A DNA stretch of 64,000 nt from Guptibacillus hwajinpoensis (GTDB taxonomy: Bacteria > Bacillota > Bacilli > Bacillales > Guptibacillaceae): NCBI RefSeq assembly GCF_001039475.1, contig NZ_LELK01000001.1, positions 283,466 through 347,465 of the forward strand. Reading direction: 5' to 3'. Shown here piece after piece: positions 1-64,000 of the stretch. A program made the position numbers and the translations under genes. How positions within the stretch are numbered: the first letter of the stretch is position 1; the number at the start of each line of letters is the position of its first letter. The notes under the pieces are model-generated. The model worked only from the letters and a program-made list of their open reading frames with translations, ran no database searches and was not told the origin of the DNA.

Positions 1-34
1 ATGCTCGCTTTCCCCAGGGCGGGCGATGAGCATC
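1..34 (-). repeat. Edge fragment of the GC-rich interspersed repeat
   Basis: Read on the minus strand, these bases match the GC-rich core (GCCCGCC then GGAAAGCGAGCAT) of the repeats at 3987, 35936 and 40768. Beyond base 34 a short stretch (AAAGTGTGACGTTT, about 39-52) still resembles the flank of the 40768 copy, with a deletion between them. The element is cut by the window edge, so its full extent is unknown. Confidence 0.6.
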
Positions 35-167
35 GGACAAAGTGTGACGTTTGTTCATTTTATAAGATTGCTTTAGATCAATAATTTAGGATGTCTTTTT
101 GAGAAATATGTTGTAAACTTAAACTGAATAATATAATCTGAATTTTCAATTTAGTAAAGGAGGACAT

Positions 168-539
168 ATGAAACTAGGTGCATTCTCAATAAGTTTAAGC
201 GTAAAGGACATAGTGAAATCAAAATCATTTTACGAGAAATTAGGGTTTGATGCTTTCGGAGGGGACCCTAATCAAAAATGGCTTATTATGAAAAATGAGA
301 GTTGTGTAATTGGTCTTTTCGAGGGAATGTTTGAAAACAACATCCTTACATTCAATCCAGGATGGAATCAAGACGCCGAAAATCTAGACTCATTTACGGA
401 TATTCGAGATCTCCAACATCAGCTTAAAGAGCAAGGAATGAAAATGAGTTCAGAAGCTGATGAAACTAGTACAGGACCTGCGAGTTTTACTATTGAAGAT
501 CCTGATGGGAATACTATCCTAGTCGATCAACATAGATGA
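168..539 (+). CDS. VOC (glyoxalase/bleomycin-resistance fold) family protein
   Basis: The 123-residue protein has the size and layout of a single VOC domain: an N-terminal beta-alpha unit ending in FYEKLGF (about residues 21-27) and a C-terminal strand with the EDPDGN turn (about 110-115) that is typical of these proteins. The fold holds metal-dependent lyases, dioxygenases and drug-binding proteins; the substrate cannot be read from the sequence. The first metal-ligand position, often His, looks like Ser here, so a binding rather than a catalytic role is possible. AAAGGAGG sits seven bases before the ATG. It is a single-gene unit closed by the hairpin at 609-648. Confidence 0.85.
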   Translation: MKLGAFSISLSVKDIVKSKSFYEKLGFDAFGGDPNQKWLIMKNESCVIGLFEGMFENNILTFNPGWNQDAENLDSFTDIRDLQHQLKEQGMKMSSEADETSTGPASFTIEDPDGNTILVDQHR

Positions 540-608
540 AATTCAACTAAACTGTTCTTTACTTAAGTAACGACCAACAAAAGAAAACTTTACTTTAACT
601 GAATTAAC

Positions 609-648
609 TAAAAAAGCATTGGAGTCATGTGACTCCAATGCTTTTTTA
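609..648. terminator. Bidirectional Rho-independent terminator
   Basis: The arms AGCATTGGAGTCA and TGACTCCAATGCT are flanked by A-run and T-run, so the hairpin can end transcription from both the VOC gene (plus) and the ArsR-like regulator (minus). Confidence 0.85.
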
Positions 649-665
649 GTATGTGCATAGTTCTT

Positions 666-1565
666 TTAGGTAAGTAACAGATCTACCTTCCTCTTCAAGT
701 GTGAGGTGAATCCTTTATTTGTACTATAAAAATACGTGTTTGGCTCATCTGAAATGTGTATATCTAAAAGTCCTACTCCTCTTAGTATGGAGAGATGATG
801 ATGTATATTACCTTTTGCCATCCCAATCTCTGAGACAATGTCAGTAAACGTATATGTTCCTCGAGATAGAAGTTGTAATATTCTCAACCGTCGTTCGTCG
901 CCTAATGCTTTAGTGATTTTCAGGACATCATTAAATGCATTCTGATTAAATTTTACAGGGTATGTGATGTACAACTTATCTCTAAACTGGTCTACTAATG
1001 ACATTGGTTGAAAGTGAAAGGCAGGAATCAAACAAACGCTAGTTATCTTGTCGGCTTCGATAATGAACCTACTTGATTGGTTAATGATATCATTGGCTGA
1101 ATATGTTTTAATCTCATCCACTTTTTCCTCTGCATCCTGTTTAAGACGTTCGAGAATTTCATGGTCTATATGTTGAAAGTACTGCTCGTTCCAAGCTTTT
1201 AATAGAGCAATTGAGTTATCTCTTTGCAAGGAGAGATCTGTTGGTAGAGTTTTTTTATCATCTAGTAAAGGAGCAATGCGTTCATAGATCTCACCTGCTG
1301 ACATGGACGCTAACCAATCGAAGAAAGATTTAATATTATTTTGAGCAGGAGACTGCTCAATCAACAATACCATTAAATCTTCGAAGAAAAGGTTCTCTTT
1401 TAATTTTATAGCTTCTTTTAGCTCAGGTGAAATGGATGCATCTATTTCCTCTGGCCAATTAGAACCTAATTCTAAATACTTCATGAAGGTTTGTCTTTTA
1501 TATAAAGAAAAGCTTAAAAGCAATTCATATACAGGAGAGGATAATATTTTTAATTCATAAGACAA
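666..1565 (-). CDS. ArsR-type winged-helix regulator with large N-terminal domain
   Basis: The last 85 or so residues (about 212-296) form an ArsR-like winged helix: ALGDERRLRILQLL, then a recognition-helix segment MAKGNIHHHLSILRGVGLL. The first 200 residues are a long helical domain of unknown ligand, as in larger ArsR-like proteins of Bacilli (DUF5937 type). No metal-binding Cys cluster is visible, so metal sensing is unlikely. The start is TTG, set by AGGAGG seven bases upstream. It is divergent from the hydrolase at 1704, and the perfect palindrome at 1661-1680 between them is its likely operator. Control of that hydrolase is inferred from position. Confidence 0.8.
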   Translation of the reverse strand: MSYELKILSSPVYELLLSFSLYKRQTFMKYLELGSNWPEEIDASISPELKEAIKLKENLFFEDLMVLLIEQSPAQNNIKSFFDWLASMSAGEIYERIAPLLDDKKTLPTDLSLQRDNSIALLKAWNEQYFQHIDHEILERLKQDAEEKVDEIKTYSANDIINQSSRFIIEADKITSVCLIPAFHFQPMSLVDQFRDKLYITYPVKFNQNAFNDVLKITKALGDERRLRILQLLSRGTYTFTDIVSEIGMAKGNIHHHLSILRGVGLLDIHISDEPNTYFYSTNKGFTSHLKRKVDLLLT

Positions 1566-1660
1566 TAAGCTTCCTCCTCATTTTCTTATTATTTTATCAT
1601 GAATAGTTTCAAATAAAAATAATGTAATTGTTTGTTTTTAATATATTGAATAATTAACAT

Positions 1661-1680
1661 AGTTCAATTAATATTGAACT
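1661..1680. promoter_or_regulatory. Palindromic operator candidate between regulator and hydrolase
   Basis: AGTTCAAT and ATTGAACT are perfect inverted 8-base arms around TAAT. A second, looser TTGAA half-site lies about 15 bases upstream (from 1647). The palindrome lies in the divergent intergenic region 24 bases before the hydrolase ATG, where a winged-helix dimer would block transcription. Confidence 0.55.
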
Positions 1681-1703
1681 ACAAAGTGAAAGGGGAGGAT
1701 TTA

Positions 1704-2633
1704 ATGAACTTCGCTAATCTACAAAAACACGTCATCGAGCTTGTTCAAGAGAAAAGAAGTGATGAGGCTTTATCGATAATGGAAGATGCTAAGAAGGATT
1801 TTCCTAATAAGATCGATCGATTGGGTCATTGGAAAGCGAATCTTTATTCAATTGAAGGCAAGAAGGAAGAAGCACTTGCAGAATTGAATGAAGTTCTGGC
1901 AAATGGTTTGTGGTGGAATCCCGATCTACTGACTTCAGATCCTGAATTGGATATTCTAAAGGATTCAACTGAGTTCAAGAACATTGTAAACACGTGTCAG
2001 TCTATTTTTGAAAAAGAGAAAGAAGCTGCTCAAGCTGAATGGAATGTCTTGGGTAACCCTCTTTCGGATACTGTTATTTTTCCATTACATTGGAAAGGAT
2101 CTAATTTAGTAGACTTTACTATGCAATGGTCTGAAGAGAAACTAGTATCGAATTATCTATTAGGTTTTCCTCAGTCTTCGCAATTATTTAGCTATGCTTG
2201 CTATGCTTGGAATGATAAAGACATTGCTTCAAGAGATGTGAGAACTACGTTTAGAGAATTTGAAAAAAACTATAACTTGTATGATAAGGAGGTTATTCTT
2301 TCAGGAGCTTCACAAGGAGCGAATATCGCAGCTCAACTGAGCTTACGTAGTGATGTTGAAGAGTTTAATGAATTCATTGCAATTGCACCTGCATTTGAGA
2401 TTAATGAATTAGAAAACATAATAACGACCAATTTGAATGGAAAAGTGAGAGGTTGCATCATAACTGGTGATAAAGACCCGTTTTATGAAAGTGTTTTGAA
2501 AGCGGTTACGCTATTTGATACATATCAAATAGCGTGTAAGTTAATAGTGATTAAAGGTATGGGACACACATTACCAGATGATTTCGGTGATGTAATGGAG
2601 CAGGCTGTTAACTTTGTGAAGAACAAAGAATGA
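1704..2633 (+). CDS. Alpha/beta hydrolase with N-terminal helical (TPR-like) region
   Basis: The first 95 or so residues are helical and resemble a TPR-like unit (EKRSDEALSIMEDAKKDFP, KKEEALAELNEVL). The rest is an alpha/beta hydrolase with nucleophile elbow GASQG (Ser about 202), acid in GDKDP (Asp about 257) and His in GMGHTLP (about 287), so the catalytic triad is complete. The substrate is unknown; esterase- or phospholipase-like activity is possible. An in-frame TTG lies at 1674, but the strong AAAGGGGAGG just before the ATG at 1704 supports the shorter form. It is divergent from the ArsR-like gene and is probably its target. Confidence 0.8.
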   Translation: MNFANLQKHVIELVQEKRSDEALSIMEDAKKDFPNKIDRLGHWKANLYSIEGKKEEALAELNEVLANGLWWNPDLLTSDPELDILKDSTEFKNIVNTCQSIFEKEKEAAQAEWNVLGNPLSDTVIFPLHWKGSNLVDFTMQWSEEKLVSNYLLGFPQSSQLFSYACYAWNDKDIASRDVRTTFREFEKNYNLYDKEVILSGASQGANIAAQLSLRSDVEEFNEFIAIAPAFEINELENIITTNLNGKVRGCIITGDKDPFYESVLKAVTLFDTYQIACKLIVIKGMGHTLPDDFGDVMEQAVNFVKNKE

Positions 2634-2783
2634 GAGGAAAGTAGTGGCTCAGTTGATACTACTATCAAGTGACGAGGATGACGTTAAGTGTGAACGTAAA
2701 AAGAATCGTTGAAAATATCGATACAAACGACATTGCAAAAGCACCTTTCTTCTACAAAGTTAACCAAGTTTGAATGCTTAAAG

Positions 2784-2820
2784 AGACAGTTATCTGATAA
2801 GAAGATAGCTGTCTTTTTTT
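2784..2820 (+). terminator. Rho-independent terminator
   Basis: Stem GACAGTTATCT / AGATAGCTGTC followed by seven T. It lies 150 bases after the hydrolase stop. The sequence between holds only a short open frame (2678-2773) without a convincing ribosome-binding site. Confidence 0.8.
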
Positions 2821-2851
2821 GACTTTATTAAATCTGAAAATTGTGTTACTT

Positions 2852-2868
2852 TATATCTGAGGGATATA
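2852..2868. promoter_or_regulatory. Inverted repeat before the PadR gene, autoregulation candidate
   Basis: TATATC-TGAGG-GATATA is a perfect 6-base inverted repeat, and further GATATA/TATATC copies follow up to 2885. It overlaps where a -10 box would sit downstream of TTGTGT (2841-2846). Autoregulation is common for PadR proteins. The site itself is an inference. Confidence 0.4.
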
Positions 2869-2895
2869 TATCAAAAAGATATAGGTGGTGGAAGT

Positions 2896-3453
2896 TTGAG
2901 TAAGGAGAGTAATACAAAATATGCCATCTTAGGATTGCTAACAACTGAGTGCACGACAGGATACTCCATGAAACAAATGATTGACGGGAGTTTAAATCAT
3001 TTTTGGAAGATTAGTTATGGACAAATTTATCCGATCCTTAAAAGTTTGGTTGAAGAAGGATATGCATCTGTGAGAATTACGGAACAAGATGATAGGCCTG
3101 CCAAAAAAGAATATAGCATTACAGCTGAAGGGGAGAAAGAACTTCAATTATGGCTCCAAAAACCTTTGCAGGAAATTCAAACGGAAAAAAATGAGTTATT
3201 ACTTAAACTTTTTTTCAGTCGACATCAAGATGTCGCTAACTCTATTGATCTTTTAGATCAACAAAAAAATAAGTTGCAGGACAGATACAATACGTACATG
3301 GGAATTAAAGATATGATCACAACCGAACTCAATGATGAATTGGATTCTGTTTATTGGATCATAACGTTGGACTATGGCCTAGTAACGACTAGAGCAGCAA
3401 TTGATTGGTGTGAGGATTCAAAGAGTAAATTACGAGACCAAAAGGAGGAATAA
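2896..3453 (+). CDS. PadR family transcriptional regulator
   Basis: The N-terminal winged helix (about residues 8-85) has the PadR signature: YAILGLL, then TGYSMKQMI, GQIYPILKSLVEEGY and KKEYSITAEGEKEL. The C-terminal part is the four-helix dimerisation region of the larger PadR subfamily (VirR/YqjI-like lengths, about 180 residues). The start is TTG with a GGTGG site. It lies two bases upstream of the DUF4188 gene with no terminator between, so the two form a unit; PadR-DUF4188 pairs are common in Bacilli. The inducing ligand is unknown. Confidence 0.88.
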   Translation: MSKESNTKYAILGLLTTECTTGYSMKQMIDGSLNHFWKISYGQIYPILKSLVEEGYASVRITEQDDRPAKKEYSITAEGEKELQLWLQKPLQEIQTEKNELLLKLFFSRHQDVANSIDLLDQQKNKLQDRYNTYMGIKDMITTELNDELDSVYWIITLDYGLVTTRAAIDWCEDSKSKLRDQKEE

Positions 3454-3455
3454 AA

Positions 3456-3926
3456 GTGAGTACTAACGTTTTTGCTGGAAGGTTTACGGCGGAGTGTAAT
3501 GATCAATTTACAGTTTTTATGATTGGAATGCGAATTAATAAATGGTGGGCTATTCACAAATGGCTGCCGGTTTTGTTAGCCATGCCTCCTATGATCAAGG
3601 AACTTTATGTAAATAAGGATATTGGCTGTTTATCTTTGGAGAACTTTTTTAGTTTCCGCACAACCCTAATGGTTCAATATTGGCGTTCTGAAGAAGATTT
3701 GCTCTCTTATGCGAGAAGTGGAAAACACTTAAAAGCCTGGGGAGACTTTAATAAGAGAGTTGATAACAACTCTTCAGTTGGAATTTATCATGAAACGTAT
3801 AACATTTCAGCGGGAAATTTTGAAACCATATATGGTAATATGCCTAAATTTGGTTTAGCGAAAGCAATTAAGCATACTCCAATTACTTCTTTTACAAGTA
3901 CTGCTAAGCAACGAATGAGCAAGTAG
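3456..3926 (+). CDS. DUF4188 family protein (monooxygenase-like fold)
   Basis: This 156-residue protein matches the DUF4188 layout: an N-terminal FAGRFTAECNDQFTVFMIGMRIN stretch (about 6-28), a central MVQYWRSEEDLLSYAR segment (about 72-87) and GIYHETY near residue 109. I recall the family being renamed monooxygenase af470-like. It is predicted to have a ferredoxin-like barrel related to heme or quinol monooxygenases; no activity can be claimed. It starts at GTG after AAAGGAGGAA and is probably the target of the PadR gene just upstream. It ends at the strong terminator 3938-3980. Confidence 0.75.
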   Translation: MSTNVFAGRFTAECNDQFTVFMIGMRINKWWAIHKWLPVLLAMPPMIKELYVNKDIGCLSLENFFSFRTTLMVQYWRSEEDLLSYARSGKHLKAWGDFNKRVDNNSSVGIYHETYNISAGNFETIYGNMPKFGLAKAIKHTPITSFTSTAKQRMSK

Positions 3927-3937
3927 CTAATATAGAA

Positions 3938-3980
3938 GACCGTACCACGTCAGAAATAAATCGTGGTACGGTCTTTTTTT
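3938..3980 (+). terminator. Rho-independent terminator
   Basis: A 12-bp perfect stem GACCGTACCACG / CGTGGTACGGTC is followed by seven T and closes the PadR-DUF4188 unit. Confidence 0.9.
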
Positions 3981-3986
3981 ATAATC

Positions 3987-4140
3987 AGCTCTTTTCTAAC
4001 AGATTGTTGCTTTTGATACAAATATTGAAAAAAACCACATTAGTGATTGGAGCGGAAGGGTGCTCGACTCCTGTGGACTCTCCGCCCGCCCCGCGGAAAG
4101 CGAACATCCCGGAGCGGAAATTAACCACTATTCTAATAGA
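3987..4140 (+). repeat. GC-rich-core interspersed repeat, copy A (right end missing)
   Basis: The left end (GCTCTTTTCTAA, GATTGTTGCTTTTGA) matches copies at 35936 and 40768. The core carries GGAGCGGAAGGGTGCTC, GCCCGCCCCGCGGAAAGCGA and GGAGCGGAAATTAACC. This copy has an extra CGACTCCTGTGGACTCTC in the core and loses similarity after about 4135, so the right inverted end is absent. It sits between the DUF4188 terminator and the GntR promoter. The 348-base gap 3927-4274 otherwise holds only the terminator and the GntR operators. Confidence 0.75.
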
Positions 4141-4192
4141 GAAATATCATCAATACTTCAATTTGTTCATAAAAACCTCTTCTCAAACAATG

Positions 4193-4235
4193 CTGTATTG
4201 TATATACTAATACTGTACTATATATACTAATACAG
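4193..4235. promoter_or_regulatory. Tandem operators of the YtrA-type GntR regulator
   Basis: TATATACTAATAC occurs twice at 4201 and 4221, exactly 20 bp (two helical turns) apart. Each lies in an inverted arrangement: CTGTA-N13-TACAG (4213-4235) and CTGTA-N13-TACTG (4193-4215). As I recall, YtrA of B. subtilis recognises a TGTA-N13-TACA-like dyad, so this is a good autoregulatory operator pair. Confidence 0.6.
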
Positions 4236-4274
4236 ATAATACAGAAGTGAAACATCATGAATGGAGGTGAAGTA

Positions 4275-4652
4275 ATGTTTGATTTGGACTTTAGAAGTCG
4301 AAAGGCTATCTACGTACAATTAGTAGATAAGGTGAAACAGCTCATTATTAAAGATGTCCTTAAAGACGATGAAAAACTTCCTTCTGTCAGAGAACTTGCT
4401 CAACAGCTGACAATAAATCCTAATACAATACAAAAAGCATATAGAGAGCTGGAGTCTCAAGGATATATCTATTCTGTGAAAGGAAAAGGAAGCTTCGTTC
4501 ATCCATCAAAAAAAATGGAGAATGTGGAGGAGTTGAAGAAAGTGCGAGAGCAATTGAAAAAATTACTAGCAGAGGCTATTTACCTTGGTATGACTGCGGA
4601 AGAAATTGAATCGCTAATCAATGAGGTAGAGGGGGGACAGCAGGATGATTAA
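4275..4652 (+). CDS. GntR family regulator, YtrA subfamily
   Basis: The short 125-residue protein has the GntR winged helix (YVQLVDKVKQLI, LPSVRELAQQLTINPNTIQKAYRELESQGYIYSVKGKGSFV, about residues 12-77) and only a short helical tail, the hallmark of the YtrA subfamily that controls ABC exporters. An ATG at 4257 lies in frame, but GGAGGTGA stands eight bases before the one at 4275. It overlaps the ABC ATPase gene by eight bases. Two tandem dyads upstream suggest autorepression. In B. subtilis the related ytr operon responds to cell-wall antibiotics; the same trigger here is inference. Confidence 0.9.
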   Translation: MFDLDFRSRKAIYVQLVDKVKQLIIKDVLKDDEKLPSVRELAQQLTINPNTIQKAYRELESQGYIYSVKGKGSFVHPSKKMENVEELKKVREQLKKLLAEAIYLGMTAEEIESLINEVEGGQQDD

Positions 4653-5544
4653 AGTAAGAAAGATACATAAAAGCTTTGAGAAAAATAAGATTCTAAACGA
4701 TGTGAGCTTTACGGTCGATCGAGGTTCTATTTATGGATTGCTAGGTTCAAATGGTGCAGGAAAAACAACGTTAATGCGAATGATAGCTGGTATTATTCAG
4801 GCCGATAATGGTCAAGTTCTTGTAAGGGAAGAAGATGTTTTTGAAAATATTCCAATTAAAAAAAGAATGGTGTTTGTTCCTGATGCTCTCTACTATTTGC
4901 CACAATATACAGTGAGACAGATGGCGAATTACTATCGGGATTTATACGATGGCTGGGATGAAGAGCGGTACGAAGAACTAAAGGGATCGTTTCATTTAGA
5001 TGAGAACAAAAAGATAAGTCAGTTTTCAAAAGGAATGCAAAGACAAGTAGCATTCTGGTTGTCGTTGTCAATTAAGCCAGACGTTTTAATCCTTGATGAA
5101 CCGTTTGATGGGTTAGATGCAGTAATGAGAAAAAAGGTGAGAAGTTTAATCATCCAAGATGTAGCTGATCGGGAAATGACTGTATTGATTTCATCTCATA
5201 ATTTGCGCGAAGTAGAGGATATTTGTGATCATGTTGGTATTTTACATGATGGGCAAATTCTACTTGAACGGGACCTCGATGAATTGAAAGCAGATGTTCA
5301 TAAAGTGCAAGTAGCCTTCAAAGATGATAGTGAAGAAATTCTAGAAAGTGACCTAACAATTTTGCACCGAGAGAAGAGAGGGAGTGTCCTTCTAATGATT
5401 GTGAAAGGGGAGGAACAGAAAGTGATAGCTGAAATTCAAAAGTATTCTCCAATCGTTTTCGATCGTTTACAACTAACATTAGAAGAAATATTTATATATG
5501 AAATGGGAGGTGTAGGGTATGCCATCGATAACATCCTCGTTTAG
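4645..5544 (+). CDS. ABC transporter ATP-binding protein
   Basis: All nucleotide-binding motifs are present: Walker A GSNGAGKTT (34-42), signature FSKGMQRQ (about 128-135), Walker B VLILDEP (about 148-154) and the H-loop SSH (about 180). The C-terminal 80 residues resemble the accessory tail of YtrB/BcrA-type exporters. The gene overlaps the GntR stop and its own end overlaps the permease start by 26 bases, so the three are translationally coupled. The likely partner is the 673-residue permease that follows. Export or target protection against a peptide or cell-wall antibiotic is inferred from the family. Confidence 0.9.
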   Translation: MIKVRKIHKSFEKNKILNDVSFTVDRGSIYGLLGSNGAGKTTLMRMIAGIIQADNGQVLVREEDVFENIPIKKRMVFVPDALYYLPQYTVRQMANYYRDLYDGWDEERYEELKGSFHLDENKKISQFSKGMQRQVAFWLSLSIKPDVLILDEPFDGLDAVMRKKVRSLIIQDVADREMTVLISSHNLREVEDICDHVGILHDGQILLERDLDELKADVHKVQVAFKDDSEEILESDLTILHREKRGSVLLMIVKGEEQKVIAEIQKYSPIVFDRLQLTLEEIFIYEMGGVGYAIDNILV

Positions 5545-7540
5545 GAATGAATTATTTAAACAGAATTTTAGAAATGTAGGCTGGATCAGTATTTTGTATT
5601 TGGTTGGTCTATTATTCACTCTACCTTTGCAGCTAGCAATGGCGTTAAGTAAGGAGTATGTTAGAGACCCGTATGGGTCAGGACTGTTTGATCATACCTT
5701 TTTCTTTGAATTTCAGTCTCTTTTCCTGTTTACTATTCCAGTTCTTATGGCTGTCTTTTTGCTTCGATATTTGCAGGTGAGTGCTTCATCTGACTTTATG
5801 CATAGCTTGCCAATTCGTAGAGAAGCACTTTTTCGCCACCAGATAGGCTCGGGAATATTCATGCTTATTACTCCGATTTTGTTTGCAAGTATCATCATGT
5901 TTCTGTTCTACATATTCGTAGACGTATCAGATTTCTATACGCTCGGAGATTTAGGGTACTGGATGTTAGTAACAATAGTCGTTACATTACTTGTGTTTAT
6001 TGCTAGTGTTTTTGTTGGAACACTTACTGGTCTTTCTGCGGTTCAGGGTGTGTTGACTTATATACTCCTACTTTTCCCTGCAGGCATTTATATTCTAATC
6101 ACCTTTCATGTTAGCTACTTTACCGTTGGATATGCAGAAATAAATGGTTTGGATCAAACATTTGAGCATTTTTCTCCTATTACGGATGTACTAATGACAA
6201 ACCGATTGGAAGGTCAAGACGTTTTGCCTATTGGGTACTTAACGTTAGCTATTTACTTTGTTATTTCAATCGTTCTTTATTATTTTGCAATGATCATATA
6301 TAAGAAGCGCCCACTTGAATCAGCAACGCAGGCGATTGCCTTACATTCATTAAAACCCGTCTTGAAATTCAGTATGACATTTTGCTTTGCATTGTTTGTA
6401 GGAATGTATTTTGGAGAGACGCAATCTTCAATACCATGGATTATTGGGGGCTATTTTCTTGGCATTATTATTGGCTATTTGTTAGCTACGATGTTGATAG
6501 CAAAGACCTGGCGTGTTTTCACATTCGAACATGCGAAAGGAATTCTAGTGTATGGAATCGCTGCTAGTTTAATAGCTTCGATCATTCCGGTTTTCTGGCA
6601 AAAATATGAAAGCTATGTCCCTCCATTAGACGAAGTTGACTATGTTTATATAGGAGATACTTATTACGAATATGAAGATGCAAAGCTATATAATGAATCC
6701 CTCTCTTTCATACGCTCGGATGAAACGATTAATGCGATTCGTACGTTGCATGAAGAATTCATTCAACAAGGTGATCCACTAAATAGAAGTGGAAAGTATT
6801 ACTTTATTTCGTACAAAATGAAAAGTGGAGAAGAGGTTCAGCGTTCATACCGAATGAATCCCAAAGAGATTAACTCTGAGCTGAAAGCAGTATGGGAAAC
6901 GGAAGATTACAAGAAACTAGCTTATCCTCTTATGAATCTGGATCCATCAAATGTTCAGAAAATAAATATTCACCCACATGGACCTGGTAATGCAGAAGCA
7001 GTAATAGTTGATCCTGCTAAAATGAAAGAATTCTTTAGTCATATGAAATCGGATATTAATGCTCTTTCATTTGAAGAAATGAATAATCCAGTAGGCTTAC
7101 AATCGTACGTTTCAGTAACATTAGATAATGAAAAAGATAGAAGAGCTTATGCATATCAACGAAATACGATGATTCCGACCTCTTATGAAAACACAACTAA
7201 ATGGTTAAAAGGAGAAGATCTTTACGATATAGCATTCACTAGTGTTGATGAAATTGACCATATGAAAGTATATTCTATGGAACTTAGTGAAAATCAATAT
7301 CCAGAGGATGTCTACCATCAAATGATGAACGGTGATTCATCTGCTCTTACGGAAAGGCATTTGGAAGTGACGGATGAAAAACAAATTGAGGAAGCATTGA
7401 AAGGGCAGCAAAGTGCAAGCGATGGGAAATTCGTAGTTGGGATTCACTATGATGACGATGATGATTTTTTTGACGTATTGTCATTTAATGAAGAAAACGC
7501 ACCTGATTTCATTAAAGACTACTTCGAAGATGTGAAGTGA
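5519..7540 (+). CDS. ABC transporter permease with large extracytoplasmic domain (DUF6449-like)
   Basis: The first 355 or so residues hold about eight hydrophobic segments with the ABC-2 export permease pattern. A short loop ending in FMHSLPIRREALF (about 97-109) looks like a coupling segment. From about residue 365 to the end the protein is hydrophilic and acidic (YIGDTYYEYED, DDDDDFFDVL), matching the extracytoplasmic region found in YtrC/YtrD-like permeases and called DUF6449. At 673 residues it is longer than a plain ABC-2 permease because of this domain, which may sense ligand outside the cell. It is in one operon with the GntR gene and the ATPase. Confidence 0.85.
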   Translation: MPSITSSFRNELFKQNFRNVGWISILYLVGLLFTLPLQLAMALSKEYVRDPYGSGLFDHTFFFEFQSLFLFTIPVLMAVFLLRYLQVSASSDFMHSLPIRREALFRHQIGSGIFMLITPILFASIIMFLFYIFVDVSDFYTLGDLGYWMLVTIVVTLLVFIASVFVGTLTGLSAVQGVLTYILLLFPAGIYILITFHVSYFTVGYAEINGLDQTFEHFSPITDVLMTNRLEGQDVLPIGYLTLAIYFVISIVLYYFAMIIYKKRPLESATQAIALHSLKPVLKFSMTFCFALFVGMYFGETQSSIPWIIGGYFLGIIIGYLLATMLIAKTWRVFTFEHAKGILVYGIAASLIASIIPVFWQKYESYVPPLDEVDYVYIGDTYYEYEDAKLYNESLSFIRSDETINAIRTLHEEFIQQGDPLNRSGKYYFISYKMKSGEEVQRSYRMNPKEINSELKAVWETEDYKKLAYPLMNLDPSNVQKINIHPHGPGNAEAVIVDPAKMKEFFSHMKSDINALSFEEMNNPVGLQSYVSVTLDNEKDRRAYAYQRNTMIPTSYENTTKWLKGEDLYDIAFTSVDEIDHMKVYSMELSENQYPEDVYHQMMNGDSSALTERHLEVTDEKQIEEALKGQQSASDGKFVVGIHYDDDDDFFDVLSFNEENAPDFIKDYFEDVK

Positions 7541-7551
7541 GGTGATAGTTT

Positions 7552-8073
7552 ATGAGAATGTCATTTCATGATTTATATACCCAACACTATAAGCGTGTTT
7601 ACTTTAGTGCGCTTAAAGTAACGAAGGATCATGGTCTTGCGGAAGATGTGCTTCAAGAAACGTTTATTACCGCTCACGACAAACTAATCGAAATAGATAA
7701 TGAAGCAAAAGTCGGCTCGTGGTTATCGACTGTTTCAACTCGTAAAGCAATAGACCTTATAAGAAGACAGAAAAAAATTGTGTTAGTATCAATGGACATA
7801 CCTACTCAATTATTTGATATACCACTAGAATCGTCTGTAGAGAAGGCATGCGAAAACACTCAAATAGAAGAGGGGGTAGGGTTGTTAATAAGCACACTCT
7901 CACCAAAGCTTCGAACAGTATTTCGGTTGTATTATTACAATCAACTGAAAGAAAAAGAGATTGCAAGTAAGCTTCAACTATCACCTGGAGCAGTCAAATC
8001 CCGCTTGCACAGAGCGCGTAACGCGATGAAAAGTAAAATGGTTGATGAACTTCAAAAACATGAAATTGCATAA
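7552..8073 (+). CDS. ECF-type sigma-70 family sigma factor
   Basis: Region 2 (about 6-70) has LAEDVLQETFITAHDKL and region 4 (about 110-165) has LSPKLRTVFRLYYYNQLKEKEIASKLQLSPGAVKSRLHRARNAMK, the standard ECF arrangement at the usual size of 173 residues. It begins 11 bases after the permease stop behind GAGGTGATA and is the last gene of the GntR-ABC operon. No anti-sigma gene lies next to it, which is unusual for an ECF factor; control may rest on the GntR repressor or on the permease's outer domain. Its target promoters are unknown. Confidence 0.88.
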   Translation: MRMSFHDLYTQHYKRVYFSALKVTKDHGLAEDVLQETFITAHDKLIEIDNEAKVGSWLSTVSTRKAIDLIRRQKKIVLVSMDIPTQLFDIPLESSVEKACENTQIEEGVGLLISTLSPKLRTVFRLYYYNQLKEKEIASKLQLSPGAVKSRLHRARNAMKSKMVDELQKHEIA

Positions 8074-8074
8074 T

Positions 8075-8104
8075 AAAAAAGGTGTTCCATTTGGAACACC
8101 TTTT
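8075..8104. terminator. Bidirectional Rho-independent terminator
   Basis: AAAAAAGGTGTTCC and GGAACACCTTTT form a stem with A and T runs on either side, serving the ECF sigma gene and the convergent MMPL gene. Confidence 0.85.
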
Positions 8105-8116
8105 CATTGTCTGTTT

Positions 8117-10759
8117 CTAAGATTTATTTGATTTACTTTCTTTAAATGGCCACCATATTCCTTTACCGAATGAAACGGTAATCGCTGGAATGAGGAGGGG
8201 AAGGACAATTAGTCCGTAGAGAAGTAGTCCAGTAATAACGATTGTAGCTATTTGCATTAAGCTAAGTACGCCGGAAGGCATCATTGCTCCAAACGTTCCT
8301 GCAAGAATAATCGCTGCCGTGATAATGACAGTACCCATTTTTGCCATTGAGCGATGCATTGCTTCATTGATACCAATGGAAGCTTCTTCTTTAAATCGAT
8401 CCAATAAGAAAATCGAATAATCAACACCGAGCGCAATAAGCATTACAAAACCAAAGAATGGAACAGCCCATACAATGCCATCGTAACCCATAAGATTGAT
8501 AAAGATCAGCTCTGAAATAGCGATAGACGTATAATAAGTTAGCAAAAGAGATCCAATCATAACAATCGGCATAATAATTGATTGGAAGAGGATCGTCAAG
8601 ATAACGAATAATCCAACCAGCATAATGATTACCGTTCTTTTAAAGTCACTCGTTGAAATATCGGATAGATCGTTATTAATACTAGATACCCCACTATACG
8701 CAACAGTAGCATCTTCGAGTGGCGTTCCATTCATAGTCCTCGTGACAGTATCTTTTATTTCTCGAACAGATGTTATTGCCTCAGTGGAATAAGGATCATC
8801 TTCTAAAATAACTTCTAACATTACTGCTTTCCGTTCATCAAAAGCATATCTGTCAATAGCTGGTTCAAAGTCCTTATTCTCAAGCGTTCCATTAGGTATA
8901 AATACACTTGTATCACGGAGGGATTCAGATTCGCCCATTTCACTTAATAGATCTGCAGCTTCTTGTAGACCATTGTTTATCTCATTCAGCCCGTCAATAG
9001 AAGACCCAACGCCTTCTGATAGCTGAGAAATCCCTCCGCTAAGCTCTGATGCTTGTCCTGCATCAGACGCAGCTCCAGAAAGTCCCTGCTGAATTTGTCC
9101 TAACTGTTGTTGAACTTGACCCAGTTGTTGAGTTGCTGAGCTAACATTCTGTGTTTCCTGAAGACTTTGTGAAATTAAGCCAAGCTGGTCATTGATTTGA
9201 CCAAGACCATTCACAGTCTCCTGGAGTCCACCTGTATTTTCATTAGAAGGAAATTGCCCACTAATATCTTGAAGGCCTTTTTGTACTTCTGATAGTCCGT
9301 CCTGGACATCATTAATACCACTAGATGCCTCACTTAATCCTTTTCCAACTTCCGAAAGCTGAGAGTCGACATAGAGATTATCAATGACGTCACCTGCTGG
9401 TCTCGTAATAGACCTAACTGAATCAACACTCTTATTTTTCTCGATTTCTTTGCTGATTGTTTCAATATAAGGAAGATAGTCTTCTGTCACAATCTCCGTA
9501 TCCCGTTGAATAATAACTTTGATGGGAAGAGAATCCCCTTTACCAAAGCCATTTTCGATCGCGTTTAGTCCTTTGACAGAGTCATAATCTTGACCAATTT
9601 CATCAACTGTATTAAATGATAGTTGATCATCGTAAGTGAAGAGAAGTGGAACCATGATAATCGCAACGATGACCATTGACCAGATGGGTTTGTTAATTGA
9701 AAATCGGCCAAAAGCAGTCCAAAGTTTACTATCTTTGTGTGATATCGATGTTTTGGAAGGCCAAAATAGCTTGTCTTTTAACAATGCCATGAAAAATGGT
9801 ACGAGAGTGAATAAGACCACCATCAGCACTGCGATACCAACTGCTACCCCTACCGCAGATTTGAAAATAGGGAAATCAGCAAATCCAATTGCAGTAAAGC
9901 CGATGAACACAGCTAATCCACTTATTAGCAATGTACGACCTGCTGTTTTGTATGTGTTAACGATTGCGTCTTCAACATTGTGACCTTGTATTAGTTCTTC
10001 CTTGTACCTGCTTAAAAGAAGAATACAGTAATCTGTTCCTATACCAAATAAGATAGCTACGAGAAAGATTTGAGTATAATTTGAAACAGGAAAACCAAAC
10101 CAATCAATTAGAAAGGCAACGATTGATTGACTAAGTAAGTAGGTAACCCCAACCGCAATAAGGGGGATAAATGGTGTAGTGATTGAACGGAATACTGCGA
10201 AAAGAAGGACGAATATTAAAACAACCGTAATAAGTTCAGTTCTCTCAAGTCCTTCCTGAGCACTCTCATTAACATCGTGGTTGATAATGGCTTCCCCAGT
10301 CACATAGGCTGTTGTTTCGTCTGGAATAATATCCTGTCGAATTGTATCTGCTAGCTCATTGACTTCATCGGAAGATCCATCAACTGTAATTGGTAATAGA
10401 ACAGTTTTTTTGTCTTTTGATACGAGCTGTTCAGCAGTTTCGTCATTTTCAAACGGATCAAGTACTTTCGAAACCAATGAATCTTCTTTTTCAATTTCGT
10501 TTGCAATTGATGAAATTTCATTCTGAGTTTGTTCCATAACTGGTTCATCATATGTAAATACCACTGAGATTGTTTCATCACCAGCTCCAGCTTCTTCAAG
10601 GATATCAGCTGCCAGTTTTGAATCGGAAGTTGCTGGGAGCTGAAATGTACCAGCATCTTCAGCTTGCTGTGAAAGGTTTGGCGAAAGAATAAACAGCACA
10701 GTTGTGATTGCAATCAAAGCTATTGCAATTGGCCATTTGAATTTTAATAGTTGTCTCAT
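8117..10759 (-). CDS. ydgH: MMPL-family RND-type exporter, YdgH-like
   Basis: This 880-residue protein has two RND halves. Each has one N-terminal membrane helix, a large outer loop and a five-helix block with the MMPL motif (GIGTDYCILLLSRYKEE near 245-260; ALGVDYSIFLLDRFKEE near 770-785). Between them, about residues 470-620, lies a long Gln/Ser/Gly-rich coiled-coil stretch with LSEVQKGLQDIS- and GQINDQLG-like heptads, as in B. subtilis YdgH and related phage-infection-protein-like exporters. It probably exports a lipid or amphiphilic drug by proton motive force. Its ATG overlaps the stop of the MarR gene (ATGA), the same pairing as ydgG-ydgH. Confidence 0.88.
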   Translation of the reverse strand: MRQLLKFKWPIAIALIAITTVLFILSPNLSQQAEDAGTFQLPATSDSKLAADILEEAGAGDETISVVFTYDEPVMEQTQNEISSIANEIEKEDSLVSKVLDPFENDETAEQLVSKDKKTVLLPITVDGSSDEVNELADTIRQDIIPDETTAYVTGEAIINHDVNESAQEGLERTELITVVLIFVLLFAVFRSITTPFIPLIAVGVTYLLSQSIVAFLIDWFGFPVSNYTQIFLVAILFGIGTDYCILLLSRYKEELIQGHNVEDAIVNTYKTAGRTLLISGLAVFIGFTAIGFADFPIFKSAVGVAVGIAVLMVVLFTLVPFFMALLKDKLFWPSKTSISHKDSKLWTAFGRFSINKPIWSMVIVAIIMVPLLFTYDDQLSFNTVDEIGQDYDSVKGLNAIENGFGKGDSLPIKVIIQRDTEIVTEDYLPYIETISKEIEKNKSVDSVRSITRPAGDVIDNLYVDSQLSEVGKGLSEASSGINDVQDGLSEVQKGLQDISGQFPSNENTGGLQETVNGLGQINDQLGLISQSLQETQNVSSATQQLGQVQQQLGQIQQGLSGAASDAGQASELSGGISQLSEGVGSSIDGLNEINNGLQEAADLLSEMGESESLRDTSVFIPNGTLENKDFEPAIDRYAFDERKAVMLEVILEDDPYSTEAITSVREIKDTVTRTMNGTPLEDATVAYSGVSSINNDLSDISTSDFKRTVIIMLVGLFVILTILFQSIIMPIVMIGSLLLTYYTSIAISELIFINLMGYDGIVWAVPFFGFVMLIALGVDYSIFLLDRFKEEASIGINEAMHRSMAKMGTVIITAAIILAGTFGAMMPSGVLSLMQIATIVITGLLLYGLIVLPLLIPAITVSFGKGIWWPFKESKSNKS

Positions 10760-11208
10760 TTACGGTCCCCCTCGGTTTTAAGAATCGTACTTAATTTACG
10801 GAAAATACGTAGAAATTCATCTATTTCTGTTTCTTGAAAATCGTCTAACACTATCTTTTCTACATGCTCATAGATGACTTCATTAAACATAGAAACGACA
10901 TCATGACCTTTATCTGTCAGAGCTATCAATTTCCCTCTTAAATCTTCATCTGAATCAACTGTCGTAACTAGCCCCTTTGTTTCTAGCTTTTTATATCGAT
11001 TTGAAATTGCGCTTTTGTGCACACCTTGAAGTGAAGCTAATTTCCCAGGAGAAATATGCTCAGACTTAGAAATGATTTGGAGCATCTGGAGTTGTTCAGA
11101 TGAATATTCCTCAAAAATTTGATGTTCAAATGAGCGAATAATACGCTCAGTTCCATACATAATAACTTCTTCAAATAACGCTACGGCTTCAGATAATTTC
11201 TTATTCAA
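10756..11208 (-). CDS. ydgG: MarR family repressor, YdgG-like
   Basis: This 150-residue winged-helix protein has the MarR order: dimer helices at both ends and a central LQIISKSEHISPGKLASLQGVHKSAISNRYKKLETKGLV reader (about 42-80), then the wing DEDLRGKLIALTDKGHDV. It is translationally coupled to the MMPL exporter. Two perfect or near-perfect dyads at 11224-11264, upstream on the same strand, are its likely operators, so derepression by a lipophilic compound that the pump exports is the natural model. The gene symbol rests on gene pairing and lengths. Confidence 0.87.
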   Translation of the reverse strand: MNKKLSEAVALFEEVIMYGTERIIRSFEHQIFEEYSSEQLQMLQIISKSEHISPGKLASLQGVHKSAISNRYKKLETKGLVTTVDSDEDLRGKLIALTDKGHDVVSMFNEVIYEHVEKIVLDDFQETEIDEFLRIFRKLSTILKTEGDRK

Positions 11209-11223
11209 CTATACTACCTCCAC

Positions 11224-11264
11224 TAGTTTACCCTCTAAACAATTTTAGTTTACACCCTAAACTA
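11224..11264. promoter_or_regulatory. Twin MarR operators
   Basis: TAGTTTA-N5-TAAACTA (11246-11264) is a perfect dyad, and TAGTTTA-N5-TAAACAA (11224-11242) differs by one base. Their centres are 22 bp apart, in the leader of the MarR-MMPL operon close to the MarR start. Confidence 0.7.
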
Positions 11265-11265
11265 C

Positions 11266-11294
11266 ATGGGGTGCAACTATAAAGTTGCACCCAT
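11266..11294. other. Stable hairpin upstream of the MarR promoter
   Basis: ATGGGGTGCAACT and AGTTGCACCCAT form a 12-bp stem with one bulged G and a loop of four bases. Neither side has a real T-run, so it is not a typical terminator. It may isolate the operon from upstream transcription. Confidence 0.4.
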
Positions 11295-11329
11295 AAATAA
11301 TATAGTTCAGCTATGACGGACTAATTAGA

Positions 11330-11437
11330 TGGCTATGTTAATGAACAGTGTTGATTTTTGGCTCATTCGAGTGAAACTGAGGTTTCACTCGAATGAGCCA
11401 AAAATTGAGGAATCAACATTATGAGCTAACATAGCCA
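11330..11437 (+). repeat. 108-bp palindromic interspersed repeat, copy 1
   Basis: The ends are TGGCTATGTTA and TAACATAGCCA (perfect 11-base inverted ends). Inside, 24-base perfectly complementary arms (11354-11377 and 11382-11405, containing GGCTCATTCGAGTGAAAC) surround the loop TGAG. A second copy in the opposite orientation lies at 36151. There is no coding capacity. Confidence 0.8.
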
Positions 11438-11581
11438 ATTAAATTGAAACATTTGAAATAAAAATAGATATAAAATGTAAATTTACAGAATTTTGGCACT
11501 TTTATATTGCTAAATACCCGTAATGATATTATGATTGATTTAACAGTCACTTGTTCTTTAAAACGAAAGGGAGGAATGATC

Positions 11582-11887
11582 ATGAAGAGCACTGGTGTGG
11601 TGAGGAAAATCGATGAGCTAGGCCGAATTGTCATTCCAAAGGAACTAAGACGTACGCTTGATATTCAGGTGAAAGACCCAATTGAAATATTCACTAGCGA
11701 TAACAAAGTCATACTGCAGAAATATCAGGCGGACATGGCCTGTATGATTACGGGAGAAGTGCTAGATGAAAACAAAGCATTTGGTAATGGAAACATCATT
11801 CTAAGTCCCGAGGGAATGGCAATTATGAAGCAAGAAATTGAGATGAAATTAGGTCTGAATTCCAAAGAAATGCAAAAAGCAGAATAG
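11582..11887 (+). CDS. AbrB-family transition-state regulator
   Basis: The 101-residue protein starts with the AbrB swapped-hairpin DNA-binding domain: KSTGVVRKIDELGRIVIPKEL (residues 2-22), RRTLDI, then a C-terminal multimerisation part containing ITGEVLDENK and LSPEGM. It is close to AbrB and Abh of B. subtilis in size (92-96 residues) and sequence. AbrB proteins repress post-exponential genes by binding AT-rich DNA. Two earlier in-frame ATGs exist, but GGGAGGA is best spaced for the one at 11582. It stands alone between the palindromic repeat and a terminator and may be a paralogue of the main abrB, so I give no symbol. Confidence 0.88.
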   Translation: MKSTGVVRKIDELGRIVIPKELRRTLDIQVKDPIEIFTSDNKVILQKYQADMACMITGEVLDENKAFGNGNIILSPEGMAIMKQEIEMKLGLNSKEMQKAE

Positions 11888-11896
11888 TAGATAATG

Positions 11897-11932
11897 ACAT
11901 CCGTCCAGGAAGCTGGCACGGGTGTTTTTTAT
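11897..11932 (+). terminator. Rho-independent terminator after the AbrB-like gene
   Basis: ACATCCGTCCAG / CTGGCACGGGTGT stem (one mismatch and one G-T pair) followed by TTTTTT. Confidence 0.8.
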
Positions 11933-12011
11933 ATGAGAAGAAATTAATATGGCAACTCATTGTTCGCTATTAAGAGTGGAAATGAGGAGCAGCTCTTTGA
12001 AAACTTTTATA

Positions 12012-12770
12012 TTAATAGCGCAATTTAAGCAATACATTTCTGATTTCGGAGTCCTCCATCATCATGGTGCCGAACTTTTGTGTGATTTCTGTTAAAGCAA
12101 CATCGTGATAGAAAAACTCTGTGAAAAAAGTAACAAGTGGCCTTGATTTCGTATGGATCGCCTGCCAATTATTTTCTTCAATTCCTGCAAACAAGACTTC
12201 TTCCTTATCAATAATCACAATTCGGCTACGTTCAAGGTTCTGATGTTCGGAATCAGGTATAAGGGTTGTTACGTTACTAATATTCGTATTTAGATTACCA
12301 ATGGTGTGAATCTCAACCGAGACCCCATTGCTTTCTTTGCTTTCAAGTAATGAATGATGTTGTTCGATATCATCTGCCCACCCAGAGAAAACAATCGAAG
12401 TCGTTGCATGGTTTAATATAGCGGATACGAGAGAGTCGATGGATTGATCGTCTTTAAGTGTCCAAACACGGTCATCAGCAGGCTTGTTTCGAACTTGAAT
12501 GGATTTAAGCTGGGTAATATTATCATCGAAGTCACGACGTAGTTTTGAAATTGCGGATTCAAGTGGAAGAGGAGTGTATAGACGTTTTTTCTCCACAGTT
12601 GATTCTAGAACCATCCCTTTATCACTCAGACGACGAAGCACATCATACACTTTAGAGCGAGGCACGTTTGAACGCTTTACAATAGCGGTTGCGTCAAGAG
12701 CTTCGTCAATTGTGATAAGAGCTTCATACACCTGGCTTTCATATTGAGTAAATCCAAATTGCTGTAGCAT
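12012..12770 (-). CDS. TrmB family transcriptional regulator
   Basis: Residues 1-75 form a TrmB-type winged helix (LQQFGFTQYESQVYEALI, ATAIVKRSNVPRSKVYDVLRRLSDKGMV) followed by a short coiled coil and a C-terminal phospholipase-D-like ligand domain (SIVFSGWADDIEQ, RIVIIDKEEVLFAG). This is the common architecture of bacterial TrmB proteins of about 250 residues. It is divergent from the MFS transporter at 12918 with a dyad in the gap, so repression of that exporter is likely. The effector is unknown. Confidence 0.85.
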   Translation of the reverse strand: MLQQFGFTQYESQVYEALITIDEALDATAIVKRSNVPRSKVYDVLRRLSDKGMVLESTVEKKRLYTPLPLESAISKLRRDFDDNITQLKSIQVRNKPADDRVWTLKDDQSIDSLVSAILNHATTSIVFSGWADDIEQHHSLLESKESNGVSVEIHTIGNLNTNISNVTTLIPDSEHQNLERSRIVIIDKEEVLFAGIEENNWQAIHTKSRPLVTFFTEFFYHDVALTEITQKFGTMMMEDSEIRNVLLKLRY

Positions 12771-12872
12771 GTCTTTATTCTCCTTACCATTCCAACGTTT
12801 TCTATATCATAGCACATCATTTTAGTAGTCGTAAGAGATCACTTTTTACCTGTTGCCTTCTTAAGGAATAAG

Positions 12873-12894
12873 AGTTACTCTTTTAGTGGTAACT
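12873..12894. promoter_or_regulatory. Dyad between TrmB regulator and MFS gene
   Basis: AGTTAC-N10-GTAACT is a perfect inverted repeat, extended by AATAAG / CTTATT on the outside. It lies 24 bases before the MFS start. Confidence 0.5.
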
Positions 12895-12917
12895 TATTAG
12901 AAAAGAGGCGAAAAGGT

Positions 12918-14093
12918 TTGAACAAACGTGTTTATTTACTAACAATTGTTTCGTTTGTAGTTGGAATGGTGGAATTAATAATAGGTGGAATTCTCGATTT
13001 AGTCGCAGAAGACCTTAATATAAGTCTTGGGAAAACCGGTCTTTTAATTAGTGTGTTTTCAATAGTATTCGCATTGATGGGGCCAATCTTGCTTTCGGTT
13101 ACTGCAGGATTTGAACGCAAGAAATTAACCTTGCTCTCGCTAGTTGTCTTTCTGCTAGGTAATATAGTGGCTGTCTTCAGCGCATCATTTAGTATTTTAA
13201 TGTTTGCGAGGATCATTTCAGCAGCAAGTGGTTCATTACTTGTCGTGTTGTGCGTTACAATGGCTTCAAATATTGTGAAAAAAGAATATAGAGCGAGAGC
13301 GATTGGCGTTGTATTTATGGGGATTAGTGCTTCGCTTGTTCTTGGCGTACCAATTGGACTAATGTTAGGAAATACTTTTGGTTGGAGAGCGCCATTTATT
13401 CTTATTATCGTTCTTACCTTATTATCGATGGCAGGGGTATATTTCTTTATGGAGAAAATTCTGCCTAAACCTGCTATACCGATCAAGAAACAAATTCAAA
13501 CGCTAAAAGATAATCGTATATTTACTGCGCAATTGACTTCTTTCTTATTCCTTAGTGGTCATTTAACACTTTATGGCTACCTTACTCCATTCTTAAAATC
13601 GTCGCTCGGTTTGAGTGGAAATTGGGTGAGTATTGTTTATCTGATCTTTGGCTTTGCAGCCGTAGCTGGTGGAGGGCTTGGTGGTATAGCTTCTGACCGC
13701 TTTGGAACTAGGCCTACTATTATCGTTTCGATTGTGCTTTTCGGTGTGTCAATGTTTGTTATTCCATATACAACATTCTCATTTCCGTTATTTATCATCA
13801 TTATGGTGATTTGGAGCATGATAAGCTGGGGCATAACTCCAGCCCAACAGAGTTATTTAATTGAACTAGCACCCGAGACGTCTGATATTCAACAAAGCCT
13901 AAATAACTCAGCCCTTCACCTCGGTATTGCACTTGGTTCGTCAGTTGGAGCTTTCGTCATTGATCGAGGAACAGTTGAAATGAATGCAACAGTAGGAAGC
14001 CTGTTTATAGTACTTGCTTTAGCAACAGCTGTATTTTCAATGACTAGAGACAAGAAGCAAATCACTTCATCCATTAACCACCGAGCAGGTTAG
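12918..14093 (+). CDS. MFS transporter, AraJ/DHA1-like exporter
   Basis: The protein has 391 residues and twelve hydrophobic segments. The loop 2-3 motif is degenerate (ERKK near 66), and the second-half counterpart GGIASDRFGTRPT (about 255-267) is clear. The sequence resembles the DHA1 drug and sugar efflux branch (AraJ, YdhP). The start is TTG, preceded by AGAGG and AAAGG. The divergent TrmB regulator and a NAD(P)-binding protein 59 bases downstream frame it; the substrate cannot be predicted. Confidence 0.85.
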   Translation: MNKRVYLLTIVSFVVGMVELIIGGILDLVAEDLNISLGKTGLLISVFSIVFALMGPILLSVTAGFERKKLTLLSLVVFLLGNIVAVFSASFSILMFARIISAASGSLLVVLCVTMASNIVKKEYRARAIGVVFMGISASLVLGVPIGLMLGNTFGWRAPFILIIVLTLLSMAGVYFFMEKILPKPAIPIKKQIQTLKDNRIFTAQLTSFLFLSGHLTLYGYLTPFLKSSLGLSGNWVSIVYLIFGFAAVAGGGLGGIASDRFGTRPTIIVSIVLFGVSMFVIPYTTFSFPLFIIIMVIWSMISWGITPAQQSYLIELAPETSDIQQSLNNSALHLGIALGSSVGAFVIDRGTVEMNATVGSLFIVLALATAVFSMTRDKKQITSSINHRAG

Positions 14094-14152
14094 TTGCTCT
14101 GAAAAGGTGTGTTTGAAATAATAGGAACAGATACAACCTGGAAGGAGAGCTA

Positions 14153-14800
14153 ATGATGAATGTACTAGTTATTGGAGCCAATGGACAAGTCGGTCATCAA
14201 ATCGTAAACCTACTTCATGATCGTAAAGAGCATTCTGTTAAGGCACTGGTTCGAAAAGAAGAACAAGCTGCTGAATTAGCGGATAAAGGCATTGAGTCAG
14301 TTGTAGCAAGCCTAGAAGATTCTGTTGAAACACTATCATCTGCTATAGAAGGTAGCGATGCAATCATCTTCGCAGCTGGATCTGGGGGAAGTACTGGGTC
14401 TGATAAGACACTTCTTGTTGATCTAGATGGTGCAGTTAAAACAATGGAAGCAGCCGAGAAATTGGGCGTTAAACGCTATGTAATGGTAAGTGCTCATCAA
14501 GCTCATAATCGAGAGAATTGGAGCGAAGCTCTAATGCCGTACTATGCAGCGAAACATTATGCAGATAAAATACTTGAACAAAGTTCTCTTGATTACACAA
14601 TCGTTCGACCTGGTGGATTACTGAATGAAGAAGGAACTGGTCACGTATCGATCGCAGAAAATCTGAAGCGTGGTTCAGTTTCGCGGGAAGATGTTGCAAA
14701 CGTTATTGTTGCTTCATTACTAAATGAAAACACAATTAGACGCTCTTTTGATCTGATTTCAGGTGAAGATTCAATTGAAAATGCGATAGCATCACTGTAA
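14153..14800 (+). CDS. NAD(P)-binding atypical SDR, YhfK-like
   Basis: The N-terminal nucleotide-binding motif GANGQVGHQI (about 9-18), the LVRKEEQ segment that commonly contacts NADP, and VRPGGLLNEEGTG (about 150-162) place it in the NmrA-like atypical SDR group. Length (215) and motifs match B. subtilis YhfK. Members reduce small compounds or act as redox sensors; the role here is unknown. GGAAGGAGAG stands before two adjacent ATGs (14153 and 14156). It may be cotranscribed with the MFS gene, since no terminator separates them. Confidence 0.82.
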   Translation: MMNVLVIGANGQVGHQIVNLLHDRKEHSVKALVRKEEQAAELADKGIESVVASLEDSVETLSSAIEGSDAIIFAAGSGGSTGSDKTLLVDLDGAVKTMEAAEKLGVKRYVMVSAHQAHNRENWSEALMPYYAAKHYADKILEQSSLDYTIVRPGGLLNEEGTGHVSIAENLKRGSVSREDVANVIVASLLNENTIRRSFDLISGEDSIENAIASL

Positions 14801-14807
14801 ATTTGAA

Positions 14808-14845
14808 GCCGATTTTCTTTTAAAGAGAATCGGTTTCCTTTCTTT
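14808..14845 (+). terminator. Rho-independent terminator
   Basis: CCGATTTTCTTT / AAAGAGAATCGG stem (one mismatch) followed by a T-rich stretch. Confidence 0.75.
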
Positions 14846-14944
14846 TCTTGTTAAGAGATTGACAATTGATGTTGAGTTTAACGCAAGACCACTTTACAAT
14901 ATGTATTGAGTACATAAATTTTATGATATTAAAGGAGTCGACTC

Positions 14945-15874
14945 ATGGAAAAAGTATTGATTTTCGGACATAAAAACCCAGACACAGATACGATTACTTC
15001 TGCTCTTGTATATGCAGATTTAAAAAGAAAGCTAGGAATGAATGTTGAACCAGTTCGTTTAGGCGCTGTAAATGGCGAAACGCAATATGCGCTAGATCAA
15101 TTTAATGTTGAAGCACCAAGAATGGTTAATACTGTTGCTAATGAAGCAAGCAGTGTCATCTTAGTTGACCATAATGAACGTCAACAGAGTGCAGAGGATA
15201 TTGAAAATGTTCGTATTCTTGAAGTAATTGATCACCATCGAATTGCAAACTTTGAAACAGCTGATCCGGTTTATTACAGAGCTGAGCCAGTAGGTTGCAC
15301 AGCTACAATTCTTAACAAATTGTATAAAGAGAAGAACATTCAAATTGACAAAAGTATTGCGGGATTAATGCTTTCTGCCATCATTTCAGACTCTCTACTT
15401 TTTAAATCACCTACTTGTACTGAGGAAGATATAGCTGCAGCTAGTGAACTTGCAGAAATCGCAGGAGTAGATGCAGAAACATACGGTCTGGAGATGCTAA
15501 AAGCTGGTGCTGATATGAGTAGTAAAACACCTGCGGAACTTATTTCGCTTGATGCGAAAGAATTTGGTATGGGAGAGGCTAAAGTAGAAGTAGCTCAGGT
15601 CAATGTGGTTGATACGCTTGATGTCCTAGCTCGAAAAGATGCTGTAGAAGAGGAAATGAGACAAGTTATTGAAGTGAAGGAACTTGACTTATTCCTTTTA
15701 GTTGTTACAGATATTCTTACAAATAATTCAACAGTACTCGCTCTTGGAAAACATGTAAATGATGTTGAGAAAGCATTTAATGTTGAACTTGTTGAGAATC
15801 TTGCTGTCTTAGAAGGTGTTGTTTCTCGTAAGAAACAAATCGTACCGGTTTTAACTGAAACTTTTACATCATAA
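14945..15874 (+). CDS. ppaC: Manganese-dependent inorganic pyrophosphatase
   Basis: This family II pyrophosphatase (309 residues, the normal size) hydrolyses PPi in the cytosol and pulls biosynthetic reactions forward. Metal ligands are seen in FGHKNPDTD (about 7-15), the DHNE site (about 75) and DHH (about 97-99); the C-terminal substrate clamp SRKKQ (about 295-299) is present. AAGGAGTCG stands close before the ATG. It is a single-gene unit between two terminators. Confidence 0.97.
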
Positions 15875-15882
15875 TAAATTGG

Positions 15883-15929
15883 AAATGCCCTGAGAGAATT
15901 GCTAATTCTCTCAGGGCATTTCGTTTTTA
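15883..15929. terminator. Bidirectional Rho-independent terminator
   Basis: A perfect 18-bp stem, AAATGCCCTGAGAGAATT and its complement around GCT, followed by a TTTTT run, lies between convergent ppaC and fabL. Confidence 0.9.
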
Positions 15930-15974
15930 CAATGATTAACATTAGAGACAGCTTAGATGTTTATCATTTAATCT

Positions 15975-16736
<762 letters not shown>

Positions 16737-16926
16737 TCACCTCTTCTAATTCTAATCATCCCTATCATACAGGAACAAAAGACTCATGAAAAGTTAGTCA
16801 GATCAAACAAATATAATACTTTAACCATTAAAAATGTACATGGAGTGTCTGTTTATTATGAAACAAGATAATTATGCTATACTATAGCCTATGTAGAGAG
16901 AGTGAGTATTGGAGAGGAGACTGAAG

Positions 16927-17172
16927 ATGAAAGTTCAAGTTCTAAAGCCAGTTTTTGCTGAAACAGCTAGTCAACTTGTAAATACTGCTAGTCGATTCCC
17001 TGAAACGATTTTATTAAGGAAAGAGCACTGGGTAGTTGATGCGAAAAGTTTACTTGGCGTTCTTGCATTATCACTACAACCAGGGCAAACGTTAGAGATT
17101 ACTGTGGAAAATGGAGAATTAGAAGGCATTAAGGAAGCATTTCTTTCACTAGACTTGTTTAAAAAAGCGTGA
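16927..17172 (+). CDS. HPr-like (Crh-type) protein lacking the catalytic histidine
   Basis: The 81-residue protein aligns along its whole length with HPr of the phosphotransferase system. The His15 loop, HARPA in HPr, reads FAETA here (residues 10-14), so His15 is Phe10 and Arg17 is Glu12, and phosphotransfer from enzyme I is impossible. The second site is kept: KSLLGVLAL (40-48) matches KSIMGVMSL, with Ser41 in the place of Ser46, the target of HPr kinase. That resembles Crh, which has Gln at position 15, but the locus is not the crh locus. An in-frame TTG at 16909 exists; GGAGAGGAG supports 16927. Confidence 0.8.
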   Translation: MKVQVLKPVFAETASQLVNTASRFPETILLRKEHWVVDAKSLLGVLALSLQPGQTLEITVENGELEGIKEAFLSLDLFKKA

Positions 17173-17198
17173 GTCCTTCCTGTTGGAAGGGCTTTTTT
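17173..17198 (+). terminator. Rho-independent terminator
   Basis: GTCCTTCC-TGTT-GGAAGGGC followed by TTTTTT, directly after the HPr-like gene. Confidence 0.88.
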
Positions 17199-17316
17199 CC
17201 GGCAGAGGAAACGAATTATCACAAAAACACATCCAAATCAGACTGATTAACGTTAGCTATACATAAGCTTTCTGCCTCTTCAAGCTGGCGCCAGTAATGA
17301 TGAAAAGGAGAATGGT

Positions 17317-17889
17317 ATGAGAGAACTCAATGATGCCGACCTATATGTTAAGGTCCAGGCAAAGGATAAAGAAGCTCTTTCACTCCTCTACGATCGATAT
17401 GAGAAGCTGTTATATTCCTTTTCATATCGGATTGTGAAGGATGGGGGACTTGCTGAAGAAATAATGCAAGAAGTGTTCATTAAGCTTTGGAAAGGAAAGG
17501 CACAATATAGTGATGATAAAGGTAAGTTCTCTTCCTGGCTTCTAACTATGACGCGTCATACGGCGATTGATGTCTTAAGGAGGCAGTCCAAAGAACCTGA
17601 TTTTGAATTAGACGAACGAGATTCTCTTCATAGCGACGAAGACTCTGTAGAAGATCAGGTTGTGTGGAAAGAACGAGGTCAGGTACTTCGAACGGCAGTT
17701 TCTAAATTAAAAGATGAGCAGCAGAAAATCATTGAAATGTTTTACTTTAAAGGGATGACGCATAAAAAAATCTCTGAAGAGTTCGACCTCCCATTGGGGA
17801 CTGTTAAGGGCCGAATTCGGCTTGCATTAAAACATTTAAAAACCAGTCTCGGTGAGAAAGGAGGGGTCTCAGATGAAAGCAACTTGTGA
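17317..17889 (+). CDS. ECF sigma factor (SigK/RskA-type group)
   Basis: The 190-residue protein has region 2 (LAEEIMQEVFIKLWKG, TRHTAIDVLRRQ, about 45-95) and region 4 (LKDEQQKIIEMFYFKGMTHKKISEEFDLPLGTVKGRIRLALKHL, about 130-175). Its end overlaps the next gene by 17 bases, and that gene encodes a membrane anti-sigma factor with zinc motif and RskA-like outer domain, so the pair is a standard signal-transduction unit. AAAGGAG precedes the ATG. Self-activation is usual for the group, but I could not recognise its promoter. Confidence 0.92.
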   Translation: MRELNDADLYVKVQAKDKEALSLLYDRYEKLLYSFSYRIVKDGGLAEEIMQEVFIKLWKGKAQYSDDKGKFSSWLLTMTRHTAIDVLRRQSKEPDFELDERDSLHSDEDSVEDQVVWKERGQVLRTAVSKLKDEQQKIIEMFYFKGMTHKKISEEFDLPLGTVKGRIRLALKHLKTSLGEKGGVSDESNL

Positions 17890-18628
17890 ACAGCTACTTG
17901 ACTATTTCAACGGAACGTTAACAGAACATGAGAAAGTACAGTTCGAAGCTCACCTCGAATCATGTGAAGAGTGCAGAGAGGAGTTAAAGGAGCTGGAAGA
18001 ATTGACAGGTGACCTTCCTTATCTTTCTATACCGGAAGAACCGCCTGCTGGGATGAAAGAACGTGTACTAGCAAGCGTGTTTGAAGATGATAGAGAAGAA
18101 ACCAATCTGAATCATGCTGAAATGAATGATTTAACAAATCAAAACAAAGTGACAGATCTTCAGTCTGAAAGAAAATCTAGACAAAGAAAATGGGTTGCAC
18201 CAGCGCTTGCGGCAGCGCTATTCCTTTCCTTAGCTGGAAATGTATATAATTATATGAATGAAAGCAATCCAGAACAGACCCAGGAAATTGCTTCGCTTAT
18301 AAAAGCCGTCCAGCTGCAGCCTTCTGAGGCAGAAGCATCTGGAGGTTCGGCAGCGTTAATGAATGAGAATGGACGAATGAATCTCATTGTTCAGGTGAAC
18401 GATGTTGCTGATGTGGATGGAGATCAGGTTTATCAAGTTTGGTTGCTTGAAGGGGATACACCTTATCGAGCAGGCTCCTTTACACCGAATCAACAAGGAA
18501 ATGGTGAAGTTACCTATGAGGTTGATTATGAAGGTGAGCATAAGTGGGATGCAGTTGCTATCACACTTGAGCCTGATGATTCGAGTGAAACACCGAAAGG
18601 GAAAGTCGTATTAAGTTCAGGATTATAA
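17873..18628 (+). CDS. Membrane anti-sigma factor, zinc-binding with RskA-type domain
   Basis: An N-terminal anti-sigma zinc domain has His27-x3-Cys31-x2-Cys34 (HLESCEEC). A single membrane helix (about 104-124, VAPALAAALFLSLAGN) follows, then an outer domain with the anti-sigma-K pattern (VWLLEGDTPYRAGSF, WDAVAITLEPD). The 251-residue protein should hold the upstream sigma factor at the membrane until a signal or proteolysis frees it. An in-frame GTG lies at 17852, but AAAGGAGGGG sits just before the ATG at 17873. It ends at a terminator. Confidence 0.9.
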   Translation: MKATCEQLLDYFNGTLTEHEKVQFEAHLESCEECREELKELEELTGDLPYLSIPEEPPAGMKERVLASVFEDDREETNLNHAEMNDLTNQNKVTDLQSERKSRQRKWVAPALAAALFLSLAGNVYNYMNESNPEQTQEIASLIKAVQLQPSEAEASGGSAALMNENGRMNLIVQVNDVADVDGDQVYQVWLLEGDTPYRAGSFTPNQQGNGEVTYEVDYEGEHKWDAVAITLEPDDSSETPKGKVVLSSGL

Positions 18629-18632
18629 GAGA

Positions 18633-18667
18633 GAGCAGAGGCAGTAATGTCTCTGCTTTTATTTTTT
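18633..18667 (+). terminator. Rho-independent terminator
   Basis: AGCAGAGGCA / TGTCTCTGCT stem followed by TTTATTTTTTT. Confidence 0.82.
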
Positions 18668-18676
18668 TGGCTGATG

Positions 18677-18702
18677 GTTTGTAGTAAATGGGTTAGGGGT
18701 AT
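18677..18702 (+). promoter_or_regulatory. Sigma-B-type promoter candidate for the BCCT gene
   Basis: GTTTGT-N14-GGGTAT matches the general-stress sigma-B consensus (GTTTAA-N12 to 15-GGGTAT) at four of six and six of six positions. It gives a leader of about 110 bases before the BCCT transporter. To my knowledge opuD and opuE of B. subtilis are sigma-B-controlled osmolyte transporters, so the match is biologically plausible. Confidence 0.5.
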
Positions 18703-18823
18703 ATTATACTAAAATCTTTAAAAAATTTGATAATGTGGCGCAATTTGATTATGATTAATAACTATGTGGTTGTTATTTTGAAATATTTTTATCGGCCATA
18801 TAATACAAACGGGAGTGAATTGA

Positions 18824-20353
18824 ATGGGAAAAGTTACAAAAGTATATTGGATAGGCATCGCACTGGCGATTGTCTTCGTAGGTTGGGGCGTGATCATGCC
18901 TGGCAATCTCGACCAGGTTATGACCGTATCACAAAATTTCTTTCTAAATCAGTTTGGTTGGTTCTATCAACTTGCAGCAACATTCTTTCTAGTGTTTGCG
19001 ATTTATTTAATTTTCAGTAGATTTGGAAATATCAAGCTCGGTAAAGATACCGACAAGCCTGAGTACAGCAGACTCACCTGGTTCGCAATGTTGTTTAGCG
19101 CCGGGATGGGAATAGGGCTATTGTTCTTTGGAGTATCAGAACCAATGTCCCACTTTTCTACCCCGCCATATGGTGAAGCAGGTACCGTAGGTGCAGCTCA
19201 CCTAGCCCTTCGTTATACATATTTACACTGGGGATTTCATGCATGGGCTATATACGCGACAATTGCTCTAGCCCTTGCTTATTACAAGTTTAGAAAAGGT
19301 GCTCCAGGCCTTATGAGTGCTACACTTTATCCGTTACTCGGGGATCGTGTTAAAGGTCCGATTGGAATTACAGTAGATGTTATCGCCGTATTTGCCACGA
19401 TTTTTGGAGTTGCAGCTTCACTAGGACTAGGGGCTCAACAAATTAATGGTGGGTTAAGCTATTTAACAGACATACCGAATAACTTTACAGTACAGTTAAT
19501 TATTATCTCAATTATCACAGTTCTATTTACAATATCAGCTGGAACAGGAATTAAAAAGGGTATTAAATACTTAAGTAATACGAATATGATACTGGCGGTT
19601 CTATTGCTCTTTGTATTCCTCATTGTAGGACCAACTAAATTCGTTCTAGATATATTTGTAACAACATTCGGTGAGTACGTTCAAAACATTTTCGCAATGG
19701 GTATGCGTCTATCACCAATGAACGAGCAGAATGAATCATGGATTCAGGGCTGGACGATCTTCTATTGGGCATGGTGGATTGCATGGTCTCCATTTGTAGG
19801 AACGTTTATTGCTAGGGTATCAAAAGGTCGCACAGTGAGAGAATTTATGGTTGCAGTAACTGTTGTTCCGACCATTGTTTGTGCATTCTGGTTTGGAGTT
19901 TTCGGTGGATCAGGGATTTTCTTCGACTTTACGCAAGGAACTGATATTGCTGGTCAAAGTCTTGAAGCAGGATTGTTCTATCTTTACGAACAGCTTCCGC
20001 TTGGAATTGTCCTAACAGTTATTACACTATTGTTAATTGCTACGTTCTTTATTACATCAGCTGACTCTGCAACTTTTGTACTGGGGATGCAAACAACAAA
20101 CGGTAGTTTGAATCCGCCTATGTTTGTTAAATTTAGCTGGGGCTTTATTCTTTCAGCTTCTGCAGTTGTATTAATGATTACTGGTGGACTAGAAAGCATG
20201 CAAACAGCAATTATTGTTAGTGCCTTTCCGTTAACAATCATTCTCTTATTTACTTGCTGGGGTATGATTAAGTCATTCAATGAAGAAGTACCAAGAAAGC
20301 AGAGAAGTACTGATAAGAAACCAAAAGCAAAGAAAGAAATAAAAACAGTCTAA
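18824..20353 (+). CDS. BCCT family transporter, glycine betaine type (OpuD-like)
   Basis: The 509-residue protein has twelve hydrophobic segments and the family signatures: the glycine-rich AGMGIGLLFFGVSEPMSHF (about 89-107) and the Trp-rich FYWAWWIAWSPFVGTFIARVS (about 310-330). These carriers import betaine, carnitine, choline or ectoine with sodium for osmoprotection. The basic tail (KKPKAKKEIKT) resembles the osmosensing tails of such carriers. OpuD-like function is likely; the exact osmolyte is not certain. Possible sigma-B promoter upstream; terminator downstream. Confidence 0.9.
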   Translation: MGKVTKVYWIGIALAIVFVGWGVIMPGNLDQVMTVSQNFFLNQFGWFYQLAATFFLVFAIYLIFSRFGNIKLGKDTDKPEYSRLTWFAMLFSAGMGIGLLFFGVSEPMSHFSTPPYGEAGTVGAAHLALRYTYLHWGFHAWAIYATIALALAYYKFRKGAPGLMSATLYPLLGDRVKGPIGITVDVIAVFATIFGVAASLGLGAQQINGGLSYLTDIPNNFTVQLIIISIITVLFTISAGTGIKKGIKYLSNTNMILAVLLLFVFLIVGPTKFVLDIFVTTFGEYVQNIFAMGMRLSPMNEQNESWIQGWTIFYWAWWIAWSPFVGTFIARVSKGRTVREFMVAVTVVPTIVCAFWFGVFGGSGIFFDFTQGTDIAGQSLEAGLFYLYEQLPLGIVLTVITLLLIATFFITSADSATFVLGMQTTNGSLNPPMFVKFSWGFILSASAVVLMITGGLESMQTAIIVSAFPLTIILLFTCWGMIKSFNEEVPRKQRSTDKKPKAKKEIKTV

Positions 20354-20356
20354 TTC

Positions 20357-20397
20357 AAAACCCTTGAAGTGCTTGCACTTTAAGGGTTTCTTTCTTT
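20357..20397 (+). terminator. Rho-independent terminator
   Basis: AAAACCCTTGAAGTGC / GCACTTTAAGGGTTT stem followed by a T-rich run. Confidence 0.85.
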
Positions 20398-20467
20398 CAT
20401 TCTTAGAAATAACGTTAAGATTGTTCAGTTTTTATTACAAATAAGAGAGCTAAGGTTGGCAGAATAG

Positions 20468-22717
20468 ATGAAAATTGGCTATCATAAGAGTATGTGGACT
20501 AAAAAAGAGAATAGACTCATTCAAAGCTGGGTTGCTCGTTTAGCTGCTGCGGATCCCGGCAGGACCAGGTTACATCAAGCAGTTAGAATTACAATTAGTG
20601 TATTATCTTCAGTTATGACAATGTTATGGTTAACTTCCTTTATGGGAGTATCCTTTACACCAGCAATTCTTGCGGGTGTAGTCAGTCTTTTATCACTTTT
20701 ACTAGTAAATGATGACACAGAGAAGCAGAAAAAGATAACGACTGGATTGTTAGTTATATCAAGCATTGCTGCTCTTTCGTTAAGCACATTGCTCGGTTCT
20801 ATTTCATACGTAATCGATGCCCTTTTCTTATTTGTTATTTTTTGTGCTTACTACACTCAGCACTATGGTTTTCGTTATTTTGCTATATTTATGGTCGCGT
20901 TCTTATCCATTTACTTTTCGACTTTGTTAAATCTCCAACCGCAAGACTTGCCAGTTTTTATAGTAGGTATTCTAGCGGGTGGAATGTATTCCTATTTGTA
21001 TCACTTTATCGTTCTTCGTAATCAACCTACTAAACAGCTTCGTCATAGTATGCGATCATTCCATATCCAAACGAATCTTACACTAGACCTTGTTCTCGAT
21101 GTAATCGGAGATCCAATTCCAAATCGTTACAGGACTTTTCTACTTAAAAGAGATGTTAAAAGGCTAAATGACTATGCACAGGTGATTTCAAGTCAGTTAA
21201 CTACAACGAATCCTAGTAAGGTTTGGGAAGGTATTGATTCAGAACAATTAAGGTTGTATATCTTTGACGCAGAAATGTTAATTGAAACGCTTTATCCAGC
21301 TGTGAAGAGGCTTAAAGAACTTCATGCTTTAGAACATGATGAAGTAAGGAAGTTATTATATAAAGTTGTTGAGTCAATACGAGATGCGGAAGTTCTAAGA
21401 AGTCATGATATTATAGGTAACTTAATGCAAACAGAGAAAGTAATTGATGAATTAAAGCTCCAGTTAATTCATCTGCGGATGGCAAATCATCAGAATAAAG
21501 ACTGGCTTTGGCTAATACGAAGAATTGAGTCAATTGCAAATCACCTAGTTGATAGTTCTAATGAGCTTAGTGCTAGACGAATGGCAAATATTAACGAAGA
21601 AGAATGGCTAGAAGATGCGGATGAAATCAAAAAGGATAATATCAAAGAAGAGGAAGAAAACAGTACATTTCCAAGACTTGCTACAAAAAAAGCTTTACAA
21701 GCTATAGCAGCTGGAGCAGTTGCAATCATGTTTGGTAATTTATTATCACCAGCGCATCAATACTGGGTTCTTCTATCCGCTTTTGTTGTTCTACTTGGAA
21801 CGGATACAGTAGGAATGACTCTCCAGAAAGCTTTTCAAAGGTCGCTTGGAACAATCTTTGGAGCAATTGCTGGCTTTGGTCTTGCTCAACTACTAGCAGG
21901 ACAGGTTGTTTTAGAGCTTGTTGCACTGTTTTGCTGTATTTTCTTGGCATTCTATTTTCTATCCATTTCATATGCCATGATGATGTTTTGGATGACAATG
22001 TTGATTGCAATTATGTATGATTTCATTCTGGGGGGAATTACAGAGCAAATTATTCTAGCAAGGGTTTTTGATACGCTAGCGGGAGCGTTCATTGGTTTTC
22101 TTGCTGCAGCTTTAATCTATCCAAGAAAAACCCAAGAGAAGGTTTCTAATACAGTAGAAGATTTCCTAAATAAACTCAGTACCTTTGTATCTGATTACCT
22201 CGAATCGTTCGTGTATCCTGAGAAAACCGCTGATTTTACTAATCAGGCTTTTGGGATAGACGAAGAAATGAGAAGAATTGAAGAGGATGCAAGACCATTA
22301 AGAAATAGACCTGCCATTCTAGCTAGATCTGGAATTGAACGCTGGTTAACTGTTCTGACAGCTATTAATTATTTCGCAAAACACTTACTAGCTTCAACAA
22401 ACAGAAGTAATCACGTACGTATCATTGCAGGCACAGATGACACATTGAAACATATCAATCAAGTTATTAAACATAATATTGGAACGTTATTAAGGCTCTT
22501 AAAGGGTGAGCAGGGTCTTGTTATGTATCATCTAAATAAAGAACGCGAACAAATTGAAGGATTATCTGAGGATCTAACAGATGAAGATCTGGATGTGAAG
22601 ACATTTGTAAACGACCTTTATTATGTGTGGCGTATTAATCAATCGTTACTCGTTCTAGGGAAAGAGCTTGGCTCTTTGAATAACAGGGAAGCGTCTACTA
22701 GTGAATTGAATGAATAG
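20468..22717 (+). CDS. FUSC family membrane transporter (aromatic-acid exporter type)
   Basis: At 749 residues the protein shows the YccS/AaeB layout: a first membrane block (about 37-180), a long soluble helical region (about 185-390), a second membrane block (about 405-560) and a soluble C-terminal region to the end. The second block contains HQYWVLLSAFVVLLGTD and RSLGTIFGAIAGFGLA, the FUSC_2 pattern. Related proteins export hydroxylated aromatic acids; the substrate here is unknown. The ribosome-binding site (AAGG) is weak. It stands alone between two terminators. Confidence 0.85.
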   Translation: MKIGYHKSMWTKKENRLIQSWVARLAAADPGRTRLHQAVRITISVLSSVMTMLWLTSFMGVSFTPAILAGVVSLLSLLLVNDDTEKQKKITTGLLVISSIAALSLSTLLGSISYVIDALFLFVIFCAYYTQHYGFRYFAIFMVAFLSIYFSTLLNLQPQDLPVFIVGILAGGMYSYLYHFIVLRNQPTKQLRHSMRSFHIQTNLTLDLVLDVIGDPIPNRYRTFLLKRDVKRLNDYAQVISSQLTTTNPSKVWEGIDSEQLRLYIFDAEMLIETLYPAVKRLKELHALEHDEVRKLLYKVVESIRDAEVLRSHDIIGNLMQTEKVIDELKLQLIHLRMANHQNKDWLWLIRRIESIANHLVDSSNELSARRMANINEEEWLEDADEIKKDNIKEEEENSTFPRLATKKALQAIAAGAVAIMFGNLLSPAHQYWVLLSAFVVLLGTDTVGMTLQKAFQRSLGTIFGAIAGFGLAQLLAGQVVLELVALFCCIFLAFYFLSISYAMMMFWMTMLIAIMYDFILGGITEQIILARVFDTLAGAFIGFLAAALIYPRKTQEKVSNTVEDFLNKLSTFVSDYLESFVYPEKTADFTNQAFGIDEEMRRIEEDARPLRNRPAILARSGIERWLTVLTAINYFAKHLLASTNRSNHVRIIAGTDDTLKHINQVIKHNIGTLLRLLKGEQGLVMYHLNKEREQIEGLSEDLTDEDLDVKTFVNDLYYVWRINQSLLVLGKELGSLNNREASTSELNE

Positions 22718-22718
22718 C

Positions 22719-22751
22719 AAAAACCGAAGCTCAACTAAGGCTTCGGTTTTT
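22719..22751 (+). terminator. Rho-independent terminator
   Basis: AAAAACCGAAGC / GCTTCGGTTTTT stem. Confidence 0.87.
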
Positions 22752-22860
22752 ACTATAGTAAGATATAAAATAATAAAGGAATTTGTAGTTTATATATTGG
22801 CAAAAAGGGAAACTAGACTGATAGCTAAATATAAAGCATTATTTATAGGAGGATTTACAA

Positions 22861-23637
22861 ATGGTTAACAACAAGACTGTATTTATTACAGGAGCAGCAA
22901 GAGGAATTGGATTTGAAATTGGTGAGACGTTTGCTTCAAACGGAGCGAAGGTTGTGTTGTCAGACATTAATGAAGAAGGTACGGAGGAAGCGGCACGTAA
23001 CCTAAGAGACAAAGGTTATGATGTTATTGGAATTAAAGCAGATGTAACAAATGAAGATGAAATTAAATCTGCAATTGATCGAACCGTAGAGAAATATGGA
23101 CGTTTGGATGTATTAATCAATAACGCTGGCCTTCAACATGTAACAGCGATTGAGAATTTCCCTACCGATAAGTTTCGTAAGATGCAAGATATCATGCTTA
23201 CAGCACCTTTCATTGCTACGAAACATGTATTTCCAATAATGAAGAAACAAGGATTTGGTAGAATTATAAATATGGCATCCATTAATGGTGTAATAGGCTT
23301 TGCTGGTAAAGCAGCATACAATAGTGCTAAACATGGTTTAATTGGATTAACTAAAGTGTCAGCACTAGAAGGTGCAGAGCATGGGATTACTGTTAACGCT
23401 ATGGCACCTGGTTATGTAGATACACCACTAGTTCGAGGACAGATGGAAGATCTAGCAAAAGAACGTGGAGTTGAATTAGAAAAGGTATTAGAAGAAGTAA
23501 TTTATCCATTGGTACCTCAAAAGCGACTTCTTGAAGTGAAAGAAATTGCTGATTATTCTATGTTTATTGCTAGTGATGCAGCGAAAAGTATTACTGGACA
23601 GGCCTTGATTATTGATGGTGGATATACGGCACAGTAA
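22861..23637 (+). CDS. 3-hydroxybutyrate dehydrogenase
   Basis: This 258-residue classical SDR has TGAARGIGFEIG (about 10-21), NNAG (about 89-92), the catalytic YNSAK (about 154-158) and the features typical of D-3-hydroxybutyrate dehydrogenases: LQHVTAIENFPTDKF, the substrate-lid segment with YPLVPQKRLLEVKEIA and the final IIDGGYTAQ. It oxidises 3-hydroxybutyrate to acetoacetate with NAD. The cytosolic product can enter the CoA transferase and thiolase encoded at 38-41 kb. AGGAGG precedes the ATG. Single-gene unit with a terminator. B. subtilis YxjF is the nearest recalled homologue. Confidence 0.9.
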   Translation: MVNNKTVFITGAARGIGFEIGETFASNGAKVVLSDINEEGTEEAARNLRDKGYDVIGIKADVTNEDEIKSAIDRTVEKYGRLDVLINNAGLQHVTAIENFPTDKFRKMQDIMLTAPFIATKHVFPIMKKQGFGRIINMASINGVIGFAGKAAYNSAKHGLIGLTKVSALEGAEHGITVNAMAPGYVDTPLVRGQMEDLAKERGVELEKVLEEVIYPLVPQKRLLEVKEIADYSMFIASDAAKSITGQALIIDGGYTAQ

Positions 23638-23655
23638 ATCAGAAATCATAAATTA

Positions 23656-23688
23656 ACAGCGCCCGCATCCAATGCGGGCGCTGTTTTC
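23656..23688. terminator. Rho-independent terminator between convergent genes
   Basis: ACAGCGCCCGCAT-CCA-ATGCGGGCGCTGT followed by TTTTC. Transcripts of the dehydrogenase and, reading the other way, lysE-like gene meet here. Confidence 0.88.
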
Positions 23689-24310
23689 ATTTTTCACTAA
23701 AAGCAATTTGAATACCAATGACTGCGAGAAGAGTTCCTTTTAGTAGATTGATTCTTCTTGACGCTTTTTCGTTCCGACTTACAATAGTAGATAGTTTACC
23801 AGCAAATAGACTAATACCACTGAAAATCAACAAAGCTTGTATAATGAATATTCCTCCAAGCAAAACCATTTGAAGTGCAGGATACCCTGCATTCTGGTCA
23901 ATGAACTGTGGAAGTAGTGCAAGAAAAAAGAGAGATACTTTAGGGTTTAGAATATTCATCACAATGCCTTTTCGGTAAAGGGACGAATATGAACGTGACT
24001 GCTGATTATTGATTGTGGATGTAGCCCCTCTTTCACGAAAAGCTTGATAAGCCATGTACAGTAAATAAGCCGCACCGAGGTATTTTACAATCGAGAATGC
24101 GAGTGATGATTGATATAGTAGTGCTGATATTCCTACCGCAGCAGCAGTAATATGTACAAGGAGCCCTGAACATAATCCTAGTGATGTAGCTATTCCAGCT
24201 TGTTTATTTTGAGAAATACTTTGTGCAAGTACAAATAAGTTGTCTGGGCCAGGCATCAAGGTGAGAAGAACAGCAGCTCCAAAAAAAGATAATAGTAGTG
24301 ACATTTCCAT
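23687..24310 (-). CDS. LysE family translocator
   Basis: The 207-residue protein has about six hydrophobic segments. It carries the LysE/RhtB family signature near the start (LMPGPDNLFVLAQSISQNKQAG, about 19-40, with GLCSGLLVHITAAAVG) and NILNPKVSLFFLALLPQF (about 115-132). These proteins export amino acids or their analogues. The substrate cannot be read. AAAGGGGAATGG precedes the first of two nearby ATGs on the minus strand. Confidence 0.9.
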   Translation of the reverse strand: MEMSLLLSFFGAAVLLTLMPGPDNLFVLAQSISQNKQAGIATSLGLCSGLLVHITAAAVGISALLYQSSLAFSIVKYLGAAYLLYMAYQAFRERGATSTINNQQSRSYSSLYRKGIVMNILNPKVSLFFLALLPQFIDQNAGYPALQMVLLGGIFIIQALLIFSGISLFAGKLSTIVSRNEKASRRINLLKGTLLAVIGIQIAFSEK

Positions 24311-24392
24311 AATCCATTCCCCTTTCTTGTACTATATAGTATATATGAGGTGCATACGTTCGAACAGGTGAAATTGATTGAAGTAGAGCCAC

Positions 24393-24420
24393 TTGACAGA
24401 TATCTCATTAATGGTATAAT
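24393..24420 (+). promoter_or_regulatory. Sigma-A promoter of the first GNAT gene
   Basis: TTGACA-N16-TATAAT, a full match to both consensus boxes, lies 37 bases before the ATG at 24457. Confidence 0.8.
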
Positions 24421-24456
24421 TCTGACATCTTTTGGAGTAGTTGGAGGAACTGTCAT

Positions 24457-25020
24457 ATGAAACCGATTCTTATTGATTTCCCTTATGAATTTGAAACAGA
24501 ACGCTTACATATAAGGTATCCAATACCTGGTGATGGCACCGCTGTTCATCAGGCTATTCAATCTTCTATTGAAGAACTGAAACCATGGATGCCATTTGCT
24601 CAATCTGAACAAACGCTTGATGATGTTGAAGCGAATATTCGTGAATCGCATGCTGATTTTTTGAAAAGAACGGATTTAAGACTTCTTCTTTTCAATAAAA
24701 ATTCTGGTTCCTTAATCGGTTCTTCAGGTCTTCATCGTATCGATTGGACCCTTCGTAAATTTGAAATCGGTTATTGGATAGATTCCAGGTATTCTGGTGA
24801 AGGATTTATGAGTGAAGCAGTAAGTGGTATCTCCGATTTCGCATTTGATCACCTTGAAGCAAAGAGAGTGGAAATAAGGTGCAACAAAGATAATTTCCGA
24901 AGTCGTAAAGTAGCAGAGCGAGTAAATTTTGAACTAGAAGCGATCCTTCGAAACGATAGCTTGTCTATTAATGGAGAAGAATTAATTGATACATGCGTAT
25001 ATGCAAAAATAACTAAATAA
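24457..25020 (+). CDS. GNAT acetyltransferase, RimJ/RimL-like
   Basis: The 187-residue protein begins with ETERLHIRYP (about 14-23), the usual first strand of the RimJ/RimL group, and contains FEIGYWIDSRYSGEGFMSEAV (about 105-125), the acetyl-CoA pyrophosphate-binding turn, followed by EIRCNKDNFRSRKVAERVNFE. Such enzymes acetylate the alpha-amino group of ribosomal proteins or small molecules. A consensus promoter and TTGGAGGAA ribosome-binding site precede it. It is the first of three GNAT genes in 1.8 kb. Confidence 0.88.
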   Translation: MKPILIDFPYEFETERLHIRYPIPGDGTAVHQAIQSSIEELKPWMPFAQSEQTLDDVEANIRESHADFLKRTDLRLLLFNKNSGSLIGSSGLHRIDWTLRKFEIGYWIDSRYSGEGFMSEAVSGISDFAFDHLEAKRVEIRCNKDNFRSRKVAERVNFELEAILRNDSLSINGEELIDTCVYAKITK

Positions 25021-25140
25021 TGGTTTGCAATTCGCCAATTTATTGGAGGGTTTATCCAATATTCATATGAAGAAGGAAAGAACATCAATCATCAAGAAGT
25101 AACGAGTAATGAAATATAAAGTTGATGGAGGGGACAGTGC

Positions 25141-25572
25141 GTGATTGAGAGAGCAAATATAGAGGAAAGGGATTATATTCTATCCAATTCCATTCAGTCA
25201 GTTAATGAAGGAACAACAAATCCAGGTATTGTAAAGGAAGAGAAAGCACTGCAGATTGTTTCATCTATTTTAGATCGAGGTGGATATCATCTTATTTACC
25301 GAGACGGCGATGAAATTGCAGGGTGGGTTTTGTTAGGTGAAAACACAGATTATTTTACAGAGAATAAGCATGGCTTTATTTATGATGTGTTTGTGTTTCC
25401 TAAATTTAGAGGCAAAGGATTTTCGAAAAAGCTTGTTGAAGCAAGCATAGCGAATTTTAAGGAACAAGGATATGATGAAATTCGATTAAATGTATACTCA
25501 TCGAATTTCGCAAAGTATATTTATAAAGACATTGGGTTCAAAGAACTCCAAACGATAATGGTTTATAAATAG
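25141..25572 (+). CDS. GNAT acetyltransferase
   Basis: The 143-residue single GNAT domain shows GFIYDVFVFPKFRGKGFSKKLVEA (about 79-102; the RGKGFS turn binds acetyl-CoA) and the terminal RLNVYSSNFAKYIYKDIGFKEL motif. The start is GTG, fixed by TGGAGGGG. The acceptor substrate is unknown. It lies 120 bases after the first GNAT gene without a terminator, so the two may be cotranscribed. Confidence 0.85.
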   Translation: MIERANIEERDYILSNSIQSVNEGTTNPGIVKEEKALQIVSSILDRGGYHLIYRDGDEIAGWVLLGENTDYFTENKHGFIYDVFVFPKFRGKGFSKKLVEASIANFKEQGYDEIRLNVYSSNFAKYIYKDIGFKELQTIMVYK

Positions 25573-25630
25573 TTGTTTGCTATTCTTATCATTTATTAAA
25601 ACAATGTGAAAAAGAACACATAATTAGTCT

Positions 25631-25740
25631 AAATGTGCATGGTTCTTGGTACACTGTTTTTGCAGGAACTTCCCCGGTTCCTGCCCCCCTTAAAATATAT
25701 AGTGTGAGCCCCATGCATTTCCCGGCATGGGGCTTTTTTA
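25631..25740 (+). ncRNA. Attenuator-like leader with terminator before third GNAT gene
   Basis: Three structures are possible. A central hairpin is GCAGGAAC-TTCCCCG-GTTCCTGC (25662-25684). A 10-bp terminator is AGCCCCATGC / GCATGGGGCT followed by six T (25707-25739). A competing long stem joins AAAT, GCATGG and ACACT (25631-25655) to AGTGT, CCATGC and ATTT (25701-25720), that is, to the left arm of the terminator. Terminator and competitor exclude each other, the mark of transcription attenuation. A 24-codon frame (25633-25707, containing FLPPLK) runs through the leader but lacks a good ribosome-binding site. An ATGTG-N8-CACAT dyad lies just upstream at 25604-25621. It could instead be a stand-alone small RNA with C-rich loops. 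Confidence 0.5.
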
Positions 25741-25771
25741 TTGAAAAATCTGATCTGAAAGTGGGAGTTTA

Positions 25772-26245
25772 ATGAACTATCATTTTAAAATAATGAATCA
25801 AAATGAAGTGGAGAAAGTGATATCGTGGAAGTATGAAGGGGTTTATGCCTTCTATGATATGGAAGCGGATATGGAAGACCTAAGAGAATTCCGTGAATTT
25901 GCAGCGGATAACCGGAATTATTGGAGCGTCTATGAAAAAGAGATGCTCGTAGGATTTTTTAGTTATCATGATCAGGATCTAAATCAAGTTGAAATTGGCC
26001 TCGGAATGAATCCCGAAATGGTAGGACAAGGATATGGCTTGAGTTTCCTAGAGGCTGGTATTGAGAAAGCAATTGATTTGTATCAACCAAGTTCGCTTTC
26101 GATGTCTGTTGCAGAGTTCAATAAGAGGGCGATTAAGGTATATCAAAAAGCTGGATTCATCAAAGAGAATACATTCGTTCAGCGTACAAATGGTGGAATG
26201 TATCCGTTTGTTAGCATGATTAAAGAACTGAATCAAACTACATAA
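25772..26245 (+). CDS. GNAT acetyltransferase
   Basis: The 157-residue GNAT protein has an IGLGMNPEMVGQGYGLSFLEAGI segment (about 74-96; the GQGYG turn binds the cofactor) and SLSMSVAEFNKRAIKVYQKAGF (about 110-131), the usual last core helix. GTGGGAG precedes the ATG. It follows the terminator-containing leader at 25631-25740 by 31 bases, so its expression may depend on readthrough of that structure. The substrate is unknown. Confidence 0.85.
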   Translation: MNYHFKIMNQNEVEKVISWKYEGVYAFYDMEADMEDLREFREFAADNRNYWSVYEKEMLVGFFSYHDQDLNQVEIGLGMNPEMVGQGYGLSFLEAGIEKAIDLYQPSSLSMSVAEFNKRAIKVYQKAGFIKENTFVQRTNGGMYPFVSMIKELNQTT

Positions 26246-26437
26246 TTAGTAACCGTGCCAAGCAGAAAAACGTTGTAGTCTATCATAAACATATGTCGAA
26301 TGTATTTCCTGAACTCGAGGGGCAGAAGGACTGACTCCGTGTAGCGCTTCAGCAATGCTCTTTAGTCTATATTCGTTCTTACTCGACTAATCTTTCGTCG
26401 TTAATCTAAAAAGAGAAGAAAAATTAAAGAAACGTAT
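26246..26437. other. Intergenic stretch with a possible minus-strand gene relic
   Basis: The 344-base gap 26246-26589 has no intact gene. On the minus strand a frame of 46 codons (26386 down to 26246) reads like coding sequence (for example LKSIAEALHGVSP) but has no start codon and is preceded by a stop, so a decayed gene is possible. I do not recognise the protein. Confidence 0.25.
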
Positions 26438-26480
26438 AACCTACTAAAACCCCCATAAATCAGAGGTTTTAGTAGGTTAT
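26436..26480. terminator. Long inverted repeat, probable terminator
   Basis: ATAACCTACTAAAACC / GGTTTTAGTAGGTTAT is a perfect 16-bp stem. The T-run after it is weak, so termination is likely but not certain. It separates the GNAT gene from the surface-protein gene. Confidence 0.6.
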
Positions 26481-26589
26481 TTAGATATAGTTGAATAAAA
26501 AATAAAAAGAAATTCAAAAAAGAATGATCCAAAATGATCTTCCTCCCGTTAGCTTAGTGTAAAACAAAACAAGGGGAGTGGATTTGAAA

Positions 26590-27972
26590 ATGAGAACGGA
26601 AAAAAATATGAAGAAGAAAGTTATAGACTGGAAAAAAGGACTTCTAATCGTACCAATTAGTTTTTCACTATTAATCCCAACTACAGGAGCATTTGCAGAT
26701 GACCATGGTAACCACATGGACAAGCCTACAGTTGAAACGCCTGCTGCTGATCTTCGAGCAGATCTAGGACATCTACTAAGTGAACATGCTTATCTTGCAG
26801 TAGAAACAATGAGAAAAGGTGCTGAAGGTTCTGCTGATTTTGAAGCTGCTGCAGGCGCACTAAATGAAAATACTGAAGATCTTTCTGCAGCAATTACTTC
26901 CGTATATGGGGAAGAAGCAGGTGCTCAATTTAACGAAATTTGGAGTAATCACATCGGATTCTTCGTAGACTATGTGAAAGCCACAGATAGCAATGATGAA
27001 GAAGCGAAGCAAAAAGCACTTGATAACTTAGCAGGATATAAAGAAGACTTTTCTAAGTTCATTGAGAGTGCAACAGGTGAGCGCCTTGAAGCTGAAACGC
27101 TAGCAGAAGGACTACAAGCTCATATTGATCAATTAATAGGTTCATTTGATAGCTATGTTGCCGGAGACTATGAAATGGCATATGAGAAGGAACGCGAAGC
27201 AATTGGTCATATGCATATGGTAGCAAAAGGTTTCTCAAGTGCTATTACAGACCAATTCCCAGATAAGTTTGATAACACGAAAGCGGTAACTCCAGCTTCT
27301 GACCTTCGTGCAGGGCTAGGACACCTTCTATCTGAACATGCTGGTCTTGCTATGATGACGATGCAAAACGGTATTGATGGATCTGAAGATTTTGATGCTT
27401 CTGCTGCTGCACTAAGTAAAAACACTGATGATCTAACAGCGGCAATTACTTCCGTATATGGTGAAGAAGCAGGGAATCAATTTAAAGAAATGTGGTCTGG
27501 ACATATCGGTAACTTCGTAGAATACGTTCAAGCTACAGGTGCTGAAGACGAAGCAGCTAAAGAAAAAGCGCTAGAAGCTCTTGAAGCGTACCGAGCTGAT
27601 TTCTCAAGCTTCCTTGAAACAGCAACAGAGGAGCGCTTAGAAGCAGGAGCATTATCTGAAGGATTACAAATGCACGTAAACCAATTGGTTGCAGCATTTG
27701 ATAGCTACACAGCAGAGGATTATGAAGCCGCGTATGATTCCGTACGTGAAGCATATGCTCATATGTATAAGCCTGCAAAAGGGCTATCAGGAGCGTTTGT
27801 AAATCAATTCCCTGATAAATTCGCAATGGAAGCAATGCCAACGGACATGCCGAAAACAGGTTTAGGTGGTACAGCGGAACAGCAGTTACCTATTGAGTGG
27901 ATCCTTGCAGCAGTCCTTGCAACGATGGCAGCTACTGGCGTGGTAGTTCGTAGAAAAATGCAAAAGAACTAA
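26590..27972 (+). CDS. Surface protein with two His-rich helical repeats and MPKTG anchor
   Basis: A signal peptide (1-36, cut after GAFA) is followed by two homologous helical domains of about 184 residues (T50 and T234 begin the repeats), then MPKTG (420-424), a hydrophobic segment and RRKMQKN, the layout of a sortase substrate with Met replacing Leu in LPxTG. Each repeat keeps His in GHLLSEH, in a WS-x-HIG motif, in LQ-x-H and in a final HM, the pattern of a helical bundle that might bind metal. I do not recognise a named family. Starts at TTG 26584 or GTG 26578 are possible, since AAGGGGAG lies directly before them. Transcription ends at 28015-28047. Confidence 0.75.
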   Translation: MRTEKNMKKKVIDWKKGLLIVPISFSLLIPTTGAFADDHGNHMDKPTVETPAADLRADLGHLLSEHAYLAVETMRKGAEGSADFEAAAGALNENTEDLSAAITSVYGEEAGAQFNEIWSNHIGFFVDYVKATDSNDEEAKQKALDNLAGYKEDFSKFIESATGERLEAETLAEGLQAHIDQLIGSFDSYVAGDYEMAYEKEREAIGHMHMVAKGFSSAITDQFPDKFDNTKAVTPASDLRAGLGHLLSEHAGLAMMTMQNGIDGSEDFDASAAALSKNTDDLTAAITSVYGEEAGNQFKEMWSGHIGNFVEYVQATGAEDEAAKEKALEALEAYRADFSSFLETATEERLEAGALSEGLQMHVNQLVAAFDSYTAEDYEAAYDSVREAYAHMYKPAKGLSGAFVNQFPDKFAMEAMPTDMPKTGLGGTAEQQLPIEWILAAVLATMAATGVVVRRKMQKN

Positions 27973-28014
27973 GCGATAATAAGCTAAGGATAGAATAAAA
28001 TACCCTATAATGTT

Positions 28015-28047
28015 AAAGCAATAGCCATTAGGGCTATTGCTTTTTCT
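28015..28047 (+). terminator. Rho-independent terminator
   Basis: AAAGCAATAGCC-ATTAG-GGCTATTGCTTTTT, after the surface-protein gene. Confidence 0.85.
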
Positions 28048-28206
28048 ATATAAGAAAAGTTCCTTGTAAGTTGCATTACAGCATAGTCATAGTAAAAAAG
28101 GTATAATTACATTTGGGATAGAGTACATAAATGAATGATAAAACACAATCAGGTTCGTCAAAGTAGATGATTGATTGCTACGATAAAGCAGATAGGGGGA
28201 AATGAA

Positions 28207-29445
28207 ATGAAGTTGAAATCATTACTGCTAATAGGGATGCTTTTTTTAATTGTTGGTTGTGGAAATGATAACGTAAACAAGGTAGAGAATAAAGATGTAC
28301 TTTCAAAAAAATGGGATGAAATTGAATCATCCGCTAAAGGTACAAAAGTGAACCTTTTCATGTGGGGAGGTGACGAGGGGATTAACCAATATATCGATGA
28401 GTGGGCTACCCCAAGGTTACAAGAGGAATATAATATAACGTTAAATCGCCAACCTATGAATACTGAAGAATTTATGCAGAAATTATTAACAGAGAAAAAA
28501 GCTGGTAAGAACAAAGGAACGATTGATGTTATTTGGATTAATGGAGCAAACTTCAAAAATGCCAAAAATGGTGATTTATTATTCGGATCATTTACAAACA
28601 AACTTCCGAATTTCAATGAGTACATCAGTTCTACTGATCAAAATGCTAAATTTGATCAAGGAACGAAAATTGAAGGATTAGAAGCGCCATGGGGAAATGT
28701 TCAATTTGTTTTTAATTATGATTCAAGCAAAATTGACTCACCTCCTAAAACATTAGATGAATTAAAGCAATGGATTATAGATCATCCAGGCAAATTCACA
28801 TATCCAAACGTATCAGATTTCACAGGGAATACTTTCGTCAAGCATCTCCTTGTGGCAGGAGCTGGTGGAAATACTGATATCCTTGCAAAAGAAGTAGACC
28901 AAGATCTTCTGAAAAAATCTGAAGACTATATTTGGGGATATTTAAGTGACATTAAAGGTTCATTATGGAGAAGAGGGGAAACGTATCCTGAATCTTTAAC
29001 AAAACTCGACACGTTATACAGCCAGGGTGAAGTATGGATGACCATGGGATTTAATAGTGCCCGAGCGGAAAGTCTAATTGCGAACGGCATATTCCCTGAA
29101 AGTACAAAATCTTTCATTCTTGAACAACCAGGCTCCATCTCAAATACACATTACCTTAGTATTCCATTTAATAGTCCTAATCCAGAAGGTGCGATGACAG
29201 TAATCAATTTCCTTGAATCTCCTGAAGCACAGATCGCGAAAATGGATCCGGATATGTGGGGAGAAGGAACAGTATTGAATTTCGATAAATTAAGTGAAGA
29301 CAACCAAAAAAAGATAAAAAGCCTTGATCGTGGTGAAAGTGTTCTCTCACCAGAAATATTAAATCAGTACAAGCTTCCGGATTTAGATACAGGCTATACG
29401 GAGTGGATAAACAATGAATGGGCAAATCGGGTTATTGAAAAATAA
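28207..29445 (+). CDS. ABC importer substrate-binding lipoprotein, YnjB-like
   Basis: A lipoprotein signal ends in the lipobox LIVGC (Cys18). The mature 395-residue protein is a type II periplasmic-binding-like receptor with VNLFMWGGDEGINQYIDEW (about 46-64) and a LEAPWGNVQFVFNYDSSKI segment (about 157-175), as in YnjB of E. coli. The ligand is not known. GATAGGGGGAAA precedes the ATG at 28207; an earlier in-frame ATG (28171) would spoil the signal peptide. It is the first gene of a cluster of eight; the next gene starts inside its last codons. Confidence 0.85.
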   Translation: MKLKSLLLIGMLFLIVGCGNDNVNKVENKDVLSKKWDEIESSAKGTKVNLFMWGGDEGINQYIDEWATPRLQEEYNITLNRQPMNTEEFMQKLLTEKKAGKNKGTIDVIWINGANFKNAKNGDLLFGSFTNKLPNFNEYISSTDQNAKFDQGTKIEGLEAPWGNVQFVFNYDSSKIDSPPKTLDELKQWIIDHPGKFTYPNVSDFTGNTFVKHLLVAGAGGNTDILAKEVDQDLLKKSEDYIWGYLSDIKGSLWRRGETYPESLTKLDTLYSQGEVWMTMGFNSARAESLIANGIFPESTKSFILEQPGSISNTHYLSIPFNSPNPEGAMTVINFLESPEAQIAKMDPDMWGEGTVLNFDKLSEDNQKKIKSLDRGESVLSPEILNQYKLPDLDTGYTEWINNEWANRVIEK

Positions 29446-30298
29446 ATGGAAAGCAGGACTTTATCTGTTACCTGCAGTAATGGTCATTTTCTTACTAGTA
29501 GGATATGGAATGTGGTCTGCTGTTGCTCAGAGTTTCCAAACAATAGATGGTAGTTGGACAACCAATTCATACCTTACCTTGTTTCGTAATCAGTTGTTTT
29601 TAGACTCCATTATACTTACTATACGAGTCACAACAATCGCTACCATTCTTGCGTTAGCGATTGGATTAGTTATGACAAGACTTTTGTATCAGTTTTTTAA
29701 AGACTCATCTTCAAAGTTGTTAGTCTGGATCCCCATCCTAATTCCACATTTTGTGGCTGGCTATTTAGTTTTCTTGTTCCTCTCACAGAGTGGATTATTA
29801 TCTTCATTTCTTTCTCATCTTGGTGTGATTGAAAATCGAGCTGATTTTCCAGTTCTTGTGCAAGATCAATTTGGATTAGGAATTATACTAACTTATGTTT
29901 GGAAAGAAGTGCCTTTTGTTATCTTAATGCTTTTGCCAGTTTATTACGAAATCGATCATCGCTATTCTGAAGTAGTTAGAACGCTTGGAGGGTCTAGGTG
30001 GGATTCATTTAAAACCGTTGAGTGGCCTTGGCTCCTTCCCGTTCTCGTTGAAACCGGTGTGATTTTATTCGCATTCATTGCTTCAGCTTTTGAAGTTCCT
30101 TACCTGCTTGGCGTCACAAGACCAGAAATGCTCCCAGTTCGAGCATATGAATGGTTCTTCAATGGAGACTGGAGTAAGCGACCACTGGCTTTCTCTGCAA
30201 TGATTGTTCCTGGAGTAGTAGCTCTTCTATTATCGATTTCGTTGATCGGAGCAATACAGAAACACCGTCTGCGAATGGTAAAAGGGAGAGTACGTTGA
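29414..30298 (+). CDS. ABC importer permease 1 (N-terminal half of YnjC-like)
   Basis: The 294-residue protein has six hydrophobic segments and the binding-protein-dependent permease loop (EVVRTLGGSRWDSFKTVEWPWLLPV, about 185-209), where the ATPase docks. It overlaps the lipoprotein gene by 32 bases and the next permease by one to four bases. In E. coli YnjC is one protein of about twice this length; here the two halves are separate genes. GGAGTGG precedes the ATG. Confidence 0.87.
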   Translation: MNGQIGLLKNKWKAGLYLLPAVMVIFLLVGYGMWSAVAQSFQTIDGSWTTNSYLTLFRNQLFLDSIILTIRVTTIATILALAIGLVMTRLLYQFFKDSSSKLLVWIPILIPHFVAGYLVFLFLSQSGLLSSFLSHLGVIENRADFPVLVQDQFGLGIILTYVWKEVPFVILMLLPVYYEIDHRYSEVVRTLGGSRWDSFKTVEWPWLLPVLVETGVILFAFIASAFEVPYLLGVTRPEMLPVRAYEWFFNGDWSKRPLAFSAMIVPGVVALLLSISLIGAIQKHRLRMVKGRVR

Positions 30299-31113
30299 TG
30301 TTTCACTCGATAAATATAGGGAAGAAAAAGATGACTACGATTTTGATGGTATTATTATTTATTCTATTATTTATACTGCCATTTCTAACAATAATAATGA
30401 AGAGTTTCTCAATTGGATGGCGTTGGCCTGATCTATTACCCAATAGTTATGGCTTTGAAGGGTGGAAGGTAATCTTTCGGGACCCTTCATTAATTGAATC
30501 AATCTTTACAACAATTAAAATAGCACTAATGGTAGTCGGATTGAACTTATTATTAGCTATTCCTGCTGCTAGAGCACTATCTATTTACACGTTTCATGGC
30601 AAGTCATTAATTGAAGCTTTCTTGCTTTCTCCTATCCTAATTCCAGGTATTCTTCTTGCCATGGGACTGCAATTCACTTTAATTCGGTTTGGACTAGCAG
30701 ATCGTATGGCTGGTGTTGTGTTAGTGCATTTAATTCCAACATTGCCTTATGCTATACGAATCATGAGAGCAGGGTATGAACGATTGGGAAATGGTCTTAG
30801 AGAACAGGCAATTGTTCTTGGGGCAAGTCCACTTATCCGATTTTTAACTGTATCCCTCCCACTACTTTTGCCAAGCATAAGGAGTGTAATGCTGCTGACT
30901 TTTGTGATTTCACTTGGTCAATATGCTCTGACTGCTATAATTGGCGGTGGTACGGTTGTAACTCTACCATTATTATATTACCCTTATTTTTCAGGCTCGA
31001 ATGAAGCAGTAATTGCTGGTTTTTCGATTATTTTTGCTTTATTGCCACTTCTATTTATAGGAGCAGCAGAAATTTTATTAAGGCTGGTAATTCGGGCAGT
31101 TAATCGCGTTTGA
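30298..31113 (+). CDS. ABC importer permease 2 (C-terminal half of YnjC-like)
   Basis: The 271-residue protein has six hydrophobic segments. Its coupling loop ALREQAIVLGASP-like sequence (LREQAIVLGASPLIRFLTVSLPLLLPS, about 166-192) is the EAA motif. It would pair with permease 1 to make the membrane channel. A TTG lies one codon upstream (30295); GGGAGAG fits either. It ends seven bases before the ATPase gene. Confidence 0.87.
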   Translation: MFHSINIGKKKMTTILMVLLFILLFILPFLTIIMKSFSIGWRWPDLLPNSYGFEGWKVIFRDPSLIESIFTTIKIALMVVGLNLLLAIPAARALSIYTFHGKSLIEAFLLSPILIPGILLAMGLQFTLIRFGLADRMAGVVLVHLIPTLPYAIRIMRAGYERLGNGLREQAIVLGASPLIRFLTVSLPLLLPSIRSVMLLTFVISLGQYALTAIIGGGTVVTLPLLYYPYFSGSNEAVIAGFSIIFALLPLLFIGAAEILLRLVIRAVNRV

Positions 31114-31120
31114 AAGGAAG

Positions 31121-32116
31121 ATGGTCTTGAACCAGCTATTGCAATGCAACACACTCAAAAAAAAATATTCACAAAGTTCTATTCTAAAAGGCGTCACATT
31201 TTCATTGGGAAAAGGAGAGCATTTTACTGTTGTTGGACCCTCGGGTTGCGGTAAAACTACTCTTCTTAGATGTCTTGCTGGTTTAGAGTCAATTGATGGC
31301 GGAGATATCATATTGAATGGTAAATCACTTGCTAAAGTAAAACCTGAAGACAGATCGGTTGTACTTATGTTTCAGGATGCGTTGTTATTTCCTCATCTCA
31401 CCGTATTTGAGAACGTAACATATGGCTTAAAACGTATAAAAACATCAAAAAAAGACCGTATAAGACAAGCTGAAGAAATGCTAGAAAAAGTAAAATTAAC
31501 TAAGTGGAAGAATGCTTACCCGCATGAACTGTCTGGAGGGCAAAAACAACGCGTATCACTGGCTAGAGCATTGGTACTTAAACCAGATCTTCTCCTTCTT
31601 GATGAACCATTTAGCTCACTTGACGCTACTTTACGTGAATCCCTTAGGGGAGAAGTGAAAGAGTTGTTAAAACAGGAGAACATCTCATCGTTATTCATTA
31701 CACATGATCGAGATGAAGCGATTGAGATGGCTGATCGCCTTGCTGTGATGAACAATGGTGAGTTTATCCAAATGGGTCTTCCATATGACGTTGTTACAAA
31801 ACCTTCATGCTTAGAAAGTGCAATGATTATAGGTGAGGGGTTAGCGCTCGATGAAGGGTTTATACCTCTCCATGAATTAATTTTGGTTAAGCAAAACGAA
31901 ACCATAGAACCTAACTTTATATCAATTCCAGGTAAAATAACGGCTGTTACTGTGAAAAACAATCATCCATACTATCGAGTTTCTTGGGATAAAGGTACGG
32001 TGCTAGTTCCCTCTATTAATCATCTTCATCAAGGAGAAAAGGCGAATATAAAAGCTGATCGAAGAGCGATAAGAAAGTATCTCCAGAATGAAGAGCATCG
32101 GAGAAAAGTGCAATGA
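31121..32116 (+). CDS. ABC importer ATPase, YnjD-like with TOBE-type tail
   Basis: Walker A GPSGCGKTT (about 39-47), Q-loop MFQD (about 88), signature LSGGQKQR (about 137-144), Walker B LLLLDEP (about 157-163) and H-loop THD (about 193) are complete. The last 80 or so residues (ISIPGKITAV onwards) form a TOBE-like regulatory tail. AAAGGAAG abuts the ATG at 31121, so the TTG two codons later (31127) may be the true start. Its stop overlaps the next start (ATGA), coupling the transporter to the TVP38 gene. Confidence 0.88.
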   Translation: MVLNQLLQCNTLKKKYSQSSILKGVTFSLGKGEHFTVVGPSGCGKTTLLRCLAGLESIDGGDIILNGKSLAKVKPEDRSVVLMFQDALLFPHLTVFENVTYGLKRIKTSKKDRIRQAEEMLEKVKLTKWKNAYPHELSGGQKQRVSLARALVLKPDLLLLDEPFSSLDATLRESLRGEVKELLKQENISSLFITHDRDEAIEMADRLAVMNNGEFIQMGLPYDVVTKPSCLESAMIIGEGLALDEGFIPLHELILVKQNETIEPNFISIPGKITAVTVKNNHPYYRVSWDKGTVLVPSINHLHQGEKANIKADRRAIRKYLQNEEHRRKVQ

Positions 32117-32769
32117 CAATGAAAACGATCTTAAAAGGTTTATCTTTAACTGTTGTTCTTGTGATTATTTTCTTCTTAAATCAGTATGTTTTTGACTTTC
32201 GTCCTTCTACAATTCGCGAGTGGATTTCATCGTTTGGGTTCTACGCTCCTCTTGTTTTTCTTCTAATCTGCATAGTTAGGCCCTTCGTGCTTTTTCCTAC
32301 TTCAATTCTTTCTATTGCAGGGGGACTGGTTTTTGGTCCATATCTAGGTACGTTATTGGTCGTAATAGGAGGCTCGACGGGTGCTCTCTTATTTTTTTCA
32401 GTGGCAAGAAAACTGGGGTTACAAATTCTTCCGAAATCGTGGCGTAGACGCGGAGAAACACTTGAACGAAGACTTTCAGAAAATGGCTTCGTTTATGTGC
32501 TTCTTTTGAGGTTAGTACCTTTCCTACACTTTGATCTTGTGAGTTACGTTTGTGGGGTTTCTTCTGTAAACAGGCGGAAATACTATATGGCAACGTTACT
32601 TGGTATGTTACCAGGGGCACTTGCCTTGAATTTTCTAGGGGCGAGCTTTCTTTCAAATAATATAGGATCCATCATGCTTGCAGCCGTTGTTTTACTATTG
32701 TTATTGCTAATTAGTCTATTTATCCGCAAGAAAGTTTTTGGAGCTGTTATTGAAGAGGAACTTAGATAA
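32113..32769 (+). CDS. TVP38/TMEM64 family membrane protein (DedA superfamily)
   Basis: This 218-residue integral protein has PTSILSIAGGLVFGPYLGTLL (about 62-82), a charged loop and RLVPFLHFDLVSYVCGVSSVN (about 134-154), the VTT/SNARE-associated signature of YdjX, YdjZ and YtxB. DedA-superfamily proteins are now viewed as lipid scramblases or flippases; this branch is less studied. In E. coli ydjX and ydjZ lie beside ynjABCDEF, and the same neighbours here support a shared role. The start overlaps the ATPase stop. Confidence 0.88.
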   Translation: MTMKTILKGLSLTVVLVIIFFLNQYVFDFRPSTIREWISSFGFYAPLVFLLICIVRPFVLFPTSILSIAGGLVFGPYLGTLLVVIGGSTGALLFFSVARKLGLQILPKSWRRRGETLERRLSENGFVYVLLLRLVPFLHFDLVSYVCGVSSVNRRKYYMATLLGMLPGALALNFLGASFLSNNIGSIMLAAVVLLLLLLISLFIRKKVFGAVIEEELR

Positions 32770-32786
32770 GAAAGGATAGTGCAGTC

Positions 32787-33368
32787 TTGCTCGATACACA
32801 TGCTAGAAAATATGTACAGCCCATCATGGACCGAACAGCTGATGTTTTGTTACGAGTTGGGCTCACTGCAAACCAGGTGACAACCATTTCATTCATTATT
32901 GGCGTTACTTCTGGTTTGTTCATTTATTTAGATCAGTTTGTTATAGCGGTGGTTGTTCTATGGCTTTCAGGTTTTCTTGATGCTGTAGATGGGACAATGG
33001 CCAGGAAAACAAAACCTTCTTCCTTTGGAACCATCTTGGATGTTAGTTTTGATCGAGTGGTCGAAGTTAGTGTTATCCTAGGTCTCGCTTTTCGTTTCCC
33101 AGATTCAATGTGGGCGCTATTGCTATTAAGTACATCTATTATTTTTGCAATGACCATTTTTTTGACTGTGGGGGCAGTATCTGAAAAGAAAGGAATTAAG
33201 TCCTTCTATTATCAAGCTGGAGCAGCAGAACGGACGGAAGGATTTATATTATTTACAGCGATGATACTCTTTCACGATGTCCTAACACTATTAACACTCG
33301 TATTTCTAGCAATTGAACTATTTACAGCTTTCCAAAGGTTAGCTGAAGCAAAGCGTATATTAGATTAG
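32787..33368 (+). CDS. CDP-alcohol phosphatidyltransferase, YnjF-like
   Basis: The 193-residue membrane enzyme carries the full catalytic motif Asp65-x2-Asp68-Gly69-x2-Ala72-Arg73-x7-Gly81-x3-Asp85-x3-Asp89, which binds two metal ions and the CDP-alcohol. About five to six hydrophobic segments follow. It transfers a phospho-alcohol to or from a CDP-linked donor at the membrane; which alcohol is unknown. It is not the housekeeping PgsA by context. The start is TTG with AAAGGA ten bases upstream; the gene is 17 bases after the TVP38 gene. Confidence 0.87.
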   Translation: MLDTHARKYVQPIMDRTADVLLRVGLTANQVTTISFIIGVTSGLFIYLDQFVIAVVVLWLSGFLDAVDGTMARKTKPSSFGTILDVSFDRVVEVSVILGLAFRFPDSMWALLLLSTSIIFAMTIFLTVGAVSEKKGIKSFYYQAGAAERTEGFILFTAMILFHDVLTLLTLVFLAIELFTAFQRLAEAKRILD

Positions 33369-33383
33369 AGGAGATGAGAGAGA

Positions 33384-34811
33384 ATGGTGGAGTATGATTT
33401 AATCGTTATTGGTGGAGGTTCAGGTGGACTAACTGCAGCATCTGGTGCAGCAAGCATGGGTGCAAAGGTTGCCTTAATTGATGATCAGCCTGGACTTGGA
33501 GGAGATTGTTTGCATTTTGGATGTGTGCCATCAAAGGCGTTTATTACTGCTGCCAAAGAAGTCCATGCAGTCTACAAAGGCGCAGCGGAATTCGGCCTAA
33601 CTGTTAGTGGCGATGTTCTATTTGAGCGAGCCATTGAACGCGTGAAGGAAGCGATTGATGAAATCCAAGAGATCGATAGCGATGAACGGTTTGAAAGCCT
33701 CGGAGTTGATATTTATAGAGGTAAAGGTGCATTTAAAGATGAGCATACGATTACAATTGACGGCGAAAACCCGATTAAAGGGAAGCGCATTGTGATTTCA
33801 ACGGGCTCTAGACCTAATGTGCCACCTATAAATGGAGTTGAAAACGTATCATTTATTACGAATGAAACGATCTTTAATCTCGACTATCTTCCAAAAAGCG
33901 TTGTATTTATCGGTGGAGGACCAGTTGGTCTTGAGCTTGCACAATCTCTATCAAGATTTGGATCAGATGTGACAGTAATTGAAACATCCCAATCCGTTTT
34001 CAAGAAAGAAGATCATGAAATTATTCCGATTGTTACGAAAGCACTTGAGAAAGAGCTTACCTTCGTTTTCGAAGCGGATGTAACGGGCATTTCTGAGCAA
34101 AATGGCCATAAAGTAGTGACTTATAAAGTAAATGGTGAAGAGAAAACAATAGAATCAGAAGCTATTATGATGTCGACAGGAAGAAAACCGAATACAGACA
34201 AACTTAACCTAGAAGCAGCAGGTGTCAACGAAAACAAAGGGTATATTACCGTGAATGAATCCCTTCAAACAAATAAATCTCATATCTATGCAATCGGAGA
34301 CGTAAACGGTGCGTTTCCATTCACTCACGGAGCTGGTATGGAGGGGAAGTTAATTGTCCAAAATGCAGTCTTTGGTTTAAAGAGAAAAGTTAACTATGGT
34401 AACGTGCCGTGGGTTACTTATACGGAACCTGAAGTTTTTCATCTTGGTTTAACAGAACAAGAAGCTAAGGAAAAGCATGGAGAAGAAATTCGTGTATTTA
34501 AGGTTGGTACAGATGACGTTGACCGTTTCATTGCTGAGAGGAAAAAAGATGGTCTTGTGAAAGTGATCACTGATAAGAAAGGTCATATTCTTGGCGCTCA
34601 TGCAGTTGGAGAAGATTCTGGAAGCTGGATGCAAGAGATTGTCTTTGCAAAAGAACATGGTCATAAAATTGGTGATATTTCAACGGTAATTCACCCCTAT
34701 CCAACCAAAGGTGCCATACTCAATCAAGCAGCAGATATGTATTGGAGAGAAAAGCTATTTGATGGTTGGTTACCTAAAGTGTCTGAAAAATACATTAAAT
34801 GGGTTAGGTAA
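33384..34811 (+). CDS. FAD-dependent disulfide oxidoreductase, mercuric-reductase-like
   Basis: The 475-residue protein has the FAD motif GGGSGG (10-15), redox disulfide Cys42-x4-Cys47 in GGDCLHFGCVPSK, the NAD(P)H motif GGGPVGLELA (about 173-182) and GDVNGAFPFTHGAG (about 307-320). The C-terminal HPYPT keeps the catalytic His region, but the following Glu of dihydrolipoamide dehydrogenases is absent. There is no N-terminal heavy-metal domain and no C-terminal Cys pair as in MerA, so mercury reduction is unlikely. Related genes often adjoin TVP38 genes. The substrate is unknown. Confidence 0.88.
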   Translation: MVEYDLIVIGGGSGGLTAASGAASMGAKVALIDDQPGLGGDCLHFGCVPSKAFITAAKEVHAVYKGAAEFGLTVSGDVLFERAIERVKEAIDEIQEIDSDERFESLGVDIYRGKGAFKDEHTITIDGENPIKGKRIVISTGSRPNVPPINGVENVSFITNETIFNLDYLPKSVVFIGGGPVGLELAQSLSRFGSDVTVIETSQSVFKKEDHEIIPIVTKALEKELTFVFEADVTGISEQNGHKVVTYKVNGEEKTIESEAIMMSTGRKPNTDKLNLEAAGVNENKGYITVNESLQTNKSHIYAIGDVNGAFPFTHGAGMEGKLIVQNAVFGLKRKVNYGNVPWVTYTEPEVFHLGLTEQEAKEKHGEEIRVFKVGTDDVDRFIAERKKDGLVKVITDKKGHILGAHAVGEDSGSWMQEIVFAKEHGHKIGDISTVIHPYPTKGAILNQAADMYWREKLFDGWLPKVSEKYIKWVR

Positions 34812-34829
34812 TCGGAAAGAGGGATCTGA

Positions 34830-35921
34830 ATGAAGAAGCTTCTGTTAATTGGAGCGGGACATGCACACCTTCATATTATGAAGAAATTTCAGGAAGAACA
34901 ACTTGATATAGAAGTAACGATCGTTTCTCCTTCAGACTATCAATATTATTCAGGTATGTTCTCAGGCTATATGGAAGGCGTATATAGTGAAGAAGAGATG
35001 CGCGTACACCTTCCATCACTCGCTGATCGCGCAGGCGTTACATTTGTTAATGGTGCTGCATTGTCAATTGATGCGAAAGGAAAGGTAGTCCTAACCGAAA
35101 AAGGCGATGTCCTTTCCTATGATATTCTTTCAGTGGATATCGGTTCATATACAGCTGGGATTAATGTACCGGGCGCTAGAAATCACGCGCTTCGTATTAA
35201 ACCAAATTATCGCATCGAAGAAGTGGCTAAGAAAATGTGGGAAGCCGAAAACCCTGTTATTGTGGGGGGTGGAGCGGCAGGTATCGAAATAGCGCTTTCT
35301 CTAACGGCTAGAAGGAGAAAAGAAGGGAAGAAAGCTGTCACATTAATTTCACACTCTAAGCTACTACAAGCATCTCCTATGAAAGCACAATCAAAAATTG
35401 AACAAATTGCGAGAAATAAAGAAATGCACCTTTATTTGGAAGAAGCAGTATCGAATGTAACGACAAATCATGTTGTAACTTCAAGTGGTAATAATATTTC
35501 CTATGATCAATTACTATGGCTAACTGGACCAAAAGCACCTGATTTGTTTAGGGCTTCTAAATTACCTATTGATCAAGCGGGGTATTTACTCGTTGAAGAT
35601 ACCTTGCAAGTGAAAGAGTACCCTGCGATTTTTGCAGCCGGAGATTGTGCAACCCTTCGCGATTACCCTGATCTTCCAAAAGCAGGAGTTGTTGCGGTGA
35701 AACAATCAGAAGTGCTTTGGGAGAACTTGAAAGCTTTTTTACAACAAAAAGACGGGGTTCGGTTTCAACCTAAAAAAGCCTATTTATCTATTCTTTCAAC
35801 GGGTGAAGAAGAAGGCTTGCTGTTATATGGAAAACTCATACTCCATCATCATTTGTCATGGAAATTAAAAAATAAAATTGACCGCCGCTTTATGGAGAAG
35901 TATAAAACAACTGATGCTTAA
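34830..35921 (+). CDS. NDH-2-like FAD oxidoreductase (SelD-associated type)
   Basis: The 363-residue protein starts with LLLIGAGHAHLHIMKKF (4-20), where GxGxxG reads GAGHAH. It contains VIVGGGAAGIEIALSL (about 144-159) and FAAGDCATL (about 268-276). This pattern matches the family of pyridine-nucleotide oxidoreductases found fused to or beside SelD in other bacteria (I recall TIGR03169), related to type II NADH dehydrogenase. No SelD is present here. It is last in the eight-gene cluster and may pass electrons to quinone. It is followed by a mobile repeat and a terminator. Confidence 0.83.
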   Translation: MKKLLLIGAGHAHLHIMKKFQEEQLDIEVTIVSPSDYQYYSGMFSGYMEGVYSEEEMRVHLPSLADRAGVTFVNGAALSIDAKGKVVLTEKGDVLSYDILSVDIGSYTAGINVPGARNHALRIKPNYRIEEVAKKMWEAENPVIVGGGAAGIEIALSLTARRRKEGKKAVTLISHSKLLQASPMKAQSKIEQIARNKEMHLYLEEAVSNVTTNHVVTSSGNNISYDQLLWLTGPKAPDLFRASKLPIDQAGYLLVEDTLQVKEYPAIFAAGDCATLRDYPDLPKAGVVAVKQSEVLWENLKAFLQQKDGVRFQPKKAYLSILSTGEEEGLLLYGKLILHHHLSWKLKNKIDRRFMEKYKTTDA

Positions 35922-35935
35922 TCTTTTATATGTAA

Positions 35936-36094
35936 GGCTCTTTTCTAAAAGATTATTGCTTTTGAAACAATTATTGAATAAAAACCACACTTCGCTAATT
36001 GGAGCGGAAGGATGCTCACCGCCCGCCCCGCGGAAAGCGAGTATCCTGGAGCGGAAATTCACCTACTATAGCAACAATGTCTACGAAAAGAGCC
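35936..36094 (+). repeat. GC-rich-core interspersed repeat, copy B with 8-bp duplication
   Basis: The ends GGCTCTTTTCTA and TACGAAAAGAGCC are inverted. The core has GGAGCGGAAGGATGCTC, GCCCGCCCCGCGGAAAGCGA and GGAGCGGAAATT. Directly outside lie two perfect copies of ATATGTAA (35928-35935 and 36095-36102), an 8-bp target-site duplication. The element sits between the last gene of the cluster and its terminator (36109), so it is transcribed with that operon. Confidence 0.85.
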
Positions 36095-36108
36095 ATATGT
36101 AAAGAAAT

Positions 36109-36147
36109 GAGCTGCTTCCAGGTGTACATGGAACAGCTCTTTTTTTC
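36109..36147 (+). terminator. Rho-independent terminator of the eight-gene cluster
   Basis: GAGCTGCTTCCA / TGGAACAGCTC stem followed by eight T. It lies 188 bases after the last stop because a repeat has inserted in between. Confidence 0.85.
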
Positions 36148-36150
36148 GCA

Positions 36151-36258
36151 TGGCTATGTTAGCTTATATTGTTGAATTCTCGATTTTTGGCTCATTGGAG
36201 TGAAACCTTATTTTCACTCGAATGAGCCAATAATCAACACTGTTCATTAACATAGCCT
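36151..36258 (-). repeat. 108-bp palindromic interspersed repeat, copy 2
   Basis: It has the same ends (TGGCTATGTTA, TAACATAGCC) and the same internal arms (GGCTCATT..AGTGAAA / TTTCACTCGAATGAGCC) as the copy at 11330, but in opposite orientation and with a few mismatches in the stem. It lies three bases after the terminator. The remaining bases to 36529 show no gene and no clear structure. Confidence 0.8.
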
Positions 36259-36529
36259 TTCGCATTAAAAAGTGCAATATTTGTACTCTGGATTTTTTAT
36301 TTATTCACATATAATGATTACTCATGAATTGGATCTCCAAATGTGCAAAAATCTTGTAAAGAAGTTTATAATGAAACTAAAGAAACAATGATTCATTTAT
36401 AGTAAATACAAGGTGAATGTTTAACACTTGAATATGGTAGAAGATAAATGAGAACATGGATTGATTGATATAACTAGGCCATTGAATTGATAGACGTGTT
36501 TAAAGAAGAGATTTGAGAGGGGAATTAAT

Positions 36530-36844
36530 TTGAAAGTAACATTTACTGATAAAGCGATTGAGAAATTGGAACACGAGCCAGATGGTTTTCTGAAATTACA
36601 TTATGACATAGAAGATTGCGGTTGTGTTGTAAATGGAGTAGTTCAATTGATTCGCGAAGATGAACAAGGTAGTTACAACATGGAACTGGAATCGAATTTC
36701 AGATCAGTGCGAATTCAAAAGCAGTATGCTGTCTTTTTTGATAATGAATTGAAAATTGACTACCTTCCTAAGCATCAATGCTTTATGCTTAAAAGTGATA
36801 ATGAAATATTAAATCCAAGAATGAGATATATTAGTAAGGGATAA
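36530..36844 (+). CDS. yqkB: HesB/YqkB-like iron-sulfur biosynthesis-type protein
   Basis: The 104-residue protein resembles YqkB of B. subtilis: KVTFTDKAIEKL at the start, the conserved YDIEDCGCVVNGVVQL (about 26-41), and LNPRMRYIS at the end. It has the HesB/IscA-like fold, but the IscA Cys triad is not fully present (only the CGC pair at about 31-33 and a later Cys at about 85). A role in iron-sulfur handling is therefore inferred. The start is TTG after GAGAGGGG. It is probably cotranscribed with the small membrane protein 20 bases downstream. Confidence 0.82.
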   Translation: MKVTFTDKAIEKLEHEPDGFLKLHYDIEDCGCVVNGVVQLIREDEQGSYNMELESNFRSVRIQKQYAVFFDNELKIDYLPKHQCFMLKSDNEILNPRMRYISKG

Positions 36845-36864
36845 ACATGGGAGGCCAATAATTC

Positions 36865-37026
36865 GTGACGTTTGCAATGTATTTTTTAATATTTTTCGTT
36901 GTTTTTATGATCGTCAAAGGGATTCTAAATTTATTCAAAGGTCAAAAGATGGATCGTATTACATTAATAGGCGGAATTATTCTAGCACTAGTTTACAGTA
37001 CAATTTTAACGATTGTTAAAGGATGA
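36865..37026 (+). CDS. Small two-helix membrane protein, 53 residues
   Basis: The frame GTG..TGA encodes 53 residues with two hydrophobic helices (MYFLIFFVVFMIVKGILNLF, about 5-24, and LIGGIILALVYSTILTIV, about 34-51) joined by a basic loop KGQKMDR. GGGAGG stands ten bases before the GTG. It starts 20 bases after the YqkB-like gene and ends at the terminator, so it is placed as a real gene. I do not recognise a family. Confidence 0.65.
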   Translation: MTFAMYFLIFFVVFMIVKGILNLFKGQKMDRITLIGGIILALVYSTILTIVKG

Positions 37027-37056
37027 AAAAAGCACACATTATTGTGTGCTTTTTAT
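37026..37056. terminator. Bidirectional Rho-independent terminator
   Basis: AAAAAAGCACACA-TTAT-TGTGTGCTTTTT lies between the small membrane gene and the convergent HMG-CoA lyase gene. Confidence 0.88.
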
Positions 37057-37075
37057 TTAGTTAACCATAATATTA

Positions 37076-37990
37076 TTATGTTTTATTTGGCAGGGATTCT
37101 TTCTCTTTCAAATAGAGCGATCGAAAAGGAGTTGTAATGCTCCTTGAAAGGTGAGGCTCTATAAGATCAACTGCTTTCATCACTTCTGCGAGGTTGATCC
37201 CAGTGGAAATGCCCATTCGTTCCAGCATGTAAACTACACTTTCAGTTGCAACGTTACCGGTAGCCCCTTTGGCAAATGGACATCCACCTAACCCACCAGC
37301 TGATGTATCAAAACGCGAAATACCTACTTGGAGGCAAGCGTAGATGTTAGCCAGTGCCATACCTCGAGTATCGTGAAAATGAGCGGTTAACAAAGTAGAA
37401 CTAAACTCTTTTGTAAGTCGAGTAAAGAGGGCGCTCGCTTCTTCAGGAGTGGCCATCCCAATAGTATCTGCTACGCTTAATTCATCTGCTCCTGCCTCTA
37501 CAAACTTCTTACATACTCGAATCGTATCTTCTATATCCATTTTACCTTCGTAGGGACAATAGAAAGCTGTTGAAATACAAGCGCGTATGAAGTAGCCTTC
37601 GTTTTTTAATTCTTGAACAAGTGGAAGAAGTTCACTAAGAAGTTCGTCTGTTTTTCTATTGCTATTCTTTTGATTAAATGAGTTACTTACACCAGCAAAT
37701 ACGGCAATGGCTGATACATCTGTTAATCGTACTCTCTCAACACCCTTACGATTTGGTGCCAGTACGAAATTTCTAGTGTCATCTAGACATGAGTCTGTTA
37801 TTTCAGTCGCATCTTTCATTTGTGGGACCCATTTAGGTGAAACGAAGGAAGTAAGCTCCATTTCATTAAAGCCAGCACCTTTTAATAATTGAATAAACTG
37901 TATTTTAGCTTCAGTTGGTACTTGGTTAGCCTCGTTTTGGAGACCATCTCTTGGCCCAACTTCAATAATAGATACGTTTTCTGGAAGCAA
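37076..37990 (-). CDS. Hydroxymethylglutaryl-CoA lyase
   Basis: A TIM-barrel DRE-metallolyase: VGPRDGLQNE near the start, metal-binding HFHDTRG (about 197-203) and the HMG-CoA lyase signature SAGGLGGCPFAKGATGN with its catalytic Cys (about 229). It splits HMG-CoA into acetoacetate and acetyl-CoA at the end of leucine breakdown. GTG (38002) and ATG (37999) also lie in frame, but the GAAAGGTG site is best spaced for the TTG at 37990. It is divergent from the thiolase-CoA transferase operon, with an AATTCT-TT-AGAATT dyad (38080-38093) in between. Equivalent to YngG in B. subtilis. Confidence 0.92.
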   Translation of the reverse strand: MLPENVSIIEVGPRDGLQNEANQVPTEAKIQFIQLLKGAGFNEMELTSFVSPKWVPQMKDATEITDSCLDDTRNFVLAPNRKGVERVRLTDVSAIAVFAGVSNSFNQKNSNRKTDELLSELLPLVQELKNEGYFIRACISTAFYCPYEGKMDIEDTIRVCKKFVEAGADELSVADTIGMATPEEASALFTRLTKEFSSTLLTAHFHDTRGMALANIYACLQVGISRFDTSAGGLGGCPFAKGATGNVATESVVYMLERMGISTGINLAEVMKAVDLIEPHLSRSITTPFRSLYLKEKESLPNKT

Positions 37991-38162
37991 GACTATCATC
38001 ACCTTTCGTTTGTAAGCGCTATCTTGTTAATTAAAACAAACCATTAATAAGGTTGCAAGTCAATCGTTTGAATAATGGAAATTCTTTAGAATTGAAGGAT
38101 TTCACTGAATTAAGTAAGAATATTGTAGAAGAGAGTCATAGTTACATAAGGAGGAGATCGAA

Positions 38163-39347
38163 ATGAGTCGAGAAGTCGCGATTGTAAGCGCTGTCAGAAC
38201 GGCGGTAGGTTCTTTCAATGGTTCACTTAAATCAATATCAGCACCTGAGCTTGGAGCAATGGTTATTAAAGAAGCTGTGAATAGGGCTGGGCTAACGTTA
38301 GATCAGGTAGAAGAAGTGATTATGGGAAATGTCCTTCAGGCAGGACTCGGTCAGAATCCGGCCCGTCAAGCAGCAATAAAAGCTGGTATACCAGTTTCAA
38401 CACCTGCTATGACGATAAATAAAGTTTGTGGCTCAGGGCTTAAAACTGTTCATTTGGGTGCACAATCAATCATGCTAGGCGATCAAGATATTGTAGTAGC
38501 AGGCGGTATGGAGAATATGAGTCAAGCACCTTATCTTCTTCAAGGAGCTCGAGAAGGTCTTCGCATGGGTGATCAGAAGATGATTGATAGTATGGTACAC
38601 GATGGATTATGGTGTGCATTTAATGATTATCATATGGGGGTGACGGCTGAGAACCTATGTGATCACTATAACCTTACTCGAGAAGAGATGGACGAGTTTG
38701 CTGCTTTGAGTCAGCAAAAAGCACAGGCGGCTATAGAAGAAGGGCGTTTTAAAGATGAAATATTACCTGTTTCCATCCCTCAGAGAAAAGGCGATCCTAT
38801 CATTTTTGATACAGACGAATATGTAAAGCCAGGTACGACAGCAGAGAAACTTGCAAAATTGCGACCTGCGTTTAAGAAGGATGGCGGTGTAACTGCAGGA
38901 AATGCTTCAGGTATTAATGATGGAGGAGCTGCAGTTGTTCTCATGAGTCGTGATAAAGCTGATGAATTAGGAATCGAACCTCTAGCTATTATTCGAGCAA
39001 ATGCTAGCGGAGGAGTAGATCCAAGTGTGATGGGACTCGGTCCGGTACCCGCAACAAAGAAAGCGCTTGAGCGTGCTGGGCTTTCAATGAATGATATGAA
39101 TCTAGTTGAAGCAAATGAAGCATTTGCTGCTCAGTCACTTGCGGTAGGAAGAGATCTGGATGTAAATAAAGATCTTCTCAACGTAAGTGGTGGTGCTATC
39201 GCACTAGGTCACCCAATTGGAGCGAGTGGTACTCGAATTCTAGTAACTTTATTGCATGAGATGAAACGACGGAATAATCGCTATGGACTTGCGACACTAT
39301 GCATTGGTGGCGGACAGGGAGTAGCAACAATCGTTGAAAGACCATAA
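38163..39347 (+). CDS. Acetyl-CoA acetyltransferase (thiolase)
   Basis: The 394-residue thiolase has the acylated Cys89 in NKVCGSG, the GHPIGASG motif with catalytic His (about 350) and the second Cys in LCIGGGQG (about 380). It cleaves acetoacetyl-CoA into two acetyl-CoA or runs in reverse. It is first of three genes with the CoA transferase subunits, which points to breakdown of acetoacetate. AAGGAGGAGA precedes the ATG. Confidence 0.95.
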
Positions 39348-39372
39348 ATGATTTAAGAGGAGGCATATCATA

Positions 39373-40059
39373 ATGAAACCAATACTAAATTCATTTGATG
39401 AGGCAGTTCAAGATATTCAAGATGGGGCAACGATTTTAGTAGGTGGATTTGGACTCGTTGGCATACCTGAGAATTTAATTATCGCGATTAGAGACAAGGG
39501 AGTTAAGGATTTAACGGTTATTTCAAACAACTGTGGAGTAGATGAATGGGGACTTGGCTTGCTGTTGAAAAATAAGCAAATTAAGAAAATGGTCGGCTCA
39601 TATGTCGGAGAAAACAAAGAGTTTGAACGTCAGGTTCTATCAGGAGAGCTTGAGGTAGAACTAATTCCACAGGGGACATTAGCAGAACGAATTCGAGCGG
39701 GTGGTGCTGGAATACCTGCTTTCTACACTCCAGCTGGTGTTGGAACGCCTATTGCAGAAGACAAAGAAGTTAGAAACTTCAATGGTAAAGACTACTTATT
39801 AGAGCCTGCAATCAAAGCAGACTTCTCTTTAGTGCGTGCACTAAAAGGTGATGTGATGGGGAACCTGGTTTATAACAAGACCGCAAGAAATTTCAATCCT
39901 ATGATTGCTGCTGCGGGTAACGTTACGATCGCCGAAGTGGAGGAACTTGTAGAAGTAGGAGAGCTAGATCCAGATCATATTCATACTCCAAGCATTTATG
40001 TTCAAAAAGTGATTGTAGGAGAGCAGCAAAAGAAAATAGAGCGGCTAACAACGCGATAG
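39373..40059 (+). CDS. scoA: 3-oxoacid CoA-transferase subunit A
   Basis: The 228-residue subunit has the family opening [18 protein letters not shown] (about 19-36) and [14 protein letters not shown] (about 114-127). With subunit B it moves CoA from succinyl-CoA (or acetyl-CoA) to acetoacetate. AGAGGAGG is upstream. It lies between thiolase and subunit B. ScoA and AtoD are the two known variants; the donor is not decided by sequence alone. Confidence 0.93.
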
Positions 40060-40069
40060 GAGGATTATG

Positions 40070-40738
40070 ATGGTTAAAGTGGATAAAGCGGTAGTACGTG
40101 AAAAGATTGCAAGACGTGCAGAAAAGGAAATACTTGATGGTTTCTATGTGAATTTAGGAATAGGGATGCCAACAATGGTCGCCAATTATATCCCAGAAGG
40201 TAAAAAAGTAGTCTTACAATCGGAAAACGGTCTACTAGGTATTGGACCATACCCTTCTGAAGGTGAAGTAGATCCCGATTTAATAAACGCTGGAAAAGAA
40301 ACGGTTACTGCTATGCAAGGAGCTTCTTATTTTGATAGCGCTGAATCTTTTTCAATGATCAGAGGTGGTCATATAGATGTAGCGATCCTTGGCGGAATGG
40401 AAGTATCCAAGGATGGAGACCTTGCTAACTGGATGATACCAGGTAAGATGATTAAAGGAATGGGTGGGGCTATGGATCTCGTCCACGGCGCAAAACGAAT
40501 TGTAGTTATCATGGATCATGTTAATAAGAATGGTGAACCCAAAATATTATCGGCCTGTACACTTCCATTAACCGGTAAAGGTGTTGTTGATCGTATTATT
40601 ACAGATCGAGCTGTATTTGATGTAACAGAAAAAGGTCTTGTACTAATAGAAGTTGCAACTGGTTTTAGCATCGATGATATTAAAGACTCTACAGAGCCAG
40701 ACATTGTTATTGGTGATGTTAAACTTAATGCTTTCTAA
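40070..40738 (+). CDS. scoB: 3-oxoacid CoA-transferase subunit B
   Basis: The 222-residue subunit carries the active-site Glu in [11 protein letters not shown] (about Glu52), which forms the CoA thioester, and [17 protein letters not shown] (about 100-116). It starts 10 bases after subunit A behind GATAGGAGGATT; an adjacent ATG lies at 40067. It ends the operon, and a mobile repeat follows within 30 bases. Confidence 0.93.
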
Positions 40739-40767
40739 ATTTCATTTAAGGTATATTTTTTTTAAAA

Positions 40768-40928
40768 GGCTTTTTCTAAAAATTTGTTGCTTTTGAAAGA
40801 AGTTAATATAAATTAAAGCCACACTTAGCTCATTTCCGCTTCAGGTGCTCACCGCCCGCCCTGCGGAAAGCGAGCATCTGAAGCGGAAATTAACCCACTC
40901 TTATAGCAACAATGTATACGAAAAGAGC
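40768..40928 (+). repeat. GC-rich-core interspersed repeat, copy C
   Basis: The ends GGCTTTTTCTAA and TACGAAAAGAGC match copy B. In this copy the core is a true palindrome: ATTTCCGCTTCAGGTGCTC and GAGCATCTGAAGCGGAAAT surround GCCCGCCCTGCGGAAAGC. No target duplication is visible. Its right end runs into the terminator stem at 40925, so the element has become part of the shared 3' region of scoB and the aldo/keto reductase gene. Confidence 0.8.
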
Positions 40929-40957
40929 GCAGTTCCTGATGACTGCGCTCTTTGTTG
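40925..40957. terminator. Rho-independent terminator
   Basis: GAGCGCAGT-N8-ACTGCGCTC followed by TTTGTTGTT. It serves scoB and may also serve the convergent reductase gene in the other direction, where AAAAG precedes the stem. Confidence 0.75.
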
Positions 40958-40961
40958 TTAG

Positions 40962-41873
40962 TTAGCGGTGCTTATCATATTTATTTGCGCTTGAAATCTC
41001 ACGGAATTTTCTTACCTCATCAAGTGATAATTCAGGCGCATTCTGTGTTGTTAAATTAGCAAGAAGCTGCTCACTCTTACTTGCTCCAGGAATGACAGTT
41101 GCTACGGCAGGATGTGCAAGCGCATAGCGAAGGGCTGTTTGCGTGATGTTCCGATGCTCACCTTTTAACTCTGAAAGTTGCTTAACGACATCCAGTACAT
41201 CATATTTTGAATAACCTAGGAAACCATCTTCTTTAACTTTTTCGTCATAACGATCGGTTAGCATACCTTTTGCAAGTGGTCCACGTGCGATAACGCTGAT
41301 CTCATTTTCATTTAGTAAATCAAGTATTTCTTCCTCAGGTCTTCGATCGAGGATACTATATTGCATCATCACAGTAGCAATGGATGATCGTTCGATAAAT
41401 TCTCGTATCACATTAGGACGAATACTAGAAATACCATACTCTCGAATAAGACCTTCTTGTTTTAATTCATCGAATGCTTCTATTGTTTCATCCATAGGAT
41501 CTTCTATAGTGCCACCGTGCAATTGATACAAATCAATATAATCTGTTTGTAAGCGAAGTAGACTCTTTTTCAAGGCTTCTTTAATGTGTTTTTTGGATGG
41601 GTCCCAATACCATCCGTCTTTTCCTTCCTCCCAGTGGTTTCCACCTTTCGAAGCTAAGATGACGGAATCTCTTCTATCTTTGAGGGCTTGACCTACAATC
41701 TCTTCATTTGAACCGAAATCATATAAATCCGCTGTGTCAATGAAATTAACACCGTTATCCAGTGCTTCATGGATCAATGAAATTCCTTTATCACGATCTG
41801 TTCCAAGTGACATTGTTCCTAATCCGATTTCGCTCACATAAAGTTCTGATTTTCCAAGTTGGTTTTTCTTCAT
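40962..41873 (-). CDS. yqkF: Aldo/keto reductase, YqkF-like
   Basis: The 303-residue TIM-barrel protein has the catalytic tetrad Asp46, Tyr51, Lys75 and His118 (NFIDTADLYD, ASKGG, LYQLHGG) and the AKR C-terminal cofactor segment ATVIPGASKSEQL (about 259-271). It reduces small carbonyl compounds with NADPH; the substrate is unknown. A TTG three codons upstream is in frame; GGGAGG is better spaced for the ATG. Its neighbours nudF and mciZ are the same as for yqkF in B. subtilis. Confidence 0.88.
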   Translation of the reverse strand: MKKNQLGKSELYVSEIGLGTMSLGTDRDKGISLIHEALDNGVNFIDTADLYDFGSNEEIVGQALKDRRDSVILASKGGNHWEEGKDGWYWDPSKKHIKEALKKSLLRLQTDYIDLYQLHGGTIEDPMDETIEAFDELKQEGLIREYGISSIRPNVIREFIERSSIATVMMQYSILDRRPEEEILDLLNENEISVIARGPLAKGMLTDRYDEKVKEDGFLGYSKYDVLDVVKQLSELKGEHRNITQTALRYALAHPAVATVIPGASKSEQLLANLTTQNAPELSLDEVRKFREISSANKYDKHR

Positions 41874-42019
41874 TGTTATCAATACCTCCCATTATATACC
41901 TAAATTAAGTGTACCGTGATAGGAGGTTTGATGCCAATATTTTGAGTTTGTTCATCGCGAGATCTGTCTTGTCAGCTGTGTGTTCTCTTGCTATAGTAAT
42001 AGCATTAGGAGGCGGTATA

Positions 42020-42559
42020 ATGGGTAATGAGGCGCTTTTAATCATTGATATGAGTAATGATTTTATTCACGATAACGGTGGACTGACAGTAGGGGAGAAA
42101 GGACAAGCAGTTGTTTCAAATATTGTTTCACTTGCTAACGCTTTTCTCAATGAGGGTAAAGAAGTGGTGATTTGTATGGATGCACACGAAAAAGAAGATT
42201 CTCATTTTAACTTATGGCCAGTACATAATGTAAAAGGGACGTGGGGACAGGAATTATACGGCGAACTCAATCACTGGTACGAATCTAATAAAACGCATCC
42301 ACTTGTTTCTTATGTACCAAAACCAGAATATGATGCATTTTATCAAACGAACTTAGAAGAACTATTAACATCAAGAAGTGTTAAAACTGTTCACCTCACA
42401 GGTGTTTGTACGGACATTTGCGACTTTTTAACTGCCTATGGTGCTTATGCAAGAGGATTTAAAACGGTTGCACATAGGTCTTGTATGGCAACGTTTTCTG
42501 CTCATCATGATATTTTTCTAGAACAAATGGAAACAATCTTTAAAACTGAAATCAGATAA
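42020..42559 (+). CDS. pncA: Nicotinamidase (isochorismatase-like cysteine hydrolase)
   Basis: The triad Asp10, Lys101 and Cys130 (LLIIDMSND, VPKPEYDAF, TGVCTDIC) and the metal ligands Asp54, His56 and His69 are all present, as in PncA of B. subtilis (YueJ). It turns nicotinamide into nicotinate for NAD recycling. The frame is open further upstream, but AGGAGG seven bases before the ATG at 42020 defines the start. An ADP-ribose pyrophosphatase lies close by, which fits NAD-related metabolism. Confidence 0.9.
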   Translation: MGNEALLIIDMSNDFIHDNGGLTVGEKGQAVVSNIVSLANAFLNEGKEVVICMDAHEKEDSHFNLWPVHNVKGTWGQELYGELNHWYESNKTHPLVSYVPKPEYDAFYQTNLEELLTSRSVKTVHLTGVCTDICDFLTAYGAYARGFKTVAHRSCMATFSAHHDIFLEQMETIFKTEIR

Positions 42560-42599
42560 CTAAGAAAAGCTGCCTTACGTAGGCAGCTTTTCTTAGTTA
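42558..42599. terminator. Bidirectional Rho-independent terminator
   Basis: AACTAAGAAAAGCTGCCT and its perfect 18-base complement around TACGT lie between pncA and the convergent mciZ. Confidence 0.88.
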
Positions 42600-42607
42600 C
42601 TGGATCA

Positions 42608-42766
42608 TTATTGTATTAAGCGTAAGTGTGATTTTGTTCGAATGGAAGGAGCTTGAATCCATTCTTCGATGGTTTCGTAATGATTCATATAATGTTTAAG
42701 CATTAATTGAATTTGCTTTGGTTTTCCTACCATCGTTACACCGTTTGGTTGAATGTAAACTTTCAT
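42608..42766 (-). CDS. mciZ: Z-ring formation inhibitor MciZ
   Basis: A 52-residue protein on the minus strand, preceded by AGGAGG eight bases before its ATG. The first 40 residues line up with MciZ of B. subtilis (40 residues): MKV at the start, P-x-GV, VGK (13-15), I at 19, LK (23-24), Y26 and the final WI (36-37) are kept. MciZ binds FtsZ and blocks Z-ring assembly in the sporulating mother cell. This copy has a 12-residue extension at the C-terminus. It lies beside nudF, as in B. subtilis. Confidence 0.85.
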   Translation of the reverse strand: MKVYIQPNGVTMVGKPKQIQLMLKHYMNHYETIEEWIQAPSIRTKSHLRLIQ

Positions 42767-42883
42767 ATCAAAACCTCCTAATAGATCGATACATAATGGA
42801 ATGCCTTGCTTTCCCTATTATCTGTCTCTTGTGATAGACTTTATGTATCGTACCGAATTTTTAGAACGAGGAGATGAGTAGTA

Positions 42884-43417
42884 ATGGACCATCTATATGA
42901 AAAGACCCTACATTCAGAAACAATTTATGAAGGTCGAATTATTAATGTAAGAGTAGAAGACGTCGAGTTACCAAACGGGAAAAGTAGTAAACGCGAATTA
43001 ATTGATCATCCCGGGGCAGTTGCTGTAATTGCGATTACCCCTGATAACAAGATATTAGCTGTAAGGCAGTATCGAAAAGCACTGAAGAAAGCCATTGTTG
43101 AAATACCCGCTGGTAAACTTGAACCTGGAGAAAAGCCTGAAGTAACAGCTGTCCGAGAGCTTGAGGAAGAAACAGGGTACACTTGTGAATCGTTAGATAA
43201 ACTTATTTCTTTCTACACTTCACCGGGATTTGCGAATGAGCTTGTCCATTTATACGTAGCAAAGGGCTTGGAGAAAAATGGTGAGCAAGCTGCTGATGAA
43301 GATGAGTTTTTAGATGTACTCCATTTATCATTAGAAGAAATGGAAAAAATGCTTGAAACTGAAGAAATTCATGATGCAAAAACAGCTTATGCATTAATGT
43401 ATTTGAAAATGAAGTAA
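42884..43417 (+). CDS. nudF: ADP-ribose pyrophosphatase
   Basis: The 177-residue protein has a complete Nudix box, G-x5-E-x7-REL-x-EE-x-GY in GKLEPGEKPEVTAVRELEEE and the next residues (about 86-108), and the ADP-ribose-type YTSPGFANE segment (about 120-128). It splits ADP-ribose to AMP and ribose 5-phosphate. The position next to the nicotinamidase fits NAD turnover. GAGGAG is upstream; the endonuclease Q gene follows by 11 bases. Confidence 0.95.
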   Translation: MDHLYEKTLHSETIYEGRIINVRVEDVELPNGKSSKRELIDHPGAVAVIAITPDNKILAVRQYRKALKKAIVEIPAGKLEPGEKPEVTAVRELEEETGYTCESLDKLISFYTSPGFANELVHLYVAKGLEKNGEQAADEDEFLDVLHLSLEEMEKMLETEEIHDAKTAYALMYLKMK

Positions 43418-43428
43418 AGGTGAGATCA

Positions 43429-44583
43429 ATGCAACATATTTTTGCTGATTTTCATATTCACATTGGAAGGACAGCTTCGGGAAAGCCAGTTAAAATAACT
43501 GGATCCAACTCCCTTACTCTTTCAAATATATTAACAGAGTCCTCAGAACGAAAAGGATTAGATATGATTGGAATCATTGATTGTCACGTTCCTGAAGTAA
43601 TTCAAGAACTCGATAATAGAATCTTAGTTGGCGAGGGGCATGAGCTACATAATGGTGGAATAAGATTTGGTTCACTCACACTTATTCTAGGGACTGAATT
43701 TGAAATCTATGATCAAAATTGCAATGGTCCAATTCATGTATTAGTGTATTTGCCAAAATTAGCGCAAATGAAACATTTTTCAGAGTGGTTAAGTGCAAGA
43801 ATGAAGAATATTAACTTAAGTTCGCAACGGATCTATGAAGATGCCATTGTTATTCAGAAGAAAGCTAAGGAACTTGGTGGTCTATTCATTCCAGCTCATA
43901 TCTTTACGCCGTTCAAAAGCCTTTATGGCAAAGGAGTAATGCAATCAATTTCTGAAGTGTTTGATCCTACACGAATTGATGCTGTCGAACTTGGTTTATC
44001 TTCAAATACAATGATGGCTGATCAAATTGAGGAGCTGCATGAATATCCTTTTCTAACGAATTCAGATGCACATTCTACACCAAAGATTGCAAGAGAATAT
44101 CAGCATATGCTTCTTGCAGCGCCAACATTCACTGATTGGAAGAATGCACTCAAGGGAATTGACGGGTGTGAAATTATAGCAAATTATGGATTGAATCCGG
44201 AATTAGGGAAGTATTATGAAACCATTTGTTCTGATTGCAACAGCACTGCAGAAGGAAATCAATGTATGGAATGCGGAAGCAAGCATGTAGTGAAAGGCGT
44301 GTCGAATCGGATAAATGAATTAAGTTCTAGCTCTAGCTCACCCACTCGTCCTCCCTATATTCATCATGTACCGCTTGAATTCATTCCAGGAATAGGTCCA
44401 AAAACCTTGGAGCGACTTCTCGACTATTTTGGAACAGAAATGAACATTCTTCACCGTGCAAGTAAGGAGGAACTTACAAGCATTGTTGGGGATAAACTTG
44501 CACACTTAATCGAGCTTTCAAGAAATGGAGAACTCATCTTTAAACAGGGTGGGGGCGGTACATACGGCAAAGTAATTGGCTAG
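43429..44583 (+). CDS. Endonuclease Q family protein
   Basis: The 384-residue protein has a PHP-like metal centre (ADFHIHIG at 5-12, IIDCHVPEV, PAHIFTP, SDAHS near 218), a zinc ribbon CSDC..CMEC (about 268-286) and a C-terminal helix-hairpin-helix (IPGIGPKTLERLLDYF, about 323-338). This is the layout of endonuclease Q (TIGR00375), which nicks DNA 5' of deaminated bases. A GTG three codons upstream is in frame; AAAGGTGA favours 43429. It is probably cotranscribed with nudF, as yqxK is near nudF in B. subtilis. Confidence 0.87.
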   Translation: MQHIFADFHIHIGRTASGKPVKITGSNSLTLSNILTESSERKGLDMIGIIDCHVPEVIQELDNRILVGEGHELHNGGIRFGSLTLILGTEFEIYDQNCNGPIHVLVYLPKLAQMKHFSEWLSARMKNINLSSQRIYEDAIVIQKKAKELGGLFIPAHIFTPFKSLYGKGVMQSISEVFDPTRIDAVELGLSSNTMMADQIEELHEYPFLTNSDAHSTPKIAREYQHMLLAAPTFTDWKNALKGIDGCEIIANYGLNPELGKYYETICSDCNSTAEGNQCMECGSKHVVKGVSNRINELSSSSSSPTRPPYIHHVPLEFIPGIGPKTLERLLDYFGTEMNILHRASKEELTSIVGDKLAHLIELSRNGELIFKQGGGGTYGKVIG

Positions 44584-44605
44584 AGGTGACAATCTAGCAA
44601 TACTG

Positions 44606-44634
44606 TCATACCTTTATAACCCGATTCATAGACT
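44606..44634 (+). promoter_or_regulatory. Sigma-E promoter candidate of spoIIM
   Basis: TCATACC-N14-CATAGACT fits the sigma-E pattern (KMATAWW-N13 to 15-CATACANT) at the central -35 bases and all but one specified -10 base. It lies 32 bases before spoIIM, which is sigma-E controlled in B. subtilis. Confidence 0.5.
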
Positions 44635-44665
44635 TAACCAAAGGTAGTGCAAAGGGGGATGTCTT

Positions 44666-45307
44666 ATGAATCGGAGTAGGCAGTTGAAGCAGAGTATTTC
44701 TGCCCATCTATCAGATCATTTATCTTTATACACATTCATAGCCGTCTTGTTTCTTATGGGAATTGTTTTCGGCGCCATTATTGTAAATAGTTTAAGTCTT
44801 ACTCAAAAAGAAGATCTTGCTATTTATTTAAGTAGATTCTTTGGACAAGTCTCTGACGGGCAATTTGCTACAGCCTCTGAAATGTTTCAGCAAAGTTTTA
44901 CTCACTATGTGAAGTACATTGGTTTGATGTGGATTCTAGGTCTAACGATTATTGGATTACCAATCGTACTAATTATGTTATTTCTTAAAGGAATCGTTGT
45001 AGGTTTTACTGTAGGATTTCTTGTTAATCAGATGAGTTGGAAAGGTTTTTTTCTTGCATTTGTTTCAGTCTTTCCTCAAAACATCCTTGCTGTACCAGCT
45101 ATGATAGTCGTGGGAACCGCGTCCTTAACCTTTTCTCTTAGGCTAATGAGGCAACTTTTTATGAAAAGAAGAACGGAATTAATTCTACCTCCTTTCTTAA
45201 GGTTCTCAGCACTAGTGGTTTGTACGCTCGGAGTTCTTTGTATTGCAGCTTGGTTTGAAGCTTATTTATCACCAGGATTAATTAAAGCAGTTGTTGACTT
45301 TGATTAA
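44666..45307 (+). CDS. spoIIM: Stage II sporulation protein M
   Basis: The 213-residue integral membrane protein has five hydrophobic segments (starting at about 21, 88, 104, 128 and 173) and the SpoIIM pattern FLMGIVFGAIIVNSLS (about 29-44). In the mother cell it recruits SpoIIP and SpoIID for peptidoglycan removal during engulfment. AAAGGGGGA precedes the ATG. The order endoQ - spoIIM - fur is as in B. subtilis, though the small yqkK gene is not seen here. Confidence 0.93.
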   Translation: MNRSRQLKQSISAHLSDHLSLYTFIAVLFLMGIVFGAIIVNSLSLTQKEDLAIYLSRFFGQVSDGQFATASEMFQQSFTHYVKYIGLMWILGLTIIGLPIVLIMLFLKGIVVGFTVGFLVNQMSWKGFFLAFVSVFPQNILAVPAMIVVGTASLTFSLRLMRQLFMKRRTELILPPFLRFSALVVCTLGVLCIAAWFEAYLSPGLIKAVVDFD

Positions 45308-45308
45308 A

Positions 45309-45323
45309 TTATAATTATTATCA
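45309..45323. promoter_or_regulatory. PerR/Fur box upstream of fur (distal)
   Basis: TTATAATTATTATCA matches the 7-1-7 PerR box TTATAATNATTATAA at all but one base, and equally the Fur box TGATAATNATTATCA at all but one. Confidence 0.65.
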
Positions 45324-45348
45324 ATTAATGTTGATTACAAAAATCGAA

Positions 45349-45363
45349 TGATAATGATTTTAA
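45349..45363. promoter_or_regulatory. PerR/Fur box upstream of fur (proximal)
   Basis: TGATAATGATTTTAA keeps 12 of 14 specified bases of either 7-1-7 consensus and ends one base before the -35 box of the fur promoter. Confidence 0.55.
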
Positions 45364-45364
45364 T

Positions 45365-45393
45365 TTGACACCTATTTTCCTACTGCTTATAAT
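45365..45393 (+). promoter_or_regulatory. Consensus sigma-A promoter of fur
   Basis: TTGACA-N17-TATAAT is a perfect consensus promoter, 34 bases before the fur start codon. Two Fur/PerR-type boxes lie upstream of it. Confidence 0.85.
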
Positions 45394-45427
45394 GAAAATG
45401 GCATCGATCGAGGGAGGGGAATGGGAT

Positions 45428-45910
45428 ATGGAAAGCAGAATCGATCGAATTAAGAAACACCTTCATTCTCAAAGCTATAAGCTTACTCCTCAAAGAGAAG
45501 CAACTGTAAGAGTTCTTCTTGAGAATGAAGAAGATCATTTAAGTGCAGAGGATGTATATCTTCTCGTTAAAGAAAAATCTCCTGAAATTGGTCTTGCAAC
45601 TGTTTATAGAACGTTAGAGCTTCTTGCAGAATTGAAAATTGTTGATAAAATCAACTTTGGAGACGGTGTTTCAAGATTTGATTTAAGGCAAGAAGGTGCT
45701 GCCCATTTTCATCACCATTTGGTTTGTATTGAATGTGGAGCAGTGGATGAGATTCAAGAGGATTTACTTGGCGATGTAGAAAAAGTCGTTGAGAATGACT
45801 GGAACTTCAAAATTAAGGATCATAGGTTAACATTTCACGGTATCTGTTATCGTTGTCAAAAGCAAGAAGATCCAGAACAACAAGAACAAGCAGCTACTAA
45901 CCATTCATAA
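45428..45910 (+). CDS. fur: Ferric uptake regulator
   Basis: The 160-residue protein is very close to B. subtilis Fur: YKLTPQREATVRVLLENEEDHLSAEDVY (about 15-42), GLATVYRTLELL recognition helix (about 54-65), the metal site in AAHFHHHLVC (about 89-98) and the zinc ligands CIEC and CYRC. With Fe(II) it represses iron-uptake genes. GGGAGGGG stands before the ATG at 45428. The C-terminal tail (EQQEQAATNHS) is longer than in B. subtilis. Upstream boxes suggest PerR or self control. Confidence 0.96.
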   Translation: MESRIDRIKKHLHSQSYKLTPQREATVRVLLENEEDHLSAEDVYLLVKEKSPEIGLATVYRTLELLAELKIVDKINFGDGVSRFDLRQEGAAHFHHHLVCIECGAVDEIQEDLLGDVEKVVENDWNFKIKDHRLTFHGICYRCQKQEDPEQQEQAATNHS

Positions 45911-45961
45911 TTCATTACAATCCTATATAGACCCTAATTATACCTAACGATGTATAAAAAT

Positions 45962-45996
45962 CTCCATCGCTGGCATATCTTTTACTAGAGATGGAG
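45962..45996 (+). promoter_or_regulatory. Hairpin covering the yqzK ribosome-binding site
   Basis: CTCCATC (45962-45968) pairs with GATGGAG (45990-45996), which contains the GGAGG site of yqzK. In the folded state the site would be hidden. Seven pairs with a 21-base loop is modest, so the effect may be slight. Confidence 0.4.
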
Positions 45997-46006
45997 GTGC
46001 GTTAGA

Positions 46007-46234
46007 TTGAGAAAGGGTCTATTACTTGTTTTAGATACAATGAAAGTTTTCTTGCTATTTACTGGATGTACATTATTATTTTACTTCGGAATTCTTTGGG
46101 TAAATCAAGAATACCAGAATTATCACAGGTATGATGTTCCTCAGGGAAAAGCAGTGAAAGTTGTTCAGATGGAAACCACTACCCAGCATACATTCCTTGA
46201 AAGGCTCGGTTTGTTTTACCAGACAGGTGAATAA
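46007..46234 (+). CDS. yqzK: YqzK/DUF4227 family small membrane protein
   Basis: The 75-residue protein has one membrane helix (about 9-31, VLDTMKVFLLFTGCTLLFYFGIL) and a basic outer part with YHRYDVPQGKAVKVV. It matches the YqzK family, found between fur and xerD in Bacilli. The function is unknown. The start is TTG behind GGAGGTG. It is 13 bases before xerD and probably cotranscribed with it. Confidence 0.85.
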   Translation: MRKGLLLVLDTMKVFLLFTGCTLLFYFGILWVNQEYQNYHRYDVPQGKAVKVVQMETTTQHTFLERLGLFYQTGE

Positions 46235-46246
46235 GGAGCGTTTACA

Positions 46247-47137
46247 ATGGAAGATCAAGTACAGGATTTTTTACACTATTTAATTGTTGAGCGTAGCTTG
46301 TCAAAAAATACTCTCGATGCATATAGGAGAGATTTAGCTCAATATGTTGTTCATCTCAAAGAGAAAGAAGCGCTTGTGTCCCTTGGTGAAGTCCGTCGAG
46401 TTCATATTGTGAACTATTTATATGAACTTAAAGATAGTGGGAAAGCTTCGACAACTATTGCCCGAAACATTGCTTCCATTCGTTCTTTTCATCAATTCTT
46501 GTTAAGGGAAAAAGCAGTGGATCAGGATCCGTCAGTACATATTGAAACACCAAAGACTGAGCGAAAACTACCTAAGATTCTTTCAACTACGGAAGTTGAA
46601 GAGCTGTTGGAAGCACCTGATTACTCGACCCCGTTTGGAAAAAGGGATCGTGCGATGTTAGAAGTGTTATATGCAACAGGTTTGCGCGTTTCGGAACTTG
46701 TAGATTTGCAGATGGAAGATGTTCATCTTACAATGGGTTTCATTCGTACTATCGGTAAGGGGAATAAAGAGAGAATTGTCCCTCTTGGTAAAATGGCTAG
46801 AGATGCTTTGACAACTTACCTCGACGAGGGAAGACCTCAGTTGATGAAGCAGAAGAAAACGGATATGTTATTCCTAAATCATCGTGGTGAGAGACTATCT
46901 AGGCAAGGTTTCTGGAAAATGCTTAAAAAGCTTGCGATTAAAGCGAATATTGTAAAGCCGCTTACTCCACATACGTTAAGACATTCTTTTGCGACACATT
47001 TATTAGAAAACGGTGCCGACTTAAGAGCAGTTCAAGAACTTCTTGGACATGCTGATATTTCAACAACACAGATTTATACTCATGTAACAAAAACAAGGTT
47101 AAAGGATATTTATTCAACCTATCATCCAAGAGCCTGA
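46247..47137 (+). CDS. xerD: Site-specific tyrosine recombinase XerD
   Basis: The 296-residue protein has an N-terminal SAM-like core-binding domain (1-90) and a catalytic domain with Arg in ATGLRVSEL (about 148), [12 protein letters not shown] (about 245-256) with His and Arg, and [15 protein letters not shown] with His and the Tyr nucleophile (about 279). With CodV/XerC it resolves chromosome dimers at dif. It follows fur-yqzK, as in B. subtilis (ripX). Confidence 0.95.
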
Positions 47138-47163
47138 GGACAGGCTTTTATCCAGAAAGTTCG

Positions 47164-47193
47164 TCTGGTCTATGACCAGATTTTTCTTTTTTC
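47164..47193 (+). terminator. Rho-independent terminator after xerD
   Basis: TCTGGTC-TAT-GACCAGA followed by TTTTCTTTTTT. Confidence 0.82.
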
Positions 47194-47196
47194 TAG

Positions 47197-47238
47197 TTTC
47201 GCAAACGCATTCATGAACGTGTTTTTTGTTTTGCGAAA
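47197..47238. promoter_or_regulatory. Inverted repeat in the drm leader
   Basis: TTTCGCAAAC and GTTTTGCGAAA form a 10-bp dyad (with one bulged T) around 21 bases, 41 bases before the drm start. It could be an operator or an RNA hairpin; no known site is recognised. Confidence 0.4.
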
Positions 47239-47279
47239 GGGAATAGTAATTGAAGTAGATTCACAAGAGGAGGATTAAG

Positions 47280-48458
47280 ATGACAAAACGTTTTAAAAGG
47301 GTATTTCTTGTCGTAATGGATTCAGTAGGGATCGGTGAAGCTCCGGATGCTGAGAAGTTTAATGATAAAGGTGCTGATACGCTCGGACACATTGCAGATC
47401 ATATGAACGGTCTTAAGATGCCTAATATGGAGAAACTTGGACTAGGTAACATTCGTGAGTTAAATGGCGTACCGAAAGCCAACAAGCCAATGGCACATTA
47501 CACTAAAATGATGGAAGCATCTAATGGGAAAGATACAATGACTGGACACTGGGAGATCATGGGGCTTCATATTGAACAACCCTTCCGTACATTTCCAGAT
47601 GGCTTTCCTGACAAATTAATTTCCGAACTTGAAAGAAGAACAGGACGAAAGGTTATCGGAAACAAACCAGCATCAGGAACTGAAATTCTTGTTGAGCTCG
47701 GTGAAGAGCAAGTGAAAACTGGTGCAATTATCGTTTATACTTCTGCAGACTCTGTTCTTCAAATTGCTGCGCATGAAGACGTTGTTCCATTGGACGAATT
47801 GTACCACATTTGTGAGATTGCAAGAGAAATGACAAAAGCTGAAGAATACATGGTTGGCCGAGTTATTGCGAGACCATTTTTAGGAGAAGCTGGCGATTAT
47901 AAGCGTACTTCCAATCGACACGATTATGCTCTCAAGCCTTTCGGTCATACTGTTATGAATGAATTAAAGGACAATGACAAAGATGTTATTGCCATTGGAA
48001 AAATTTCAGACATATATGATGAAGAGGGAGTAACAAAATCTCTACGTACAAAATCGAATATGGATGGAATGGATAAATTACTTGAGACTCAACAAATGCA
48101 ATTTAATGGGCTTAGCTTCTTAAATCTTGTTGATTTTGATGCACTCTATGGACATAGACGTGACCCACAAGGCTACGGAGAAGCGTTAGAAGAGTATGAC
48201 GTAAGACTTGCTGAAGTGCTTGAACGAATGAAAGAAGATGATCTACTGTTAATTACGGCCGATCATGGTAACGATCCAGTTCATCACGGAACAGATCATA
48301 CAAGAGAGTATGTCCCATTGCTTGCATATCATAAAGGTATTGAAGAAGGGAAAGACATTGGTATCCGCAAAACGTTTGCAGATATCGGTGCGACTGTAGC
48401 TGAGAATTTTGAAGTGAGCTTGCCAGAACATGGTACAAGCTTTCTTAACAAGTTGTAG
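47280..48458 (+). CDS. deoB: Phosphopentomutase
   Basis: The 392-residue enzyme of the alkaline-phosphatase superfamily has [14 protein letters not shown] (about 10-23), the phosphorylated Thr region [15 protein letters not shown] (about 82-96) and [19 protein letters not shown] (about 324-342) metal ligands. It converts ribose 1-phosphate and ribose 5-phosphate (and deoxy forms). It heads the drm-pupG-pdp nucleoside operon. AGAGGAGGA precedes the ATG. B. subtilis calls it drm. Confidence 0.97.
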
Positions 48459-48477
48459 GAATTAAGAGGAGGAACAA

Positions 48478-49308
48478 ATGATGACTGTAGTTAAACAAGA
48501 GATTCAAGACGCTTCGTCTTATATTTCAGAGCAAGTGGGAGAACTTCACCCTGAGATTGGACTTATTCTAGGTTCAGGCCTTGGTGTACTAGCTGAGGAA
48601 ATTGAAAACCCTGTGCACATTCCATATAGCGATATTCCTAATTTCCCTGTATCAACAGTTGAAGGACATGCTGGACAGTTTGTATTTGGTACCTTAAATG
48701 GTAAAACAGTTGCAGCTATGCAAGGAAGATTTCATTTCTATGAGGGCTATCCAATGGATAAAGTAACGTTCCCCGTGCGTGTAATGAAAGAGCTTGGAAT
48801 TGATAAAGTGATCGTCACAAATGCTGCAGGTGGTATAAATGAGTCATTTCAGCCAGGTGATTTAATGGTTATTTCCGATCATATCAATAACTTTGGAACA
48901 AATCCTTTAATCGGCCCTAATAGTAAAGAATTTGGTCCTCGTTTTCCTGATATGTCAACAGCCTATTCTGCTAAATTCCAAGAGCTAGCGCATGAAACTG
49001 CGAAAGACCTCGGATTGAAGCTCCAGTCAGGTGTATACGTTGGGAATACAGGTCCCACTTATGAAACGCCTGCTGAGGTTCGCATGCTAAGAACGCTTGG
49101 AGGAGATGCGGTCGGTATGTCTACAGTACCGGAAGTGATTATCGCAAGACATGCAGGTATGGAAGTCCTTGGAATCTCTTGCATATCTAATATGGCTGCT
49201 GGCATTCTTGATCAACCACTCCATCATGATGAGGTGATTGAGACGACTGAATTAGTTAAATCAAATTTTTTATTACTTGTTAAAACGATTGTAAGTAAAA
49301 TGGTTTAG
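48478..49308 (+). CDS. pupG: Purine nucleoside phosphorylase I (trimeric type)
   Basis: The 276-residue enzyme has the phosphate-binding LILGSGLGVLAEEI (about 29-42), EGHAGQF, GRFHFYEGYP and VTNAAGGINESFQPGDLM (about 113-130), all typical of guanosine/inosine phosphorylases. It releases the base and ribose 1-phosphate, the substrate of the upstream phosphopentomutase. GAGGAGG lies before two adjacent ATGs (48478 and 48481). Confidence 0.95.
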   Translation: MMTVVKQEIQDASSYISEQVGELHPEIGLILGSGLGVLAEEIENPVHIPYSDIPNFPVSTVEGHAGQFVFGTLNGKTVAAMQGRFHFYEGYPMDKVTFPVRVMKELGIDKVIVTNAAGGINESFQPGDLMVISDHINNFGTNPLIGPNSKEFGPRFPDMSTAYSAKFQELAHETAKDLGLKLQSGVYVGNTGPTYETPAEVRMLRTLGGDAVGMSTVPEVIIARHAGMEVLGISCISNMAAGILDQPLHHDEVIETTELVKSNFLLLVKTIVSKMV

Positions 49309-49330
49309 AATTGAAGGGAGAGCTATTCCA

Positions 49331-50632
49331 GTGAGAATGGTAGATGTAATTCAAAAAAAGCGTAACGGCAAGGAACTAACGAAAGAGGAAATAAACTTCT
49401 TTATTGAAGGATATACAATAGGTGAAATCCCTGATTATCAGGCTTCTGCCCTAATGATGGCTATCTATTTTAATGGAATGAAGTCGAATGAGACAGCTAC
49501 GCTAACGCAAGCAATGGTGGAATCAGGTGAAACTATTGACCTTTCTGCTATTGAAGGTCATAAAGTGGACAAGCACTCAACAGGTGGAGTTGGCGACAAA
49601 ACGACATTTATTGTTGGACCATTGGTTGCATCTGTTGGTGTTCCGGTTGCAAAAATGTCTGGTCGTGGACTTGGACATACAGGGGGTACCCTAGATAAAC
49701 TTGAATCAATCAAAGGTTTCCATATCGAAATGACGAAAGAAGAGTTTGTGAATAATGTAAACACGCACAAGCTTTCAGTTGCAGGTCAAACAGGAAATCT
49801 TGCCCCTGCTGATAAAAAGCTCTACGCTCTTCGAGATGTAACTGCTACAGTTGACTCCATTCCTCTAATCGCTGGCTCCATCATGAGTAAAAAGCTTGCT
49901 TCTGGTGCGGATGGGATCGTTCTAGATGTTAAGACAGGTTCTGGTGCATTTATGAAGAAACTAGAGGATTCTGAATCACTTGCAAGAGAAATGGTGAACA
50001 TCGGAAATAACCTTGGTCGTAATACGGTTGCTGTAATTAGTGACATGAATCAACCGCTTGGTTTTGAAGTTGGGAATGCAAACGAAGTGCGTGAAGCTTG
50101 TCAGGTTCTTCAAGGTGAGAACATTGAAGATCTTCGTCTTCTTTCTCTTGAACTAGCTTCACATATGACTGTGCTTGCAGGTGCATTTGAAGATTTCGAT
50201 TCAGCTTACAAAACCCTTGAGCAAAACCTTCAGAATGGTAAAGCTTTCGAATCATTTAGAACGCTTGTTAAAGCACAGGGTGGCGATGTGAGTGTCATTG
50301 ATGACTTAACGAAACTTCCTCAGTCGAAGTATCACATTGAAGTAACTGCAGAGCAGGATGGATATGTTTCTGAAATTGATGCTGAATCCATTGGGGTAGC
50401 AGCTATGTACCTTGGTGCAGGTCGAGCAACGAAAGACGATCAAATTAATCATGGCGTTGGGATAACGCTTAAGAAAAAAGTTGGCGATCAAGTAACTAAA
50501 GGTGAAGTACTTGTTGTGCTTCATAGTGATGATGAAGAACCAACGAATTCAATTGAAAAAATTAACGAAGCTTATTCGCTTTCAAAAGAAGTGCGCGAGA
50601 AACATCAATTAATTTATAAAGTGATTAACTAA
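49331..50632 (+). CDS. pdp: Pyrimidine-nucleoside phosphorylase
   Basis: The 433-residue class II enzyme has KHSTGGVGDKTT (about 81-92, phosphate site), KMSGRGLGHTGGTLDKLE (about 108-125) and the C-terminal barrel domain. It splits uridine and thymidine, giving pentose phosphates to the mutase upstream. GTG start after AAGGGAGAG. In B. subtilis pdp lies in the dra-nupC-pdp operon; here it completes drm-pupG. Confidence 0.95.
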   Translation: MRMVDVIQKKRNGKELTKEEINFFIEGYTIGEIPDYQASALMMAIYFNGMKSNETATLTQAMVESGETIDLSAIEGHKVDKHSTGGVGDKTTFIVGPLVASVGVPVAKMSGRGLGHTGGTLDKLESIKGFHIEMTKEEFVNNVNTHKLSVAGQTGNLAPADKKLYALRDVTATVDSIPLIAGSIMSKKLASGADGIVLDVKTGSGAFMKKLEDSESLAREMVNIGNNLGRNTVAVISDMNQPLGFEVGNANEVREACQVLQGENIEDLRLLSLELASHMTVLAGAFEDFDSAYKTLEQNLQNGKAFESFRTLVKAQGGDVSVIDDLTKLPQSKYHIEVTAEQDGYVSEIDAESIGVAAMYLGAGRATKDDQINHGVGITLKKKVGDQVTKGEVLVVLHSDDEEPTNSIEKINEAYSLSKEVREKHQLIYKVIN

Positions 50633-50641
50633 GTTAATCAA

Positions 50642-50670
50642 GGAAGCCTCCTAAATGGAGGCTTTTTTTA
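50642..50670 (+). terminator. Rho-independent terminator after pdp
   Basis: GAAGCCTCC-TAAA-TGGAGGCTT followed by TTTTT. Confidence 0.87.
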
Positions 50671-50742
50671 TTTGCTCTGCTTTTATTGACAGCTTATTGC
50701 CACTTAGTATTGGATTTGCAACCAATTACTGAGATGGAGTTC

Positions 50743-50771
50743 GTATATTTTTCCAGTAGGATGGAAAACCT
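50743..50771 (+). promoter_or_regulatory. Sigma-F promoter candidate of dacF
   Basis: GTATA-N15-GGAAAACCT fits the forespore consensus GYWTA-N15-GGNRANANT with one mismatch. It is 28 bases before the dacF start; dacF is a sigma-F gene in B. subtilis. Confidence 0.5.
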
Positions 50772-50799
50772 TGTAATACTAAGAATGGAGGGATCACCT

Positions 50800-51978
50800 A
50801 TGAAAGTTGTTGCAACATTGCTCGCCATCTTGCTGGGAGGAAGTTTGCTGGTTCCAACTTTTGCAAATGCAGAAGAATCTAAGACGAAAATCGCAGAGAA
50901 TTCTTCATCTGCTATTCTGATTGAGCGAGATACAGGTGCAGTATTATTTGAAAAAGATAGTGATAAAAAGCTTCCTCCTGCAAGTATGACGAAAATCATG
51001 ACGATGATACTAATAATGGAAGCGATTGAGAGCGGCAAAATAAATCTCGACCAAAAAATTAGAACAAGTGAATATGCTGCTTCAATGGGTGGGTCCCAGA
51101 TTTTCCTTGAGGCCGGTGAAGAAATGACAGCTAACGATATGCTGAAAGGTATTGCAATAGCATCCGGTAACGACGCATCTGTTGCAATGGCAGAAGCAAT
51201 ATCTGGTTCAGAAGAAGAGTTCGTTAACGAAATGAATGAAAAGGCAAGTGAAATGGGGCTTAAACATACTCATTTTGTAAACCCAACAGGTTTACCGGCT
51301 AAGAACCATTATTCTACTGCTAATGATATGGCGTTAATGGCGAAAGAATTATTGAAATATGAGTTGATAACGAAGTACACAGGGCTTTATGAAGATTACT
51401 TACGACAGGATTCAGATAAGAAGTTCTGGCTTGTTAATACGAATAAATTAGTGAAATTCTATCCAGGTGTTGATGGATTAAAGACAGGCTTTACAAGAGA
51501 AGCAAAGTATTGTTTAACAGCAACAGCAAAAAGAGATGATATGCGCGTTGTAGCGGTTGTGATGGGTGCTCCAACACCAAAAGTTCGTAATGCAGAAATT
51601 TCAAAGCTTTTTGATTATGCTTTTTCACAATACAAAACGCAAAAGCTTTTTGATCGTCATCACACAGTTAAAAAAGTTGAAGTAAATAAAGGTGATCAAT
51701 CGTTAATGGATGTTATTACTTCTGAACGAGTGTCTGTTCTTTTAAAGAAAGGGCAAGAAAATGGTGACATTACGACATCTATTAAAATGAATGATTCCAT
51801 AGAGACACCTATAAAGAAAGGCGATGAAGTTGGGGTGTTGTCCGTGAAAATAGATGGAAACGTAACTGCGACTTCCCCTGTTCTTTCTTCTGAAAATATC
51901 AATCCAGCTTCATGGTGGCAGTTAATGAAACGAACCGCTTCACAGTTCGCCAAAACCCCTTCTCAAAATGTCAGGTGA
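50800..51978 (+). CDS. dacF: D-alanyl-D-alanine carboxypeptidase DacF
   Basis: Signal peptide cut after ANA (24). The penicillin-binding motifs are Ser62-Met-Thr-Lys65, SGN (about 124-126) and KTG (about 230), followed by a C-terminal beta-rich PBP5-type domain and an amphipathic membrane-binding end (SWWQLMKRTASQFAK). It trims the peptide side chains of spore peptidoglycan. The frame extends upstream, but GGAGGGATCACCT precedes the ATG at 50800. dacF lies before spoIIA, the usual order. Confidence 0.93.
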   Translation: MKVVATLLAILLGGSLLVPTFANAEESKTKIAENSSSAILIERDTGAVLFEKDSDKKLPPASMTKIMTMILIMEAIESGKINLDQKIRTSEYAASMGGSQIFLEAGEEMTANDMLKGIAIASGNDASVAMAEAISGSEEEFVNEMNEKASEMGLKHTHFVNPTGLPAKNHYSTANDMALMAKELLKYELITKYTGLYEDYLRQDSDKKFWLVNTNKLVKFYPGVDGLKTGFTREAKYCLTATAKRDDMRVVAVVMGAPTPKVRNAEISKLFDYAFSQYKTQKLFDRHHTVKKVEVNKGDQSLMDVITSERVSVLLKKGQENGDITTSIKMNDSIETPIKKGDEVGVLSVKIDGNVTATSPVLSSENINPASWWQLMKRTASQFAKTPSQNVR

Positions 51979-52018
51979 TTAAAACTTTAATCGAACGGCC
52001 ACTAGTTTTGTCACGAAG

Positions 52019-52046
52019 AAGGATTTGACCCTGTAAAGAGAGAAAA
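52019..52046 (+). promoter_or_regulatory. Sigma-H promoter candidate of spoIIA
   Basis: AAGGATTT-N12-AGAGAAAA matches the sigma-H pattern (RNAGGAWWW, RNNGAAT) with one mismatch in the -10. TTTTGTCACGAA (52006-52017) and AATCGAA (51989-51995) nearby resemble weak Spo0A boxes. It lies 33 bases before spoIIAA. Confidence 0.5.
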
Positions 52047-52078
52047 AACTCACAAGCAAACATGAGGAGGAATGTTAC

Positions 52079-52429
52079 GTGAGTCTTTCGATCAACCTGG
52101 AAGTGAGACATCCCGTTCTTTTAATTCGACTTGATGGGGAGCTGGATCATCATACAGCTGAAGAACTAAGAGGCAGGGTAGACTTAATTATTGAAGAACG
52201 CAAAATTGAACATATTGTGCTTAGTCTTGAGGGATTAACGTTTATGGATAGTTCAGGTCTAGGCGTCATTCTTGGACGGTACAATAAGGTGAAAAGTTTT
52301 GGCGGTGAGATGGTAGTCTGTTCTATTTCGGGACCAGTAAAAAGATTATTTGAAATGTCAGGGTTATTTAAAATCGTGAGGCTTGAGGCAGATGAGCAGC
52401 ATGCTCTCGCAACTCTGGGGGTGGCATAA
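52079..52429 (+). CDS. spoIIAA: Anti-sigma F factor antagonist SpoIIAA
   Basis: The 116-residue STAS protein has the phosphorylated Ser58 in [12 protein letters not shown]. Unphosphorylated it releases sigma-F from SpoIIAB in the forespore. The start is GTG after GAGGAGGAA; its stop overlaps the spoIIAB ATG. Confidence 0.97.
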
Positions 52430-52869
52430 TGAGAAATCGAATGGACATTGAATTCTCTGCTCTCAGTCAAAACGAGTCATTTGCGCGCGTTACTGTTGCG
52501 GCTTTTATTGCACAGCTTGATCCGACTGTTGATGAACTAACAGAAATCAAAACAGTGGTATCCGAAGCGGTTACAAATGCGATAATTCACGGTTATGAAG
52601 ATAATTCAGAGGAAAAGGTTTTTATTTCAGTAGAGTTAAACGATGATACAGTCAATCTAACAATCCGTGATACAGGGATTGGAATTCAAGATCTAGATGA
52701 GGCAAGACAGCCACTCTTTACTACAAAGCCGGAGCTTGAACGCTCTGGCATGGGGTTTACAATTATGGAAAATTTCATGGATGAGGTAAAAGTGGAATCA
52801 GCAAGTGGTCAGGGTACGACAATTCACTTAATGAAGTACTTATCAAAAAATAAAGCGCTATGTAATTAA
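52429..52869 (+). CDS. spoIIAB: Anti-sigma F factor, serine kinase SpoIIAB
   Basis: The 146-residue GHKL ATPase has [11 protein letters not shown] (N box, about 45-55), DTGIGIQD (G1, about 80-87) and GMGFTIM (G2, about 105-111). It binds sigma-F and phosphorylates SpoIIAA. Translationally coupled at both ends within the spoIIA operon. Confidence 0.97.
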
Positions 52870-52881
52870 GGGGACCTGCAT

Positions 52882-53637
52882 ATGGACGTGGAGGTTAGAA
52901 AAGGAAAACAATCGCAACTAAAGCCTGATGAAGTGAAGGAATTGATTAAACAAAGCCAGAACGGTGACCAGGACGCAAGAGATCACATTGTACAAAAGAA
53001 CATGAGGCTTGTCTGGTCCGTTGTTCAACGATTTCTAAATCGAGGGTATGAAGCGGATGATTTATTTCAAATTGGTTGTATAGGTCTGTTAAAATCCGTT
53101 GATAAATTCGATCTCAGTTACGATGTTAAATTCTCCACCTATGCAGTTCCTATGATTATTGGGGAAATTCAGCGCTTTATTCGAGATGATGGAACCGTTA
53201 AGGTAAGCCGCTCACTTAAGGAAACTGGCAACAAAGTGCGAAAAGCTAAAGATGAGTTATCGAAATCGCTTGGAAGAACACCTACTATTAATGAAATAGC
53301 TGAGAGAATAGAGGTAACGCCTGAAGAAGTAGTGATGGCGCAAGAAGCTGTACGAGCACCTTCCTCAATCCATGAAACCGTTTATGAGAATGATGGTGAT
53401 CCAATTACTTTATTGGATCAAATTGCTGATAATACGGATACAGCGTGGTTTGATAAGCTTGCTCTAAAAGAAGCGCTGCAATACCTTGATACTAGAGAAA
53501 GACTAATTGTGTATTTAAGATATTATAAGGATCAAACACAATCGGAAGTAGCAGAACGTCTCGGAATATCACAGGTGCAGGTTTCAAGACTAGAGAAGAA
53601 AATATTAAAGCAAATTAAAGAACAGATGAGCAAATAG
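52882..53637 (+). CDS. sigF: RNA polymerase sigma-F factor
   Basis: The 251-residue sigma factor has region 2 (RLVWSVVQRFLNRGYEADDLFQIGCIGLLKSVDKFD), region 3 (RTPTINEIAERIEVTPEEV) and region 4 (TQSEVAERLGISQVQVSRLEKKIL). It is the first forespore-specific sigma factor. The terminator stem at 53621 begins inside its last codons. Confidence 0.97.
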   Translation: MDVEVRKGKQSQLKPDEVKELIKQSQNGDQDARDHIVQKNMRLVWSVVQRFLNRGYEADDLFQIGCIGLLKSVDKFDLSYDVKFSTYAVPMIIGEIQRFIRDDGTVKVSRSLKETGNKVRKAKDELSKSLGRTPTINEIAERIEVTPEEVVMAQEAVRAPSSIHETVYENDGDPITLLDQIADNTDTAWFDKLALKEALQYLDTRERLIVYLRYYKDQTQSEVAERLGISQVQVSRLEKKILKQIKEQMSK

Positions 53638-53653
53638 CTCGTCTGTTTTTTTG
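53621..53653 (+). terminator. Rho-independent terminator overlapping the sigF stop
   Basis: ACAGATGAGC-AAATA-GCTCGTCTGT (one G-T pair) followed by seven T. It separates the spoIIA and spoVA operons. Confidence 0.85.
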
Positions 53654-53706
53654 TTTGTAGAGATATCCACCATTCCAAGGGAATTAATGGAACATTAGTG
53701 CCTTTA

Positions 53707-53736
53707 GAATGAGAGTTAATTGGCAGAAACATACTA
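53707..53736 (+). promoter_or_regulatory. Sigma-G promoter candidate of spoVA
   Basis: GAATG-N18-CATACTA fits the sigma-G consensus GHATR-N18-CATWNTA at every specified base. It lies 38 bases before spoVAA, whose operon is sigma-G driven in B. subtilis. Confidence 0.65.
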
Positions 53737-53773
53737 TAAGCAATATGCCCCTCGAATAAGGAGGCAGAGGATA

Positions 53774-54391
53774 ATGCAAAAAGAAGTAATCTATCTTAGG
53801 CTTAGACAGAAAAACAAAGTGTCCCCTTATGCAAAACTGGTCATTGGGAATATTGCTCAACTTATTGGTGATGAAGCGTTCTGCTCCAAAGTAGAGAAAA
53901 TGCCAATTTATCAAATCACCAAAGAAGATAAAAACCTTATTGTTATTGATGTTATGAAAGTAATAGCCGTAATTCAACAAGGTATTCCAGAACTTGAGAT
54001 TCAGGTGGTTGGTCCAACGCAAACCATTATAGAGGTGCAGTTCCCTAAGAAAAAATTAGCACCGATCTATTTTGTGCTTATCTGGTGCCTATTATTTATT
54101 GGTGCAGCACTAGCCATCATGAACTTCCATGAAGACGTAAGCATGAGGGAAGTTCACCAGCAGATCTACAAAATTGTGACAGGAATTGATAACCCTAAAC
54201 CTCTTCTCCTGCAAGTCCCTTATTCTCTTGGGTTAGGAATTGGGATGATCCTATTTTTTAATCACTTATTCAAAAAGCGGTTTAATGAGGAACCAAGTCC
54301 ATTAGAGGTAGAAATGTTTAATTACCAGCAGGACCTCGACCAGTATGTCATTGTTCATGAAAATGAAGAAAACGGACAAAAGAAACCATGA
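53774..54391 (+). CDS. spoVAA: Stage V sporulation protein AA
   Basis: The 205-residue protein has a soluble N-terminal part of about 95 residues (VIYLRLRQKNKVSP) and two membrane helices (about 96-116 and 154-173). It is part of the SpoVA complex that moves dipicolinic acid into the forespore and out at germination. The frame extends 54 bases upstream, but AAGGAGG before 53774 sets the start. Its stop overlaps the spoVAB start (ATGA). Confidence 0.92.
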   Translation: MQKEVIYLRLRQKNKVSPYAKLVIGNIAQLIGDEAFCSKVEKMPIYQITKEDKNLIVIDVMKVIAVIQQGIPELEIQVVGPTQTIIEVQFPKKKLAPIYFVLIWCLLFIGAALAIMNFHEDVSMREVHQQIYKIVTGIDNPKPLLLQVPYSLGLGIGMILFFNHLFKKRFNEEPSPLEVEMFNYQQDLDQYVIVHENEENGQKKP

Positions 54392-54819
54392 ATGCACAAT
54401 TTATTTTTGTAATGTTAGTAGGATTTGCAGAAGGAATTGCTGTTGGAGCGGGTTTTGTAGCATTTCTATCTGTTCTCGGTATTATTCCAAGACTAACGCA
54501 GCTATCCAAAACAGTGCACCTTATTCGCTATTATGAATGGGGAATCATCATTGGTGCAGTTGTCTCAAGTTGGCTTTCACTTCGGAACCCGGTACTTAGC
54601 TTACCGAAAATTACTGTCATTCCAATTGGGCTTGGAGCAGGTGTTTTTATTGGAATGCTTGCAGCTGCATTAACAGAGGTACTCAATGTATTACCGATTC
54701 TAACAAAGCGTATTGGATTTATTGACAAAATTCTAATCTTACTTATGGCCATTGTACTTGGGAAAGTGTTCGGTTCCCTATTTCATTGGACAATCTTTGT
54801 AGATGGAGGAGCAAAATAA
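54388..54819 (+). CDS. spoVAB: Stage V sporulation protein AB
   Basis: The 143-residue integral membrane protein has four to five hydrophobic segments and the family stretch GFAEGIAVGAGFVAFL (about 9-24). Member of the SpoVA dipicolinate channel operon; overlaps both neighbours by one to four bases. Confidence 0.93.
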   Translation: MNAQFIFVMLVGFAEGIAVGAGFVAFLSVLGIIPRLTQLSKTVHLIRYYEWGIIIGAVVSSWLSLRNPVLSLPKITVIPIGLGAGVFIGMLAAALTEVLNVLPILTKRIGFIDKILILLMAIVLGKVFGSLFHWTIFVDGGAK

Positions 54820-55277
54820 TGTCTAAATCACTTAATGATCAGGGGCAGTATAAGGACAACATCAAACCTTATCAACCGAAACCGCCTTACGTATTTAATT
54901 GTCTAAAGGCTTTTGTTGTTGGGGGACTCATTTGCATGTTGGGGCAAGGGATTCAGAATTTCTATATGAATGTATTTGACTTTTCAAAAGAAACAGCAGG
55001 AAACCCTACAGTCGCTACGTTAATTCTATTTGCAGCGCTTTTGACCGCTTTTGGATGGTATGACAAACTTGGTCAGTTTGCTGGTGCTGGATCGGCCGTT
55101 CCTGTTACTGGTTTTGCTAATTCCATAACTAGCGCTGCATTAGAACATAAAAGCGAAGGGATTGTGCTTGGAATTGCATCAAATATGTTCAAGCTAGCTG
55201 GTTCTGTAATCGTATTTGGAGTTGTTGCCGCTTATATTGTAGGAATGGTTAGAATGATTTTTAAAGCCTTGTTTTAA
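54819..55277 (+). CDS. spoVAC: Stage V sporulation protein AC
   Basis: The 152-residue protein has three to four helices and the FAGAGSAVPVTGFANSITSAALEHKSEG segment (about 87-114), shared with SpoVAEb. In B. subtilis SpoVAC acts as a mechanosensitive channel for dipicolinate release. An in-frame ATG at 54786 exists; TGGAGGAG favours 54819. Confidence 0.94.
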   Translation: MSKSLNDQGQYKDNIKPYQPKPPYVFNCLKAFVVGGLICMLGQGIQNFYMNVFDFSKETAGNPTVATLILFAALLTAFGWYDKLGQFAGAGSAVPVTGFANSITSAALEHKSEGIVLGIASNMFKLAGSVIVFGVVAAYIVGMVRMIFKALF

Positions 55278-55290
55278 GGAGAGATCATAG

Positions 55291-56304
55291 ATGAAGCTAG
55301 GTAATCAATCGTGGAAATTCTCAAACGTATATTTACAGTCTGTGGGGACTGCTGTGGGTCCTAAAGAAGCAGAAGGTCCTTTCGGAGATCAATTTGATGT
55401 TACGTATCAAAACCTTCACTGCGATGAGGATAATTGGGAGCTTGCTGAACGTAAATTGCTTGAAGATGCTGTTAACAACTGCTTGAAAAAGAAGGGAATG
55501 ACACAGGATCAAGTAGATGTTTTTGTAGCAGGTGACTTATTAAATCAAATCGTAAGCGCGACTTATAATGCAAGAACAAATCAAATTCCATTTTTAGGGG
55601 TTTTCGGTGCTTGTTCCTCTTCAATGGAATCTCTAGCGGTCGCTTCCTCACTAGTTGAAGGGAAATTTGTTAATTATGCAATAGCAGGTGTAAGTAGTCA
55701 TAATGCAACAGCTGAGCGCCAGTTCCGTTATCCGACTGAATACGGTGGACAGAAGCCCGGAACGGCCACTGCAACAGTAACTGGAGCTGGAGCAGCATTA
55801 ATTGGTCGAGAGGTTTCGGATATTAGAATATCTGCAGCTACAATCGGTAAGGTTGTTGATTGGGGAATAAAAGATCCATTCGATATGGGTTCTGCCATGG
55901 CACCTGCAGCCGCAGATACTCTCGCAGCGCATTTTTCTGATTTAGCTGTGAAACCAACTGATTATGACCTGATCGTAACAGGGGATCTTTCATCTGTGGG
56001 TTCGCCTATACTGAGAGAATTGCTGCTAGAGAAAGGGTTTGATATAACAAATAATCATAATGATTGTGGGTTAATGATCTATCGACCGGATCAAAAGGAA
56101 GTGTTTGCTGGTGGAAGCGGCTGTGCTTGTTCTGCCGTTGTAACGTATGGGCATTTAATTGATTTATTAAGAAAGGGCATGTATAACAAAATACTTGTTA
56201 CTGCAACGGGATGTCTCCACAGCCCGGTTATGATTCAACAAAAAGAGAGCATGCCTGCTATAGCGCATGCAGTTGTGTTTGAGCGAGTTGGAGGTGTTAG
56301 CTAA
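55291..56304 (+). CDS. spoVAD: Stage V sporulation protein AD
   Basis: The 337-residue protein has a thiolase-like fold ([21 protein letters not shown], about 107-127; GDLSSVGSP) but no enzymatic role is known; it binds dipicolinic acid on the outer face of the spore inner membrane. AAGGAGAGA precedes the ATG; it sits between spoVAC and spoVAEb. Confidence 0.95.
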
Positions 56305-56654
56305 TGGAATATTTTATAGCCTTTGCCGTTGGTGGAGCCATTTGTGTTGTTGGACAACTTCTTCTAGATATTTTTAAATTAACACCTGCACACGTTATGT
56401 CTACATTTGTTGTAATCGGTGCTGTACTTGATGGATTTGGAATTTATGATCGATTAATTGAGTTTGCTGGAGCAGGAGCAACCGTGCCAATCACAAGCTT
56501 TGGACATTCATTGCTACATGGAGCAATGCAACAAGGAGAGGAACATGGATTTATAGGCATTGCAATGGGGATTTTTAAACTAACTTCAGCAGGTATATCC
56601 TCAGCAATTGTTTTTGGATTTATCGTAGCAATATTATTTAAACCAAAGGGGTGA
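56304..56654 (+). CDS. spoVAEB: Stage V sporulation protein AEb
   Basis: The 116-residue membrane protein has [21 protein letters not shown] (about 53-73), homologous to SpoVAC. The ATG overlaps the spoVAD stop. SpoVAC, SpoVAD and SpoVAEb form the conserved core of the dipicolinate channel. Confidence 0.93.
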
Positions 56655-56659
56655 GATAA

Positions 56660-57241
56660 ATGAATAAAAAGCGGCGGGTTGTATTCGTAACCGACGGTGA
56701 TCTCTATGCACAAAAGGCAATAGAAAAGGTAGCTAATGATATTGGGGGTAGGTGCATTAGCCAGTCAGCAGGGAATCCTAGCCCGCTCGCTGGTTATGAA
56801 ATTGTGTCTCTCATTCATCAAACACCTCATGATCCAGTTTTCGTCATGTTTGATGATAGTGGCTTCCCTGGTGAAGGATATGGAGAACTTGCCATGCAAG
56901 CTGTAGCAGAAGAAGAGGATATTGAAGTCCTTGGAGCGATAGCGGTTGCTTCAAGAACACACTTTTCTGAGTGGACAAGAGTGGACGTGTCAATTGACCG
57001 AACTGGAGAGCTCACTCATTATGGAGTGGATAAAAATGGCTTCGCTGATATGGAGGCTGGAAGAATAGATGGAGATACGGTATCCATTCTAGATCGGTTA
57101 AATATCCCTATTATTGTTGGAGTTGGAGATATAGGTAAAATGTCTGGGATTGATGATCCAGCAGTCGGTTCTCCAATTACGTTAAAAGCTGTTGAAATTC
57201 TGCTCGAAAGGAGCGGTTTTAATGACATCCAAGATCGATAA
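56660..57241 (+). CDS. spoVAEA: Stage V sporulation protein AEa
   Basis: The 193-residue soluble protein has [18 protein letters not shown] (about 5-22), [18 protein letters not shown] (about 58-75) and [13 protein letters not shown] (about 151-163). It matches SpoVAEa, the soluble subunit of the SpoVA operon. AAAGGGGTGAG precedes the ATG. Its end overlaps spoVAF by 20 bases. Confidence 0.92.
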
Positions 57242-58715
57242 CAAACAGAAAATATTTAAAAAAATTAAGGAAAATGAAGAGTTTCTATCGAAATCAATTG
57301 GGATAGGTAAAAGTTTTGACGTTGGGGTTCGTAAATTAAAGATTTTAAACAAAGAAATCCAATTTTATTATTGTACGGGTCTTTGTGATACCTCAATTAT
57401 CGTTGAAATCATGCGTGAGTTGATGTTTATTGATGACCACCACAGACTAACTGTAAAACTCGAACAAGTCATTCATAATCATTTACCTCATCAGCAGGTT
57501 AGTGTGGTTGAAACGTTTGATGAAGTGGTCGATCAGGTACTATCAGGGTTAATTGCTGTTTTTATGGAAGGCGAAGAGCAAGCATTTATTATAGATGTTC
57601 GAAAGTACCCAGGTAGAACACCTCAAGAACCAGACACTGAGAAAGTTATCCGGGGATCAAGAGATGGTTATACTGAAAATATTATTGAAAATACCGCTTT
57701 AACGAGACGTAGAATTAGAGATGGAAGATTACGTAACGAAATCTTTCAGATAGGTGAGCGTTCTAAGACAGACGTTTGTATTACGTATATACAGGATGTA
57801 GCCAATCCGAATTTGATTGAAATAATAAAGAAGAAACTCGAAGAAATTAACATCGACGGTATACCAATGGCAGATAAAACAGTTGAAGAATTTCTTGTTC
57901 ATCAGGCTGCCAATCCATTTCCATTAGTTAGGTACACTGAACGACCTGATGTAGCAGCTTCTCACTTATTAGAAGGACATGTTCTCATAATTGTAGATAC
58001 TTCTCCAAGCGTAATCATAACACCAACAACCTTCTTTCATCATGTGCAACATGCAGAAGAATATCGTGAAGCGCCTCTTCCGGGTGCGTTTCTTCGGTGG
58101 GTTCGATTTGGGGGCATGCTTGCTGCACTCTTGTTGTTACCATTATGGTTATTAGTCGTCGACCAACCTGAGTTGCTTCCAAAGACGATTGATTTTATTG
58201 GTCCGAACGACAAATCAAATGTTCCTATTTTTCTTCAGATTATCCTTGCTGAGATCGGTATTGAAACCTTGAGGATGGCGGCTATTCATACACCTACTCC
58301 TTTATCAACTGCAATGGGGCTTATTGCTGCTGTATTAATAGGTCAGATTGCGATAGATGTTGGATTATTTGTACCTGAAGTCATTCTATATGTCTCAATC
58401 GCTGCGGTAGGATCTTTTGCAACTCCAAGTTACGAACTAGCTATCGCAAATAAACTGATAAGGTTAGTGCTGCTCTTTAGTGTCTACTTTTTCGGAGTTC
58501 CAGGATATATTGTAGGAGTAACGGCGGTTATTCTCTTTCTAGTTAGTTTGAGGCCTCTCAACACACCATACATGTGGCCGTTTATCCCATTTAATCCGAA
58601 AGCATTCATTCAAGTGCTTATACGTGTATCCGTCCCACTAACAAAGCTGCGCCCGAGTATTACAGAACCTCAAAACAAGAGCAAGCAACGGGACAAACCA
58701 CTTGCTGAATCCTAA
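57222..58715 (+). CDS. spoVAF: Stage V sporulation protein AF (GerA-type germination protein)
   Basis: The 497-residue protein is homologous to GerAA: a cytoplasmic N-terminal domain (1-285) and about five membrane segments from about 295 on, with [24 protein letters not shown] and [26 protein letters not shown]. SpoVAF associates with the 5AF complex and improves dipicolinate release and germination. AAAGGAG precedes the ATG at 57222 inside spoVAEa. It is the last gene of the operon. Confidence 0.94.
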
Positions 58716-58764
58716 AATATGTGGTAATTTATTTCTTAATAGAATAGACCTCATTTAAAGTAAT

Positions 58765-58946
58765 GGGGATAGAGGCGCAAAACGAATGAGTAAGGTATCT
58801 GAGCATATAATGGATTGCGAAGAAGATATCTGAAAGGTCAATTTGCCGAAGTGGGATAAAGGACCAACCTTTTCTTGCTGGGCTGCTGCTGAATAGGCTG
58901 CAGACTGTCACTGTTAGATGGATATCTTTCAGTGGTGAGCTAATCC
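58765..58946 (+). ncRNA. Lysine riboswitch (L box)
   Basis: The conserved L-box blocks appear in order: GATAGAGGCGC (58769), GAATGAGTAAGG, GAAAGGTCAATTTGCCGAAG (58832-58851), TTGCTGGGCTG (58875), GACTGTCACTG and CAGTGGTGAGCTAATCC at the 3' side, closing P1. It stands before lysA and ends transcription when lysine is bound, by means of the terminator at 58968. Confidence 0.95.
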
Positions 58947-58967
58947 AACTCGTGAGGATACGGAGAA

Positions 58968-59000
58968 AACAGCCAATGTATCTATAGTTGGCTGTTTTTC
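58968..59000 (+). terminator. Terminator of the lysine riboswitch
   Basis: AACAGCCAA / TTGGCTGTT stem followed by TTTTC. It lies between the L-box aptamer and lysA and would form in the lysine-bound state. Confidence 0.85.
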
Positions 59001-59051
59001 TTATTGTATGGAGGGTGCTCGCATAATTTATAAGCGAGAGGGGAGAACGAT

Positions 59052-60371
59052 GTGAACCTATATGGAACATCAACGATTTCGGAAAATGGACATTTAACAA
59101 TTGGAGGGGTAGATACCGTTCAATTGGCGAAGAAGTTTGGGACTGCATTGTATGTATATGATGTCTCAATGATTAGAGAGAAAGCGAGAGCGTTTCGAAG
59201 CGCTTTTGAAAGAGAAGAATTAAATTATCAGGTAGCATACGCAAGTAAGGCGTTCTCTTGTGTAGCAATGATCCAGCTAGCGGAAGAAGAAGGCTTAAGT
59301 CTTGATGTTGTTTCTGGAGGAGAGCTATATACTGCTCTTCAGGCTGGTTTTCCTGTCGATCGCATTCATTTTCATGGTAATAACAAAAGTGAAGCTGAAA
59401 TTCGCATGGCGTTAGATGCCGAGATTGGCTGCTTTGTTGTTGATAATTTCTACGAGTTAACATTGCTTGAGCAGCTTGCAGAAGAAAAAGGTGTTCGAGC
59501 AAATGTATTGTTACGTATTACTCCGGGAATAGAAGCACATACACATGATTATATTTTGACAGGTCAAGAGGATTCGAAATTCGGATTTGACTTGCAAAGT
59601 GGTCAGGTAGAGAAAGCCATTCAATCTGCCAATGGAATGAATCAAGTTCATCTGTTAGGTCTTCATTGTCATATAGGGTCTCAAATCTTTGAAACGACTG
59701 GATTTGTAATGGCGATCGAAAAAATTTATAGTTATCTTTCAAAATGGTATGAATCTTTCGGATTTCAACCTGAAGTTCTTAACCTTGGTGGTGGATTTGG
59801 AATTCGATATACATCTGATGATGAGCCATTACCGGTAGAAAACTATATAAACGCAATGATCAAAACCGTTAAAAGTCAAATGACCGCGGGTATGAGAATG
59901 CCAGAAATTTGGATTGAACCAGGGCGCTCTCTTGTAGGAGAAGCTGGGATTACACTTTATACGGTTGGTTCACATAAACAGGTTCCTGAGCTTAGAAATT
60001 ACTTAGCTGTCGATGGAGGTATGAGTGATAACCTCCGTCCAGCACTTTATCAGGCGAAATATGAAGCAACAATTGCCAATCGGATGTATGAACCAAGTGA
60101 TCACCTTTATTCGGTTGCAGGAAAGTGTTGTGAATCAGGTGATATGCTCATTTGGGATTGTGAATTGCAGCGAGCCATAGCTGGAGATACGATGGCGGTT
60201 TTCTCAACAGGAGCATATGGGTATTCAATGGCAAACAATTATAATCGACTCCCTAGGCCGGCTGTCGTTTTTGTTGAAAATGGTGAAGTGAGTCTCGTCG
60301 TAAGAAGAGAATCATACGAAGATTTAATCCGTCATGATATGCCACTCAAACAAGCGATTATTTCAAAATAA
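59052..60371 (+). CDS. lysA: Diaminopimelate decarboxylase
   Basis: The 439-residue PLP enzyme has the Schiff-base Lys in YASKAF (about 56-61), HCHIGSQIFE (about 202-211), EPGRSLVGEAG (about 292-302) and CCESGD (about 358-363). It makes lysine from meso-diaminopimelate. The start is GTG after GAGGGGAG, and a lysine riboswitch precedes it. Same order as in B. subtilis (spoVAF-lysA-ppiB). Confidence 0.97.
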   Translation: MNLYGTSTISENGHLTIGGVDTVQLAKKFGTALYVYDVSMIREKARAFRSAFEREELNYQVAYASKAFSCVAMIQLAEEEGLSLDVVSGGELYTALQAGFPVDRIHFHGNNKSEAEIRMALDAEIGCFVVDNFYELTLLEQLAEEKGVRANVLLRITPGIEAHTHDYILTGQEDSKFGFDLQSGQVEKAIQSANGMNQVHLLGLHCHIGSQIFETTGFVMAIEKIYSYLSKWYESFGFQPEVLNLGGGFGIRYTSDDEPLPVENYINAMIKTVKSQMTAGMRMPEIWIEPGRSLVGEAGITLYTVGSHKQVPELRNYLAVDGGMSDNLRPALYQAKYEATIANRMYEPSDHLYSVAGKCCESGDMLIWDCELQRAIAGDTMAVFSTGAYGYSMANNYNRLPRPAVVFVENGEVSLVVRRESYEDLIRHDMPLKQAIISK

Positions 60372-60463
60372 CATTTGATAAGTAGAAATGATATGGATGT
60401 TCTATAGTCTATGCTATAATGAAGGAGCTTTTAAGAAAATTGTTTATGCAGGAGGATATACGA

Positions 60464-60901
60464 ATGAAAAAAGGTACAATTGCATTTGAAAACGGCGAAG
60501 TAATTCAAATTGAATTCTTCCCAGAAGAAGCACCTAACACAGTAGCTAACTTTGAAAAGCTTGCAAACGAAGGGTTCTATAATGGAGTGAACTTCCACCG
60601 CGTTATTCCTGGTTTTGTTGCGCAGGGTGGAGACCCAACAGGTTCTGGTATGGGCGGTCCTGGTTACACAATTGACTGTGAAACTGAAGGAAACCCTCAT
60701 AAGCATAAAGCAGGTTCTCTTTCTATGGCACATGCTGGAAAGAATACTGGCGGTAGCCAATTCTTCCTTGTTCATGAACCACAGCCTCATCTTGACGGCG
60801 TGCATACTGTTTTCGGTCAAGTAACTGACGGAATGGATACAGTTCTTCGCATTAAGCAAGGTGACGTAATGAAAGAAGTTAAGGTGTGGGACGAAGAATA
60901 G
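60464..60901 (+). CDS. ppiB: Peptidyl-prolyl cis-trans isomerase (cyclophilin)
   Basis: The 145-residue cyclophilin has [15 protein letters not shown] with the catalytic Arg (about 45-59) and [25 protein letters not shown] (about 87-111). It helps proline isomerisation during protein folding in the cytosol. The frame extends to 60419 but CAGGAGG precedes 60464. The FMN riboswitch follows after 26 bases. Confidence 0.96.
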
Positions 60902-60927
60902 TTCTTCCTTAAATTAAAACTAAAAAC

Positions 60928-61073
60928 TTTCCTTCGGGGTCGGGTGAAAGTCCCAACCGGCGGTGATGACTGGCGTTAACGCTAGCTAAGTCCGTGACCC
61001 GGTTGCAGAAGCAAACGGTGGATCTGGTGAGAAACCAGAACCGACAGTATAGTCTGGATGGGAGAAGGAAAAA
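60928..61073 (+). ncRNA. FMN riboswitch (RFN element)
   Basis: The conserved RFN blocks are all present: CTTCGGGGTCGGGTGAAAGT, CCCAACCGGCGGTGATG, AGTCCGTGACCCG, GGTGGATCTGGTGAGAAACC, CCGACAGTATAGTCTGGATG and GGGAGAAGG. P1 pairs TTTCCTTC with GAAGGAAA. It controls the rib genes by premature termination at 61133-61164 when FMN is plentiful. Confidence 0.97.
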
Positions 61074-61085
61074 GTTACCATATTT

Positions 61086-61110
61086 CCTTTTGAATCATAG
61101 ATTCAAAAGG
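61086..61110 (+). other. Hairpin between FMN aptamer and terminator
   Basis: CCTTTTGAAT / ATTCAAAAGG stem; probably part of the expression platform that decides between antiterminator and terminator. Confidence 0.5.
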
Positions 61111-61132
61111 CTTATTTGGCATATGCTTTTTA

Positions 61133-61164
61133 CCTCCCTGACAATGGTTTGGGAGGCTTTTTTT
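61133..61164 (+). terminator. Terminator of the FMN riboswitch
   Basis: CCTCCC-N12-GGGAGG followed by CTTTTTTT, upstream of ribD. Confidence 0.85.
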
Positions 61165-61214
61165 GTGTCTTTCTCTTTACCATAAACGGGAGAGTAATAT
61201 AGGAGACGATTGTT

Positions 61215-62300
61215 ATGAAGCATTTGGATTATATGAGAACTGCAATCAGTATGGCTAGTGCGACTCTTGGTCAGACAAATCCTAATCCAGCCGTTGGCGC
61301 AATCATTGTTAATGAGGGTCGTATCGTTGGTATGGGAGCACATTTAAGAGCTGGGGAAGGCCATGCTGAAGTACATGCCCTAAGAATGGCTGGGAAGGAA
61401 GCCAGTGGTGGAACGGCTTACGTTACACTTGAACCATGTAGTCACCATGGGCGAACGCCTCCATGTGCAGATGCTCTCATTGAAGCGGGAATCAAAACTG
61501 TATATATTGCGAGTCAGGATCCAAATCCTCTTGTATCGGGAGGTGGTGTGGCGAAACTAAGGGATGCAGGCGTAACTGTTGAGATAGGTCTTGGAGAAGA
61601 AGAAGCATTGGGGCTTAATAAAATGTTTTTTCATTCCATAACCAATAAACGACCTTTTGTAACGCTGAAATCTGCTACTACACTTGATGGTAAAATAGCC
61701 ACTAGAAATAGAGATAGTAAATGGATTACGGGAGAGGAAGCAAGAAAAGATGTCCATTCTCTTCGTCATCTTCACGACGCTATTCTCGTAGGTGTCGGTA
61801 CAGTGATCTCTGACAATCCTTCGTTAACCACAAGATATGGAGAGGGGTTGTCACCAATTAGGGTTGTGCTTGATCATCACCTTAGAATTCCAACCGATTC
61901 AATGGTACTTACTGATGATTCTGTTGAAACGTGGATCGTGACAACGAAAGATGCAGTAAAGAAAAATGATCGTACCTTTCAGAAGCACGTTCACGTAATA
62001 GAAGTATCACAGAACTCAATTTTAATAGATGAAGTGCTCGACCTTCTAGGGAAGCGTAACATTACATCGCTATTCGTAGAAGGCGGCTCAGAAATTCACG
62101 GAAGTTTTCTTGAAGGATCCCACTTTCAGCAGGTTATTACATACTTTGCTCCTAAGTTAATCGGGGGGAGAGATGCACCAACTTCATTTGGAGCAGACGG
62201 GTTCTCAATGATGAGTGATGCAGTTAACCTAACGATTGAGAGTGTCGAACAAATTGGACAAGACATTAGAGTGATTGCAACACGAAAGGAGAATGCATAA
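61215..62300 (+). CDS. ribD: Riboflavin biosynthesis deaminase/reductase
   Basis: The 361-residue bifunctional enzyme: an N-terminal deaminase with zinc ligands in GHAEVHAL and LEPCSHHGRTPPCADAL (about 48-90), and a C-terminal NADPH-dependent reductase (LKSATTLDGKIATRNRDSKWITG, about 151-173). It catalyses the second and third steps from GTP. It heads ribD-ribE-ribBA under the FMN riboswitch; the stop overlaps ribE. Called ribG in older B. subtilis papers. Confidence 0.97.
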   Translation: MKHLDYMRTAISMASATLGQTNPNPAVGAIIVNEGRIVGMGAHLRAGEGHAEVHALRMAGKEASGGTAYVTLEPCSHHGRTPPCADALIEAGIKTVYIASQDPNPLVSGGGVAKLRDAGVTVEIGLGEEEALGLNKMFFHSITNKRPFVTLKSATTLDGKIATRNRDSKWITGEEARKDVHSLRHLHDAILVGVGTVISDNPSLTTRYGEGLSPIRVVLDHHLRIPTDSMVLTDDSVETWIVTTKDAVKKNDRTFQKHVHVIEVSQNSILIDEVLDLLGKRNITSLFVEGGSEIHGSFLEGSHFQQVITYFAPKLIGGRDAPTSFGADGFSMMSDAVNLTIESVEQIGQDIRVIATRKENA

Positions 62301-62953
62301 TGTTTACAGGGATCGTTGAAGAAATAGGTAGAGTAGAAAGTGTACAGCAAGCTGGCGAATCCATTGTTATGCAAATTGCTGCTTCTACCGTTTTAAAAGA
62401 CGTGCATTTAGGAGATAGCATTTCCATTAATGGGGTATGTTTAACAGTAACGTCATTTACAGATTCTACTTTTACAGTAGACATTATGCCTGAAACGTTT
62501 AAATCGACTGCGCTCCGTCACCTTGGACCTAATTCTTCTATTAACCTAGAGAGGGCTATGGCAGCTAATGGTCGTTTTGGAGGCCATTTTGTATCTGGTC
62601 ATGTGGATGGAGTAGGTGAAATCACTCGTGTGGAAAAGGTTGAAAACGCAGTTTATTACGACATTTCCATTTCGAGGGACCTTCTCATTTATTTTGTAGA
62701 AAAAGGATCGGTTTCAATTGATGGGACAAGTTTGACCGTCTTTGGGATAGGTGATCATTCTCTAACGATCTCACTTATTCCACATACAGTTGAAGAGACG
62801 GTTCTTGGTCGAAAACGCGTTGGGGATTTAGTAAATATCGAATGCGACATGCTCGGTAAATACATTATGAAGTACTTAGATCAAAGGAATGGATCTAAGT
62901 CAGAACCTGCTTCACTTGGTAGCCAATTCTATGAAGACCATGGATTTAAATAA
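62300..62953 (+). CDS. ribE: Riboflavin synthase alpha subunit
   Basis: The 217-residue protein begins [10 protein letters not shown] and has two lumazine-binding repeats with matching SINGVCLTV (about 42-50) and SIDGTSLTV (about 139-147) motifs. It makes riboflavin by dismutation of two dimethyl-ribityllumazine molecules. Starts inside the ribD stop codon. Confidence 0.97.
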
Positions 62954-62975
62954 TGAGGTAACAGGAGGGTCAGAC

Positions 62976-64000
62976 ATGTTTCATACAATTGAAGAAGCCA
63001 TTTATGATTTAATGCAGGGCAGAGTCGTTATCGTATGTGATGACGAGGATCGTGAGAACGAAGGAGATTTTGTTGCCCTTGCAGATAAAGTTACACCAGA
63101 GACAATTAATTTCATGATTACGAAGGGCCGAGGGCTTGTTTGTACTCCAATTACCGATGAACGGGCAAAAGCTCTAAAGTTAAGTCCTATGGTTGATCAT
63201 AATACTGACTCACATGGAACTGCTTTTACAGTTAGCGTTGATCATACAAGTACGACAACGGGGATTTCAGCTGCAGAACGTGCGACGACGATTCAAGCAC
63301 TTATTGATCCGAATGCAGGACCGGCTGATTTTAATCGTCCTGGTCATATCTTTCCACTCATAGCAAAAGATGGTGGCGTTCTTAGAAGAGCTGGTCATAC
63401 GGAAGCAGCAGTGGATCTAGCGAGATTATCAGGTTCAGCTCCTGCAGGTGTTATCTGTGAGATTATGAAAGAAGATGGCGAGATGGCACGTGTACCCGAT
63501 CTCGCTGAGATTGCGAAGGAATTTGATTTAAAAATGATTACGATTAAAGATTTGATTCAGTATCGTAATCGTAAAGATGTACTAGTAAAAAAGGAAGTTG
63601 AAATCGAGCTTCCAACAGAGTTTGGTTCTTTTCGTGCAGTTGGCTATTCGAATATTCTTGATCAAAAAGAACATATCGCTCTAATTAAAGGTGAAATATT
63701 GCACGATGAACCAACGCTTGTCCGTGTTCATTCCGAATGCTTAACAGGAGATGTTTTTGGTTCATATCGCTGTGACTGCGGACCTCAGCTTCATGCAGCG
63801 TTATCACAAATCGAAGAAGAAGGTCATGGCGTCTTGTTATATATGAGACAAGAAGGTAGGGGCATTGGACTTCTTAATAAAATGAAAGCATATAAACTTC
63901 AGGAGCAAGGGTTTGATACCGTTGAAGCAAATGAGAAGCTTGGCTTCAAGCCTGATTTAAGAGATTATGGAATTGGAGCCCAAATCCTACGAGATTTAGG
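62976..64000 (+). CDS. ribBA: DHBP synthase / GTP cyclohydrolase II, truncated by window end
   Basis: The frame opens at an ATG after AACAGGAGGG and runs to the end of the window without a stop (341 codons of an expected 400 or so). The N-terminal dihydroxybutanone-phosphate synthase has [12 protein letters not shown] (about 21-32) and [15 protein letters not shown]. The C-terminal GTP cyclohydrolase II has [20 protein letters not shown] with the zinc Cys residues (about 250-269) and [10 protein letters not shown]. Third gene of the rib operon; ribH is expected next. B. subtilis calls it ribA. Confidence 0.95.

Follow-up and report, generated by a model that had tools for sequence, protein, structure and literature searches.

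An eight-gene cluster of Guptibacillus hwajinpoensis is a probable Gram-positive version of ydjXYZ-ynjABCDEF, an uncharacterised system of Escherichia coli

Our analysis of a window of 64,000 nucleotides from Guptibacillus hwajinpoensis (the whole stretch of DNA under study) showed that eight genes at positions 28207-35921 almost certainly act as one functional unit, a Gram-positive version of ydjXYZ-ynjABCDEF, a system of Escherichia coli that is still uncharacterised. We put at about 45% the probability that the unit imports a solute and then attaches it to a lipid. One paper still terms the E. coli transport system uncharacterised (PMC9207381), and the papers that we searched contained no description of the gene set.

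All eight open reading frames of the program-made list lie on the + strand, with overlaps of 32, 1 and 4 bases and gaps of 7, 17, 15 and 18 bases, which bears out the original observation of same-strand genes that overlap or are less than 20 bases apart. The features, with their probable borders, are the following.

28015..28043, +: upstream border, where the gene before the cluster likely has its intrinsic terminator (hairpin plus T, fold z -4.68)
28207..29445, +: YnjB-type solute-binding lipoprotein (Cys18; NF008633/PRK11622, 439 bits, curated cut-off 203)
29414..30298, +: ABC permease 1 (BPD_transp_1)
30298..31113, +: ABC permease 2 (BPD_transp_1), its ATG start overlapping the preceding stop
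31121..32116, +: ABC transporter ATPase (PF00005, 127 bits)
32113..32769, +: TVP38/TMEM64 membrane protein (VTT, DedA superfamily; PF09335, 85 bits, cut-off 33.9)
32787..33368, +: CDP-alcohol phosphotransferase, YnjF type, PIP-synthase fold (CDP-OH_P_transf, PF01066, 49 bits)
33384..34811, +: MerA-like FAD disulfide oxidoreductase (MerA/PRK06370 type)
34830..35921, +: NDH-2/FSP1-like flavoprotein of TIGR03169 type (SelD-associated family; 298.5 bits, just under the cut-off of 310)
36109..36146 (approximate), +: probable downstream terminator (hairpin then T run, fold z -3.68)

The starts used here are ATG 28207 for YnjB and ATG 30298 for permease 2, where the list opens at TTG 28171 and TTG 30295, and TTG 32787 for the transferase. 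Such terminator-like sites as lie between the borders are weak, and the window as a whole has 9 against 6.0 +/- 2.6 in shuffles, an excess that is not significant.

Evidence for a single unit comes from other genomes. Of 30 Bacillota genomes that carry YnjB, 20 have a gene for a CDP-alcohol transferase (CDP-OH) within 10 kb of it (0.65 expected by density), 21 have a VTT gene in that range (0.58 expected), and 16 have both, so the families meet far beyond chance in the neighbourhood check that had been proposed. The transferase subfamily itself is present in 23 of 398 Bacillota genomes, 21 of which have YnjB over its cut-off (Fisher 8e-26). The association persists when the eight genomes whose protein built the model are omitted (13/15, 8e-17) and when counted by taxonomic family (14/15). 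The two exceptions look decayed, one having a YnjB fragmented with stops (G060) and the other partial genes (G239). Members of the module have also been relinked repeatedly, in differing orders and strands. Each family is common on its own, which might favour a chance neighbourhood of unrelated genes, but linkage and co-occurrence (P below 1e-15 each), together with the repeated relinking, rule this out and leave it a vanishingly small probability.

The association has its limits. No PF01066 gene was found within 10 kb in 10 of the 30 YnjB genomes, the contig being too short in two of them. The transferase subfamily is missing from nine, and the importer therefore also works without it. Five of these nine (G043, G047, G086, G177 and G382) have VTT with an APH kinase, and four of the five also have glycosyltransferase families TIGR04282/04283. 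In the parts viewed of Peptoclostridium and Sinorhizobium, neither VTT nor CDP-OH accompanies YnjBCD, and four rhizobial records have CDP-OH far from YnjB, among unrelated genes in the one viewed. Phylogenetically independent contrasts were not significant for VTT/CDP-OH (9 pairs, median p 0.63), APH/CDP-OH (5 pairs, 0.13) or MerA/dicluster oxidoreductase (7 pairs, 0.63).

In the cluster, YnjBCD, VTT and CDP-OH lie within 10 kb of each other, as is typical of the E. coli system. The gene order of E. coli K-12 agrees with the stated proximity of ydjX/ydjZ to ynjB, ynjC, ynjD and ynjF: ydjX, ydjY, ydjZ and ynjABCDE form one run, and ynjF is adjacent on the opposite strand. The two systems share YnjB, permease, ATPase, TVP38-type proteins and a YnjF-type transferase. 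They differ in that K-12 has one double-length permease (YnjC) and two VTT genes, whereas the cluster has a split permease, as had been noted, and one VTT gene. K-12 also carries ferredoxin-like YdjY, AhpD-like YnjA and rhodanese-type YnjE, and its ynjF is not co-directional with the run, unlike the transferase gene of the cluster. The stretch viewed in K-12 has no MerA-like or TIGR03169-type gene. The claim that the two oxidoreductases distinguish the cluster from E. coli thus holds for K-12, but homologues of both occur on Klebsiella and alphaproteobacterial plasmids, where the full set recurs with VTT and the MerA-like protein fused. Plasmid Kp4-unnamed2 of Klebsiella pneumoniae (NZ_CP092394), for example, has YnjBCD, TVP38, MerA-like protein, TIGR03169-type flavoprotein (141 bits to that of the cluster) and CDP-OH in one run. 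It differs from the cluster by the TVP38-MerA-like fusion, one double-length permease, YnjB and YnjF of E. coli type, and the sigma-70 family, AhpD-like and HAD genes alongside. The module extends to Bacillota, Fusobacteriota, Spirochaetota, Chloroflexota, Actinomycetota (Rubrobacter), and alpha- and gammaproteobacteria. The idea that a set shared by two phyla is one pathway is strongly supported as regards a conserved unit, and concerns more phyla than it named.

The redox parts of the module vary: close relatives swap both flavoproteins for a dicluster oxidoreductase and a rhodanese. Two loci that keep VTT and CDP-OH (L100 and L102) have this replacement, and the cluster and locus L078 group with them (support 97). 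As for the second flavoprotein, many Bacillaceae have its gene on the opposite strand or have none nearby. A C-terminal Cys pair defines the mercuric reductase MerA. The MerA-like protein resembles it by its redox-active Cys pair and by Tyr439, at the site of a His in dihydrolipoamide dehydrogenase, but it lacks the C-terminal pair, because Cys42 and Cys47 are its only cysteines, and it scores 366 bits against a TIGR02053 cut-off of 454. The last gene encodes 363 amino acids, with a single Cys273 and no fusion to SelD. Its nearest solved relatives by sequence are FSP1/AIFM2 and NDH-2 quinone reductases, a distant homology (63 bits to FSP1) that makes its use of quinone putative. Fusions of VTT to the MerA-like protein (L129, L162, L168, L169 and L171, with L165 and L170 from annotation only) and of rhodanese to VTT (L158) support the view that VTT and the redox part work together.

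These relatives, and the VTT-MerA fusion, might fit a module of envelope stress or membrane antioxidant defence, in which the two flavoproteins would act as reductases of membrane quinone or a lipid product, with VTT and the transferase remodelling the bilayer and YnjBCD as the supplier. According to one report, overexpression of BaeR in E. coli also weakly raises ynjABCD (1.6-fold for ynjA, 1.4-fold for ynjB), an effect that its authors regard as possibly indirect (PMC2731931). We find this explanation quite unlikely: the homology to FSP1 is distant, anaerobes have the system with different redox parts, and the ydjXYZ-ynjABCD operon of E. coli is listed among FNR-regulated genes, which places it under anaerobic conditions (PMC3688515).

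The transferase has the intact motif D-x2-D-G-x2-A-R...G-x3-D-x3-D of class I CDP-alcohol phosphotransferases, with catalytic Asp 65/68/85/89 kept and the four Asp present in 59 of 59 sequences. By sequence and fold it is nearest to PIP synthases, and it shares the fold and the catalytic Asp motif with the mycobacterial enzyme (PgsA1, PIPS). One alternative is a route to phosphatidylinositol phosphate, in which YnjBCD would import inositol phosphate for the transferase, acting as PIP synthase. PIP synthases have two phosphate-binding arginines, MtPIPS R155 and R195, the former being needed for activity, according to PMC4634129. The equivalent of R195 (Arg184) is kept in 59/59 sequences, but that of R155 is Gly152 in the cluster and Gly, Thr or Ala in 59/59. 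YnjF of E. coli carries Phe where MtPIPS has R94 and Gly where it has R152. The transferase also falls below the NCBIfam cut-offs for PIP synthase (NF045883, 72 vs 170 bits) and archaetidylinositol-phosphate synthase (95 vs 180 bits). The residue replacement weakens the case for a PIP synthase, which we regard as very unlikely, and the head group of the product is probably not inositol phosphate.

Under import followed by lipidation, the lipoprotein YnjB and the ABC importer would bring in a small polar alcohol. The YnjF-type transferase, given its enzyme class and its dependence on YnjB, may join this alcohol, or a compound made from it, to the phosphatidyl moiety of CDP-diacylglycerol and so produce a minor phospholipid. 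The VTT protein, judging from its superfamily, may move or organise the product lipid across the membrane. Its residues P62, G75, R133 and P167 are invariant in 68 of 68 aligned cluster sequences; cysteines are not conserved across this aligned VTT set. The MerA-like and NDH-2/FSP1-like flavoproteins would use NAD(P)H, and perhaps quinone, to control the oxidation state of the solute or of the lipid head group, and in many anaerobes the dicluster oxidoreductase and rhodanese would take their place. That Bacillota genomes with the transferase subfamily nearly always have YnjB too lends real weight to the claim that an imported solute serves as a lipid head group or along with one; some rhizobial plasmids, though, carry the transferase gene away from that of YnjB. 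The AlphaFold2 model of YnjB (pLDDT 92) is nearest to polyamine, iron, sugar-phosphate and other solute-binding proteins, but these matches (TMq 0.5-0.63) leave the ligand unfixed.

The best lead for the class of head group, a tentative one, is a nucleoside or riboside. Sphingopyxis plasmid pSFD01 carries TVP38-MerA, a homologue of the last gene, a TonB receptor, a NupC-type transporter (249 bits, where nupC has a cut-off of 442), CDP-OH and an AhpD-like gene; the 168-189 kb viewed contains no annotated YnjBCD. In 11 of 77 loci a nucleoside hydrolase gene lies no more than about 10 kb from YnjB, and in Peptoclostridium it is directly upstream. The hint thus comes from these hydrolases and from a NupC-type transporter in the place of YnjBCD, yet the latter arrangement is a single locus. 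Of 15 other plasmid records with a NupC relative, three are among the CDP-OH matches listed, with the two genes far apart.

Arsenosugar phospholipids exist, and some hosts of the module come from algae or the sea. An imported arsenosugar-type riboside might accordingly be linked to CDP-diacylglycerol through a glycerol or ribose hydroxyl, with rhodanese or flavoproteins altering the arsinoyl group. Glycosyltransferase families that NCBI names arsenosugar biosynthesis are near YnjB in 7 of 77 loci, but the link is built on family names, and we consider it highly improbable. The best match to ArsS (TIGR04167) in the genome of the cluster is under the cut-off (E 1.5e-5). This radical-SAM family is over it in 11 of 398 genomes and in none of the 30 with YnjB, where only 0.8 were expected, so that its absence says nothing either way on import.

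Alternatively, YnjBCD may import a sulfur-, selenium- or molybdenum-linked compound for processing by flavoproteins, dicluster oxidoreductase, rhodanese and a YedE-type transporter, the lipid enzyme being accessory. Rhodanese (19), dicluster oxidoreductase NF045663 (14) and YedE-type genes (8) are near YnjB among 77 loci. SelD (E <= 1e-50) is present in 28/30 YnjB genomes against 232/368 others (p 5e-4), and MoaA (E <= 1e-70) in 29/30 against 61/93 (p 6e-4), both uncorrected for descent and lifestyle. An epistasis map of E. coli clusters ynjABCDEFI with suf genes (PMC3930520). Still, one genome has the full set without SelD and MoaA (G169) and another without SelD (G268). Moco riboswitches occur in 16/30 YnjB genomes, and in only one (G223) less than 10 kb from YnjB. 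There the riboswitch is about 360 bases upstream of YnjB, within a Moco gene region, but the one nearest to YnjB stands before a short ORF whose similarity to ModA is weak (E 0.05). Moco genes are near YnjB in 1 of 111 loci, with a lone MoaC about 7 kb off in another (L126). This alternative gives no reason why the lipid enzyme should depend on YnjB, and we consider it rather unlikely.

Taken at its widest, import followed by lipidation would mean that bacteria in several phyla take up a nucleoside- or riboside-type alcohol from outside, by YnjBCD or a nucleoside permease, and link it to a phosphatidyl group with the PIP-synthase-like enzyme to form a new class of phospholipids, with a dedicated VTT protein and a head group redox-kept by dedicated flavoproteins or, in anaerobes, by dicluster oxidoreductase and rhodanese. 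We give this extension a low probability. In the bacterium that has been studied best, YnjBCD and the YdjX/YdjZ pair have long been orphans, and the VTT proteins, which are related to TMEM41B and Tvp38, attract broad interest. Placing them in one module with a YnjF-type lipid enzyme turns several genes of unknown function into one testable question, namely what the ligand of YnjB is and which lipid is lost without YnjF, for which E. coli K-12 is a direct test bed.

Our analysis found the eight cluster genes where the original prediction had placed them, at 28207-35921 and all on the forward strand, and Pfam and NCBIfam agree with the family names that it had given to all eight. The genes encode a YnjB-type binding lipoprotein, two permeases and an ATPase (YnjBCD), a TVP38/TMEM64-type protein (VTT), a YnjF-type CDP-alcohol phosphotransferase (CDP-OH), a MerA-like flavoprotein and a TIGR03169-type oxidoreductase, the last falling narrowly below the NCBIfam cut-off (298.5 bits vs 310). 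In the ORF list, neighboring genes overlap by 32, 1 and 4 bases or leave gaps of 7-18 bases. The two borders are marked by the following features:

28015-28043: hairpin followed by a T run, upstream border (terminator and fold analysis)
about 36109-36146: hairpin followed by a T run, downstream border, likely terminator (fold analysis)

Because the terminator-like hairpins between these sites are all weak, a single transcript is predicted as likely for the eight genes. The sole Rfam match in 26000-37100, to mir-1270 (36084-36160, reverse strand; 31 bits, gathering score 90), overlies the downstream hairpin and is very probably spurious. A GGAGCGGAAATTCACC-type repeat occurs at 36048-36063, 4111-4126 and 40880-40895 of the window (three copies with at most 2 mismatches vs 0.03 expected), and its copy at 36048 lies inside a G+C-rich element that separates the cluster from the likely terminator. 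Positions 26578-27972 encode a 464-aa protein whose two halves look similar by eye, with a weak match to a C-terminal sorting domain (21.6 bits vs a cut-off of 29) and no Pfam family at E <= 0.001. The genome carrying the cluster belongs to Bacillota and has 4.26 Mb. Pseudalkalibacillus hwajinpoensis, the nearest among the loci fetched, carries all eight genes in an identical order, with a YnjB that is 76% identical.

The original prediction saw a real shared gene set in this cluster, and comparison across genomes confirmed it and extended it to a multi-phylum module whose families meet more often than by chance. YnjB (NF008633) is above cut-off in 30 of 398 Bacillota genomes, and the PF01066 (CDP-OH) and PF09335 (VTT) genes were located genome-wide in all 30. 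Within 10 kb of YnjB, 20 genomes have a CDP-OH gene and 21 a VTT gene, vs 0.65 and 0.58 expected by gene density; 16 have both and five neither, two of the latter (G083 and G265) having YnjB at a contig end. The converse test, whether the transferase occurs apart from YnjB, is stronger than that of proximity. The cluster's transferase subfamily (profile A5, E <= 1e-30) was found in 23 of the 398 genomes, 21 of which have YnjB above cut-off (Fisher test, 8e-26), and omission of the eight genomes that contributed to the profile leaves 13 of 15 (8e-17). Both exceptions look like decayed clusters: in G060 (locus L076) YnjB is in pieces with stops, and in G239 (L172) the CDP-OH and VTT genes are partial, and fragments of rhodanese and oxidoreductase genes lie close by. 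The dependence is one-directional, since the subfamily is absent from 9 of the 30 YnjB genomes.

A scan of GTDB genomes confirmed at least 589 relatives; we fetched the best 80, so that the sample is biased to near relatives. Adding E. coli, the window itself and, from the 398 genomes, 29 loci that remained once the duplicates L058, L063 and L064 had been left out gives 111 loci, 77 of which extend 7 kb or more in both directions. This 77-locus sample includes CDP-OH in 50 loci, VTT in 51, MerA-like proteins in 31 (some of these labels being weak matches, such as 42 bits in L150 and 60-66 bits in L139), the TIGR03169 type in 23, rhodanese in 19, the NF045663 dicluster oxidoreductase in 14, APH kinase in 11, the YedE type in 8 and TIGR04283 in 7. 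The window's run of ATPase, VTT, CDP-OH and MerA is common to 13 of the best 80 of the at least 589 relatives. Planococcus and its kin have CDP-OH and the second flavoprotein on the opposite strand, and Peptoclostridium and Sinorhizobium have YnjBCD with neither VTT nor CDP-OH nearby.

Annotated plasmids extend the set to Fusobacteriota and to alpha- and gammaproteobacteria. Searching with the window's CDP-OH (tblastn) gave 39 plasmid records, 30 among the matches listed; YnjB lies within 6 kb in 19 of these 30, is far away in 4, and has a position outside the matches listed in the remaining 7. Two of the 7 were viewed, and YnjB is adjacent in Catenovulum and not in Sphingopyxis; the one viewed of the 4 far records, from Sinorhizobium, has CDP-OH amid unrelated genes. 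On a Klebsiella IncR plasmid, a single run comprises a TVP38-MerA fusion, a homolog of the window's last gene (141 bits), YnjBCD and CDP-OH; Falsirhodobacter and Paracoccus carry the same functions. Fusions of VTT to MerA-like proteins occur in L129, L162, L168, L169 and L171 (and, from annotation alone, in L165 and L170), and Ilyobacter has a rhodanese-VTT fusion. On the Klebsiella plasmid (L169, NZ_CP092394, 7663-8940), genes for a sigma-70 family sigma factor and a carboxymuconolactone decarboxylase (AhpD-like) adjoin the set; sigma-70 family genes also stand beside it in Sphingopyxis and near it in Paracoccus, making dedicated regulation possible.

The redox and lipid parts seem to be swapped among loci. 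In a YnjB tree of 76 rows (one row of the 77 was dropped for its short YnjB ORF), the window and Pseudalkalibacillus fall into one group (support 97*) with Anaerobacillus and Salipaludibacillus keqinensis, which retain VTT and CDP-OH and carry rhodanese and the dicluster oxidoreductase instead of the two flavoproteins. Among the 51 VTT loci of the 77, dicluster or rhodanese genes occur in 1 of 28 with MerA vs 18 of 23 without it. Likewise, APH kinase is found in none of the 50 CDP-OH loci vs 11 of the 27 others, an exclusion that is not absolute, because L052, a locus not counted in the 77, carries APH and TIGR04282/04283 alongside CDP-OH. Despite the strong raw counts, independent contrasts on the YnjB tree gave no significant exclusion, and we therefore give both swaps as an observation, short of proven exclusion. 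Seven loci (L050, L054, L059, L062, L117, L134 and L150) have YnjBCD with TIGR04283, TIGR04282 and an APH-family kinase and lack CDP-OH; they are possibly a second route for processing the same solute.

The transferase is nearest to PIP synthases by its AlphaFold2 fold (pLDDT 91) and by sequence profiles. Passages in two papers hold that R155 and R195 of the mycobacterial enzyme (MtPIPS) bind the phosphate of inositol phosphate, and that activity is severely impaired when either is replaced by alanine (PMC4634129, PMC6506517). All 59 cluster transferases keep the catalytic aspartates and the Arg at the R195 position, whereas R155 is replaced in all 59 (Gly in 42, Thr in 14, Ala in 3); the R94 position has Arg in 52 and Phe in 7. 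This pattern of retained and replaced residues suggests that the enzyme should act on CDP-diacylglycerol, with an acceptor that probably differs from inositol phosphate. A thiol relay through VTT was rejected, each of its two cysteines being conserved in 2 of 68 proteins.

The MerA-like protein has a conserved redox pair (Cys42 in 35 of 35, Cys47 in 34 of 35) and an invariant Tyr439 (35 of 35), which aligns with a Tyr of MerA and with a His of dihydrolipoamide dehydrogenase that we take to be catalytic. Mercuric reductases are usually recognized by further cysteines, and the window's protein is not one by this criterion, because it has no cysteine besides Cys42 and Cys47. The last gene's nearest relatives are the FSP1 and NDH-2 quinone reductases, and its product has one cysteine.

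What does the importer carry? The fold of YnjB (AlphaFold2, pLDDT 92) failed as a guide to the ligand, since binders of polyamines, iron, sugar phosphates and other ligands match it about equally. Arsenosugar synthesis was rejected: ArsS occurs in 11 of 398 genomes, with zero overlap with the 30 YnjB genomes. SelD is enriched in YnjB genomes, yet it is not required, and the selenium route was rejected too. Outside the window, the SelD gene of the same genome (G000:C14:903440-904366) has one in-frame TGA, which would fit, as expected, a selenocysteine-containing SelD. Among 28 loci scanned whole at Rfam gathering scores, and in window 26000-37100 at E <= 1, no riboswitch lies within 2 kb upstream of YnjB, bar one in L046 (Bacillota genome G223), where a Moco riboswitch (9168-9294) stands about 360 bases upstream, in a region with modA, mobA, mobB, moeA, moaA, moaC and moaB-like genes and three further Moco riboswitches. 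This riboswitch precedes a 77-aa ORF, weakly like ModA, that separates it from YnjB; of 111 loci, one has Moco genes close to YnjB and L126 a single MoaC, and G169 carries the full set but lacks MoaA, all of which argues against a Moco route. The molybdenum, selenium and arsenic leads rank as weaker than two gene-neighbor clues that point to nucleosides or ribosides as candidate solutes. Firstly, 11 of the 77 loci have a nucleoside hydrolase gene at most about 10 kb from YnjB, and in Peptoclostridium it lies directly upstream of YnjB. Secondly, the Sphingopyxis pSFD01 group joins TVP38-MerA, a homolog of the last gene, a TonB receptor, a NupC-type transporter, CDP-OH and an AhpD-like gene, with no YnjBCD annotated in the stretch viewed (168-189 kb). 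This NupC-type arrangement is one case; of 15 further plasmid records that have a NupC relative, three are also among the CDP-OH matches listed, and in these three the two genes lie far apart.

Several papers mention the E. coli genes. A listing of the FNR regulon includes ydjXYZ-ynjABCD (PMC3688515), an epistasis map clusters ynjABCDEFI with suf genes (PMC3930520), a table from a ciprofloxacin-tolerance screen marks the ynjB deletion '-', ahead of tolerant mutants (PMC13131330), and a review table has YnjB as a homolog of a polyamine-transporter component (PMC9397018). One passage reports that neither YdjX nor YdjZ restores the division defect of strain BC202 (PMC3836016), and another terms YnjBCD uncharacterized (PMC9207381). 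In the literature searched, with subscription papers mostly outside its reach, we found no description of the gene set.

Overall, the set is a conserved module, found in several phyla, in which an importer and a lipid enzyme, both orphans, are combined with redox parts that can be exchanged. The best-supported reading, to which we give a probability of about 0.45, is that the solute, once imported, is turned into the head group of a lipid: YnjBCD would import an alcohol, the transferase would couple it to CDP-diacylglycerol, and VTT and the flavoproteins would serve the product.
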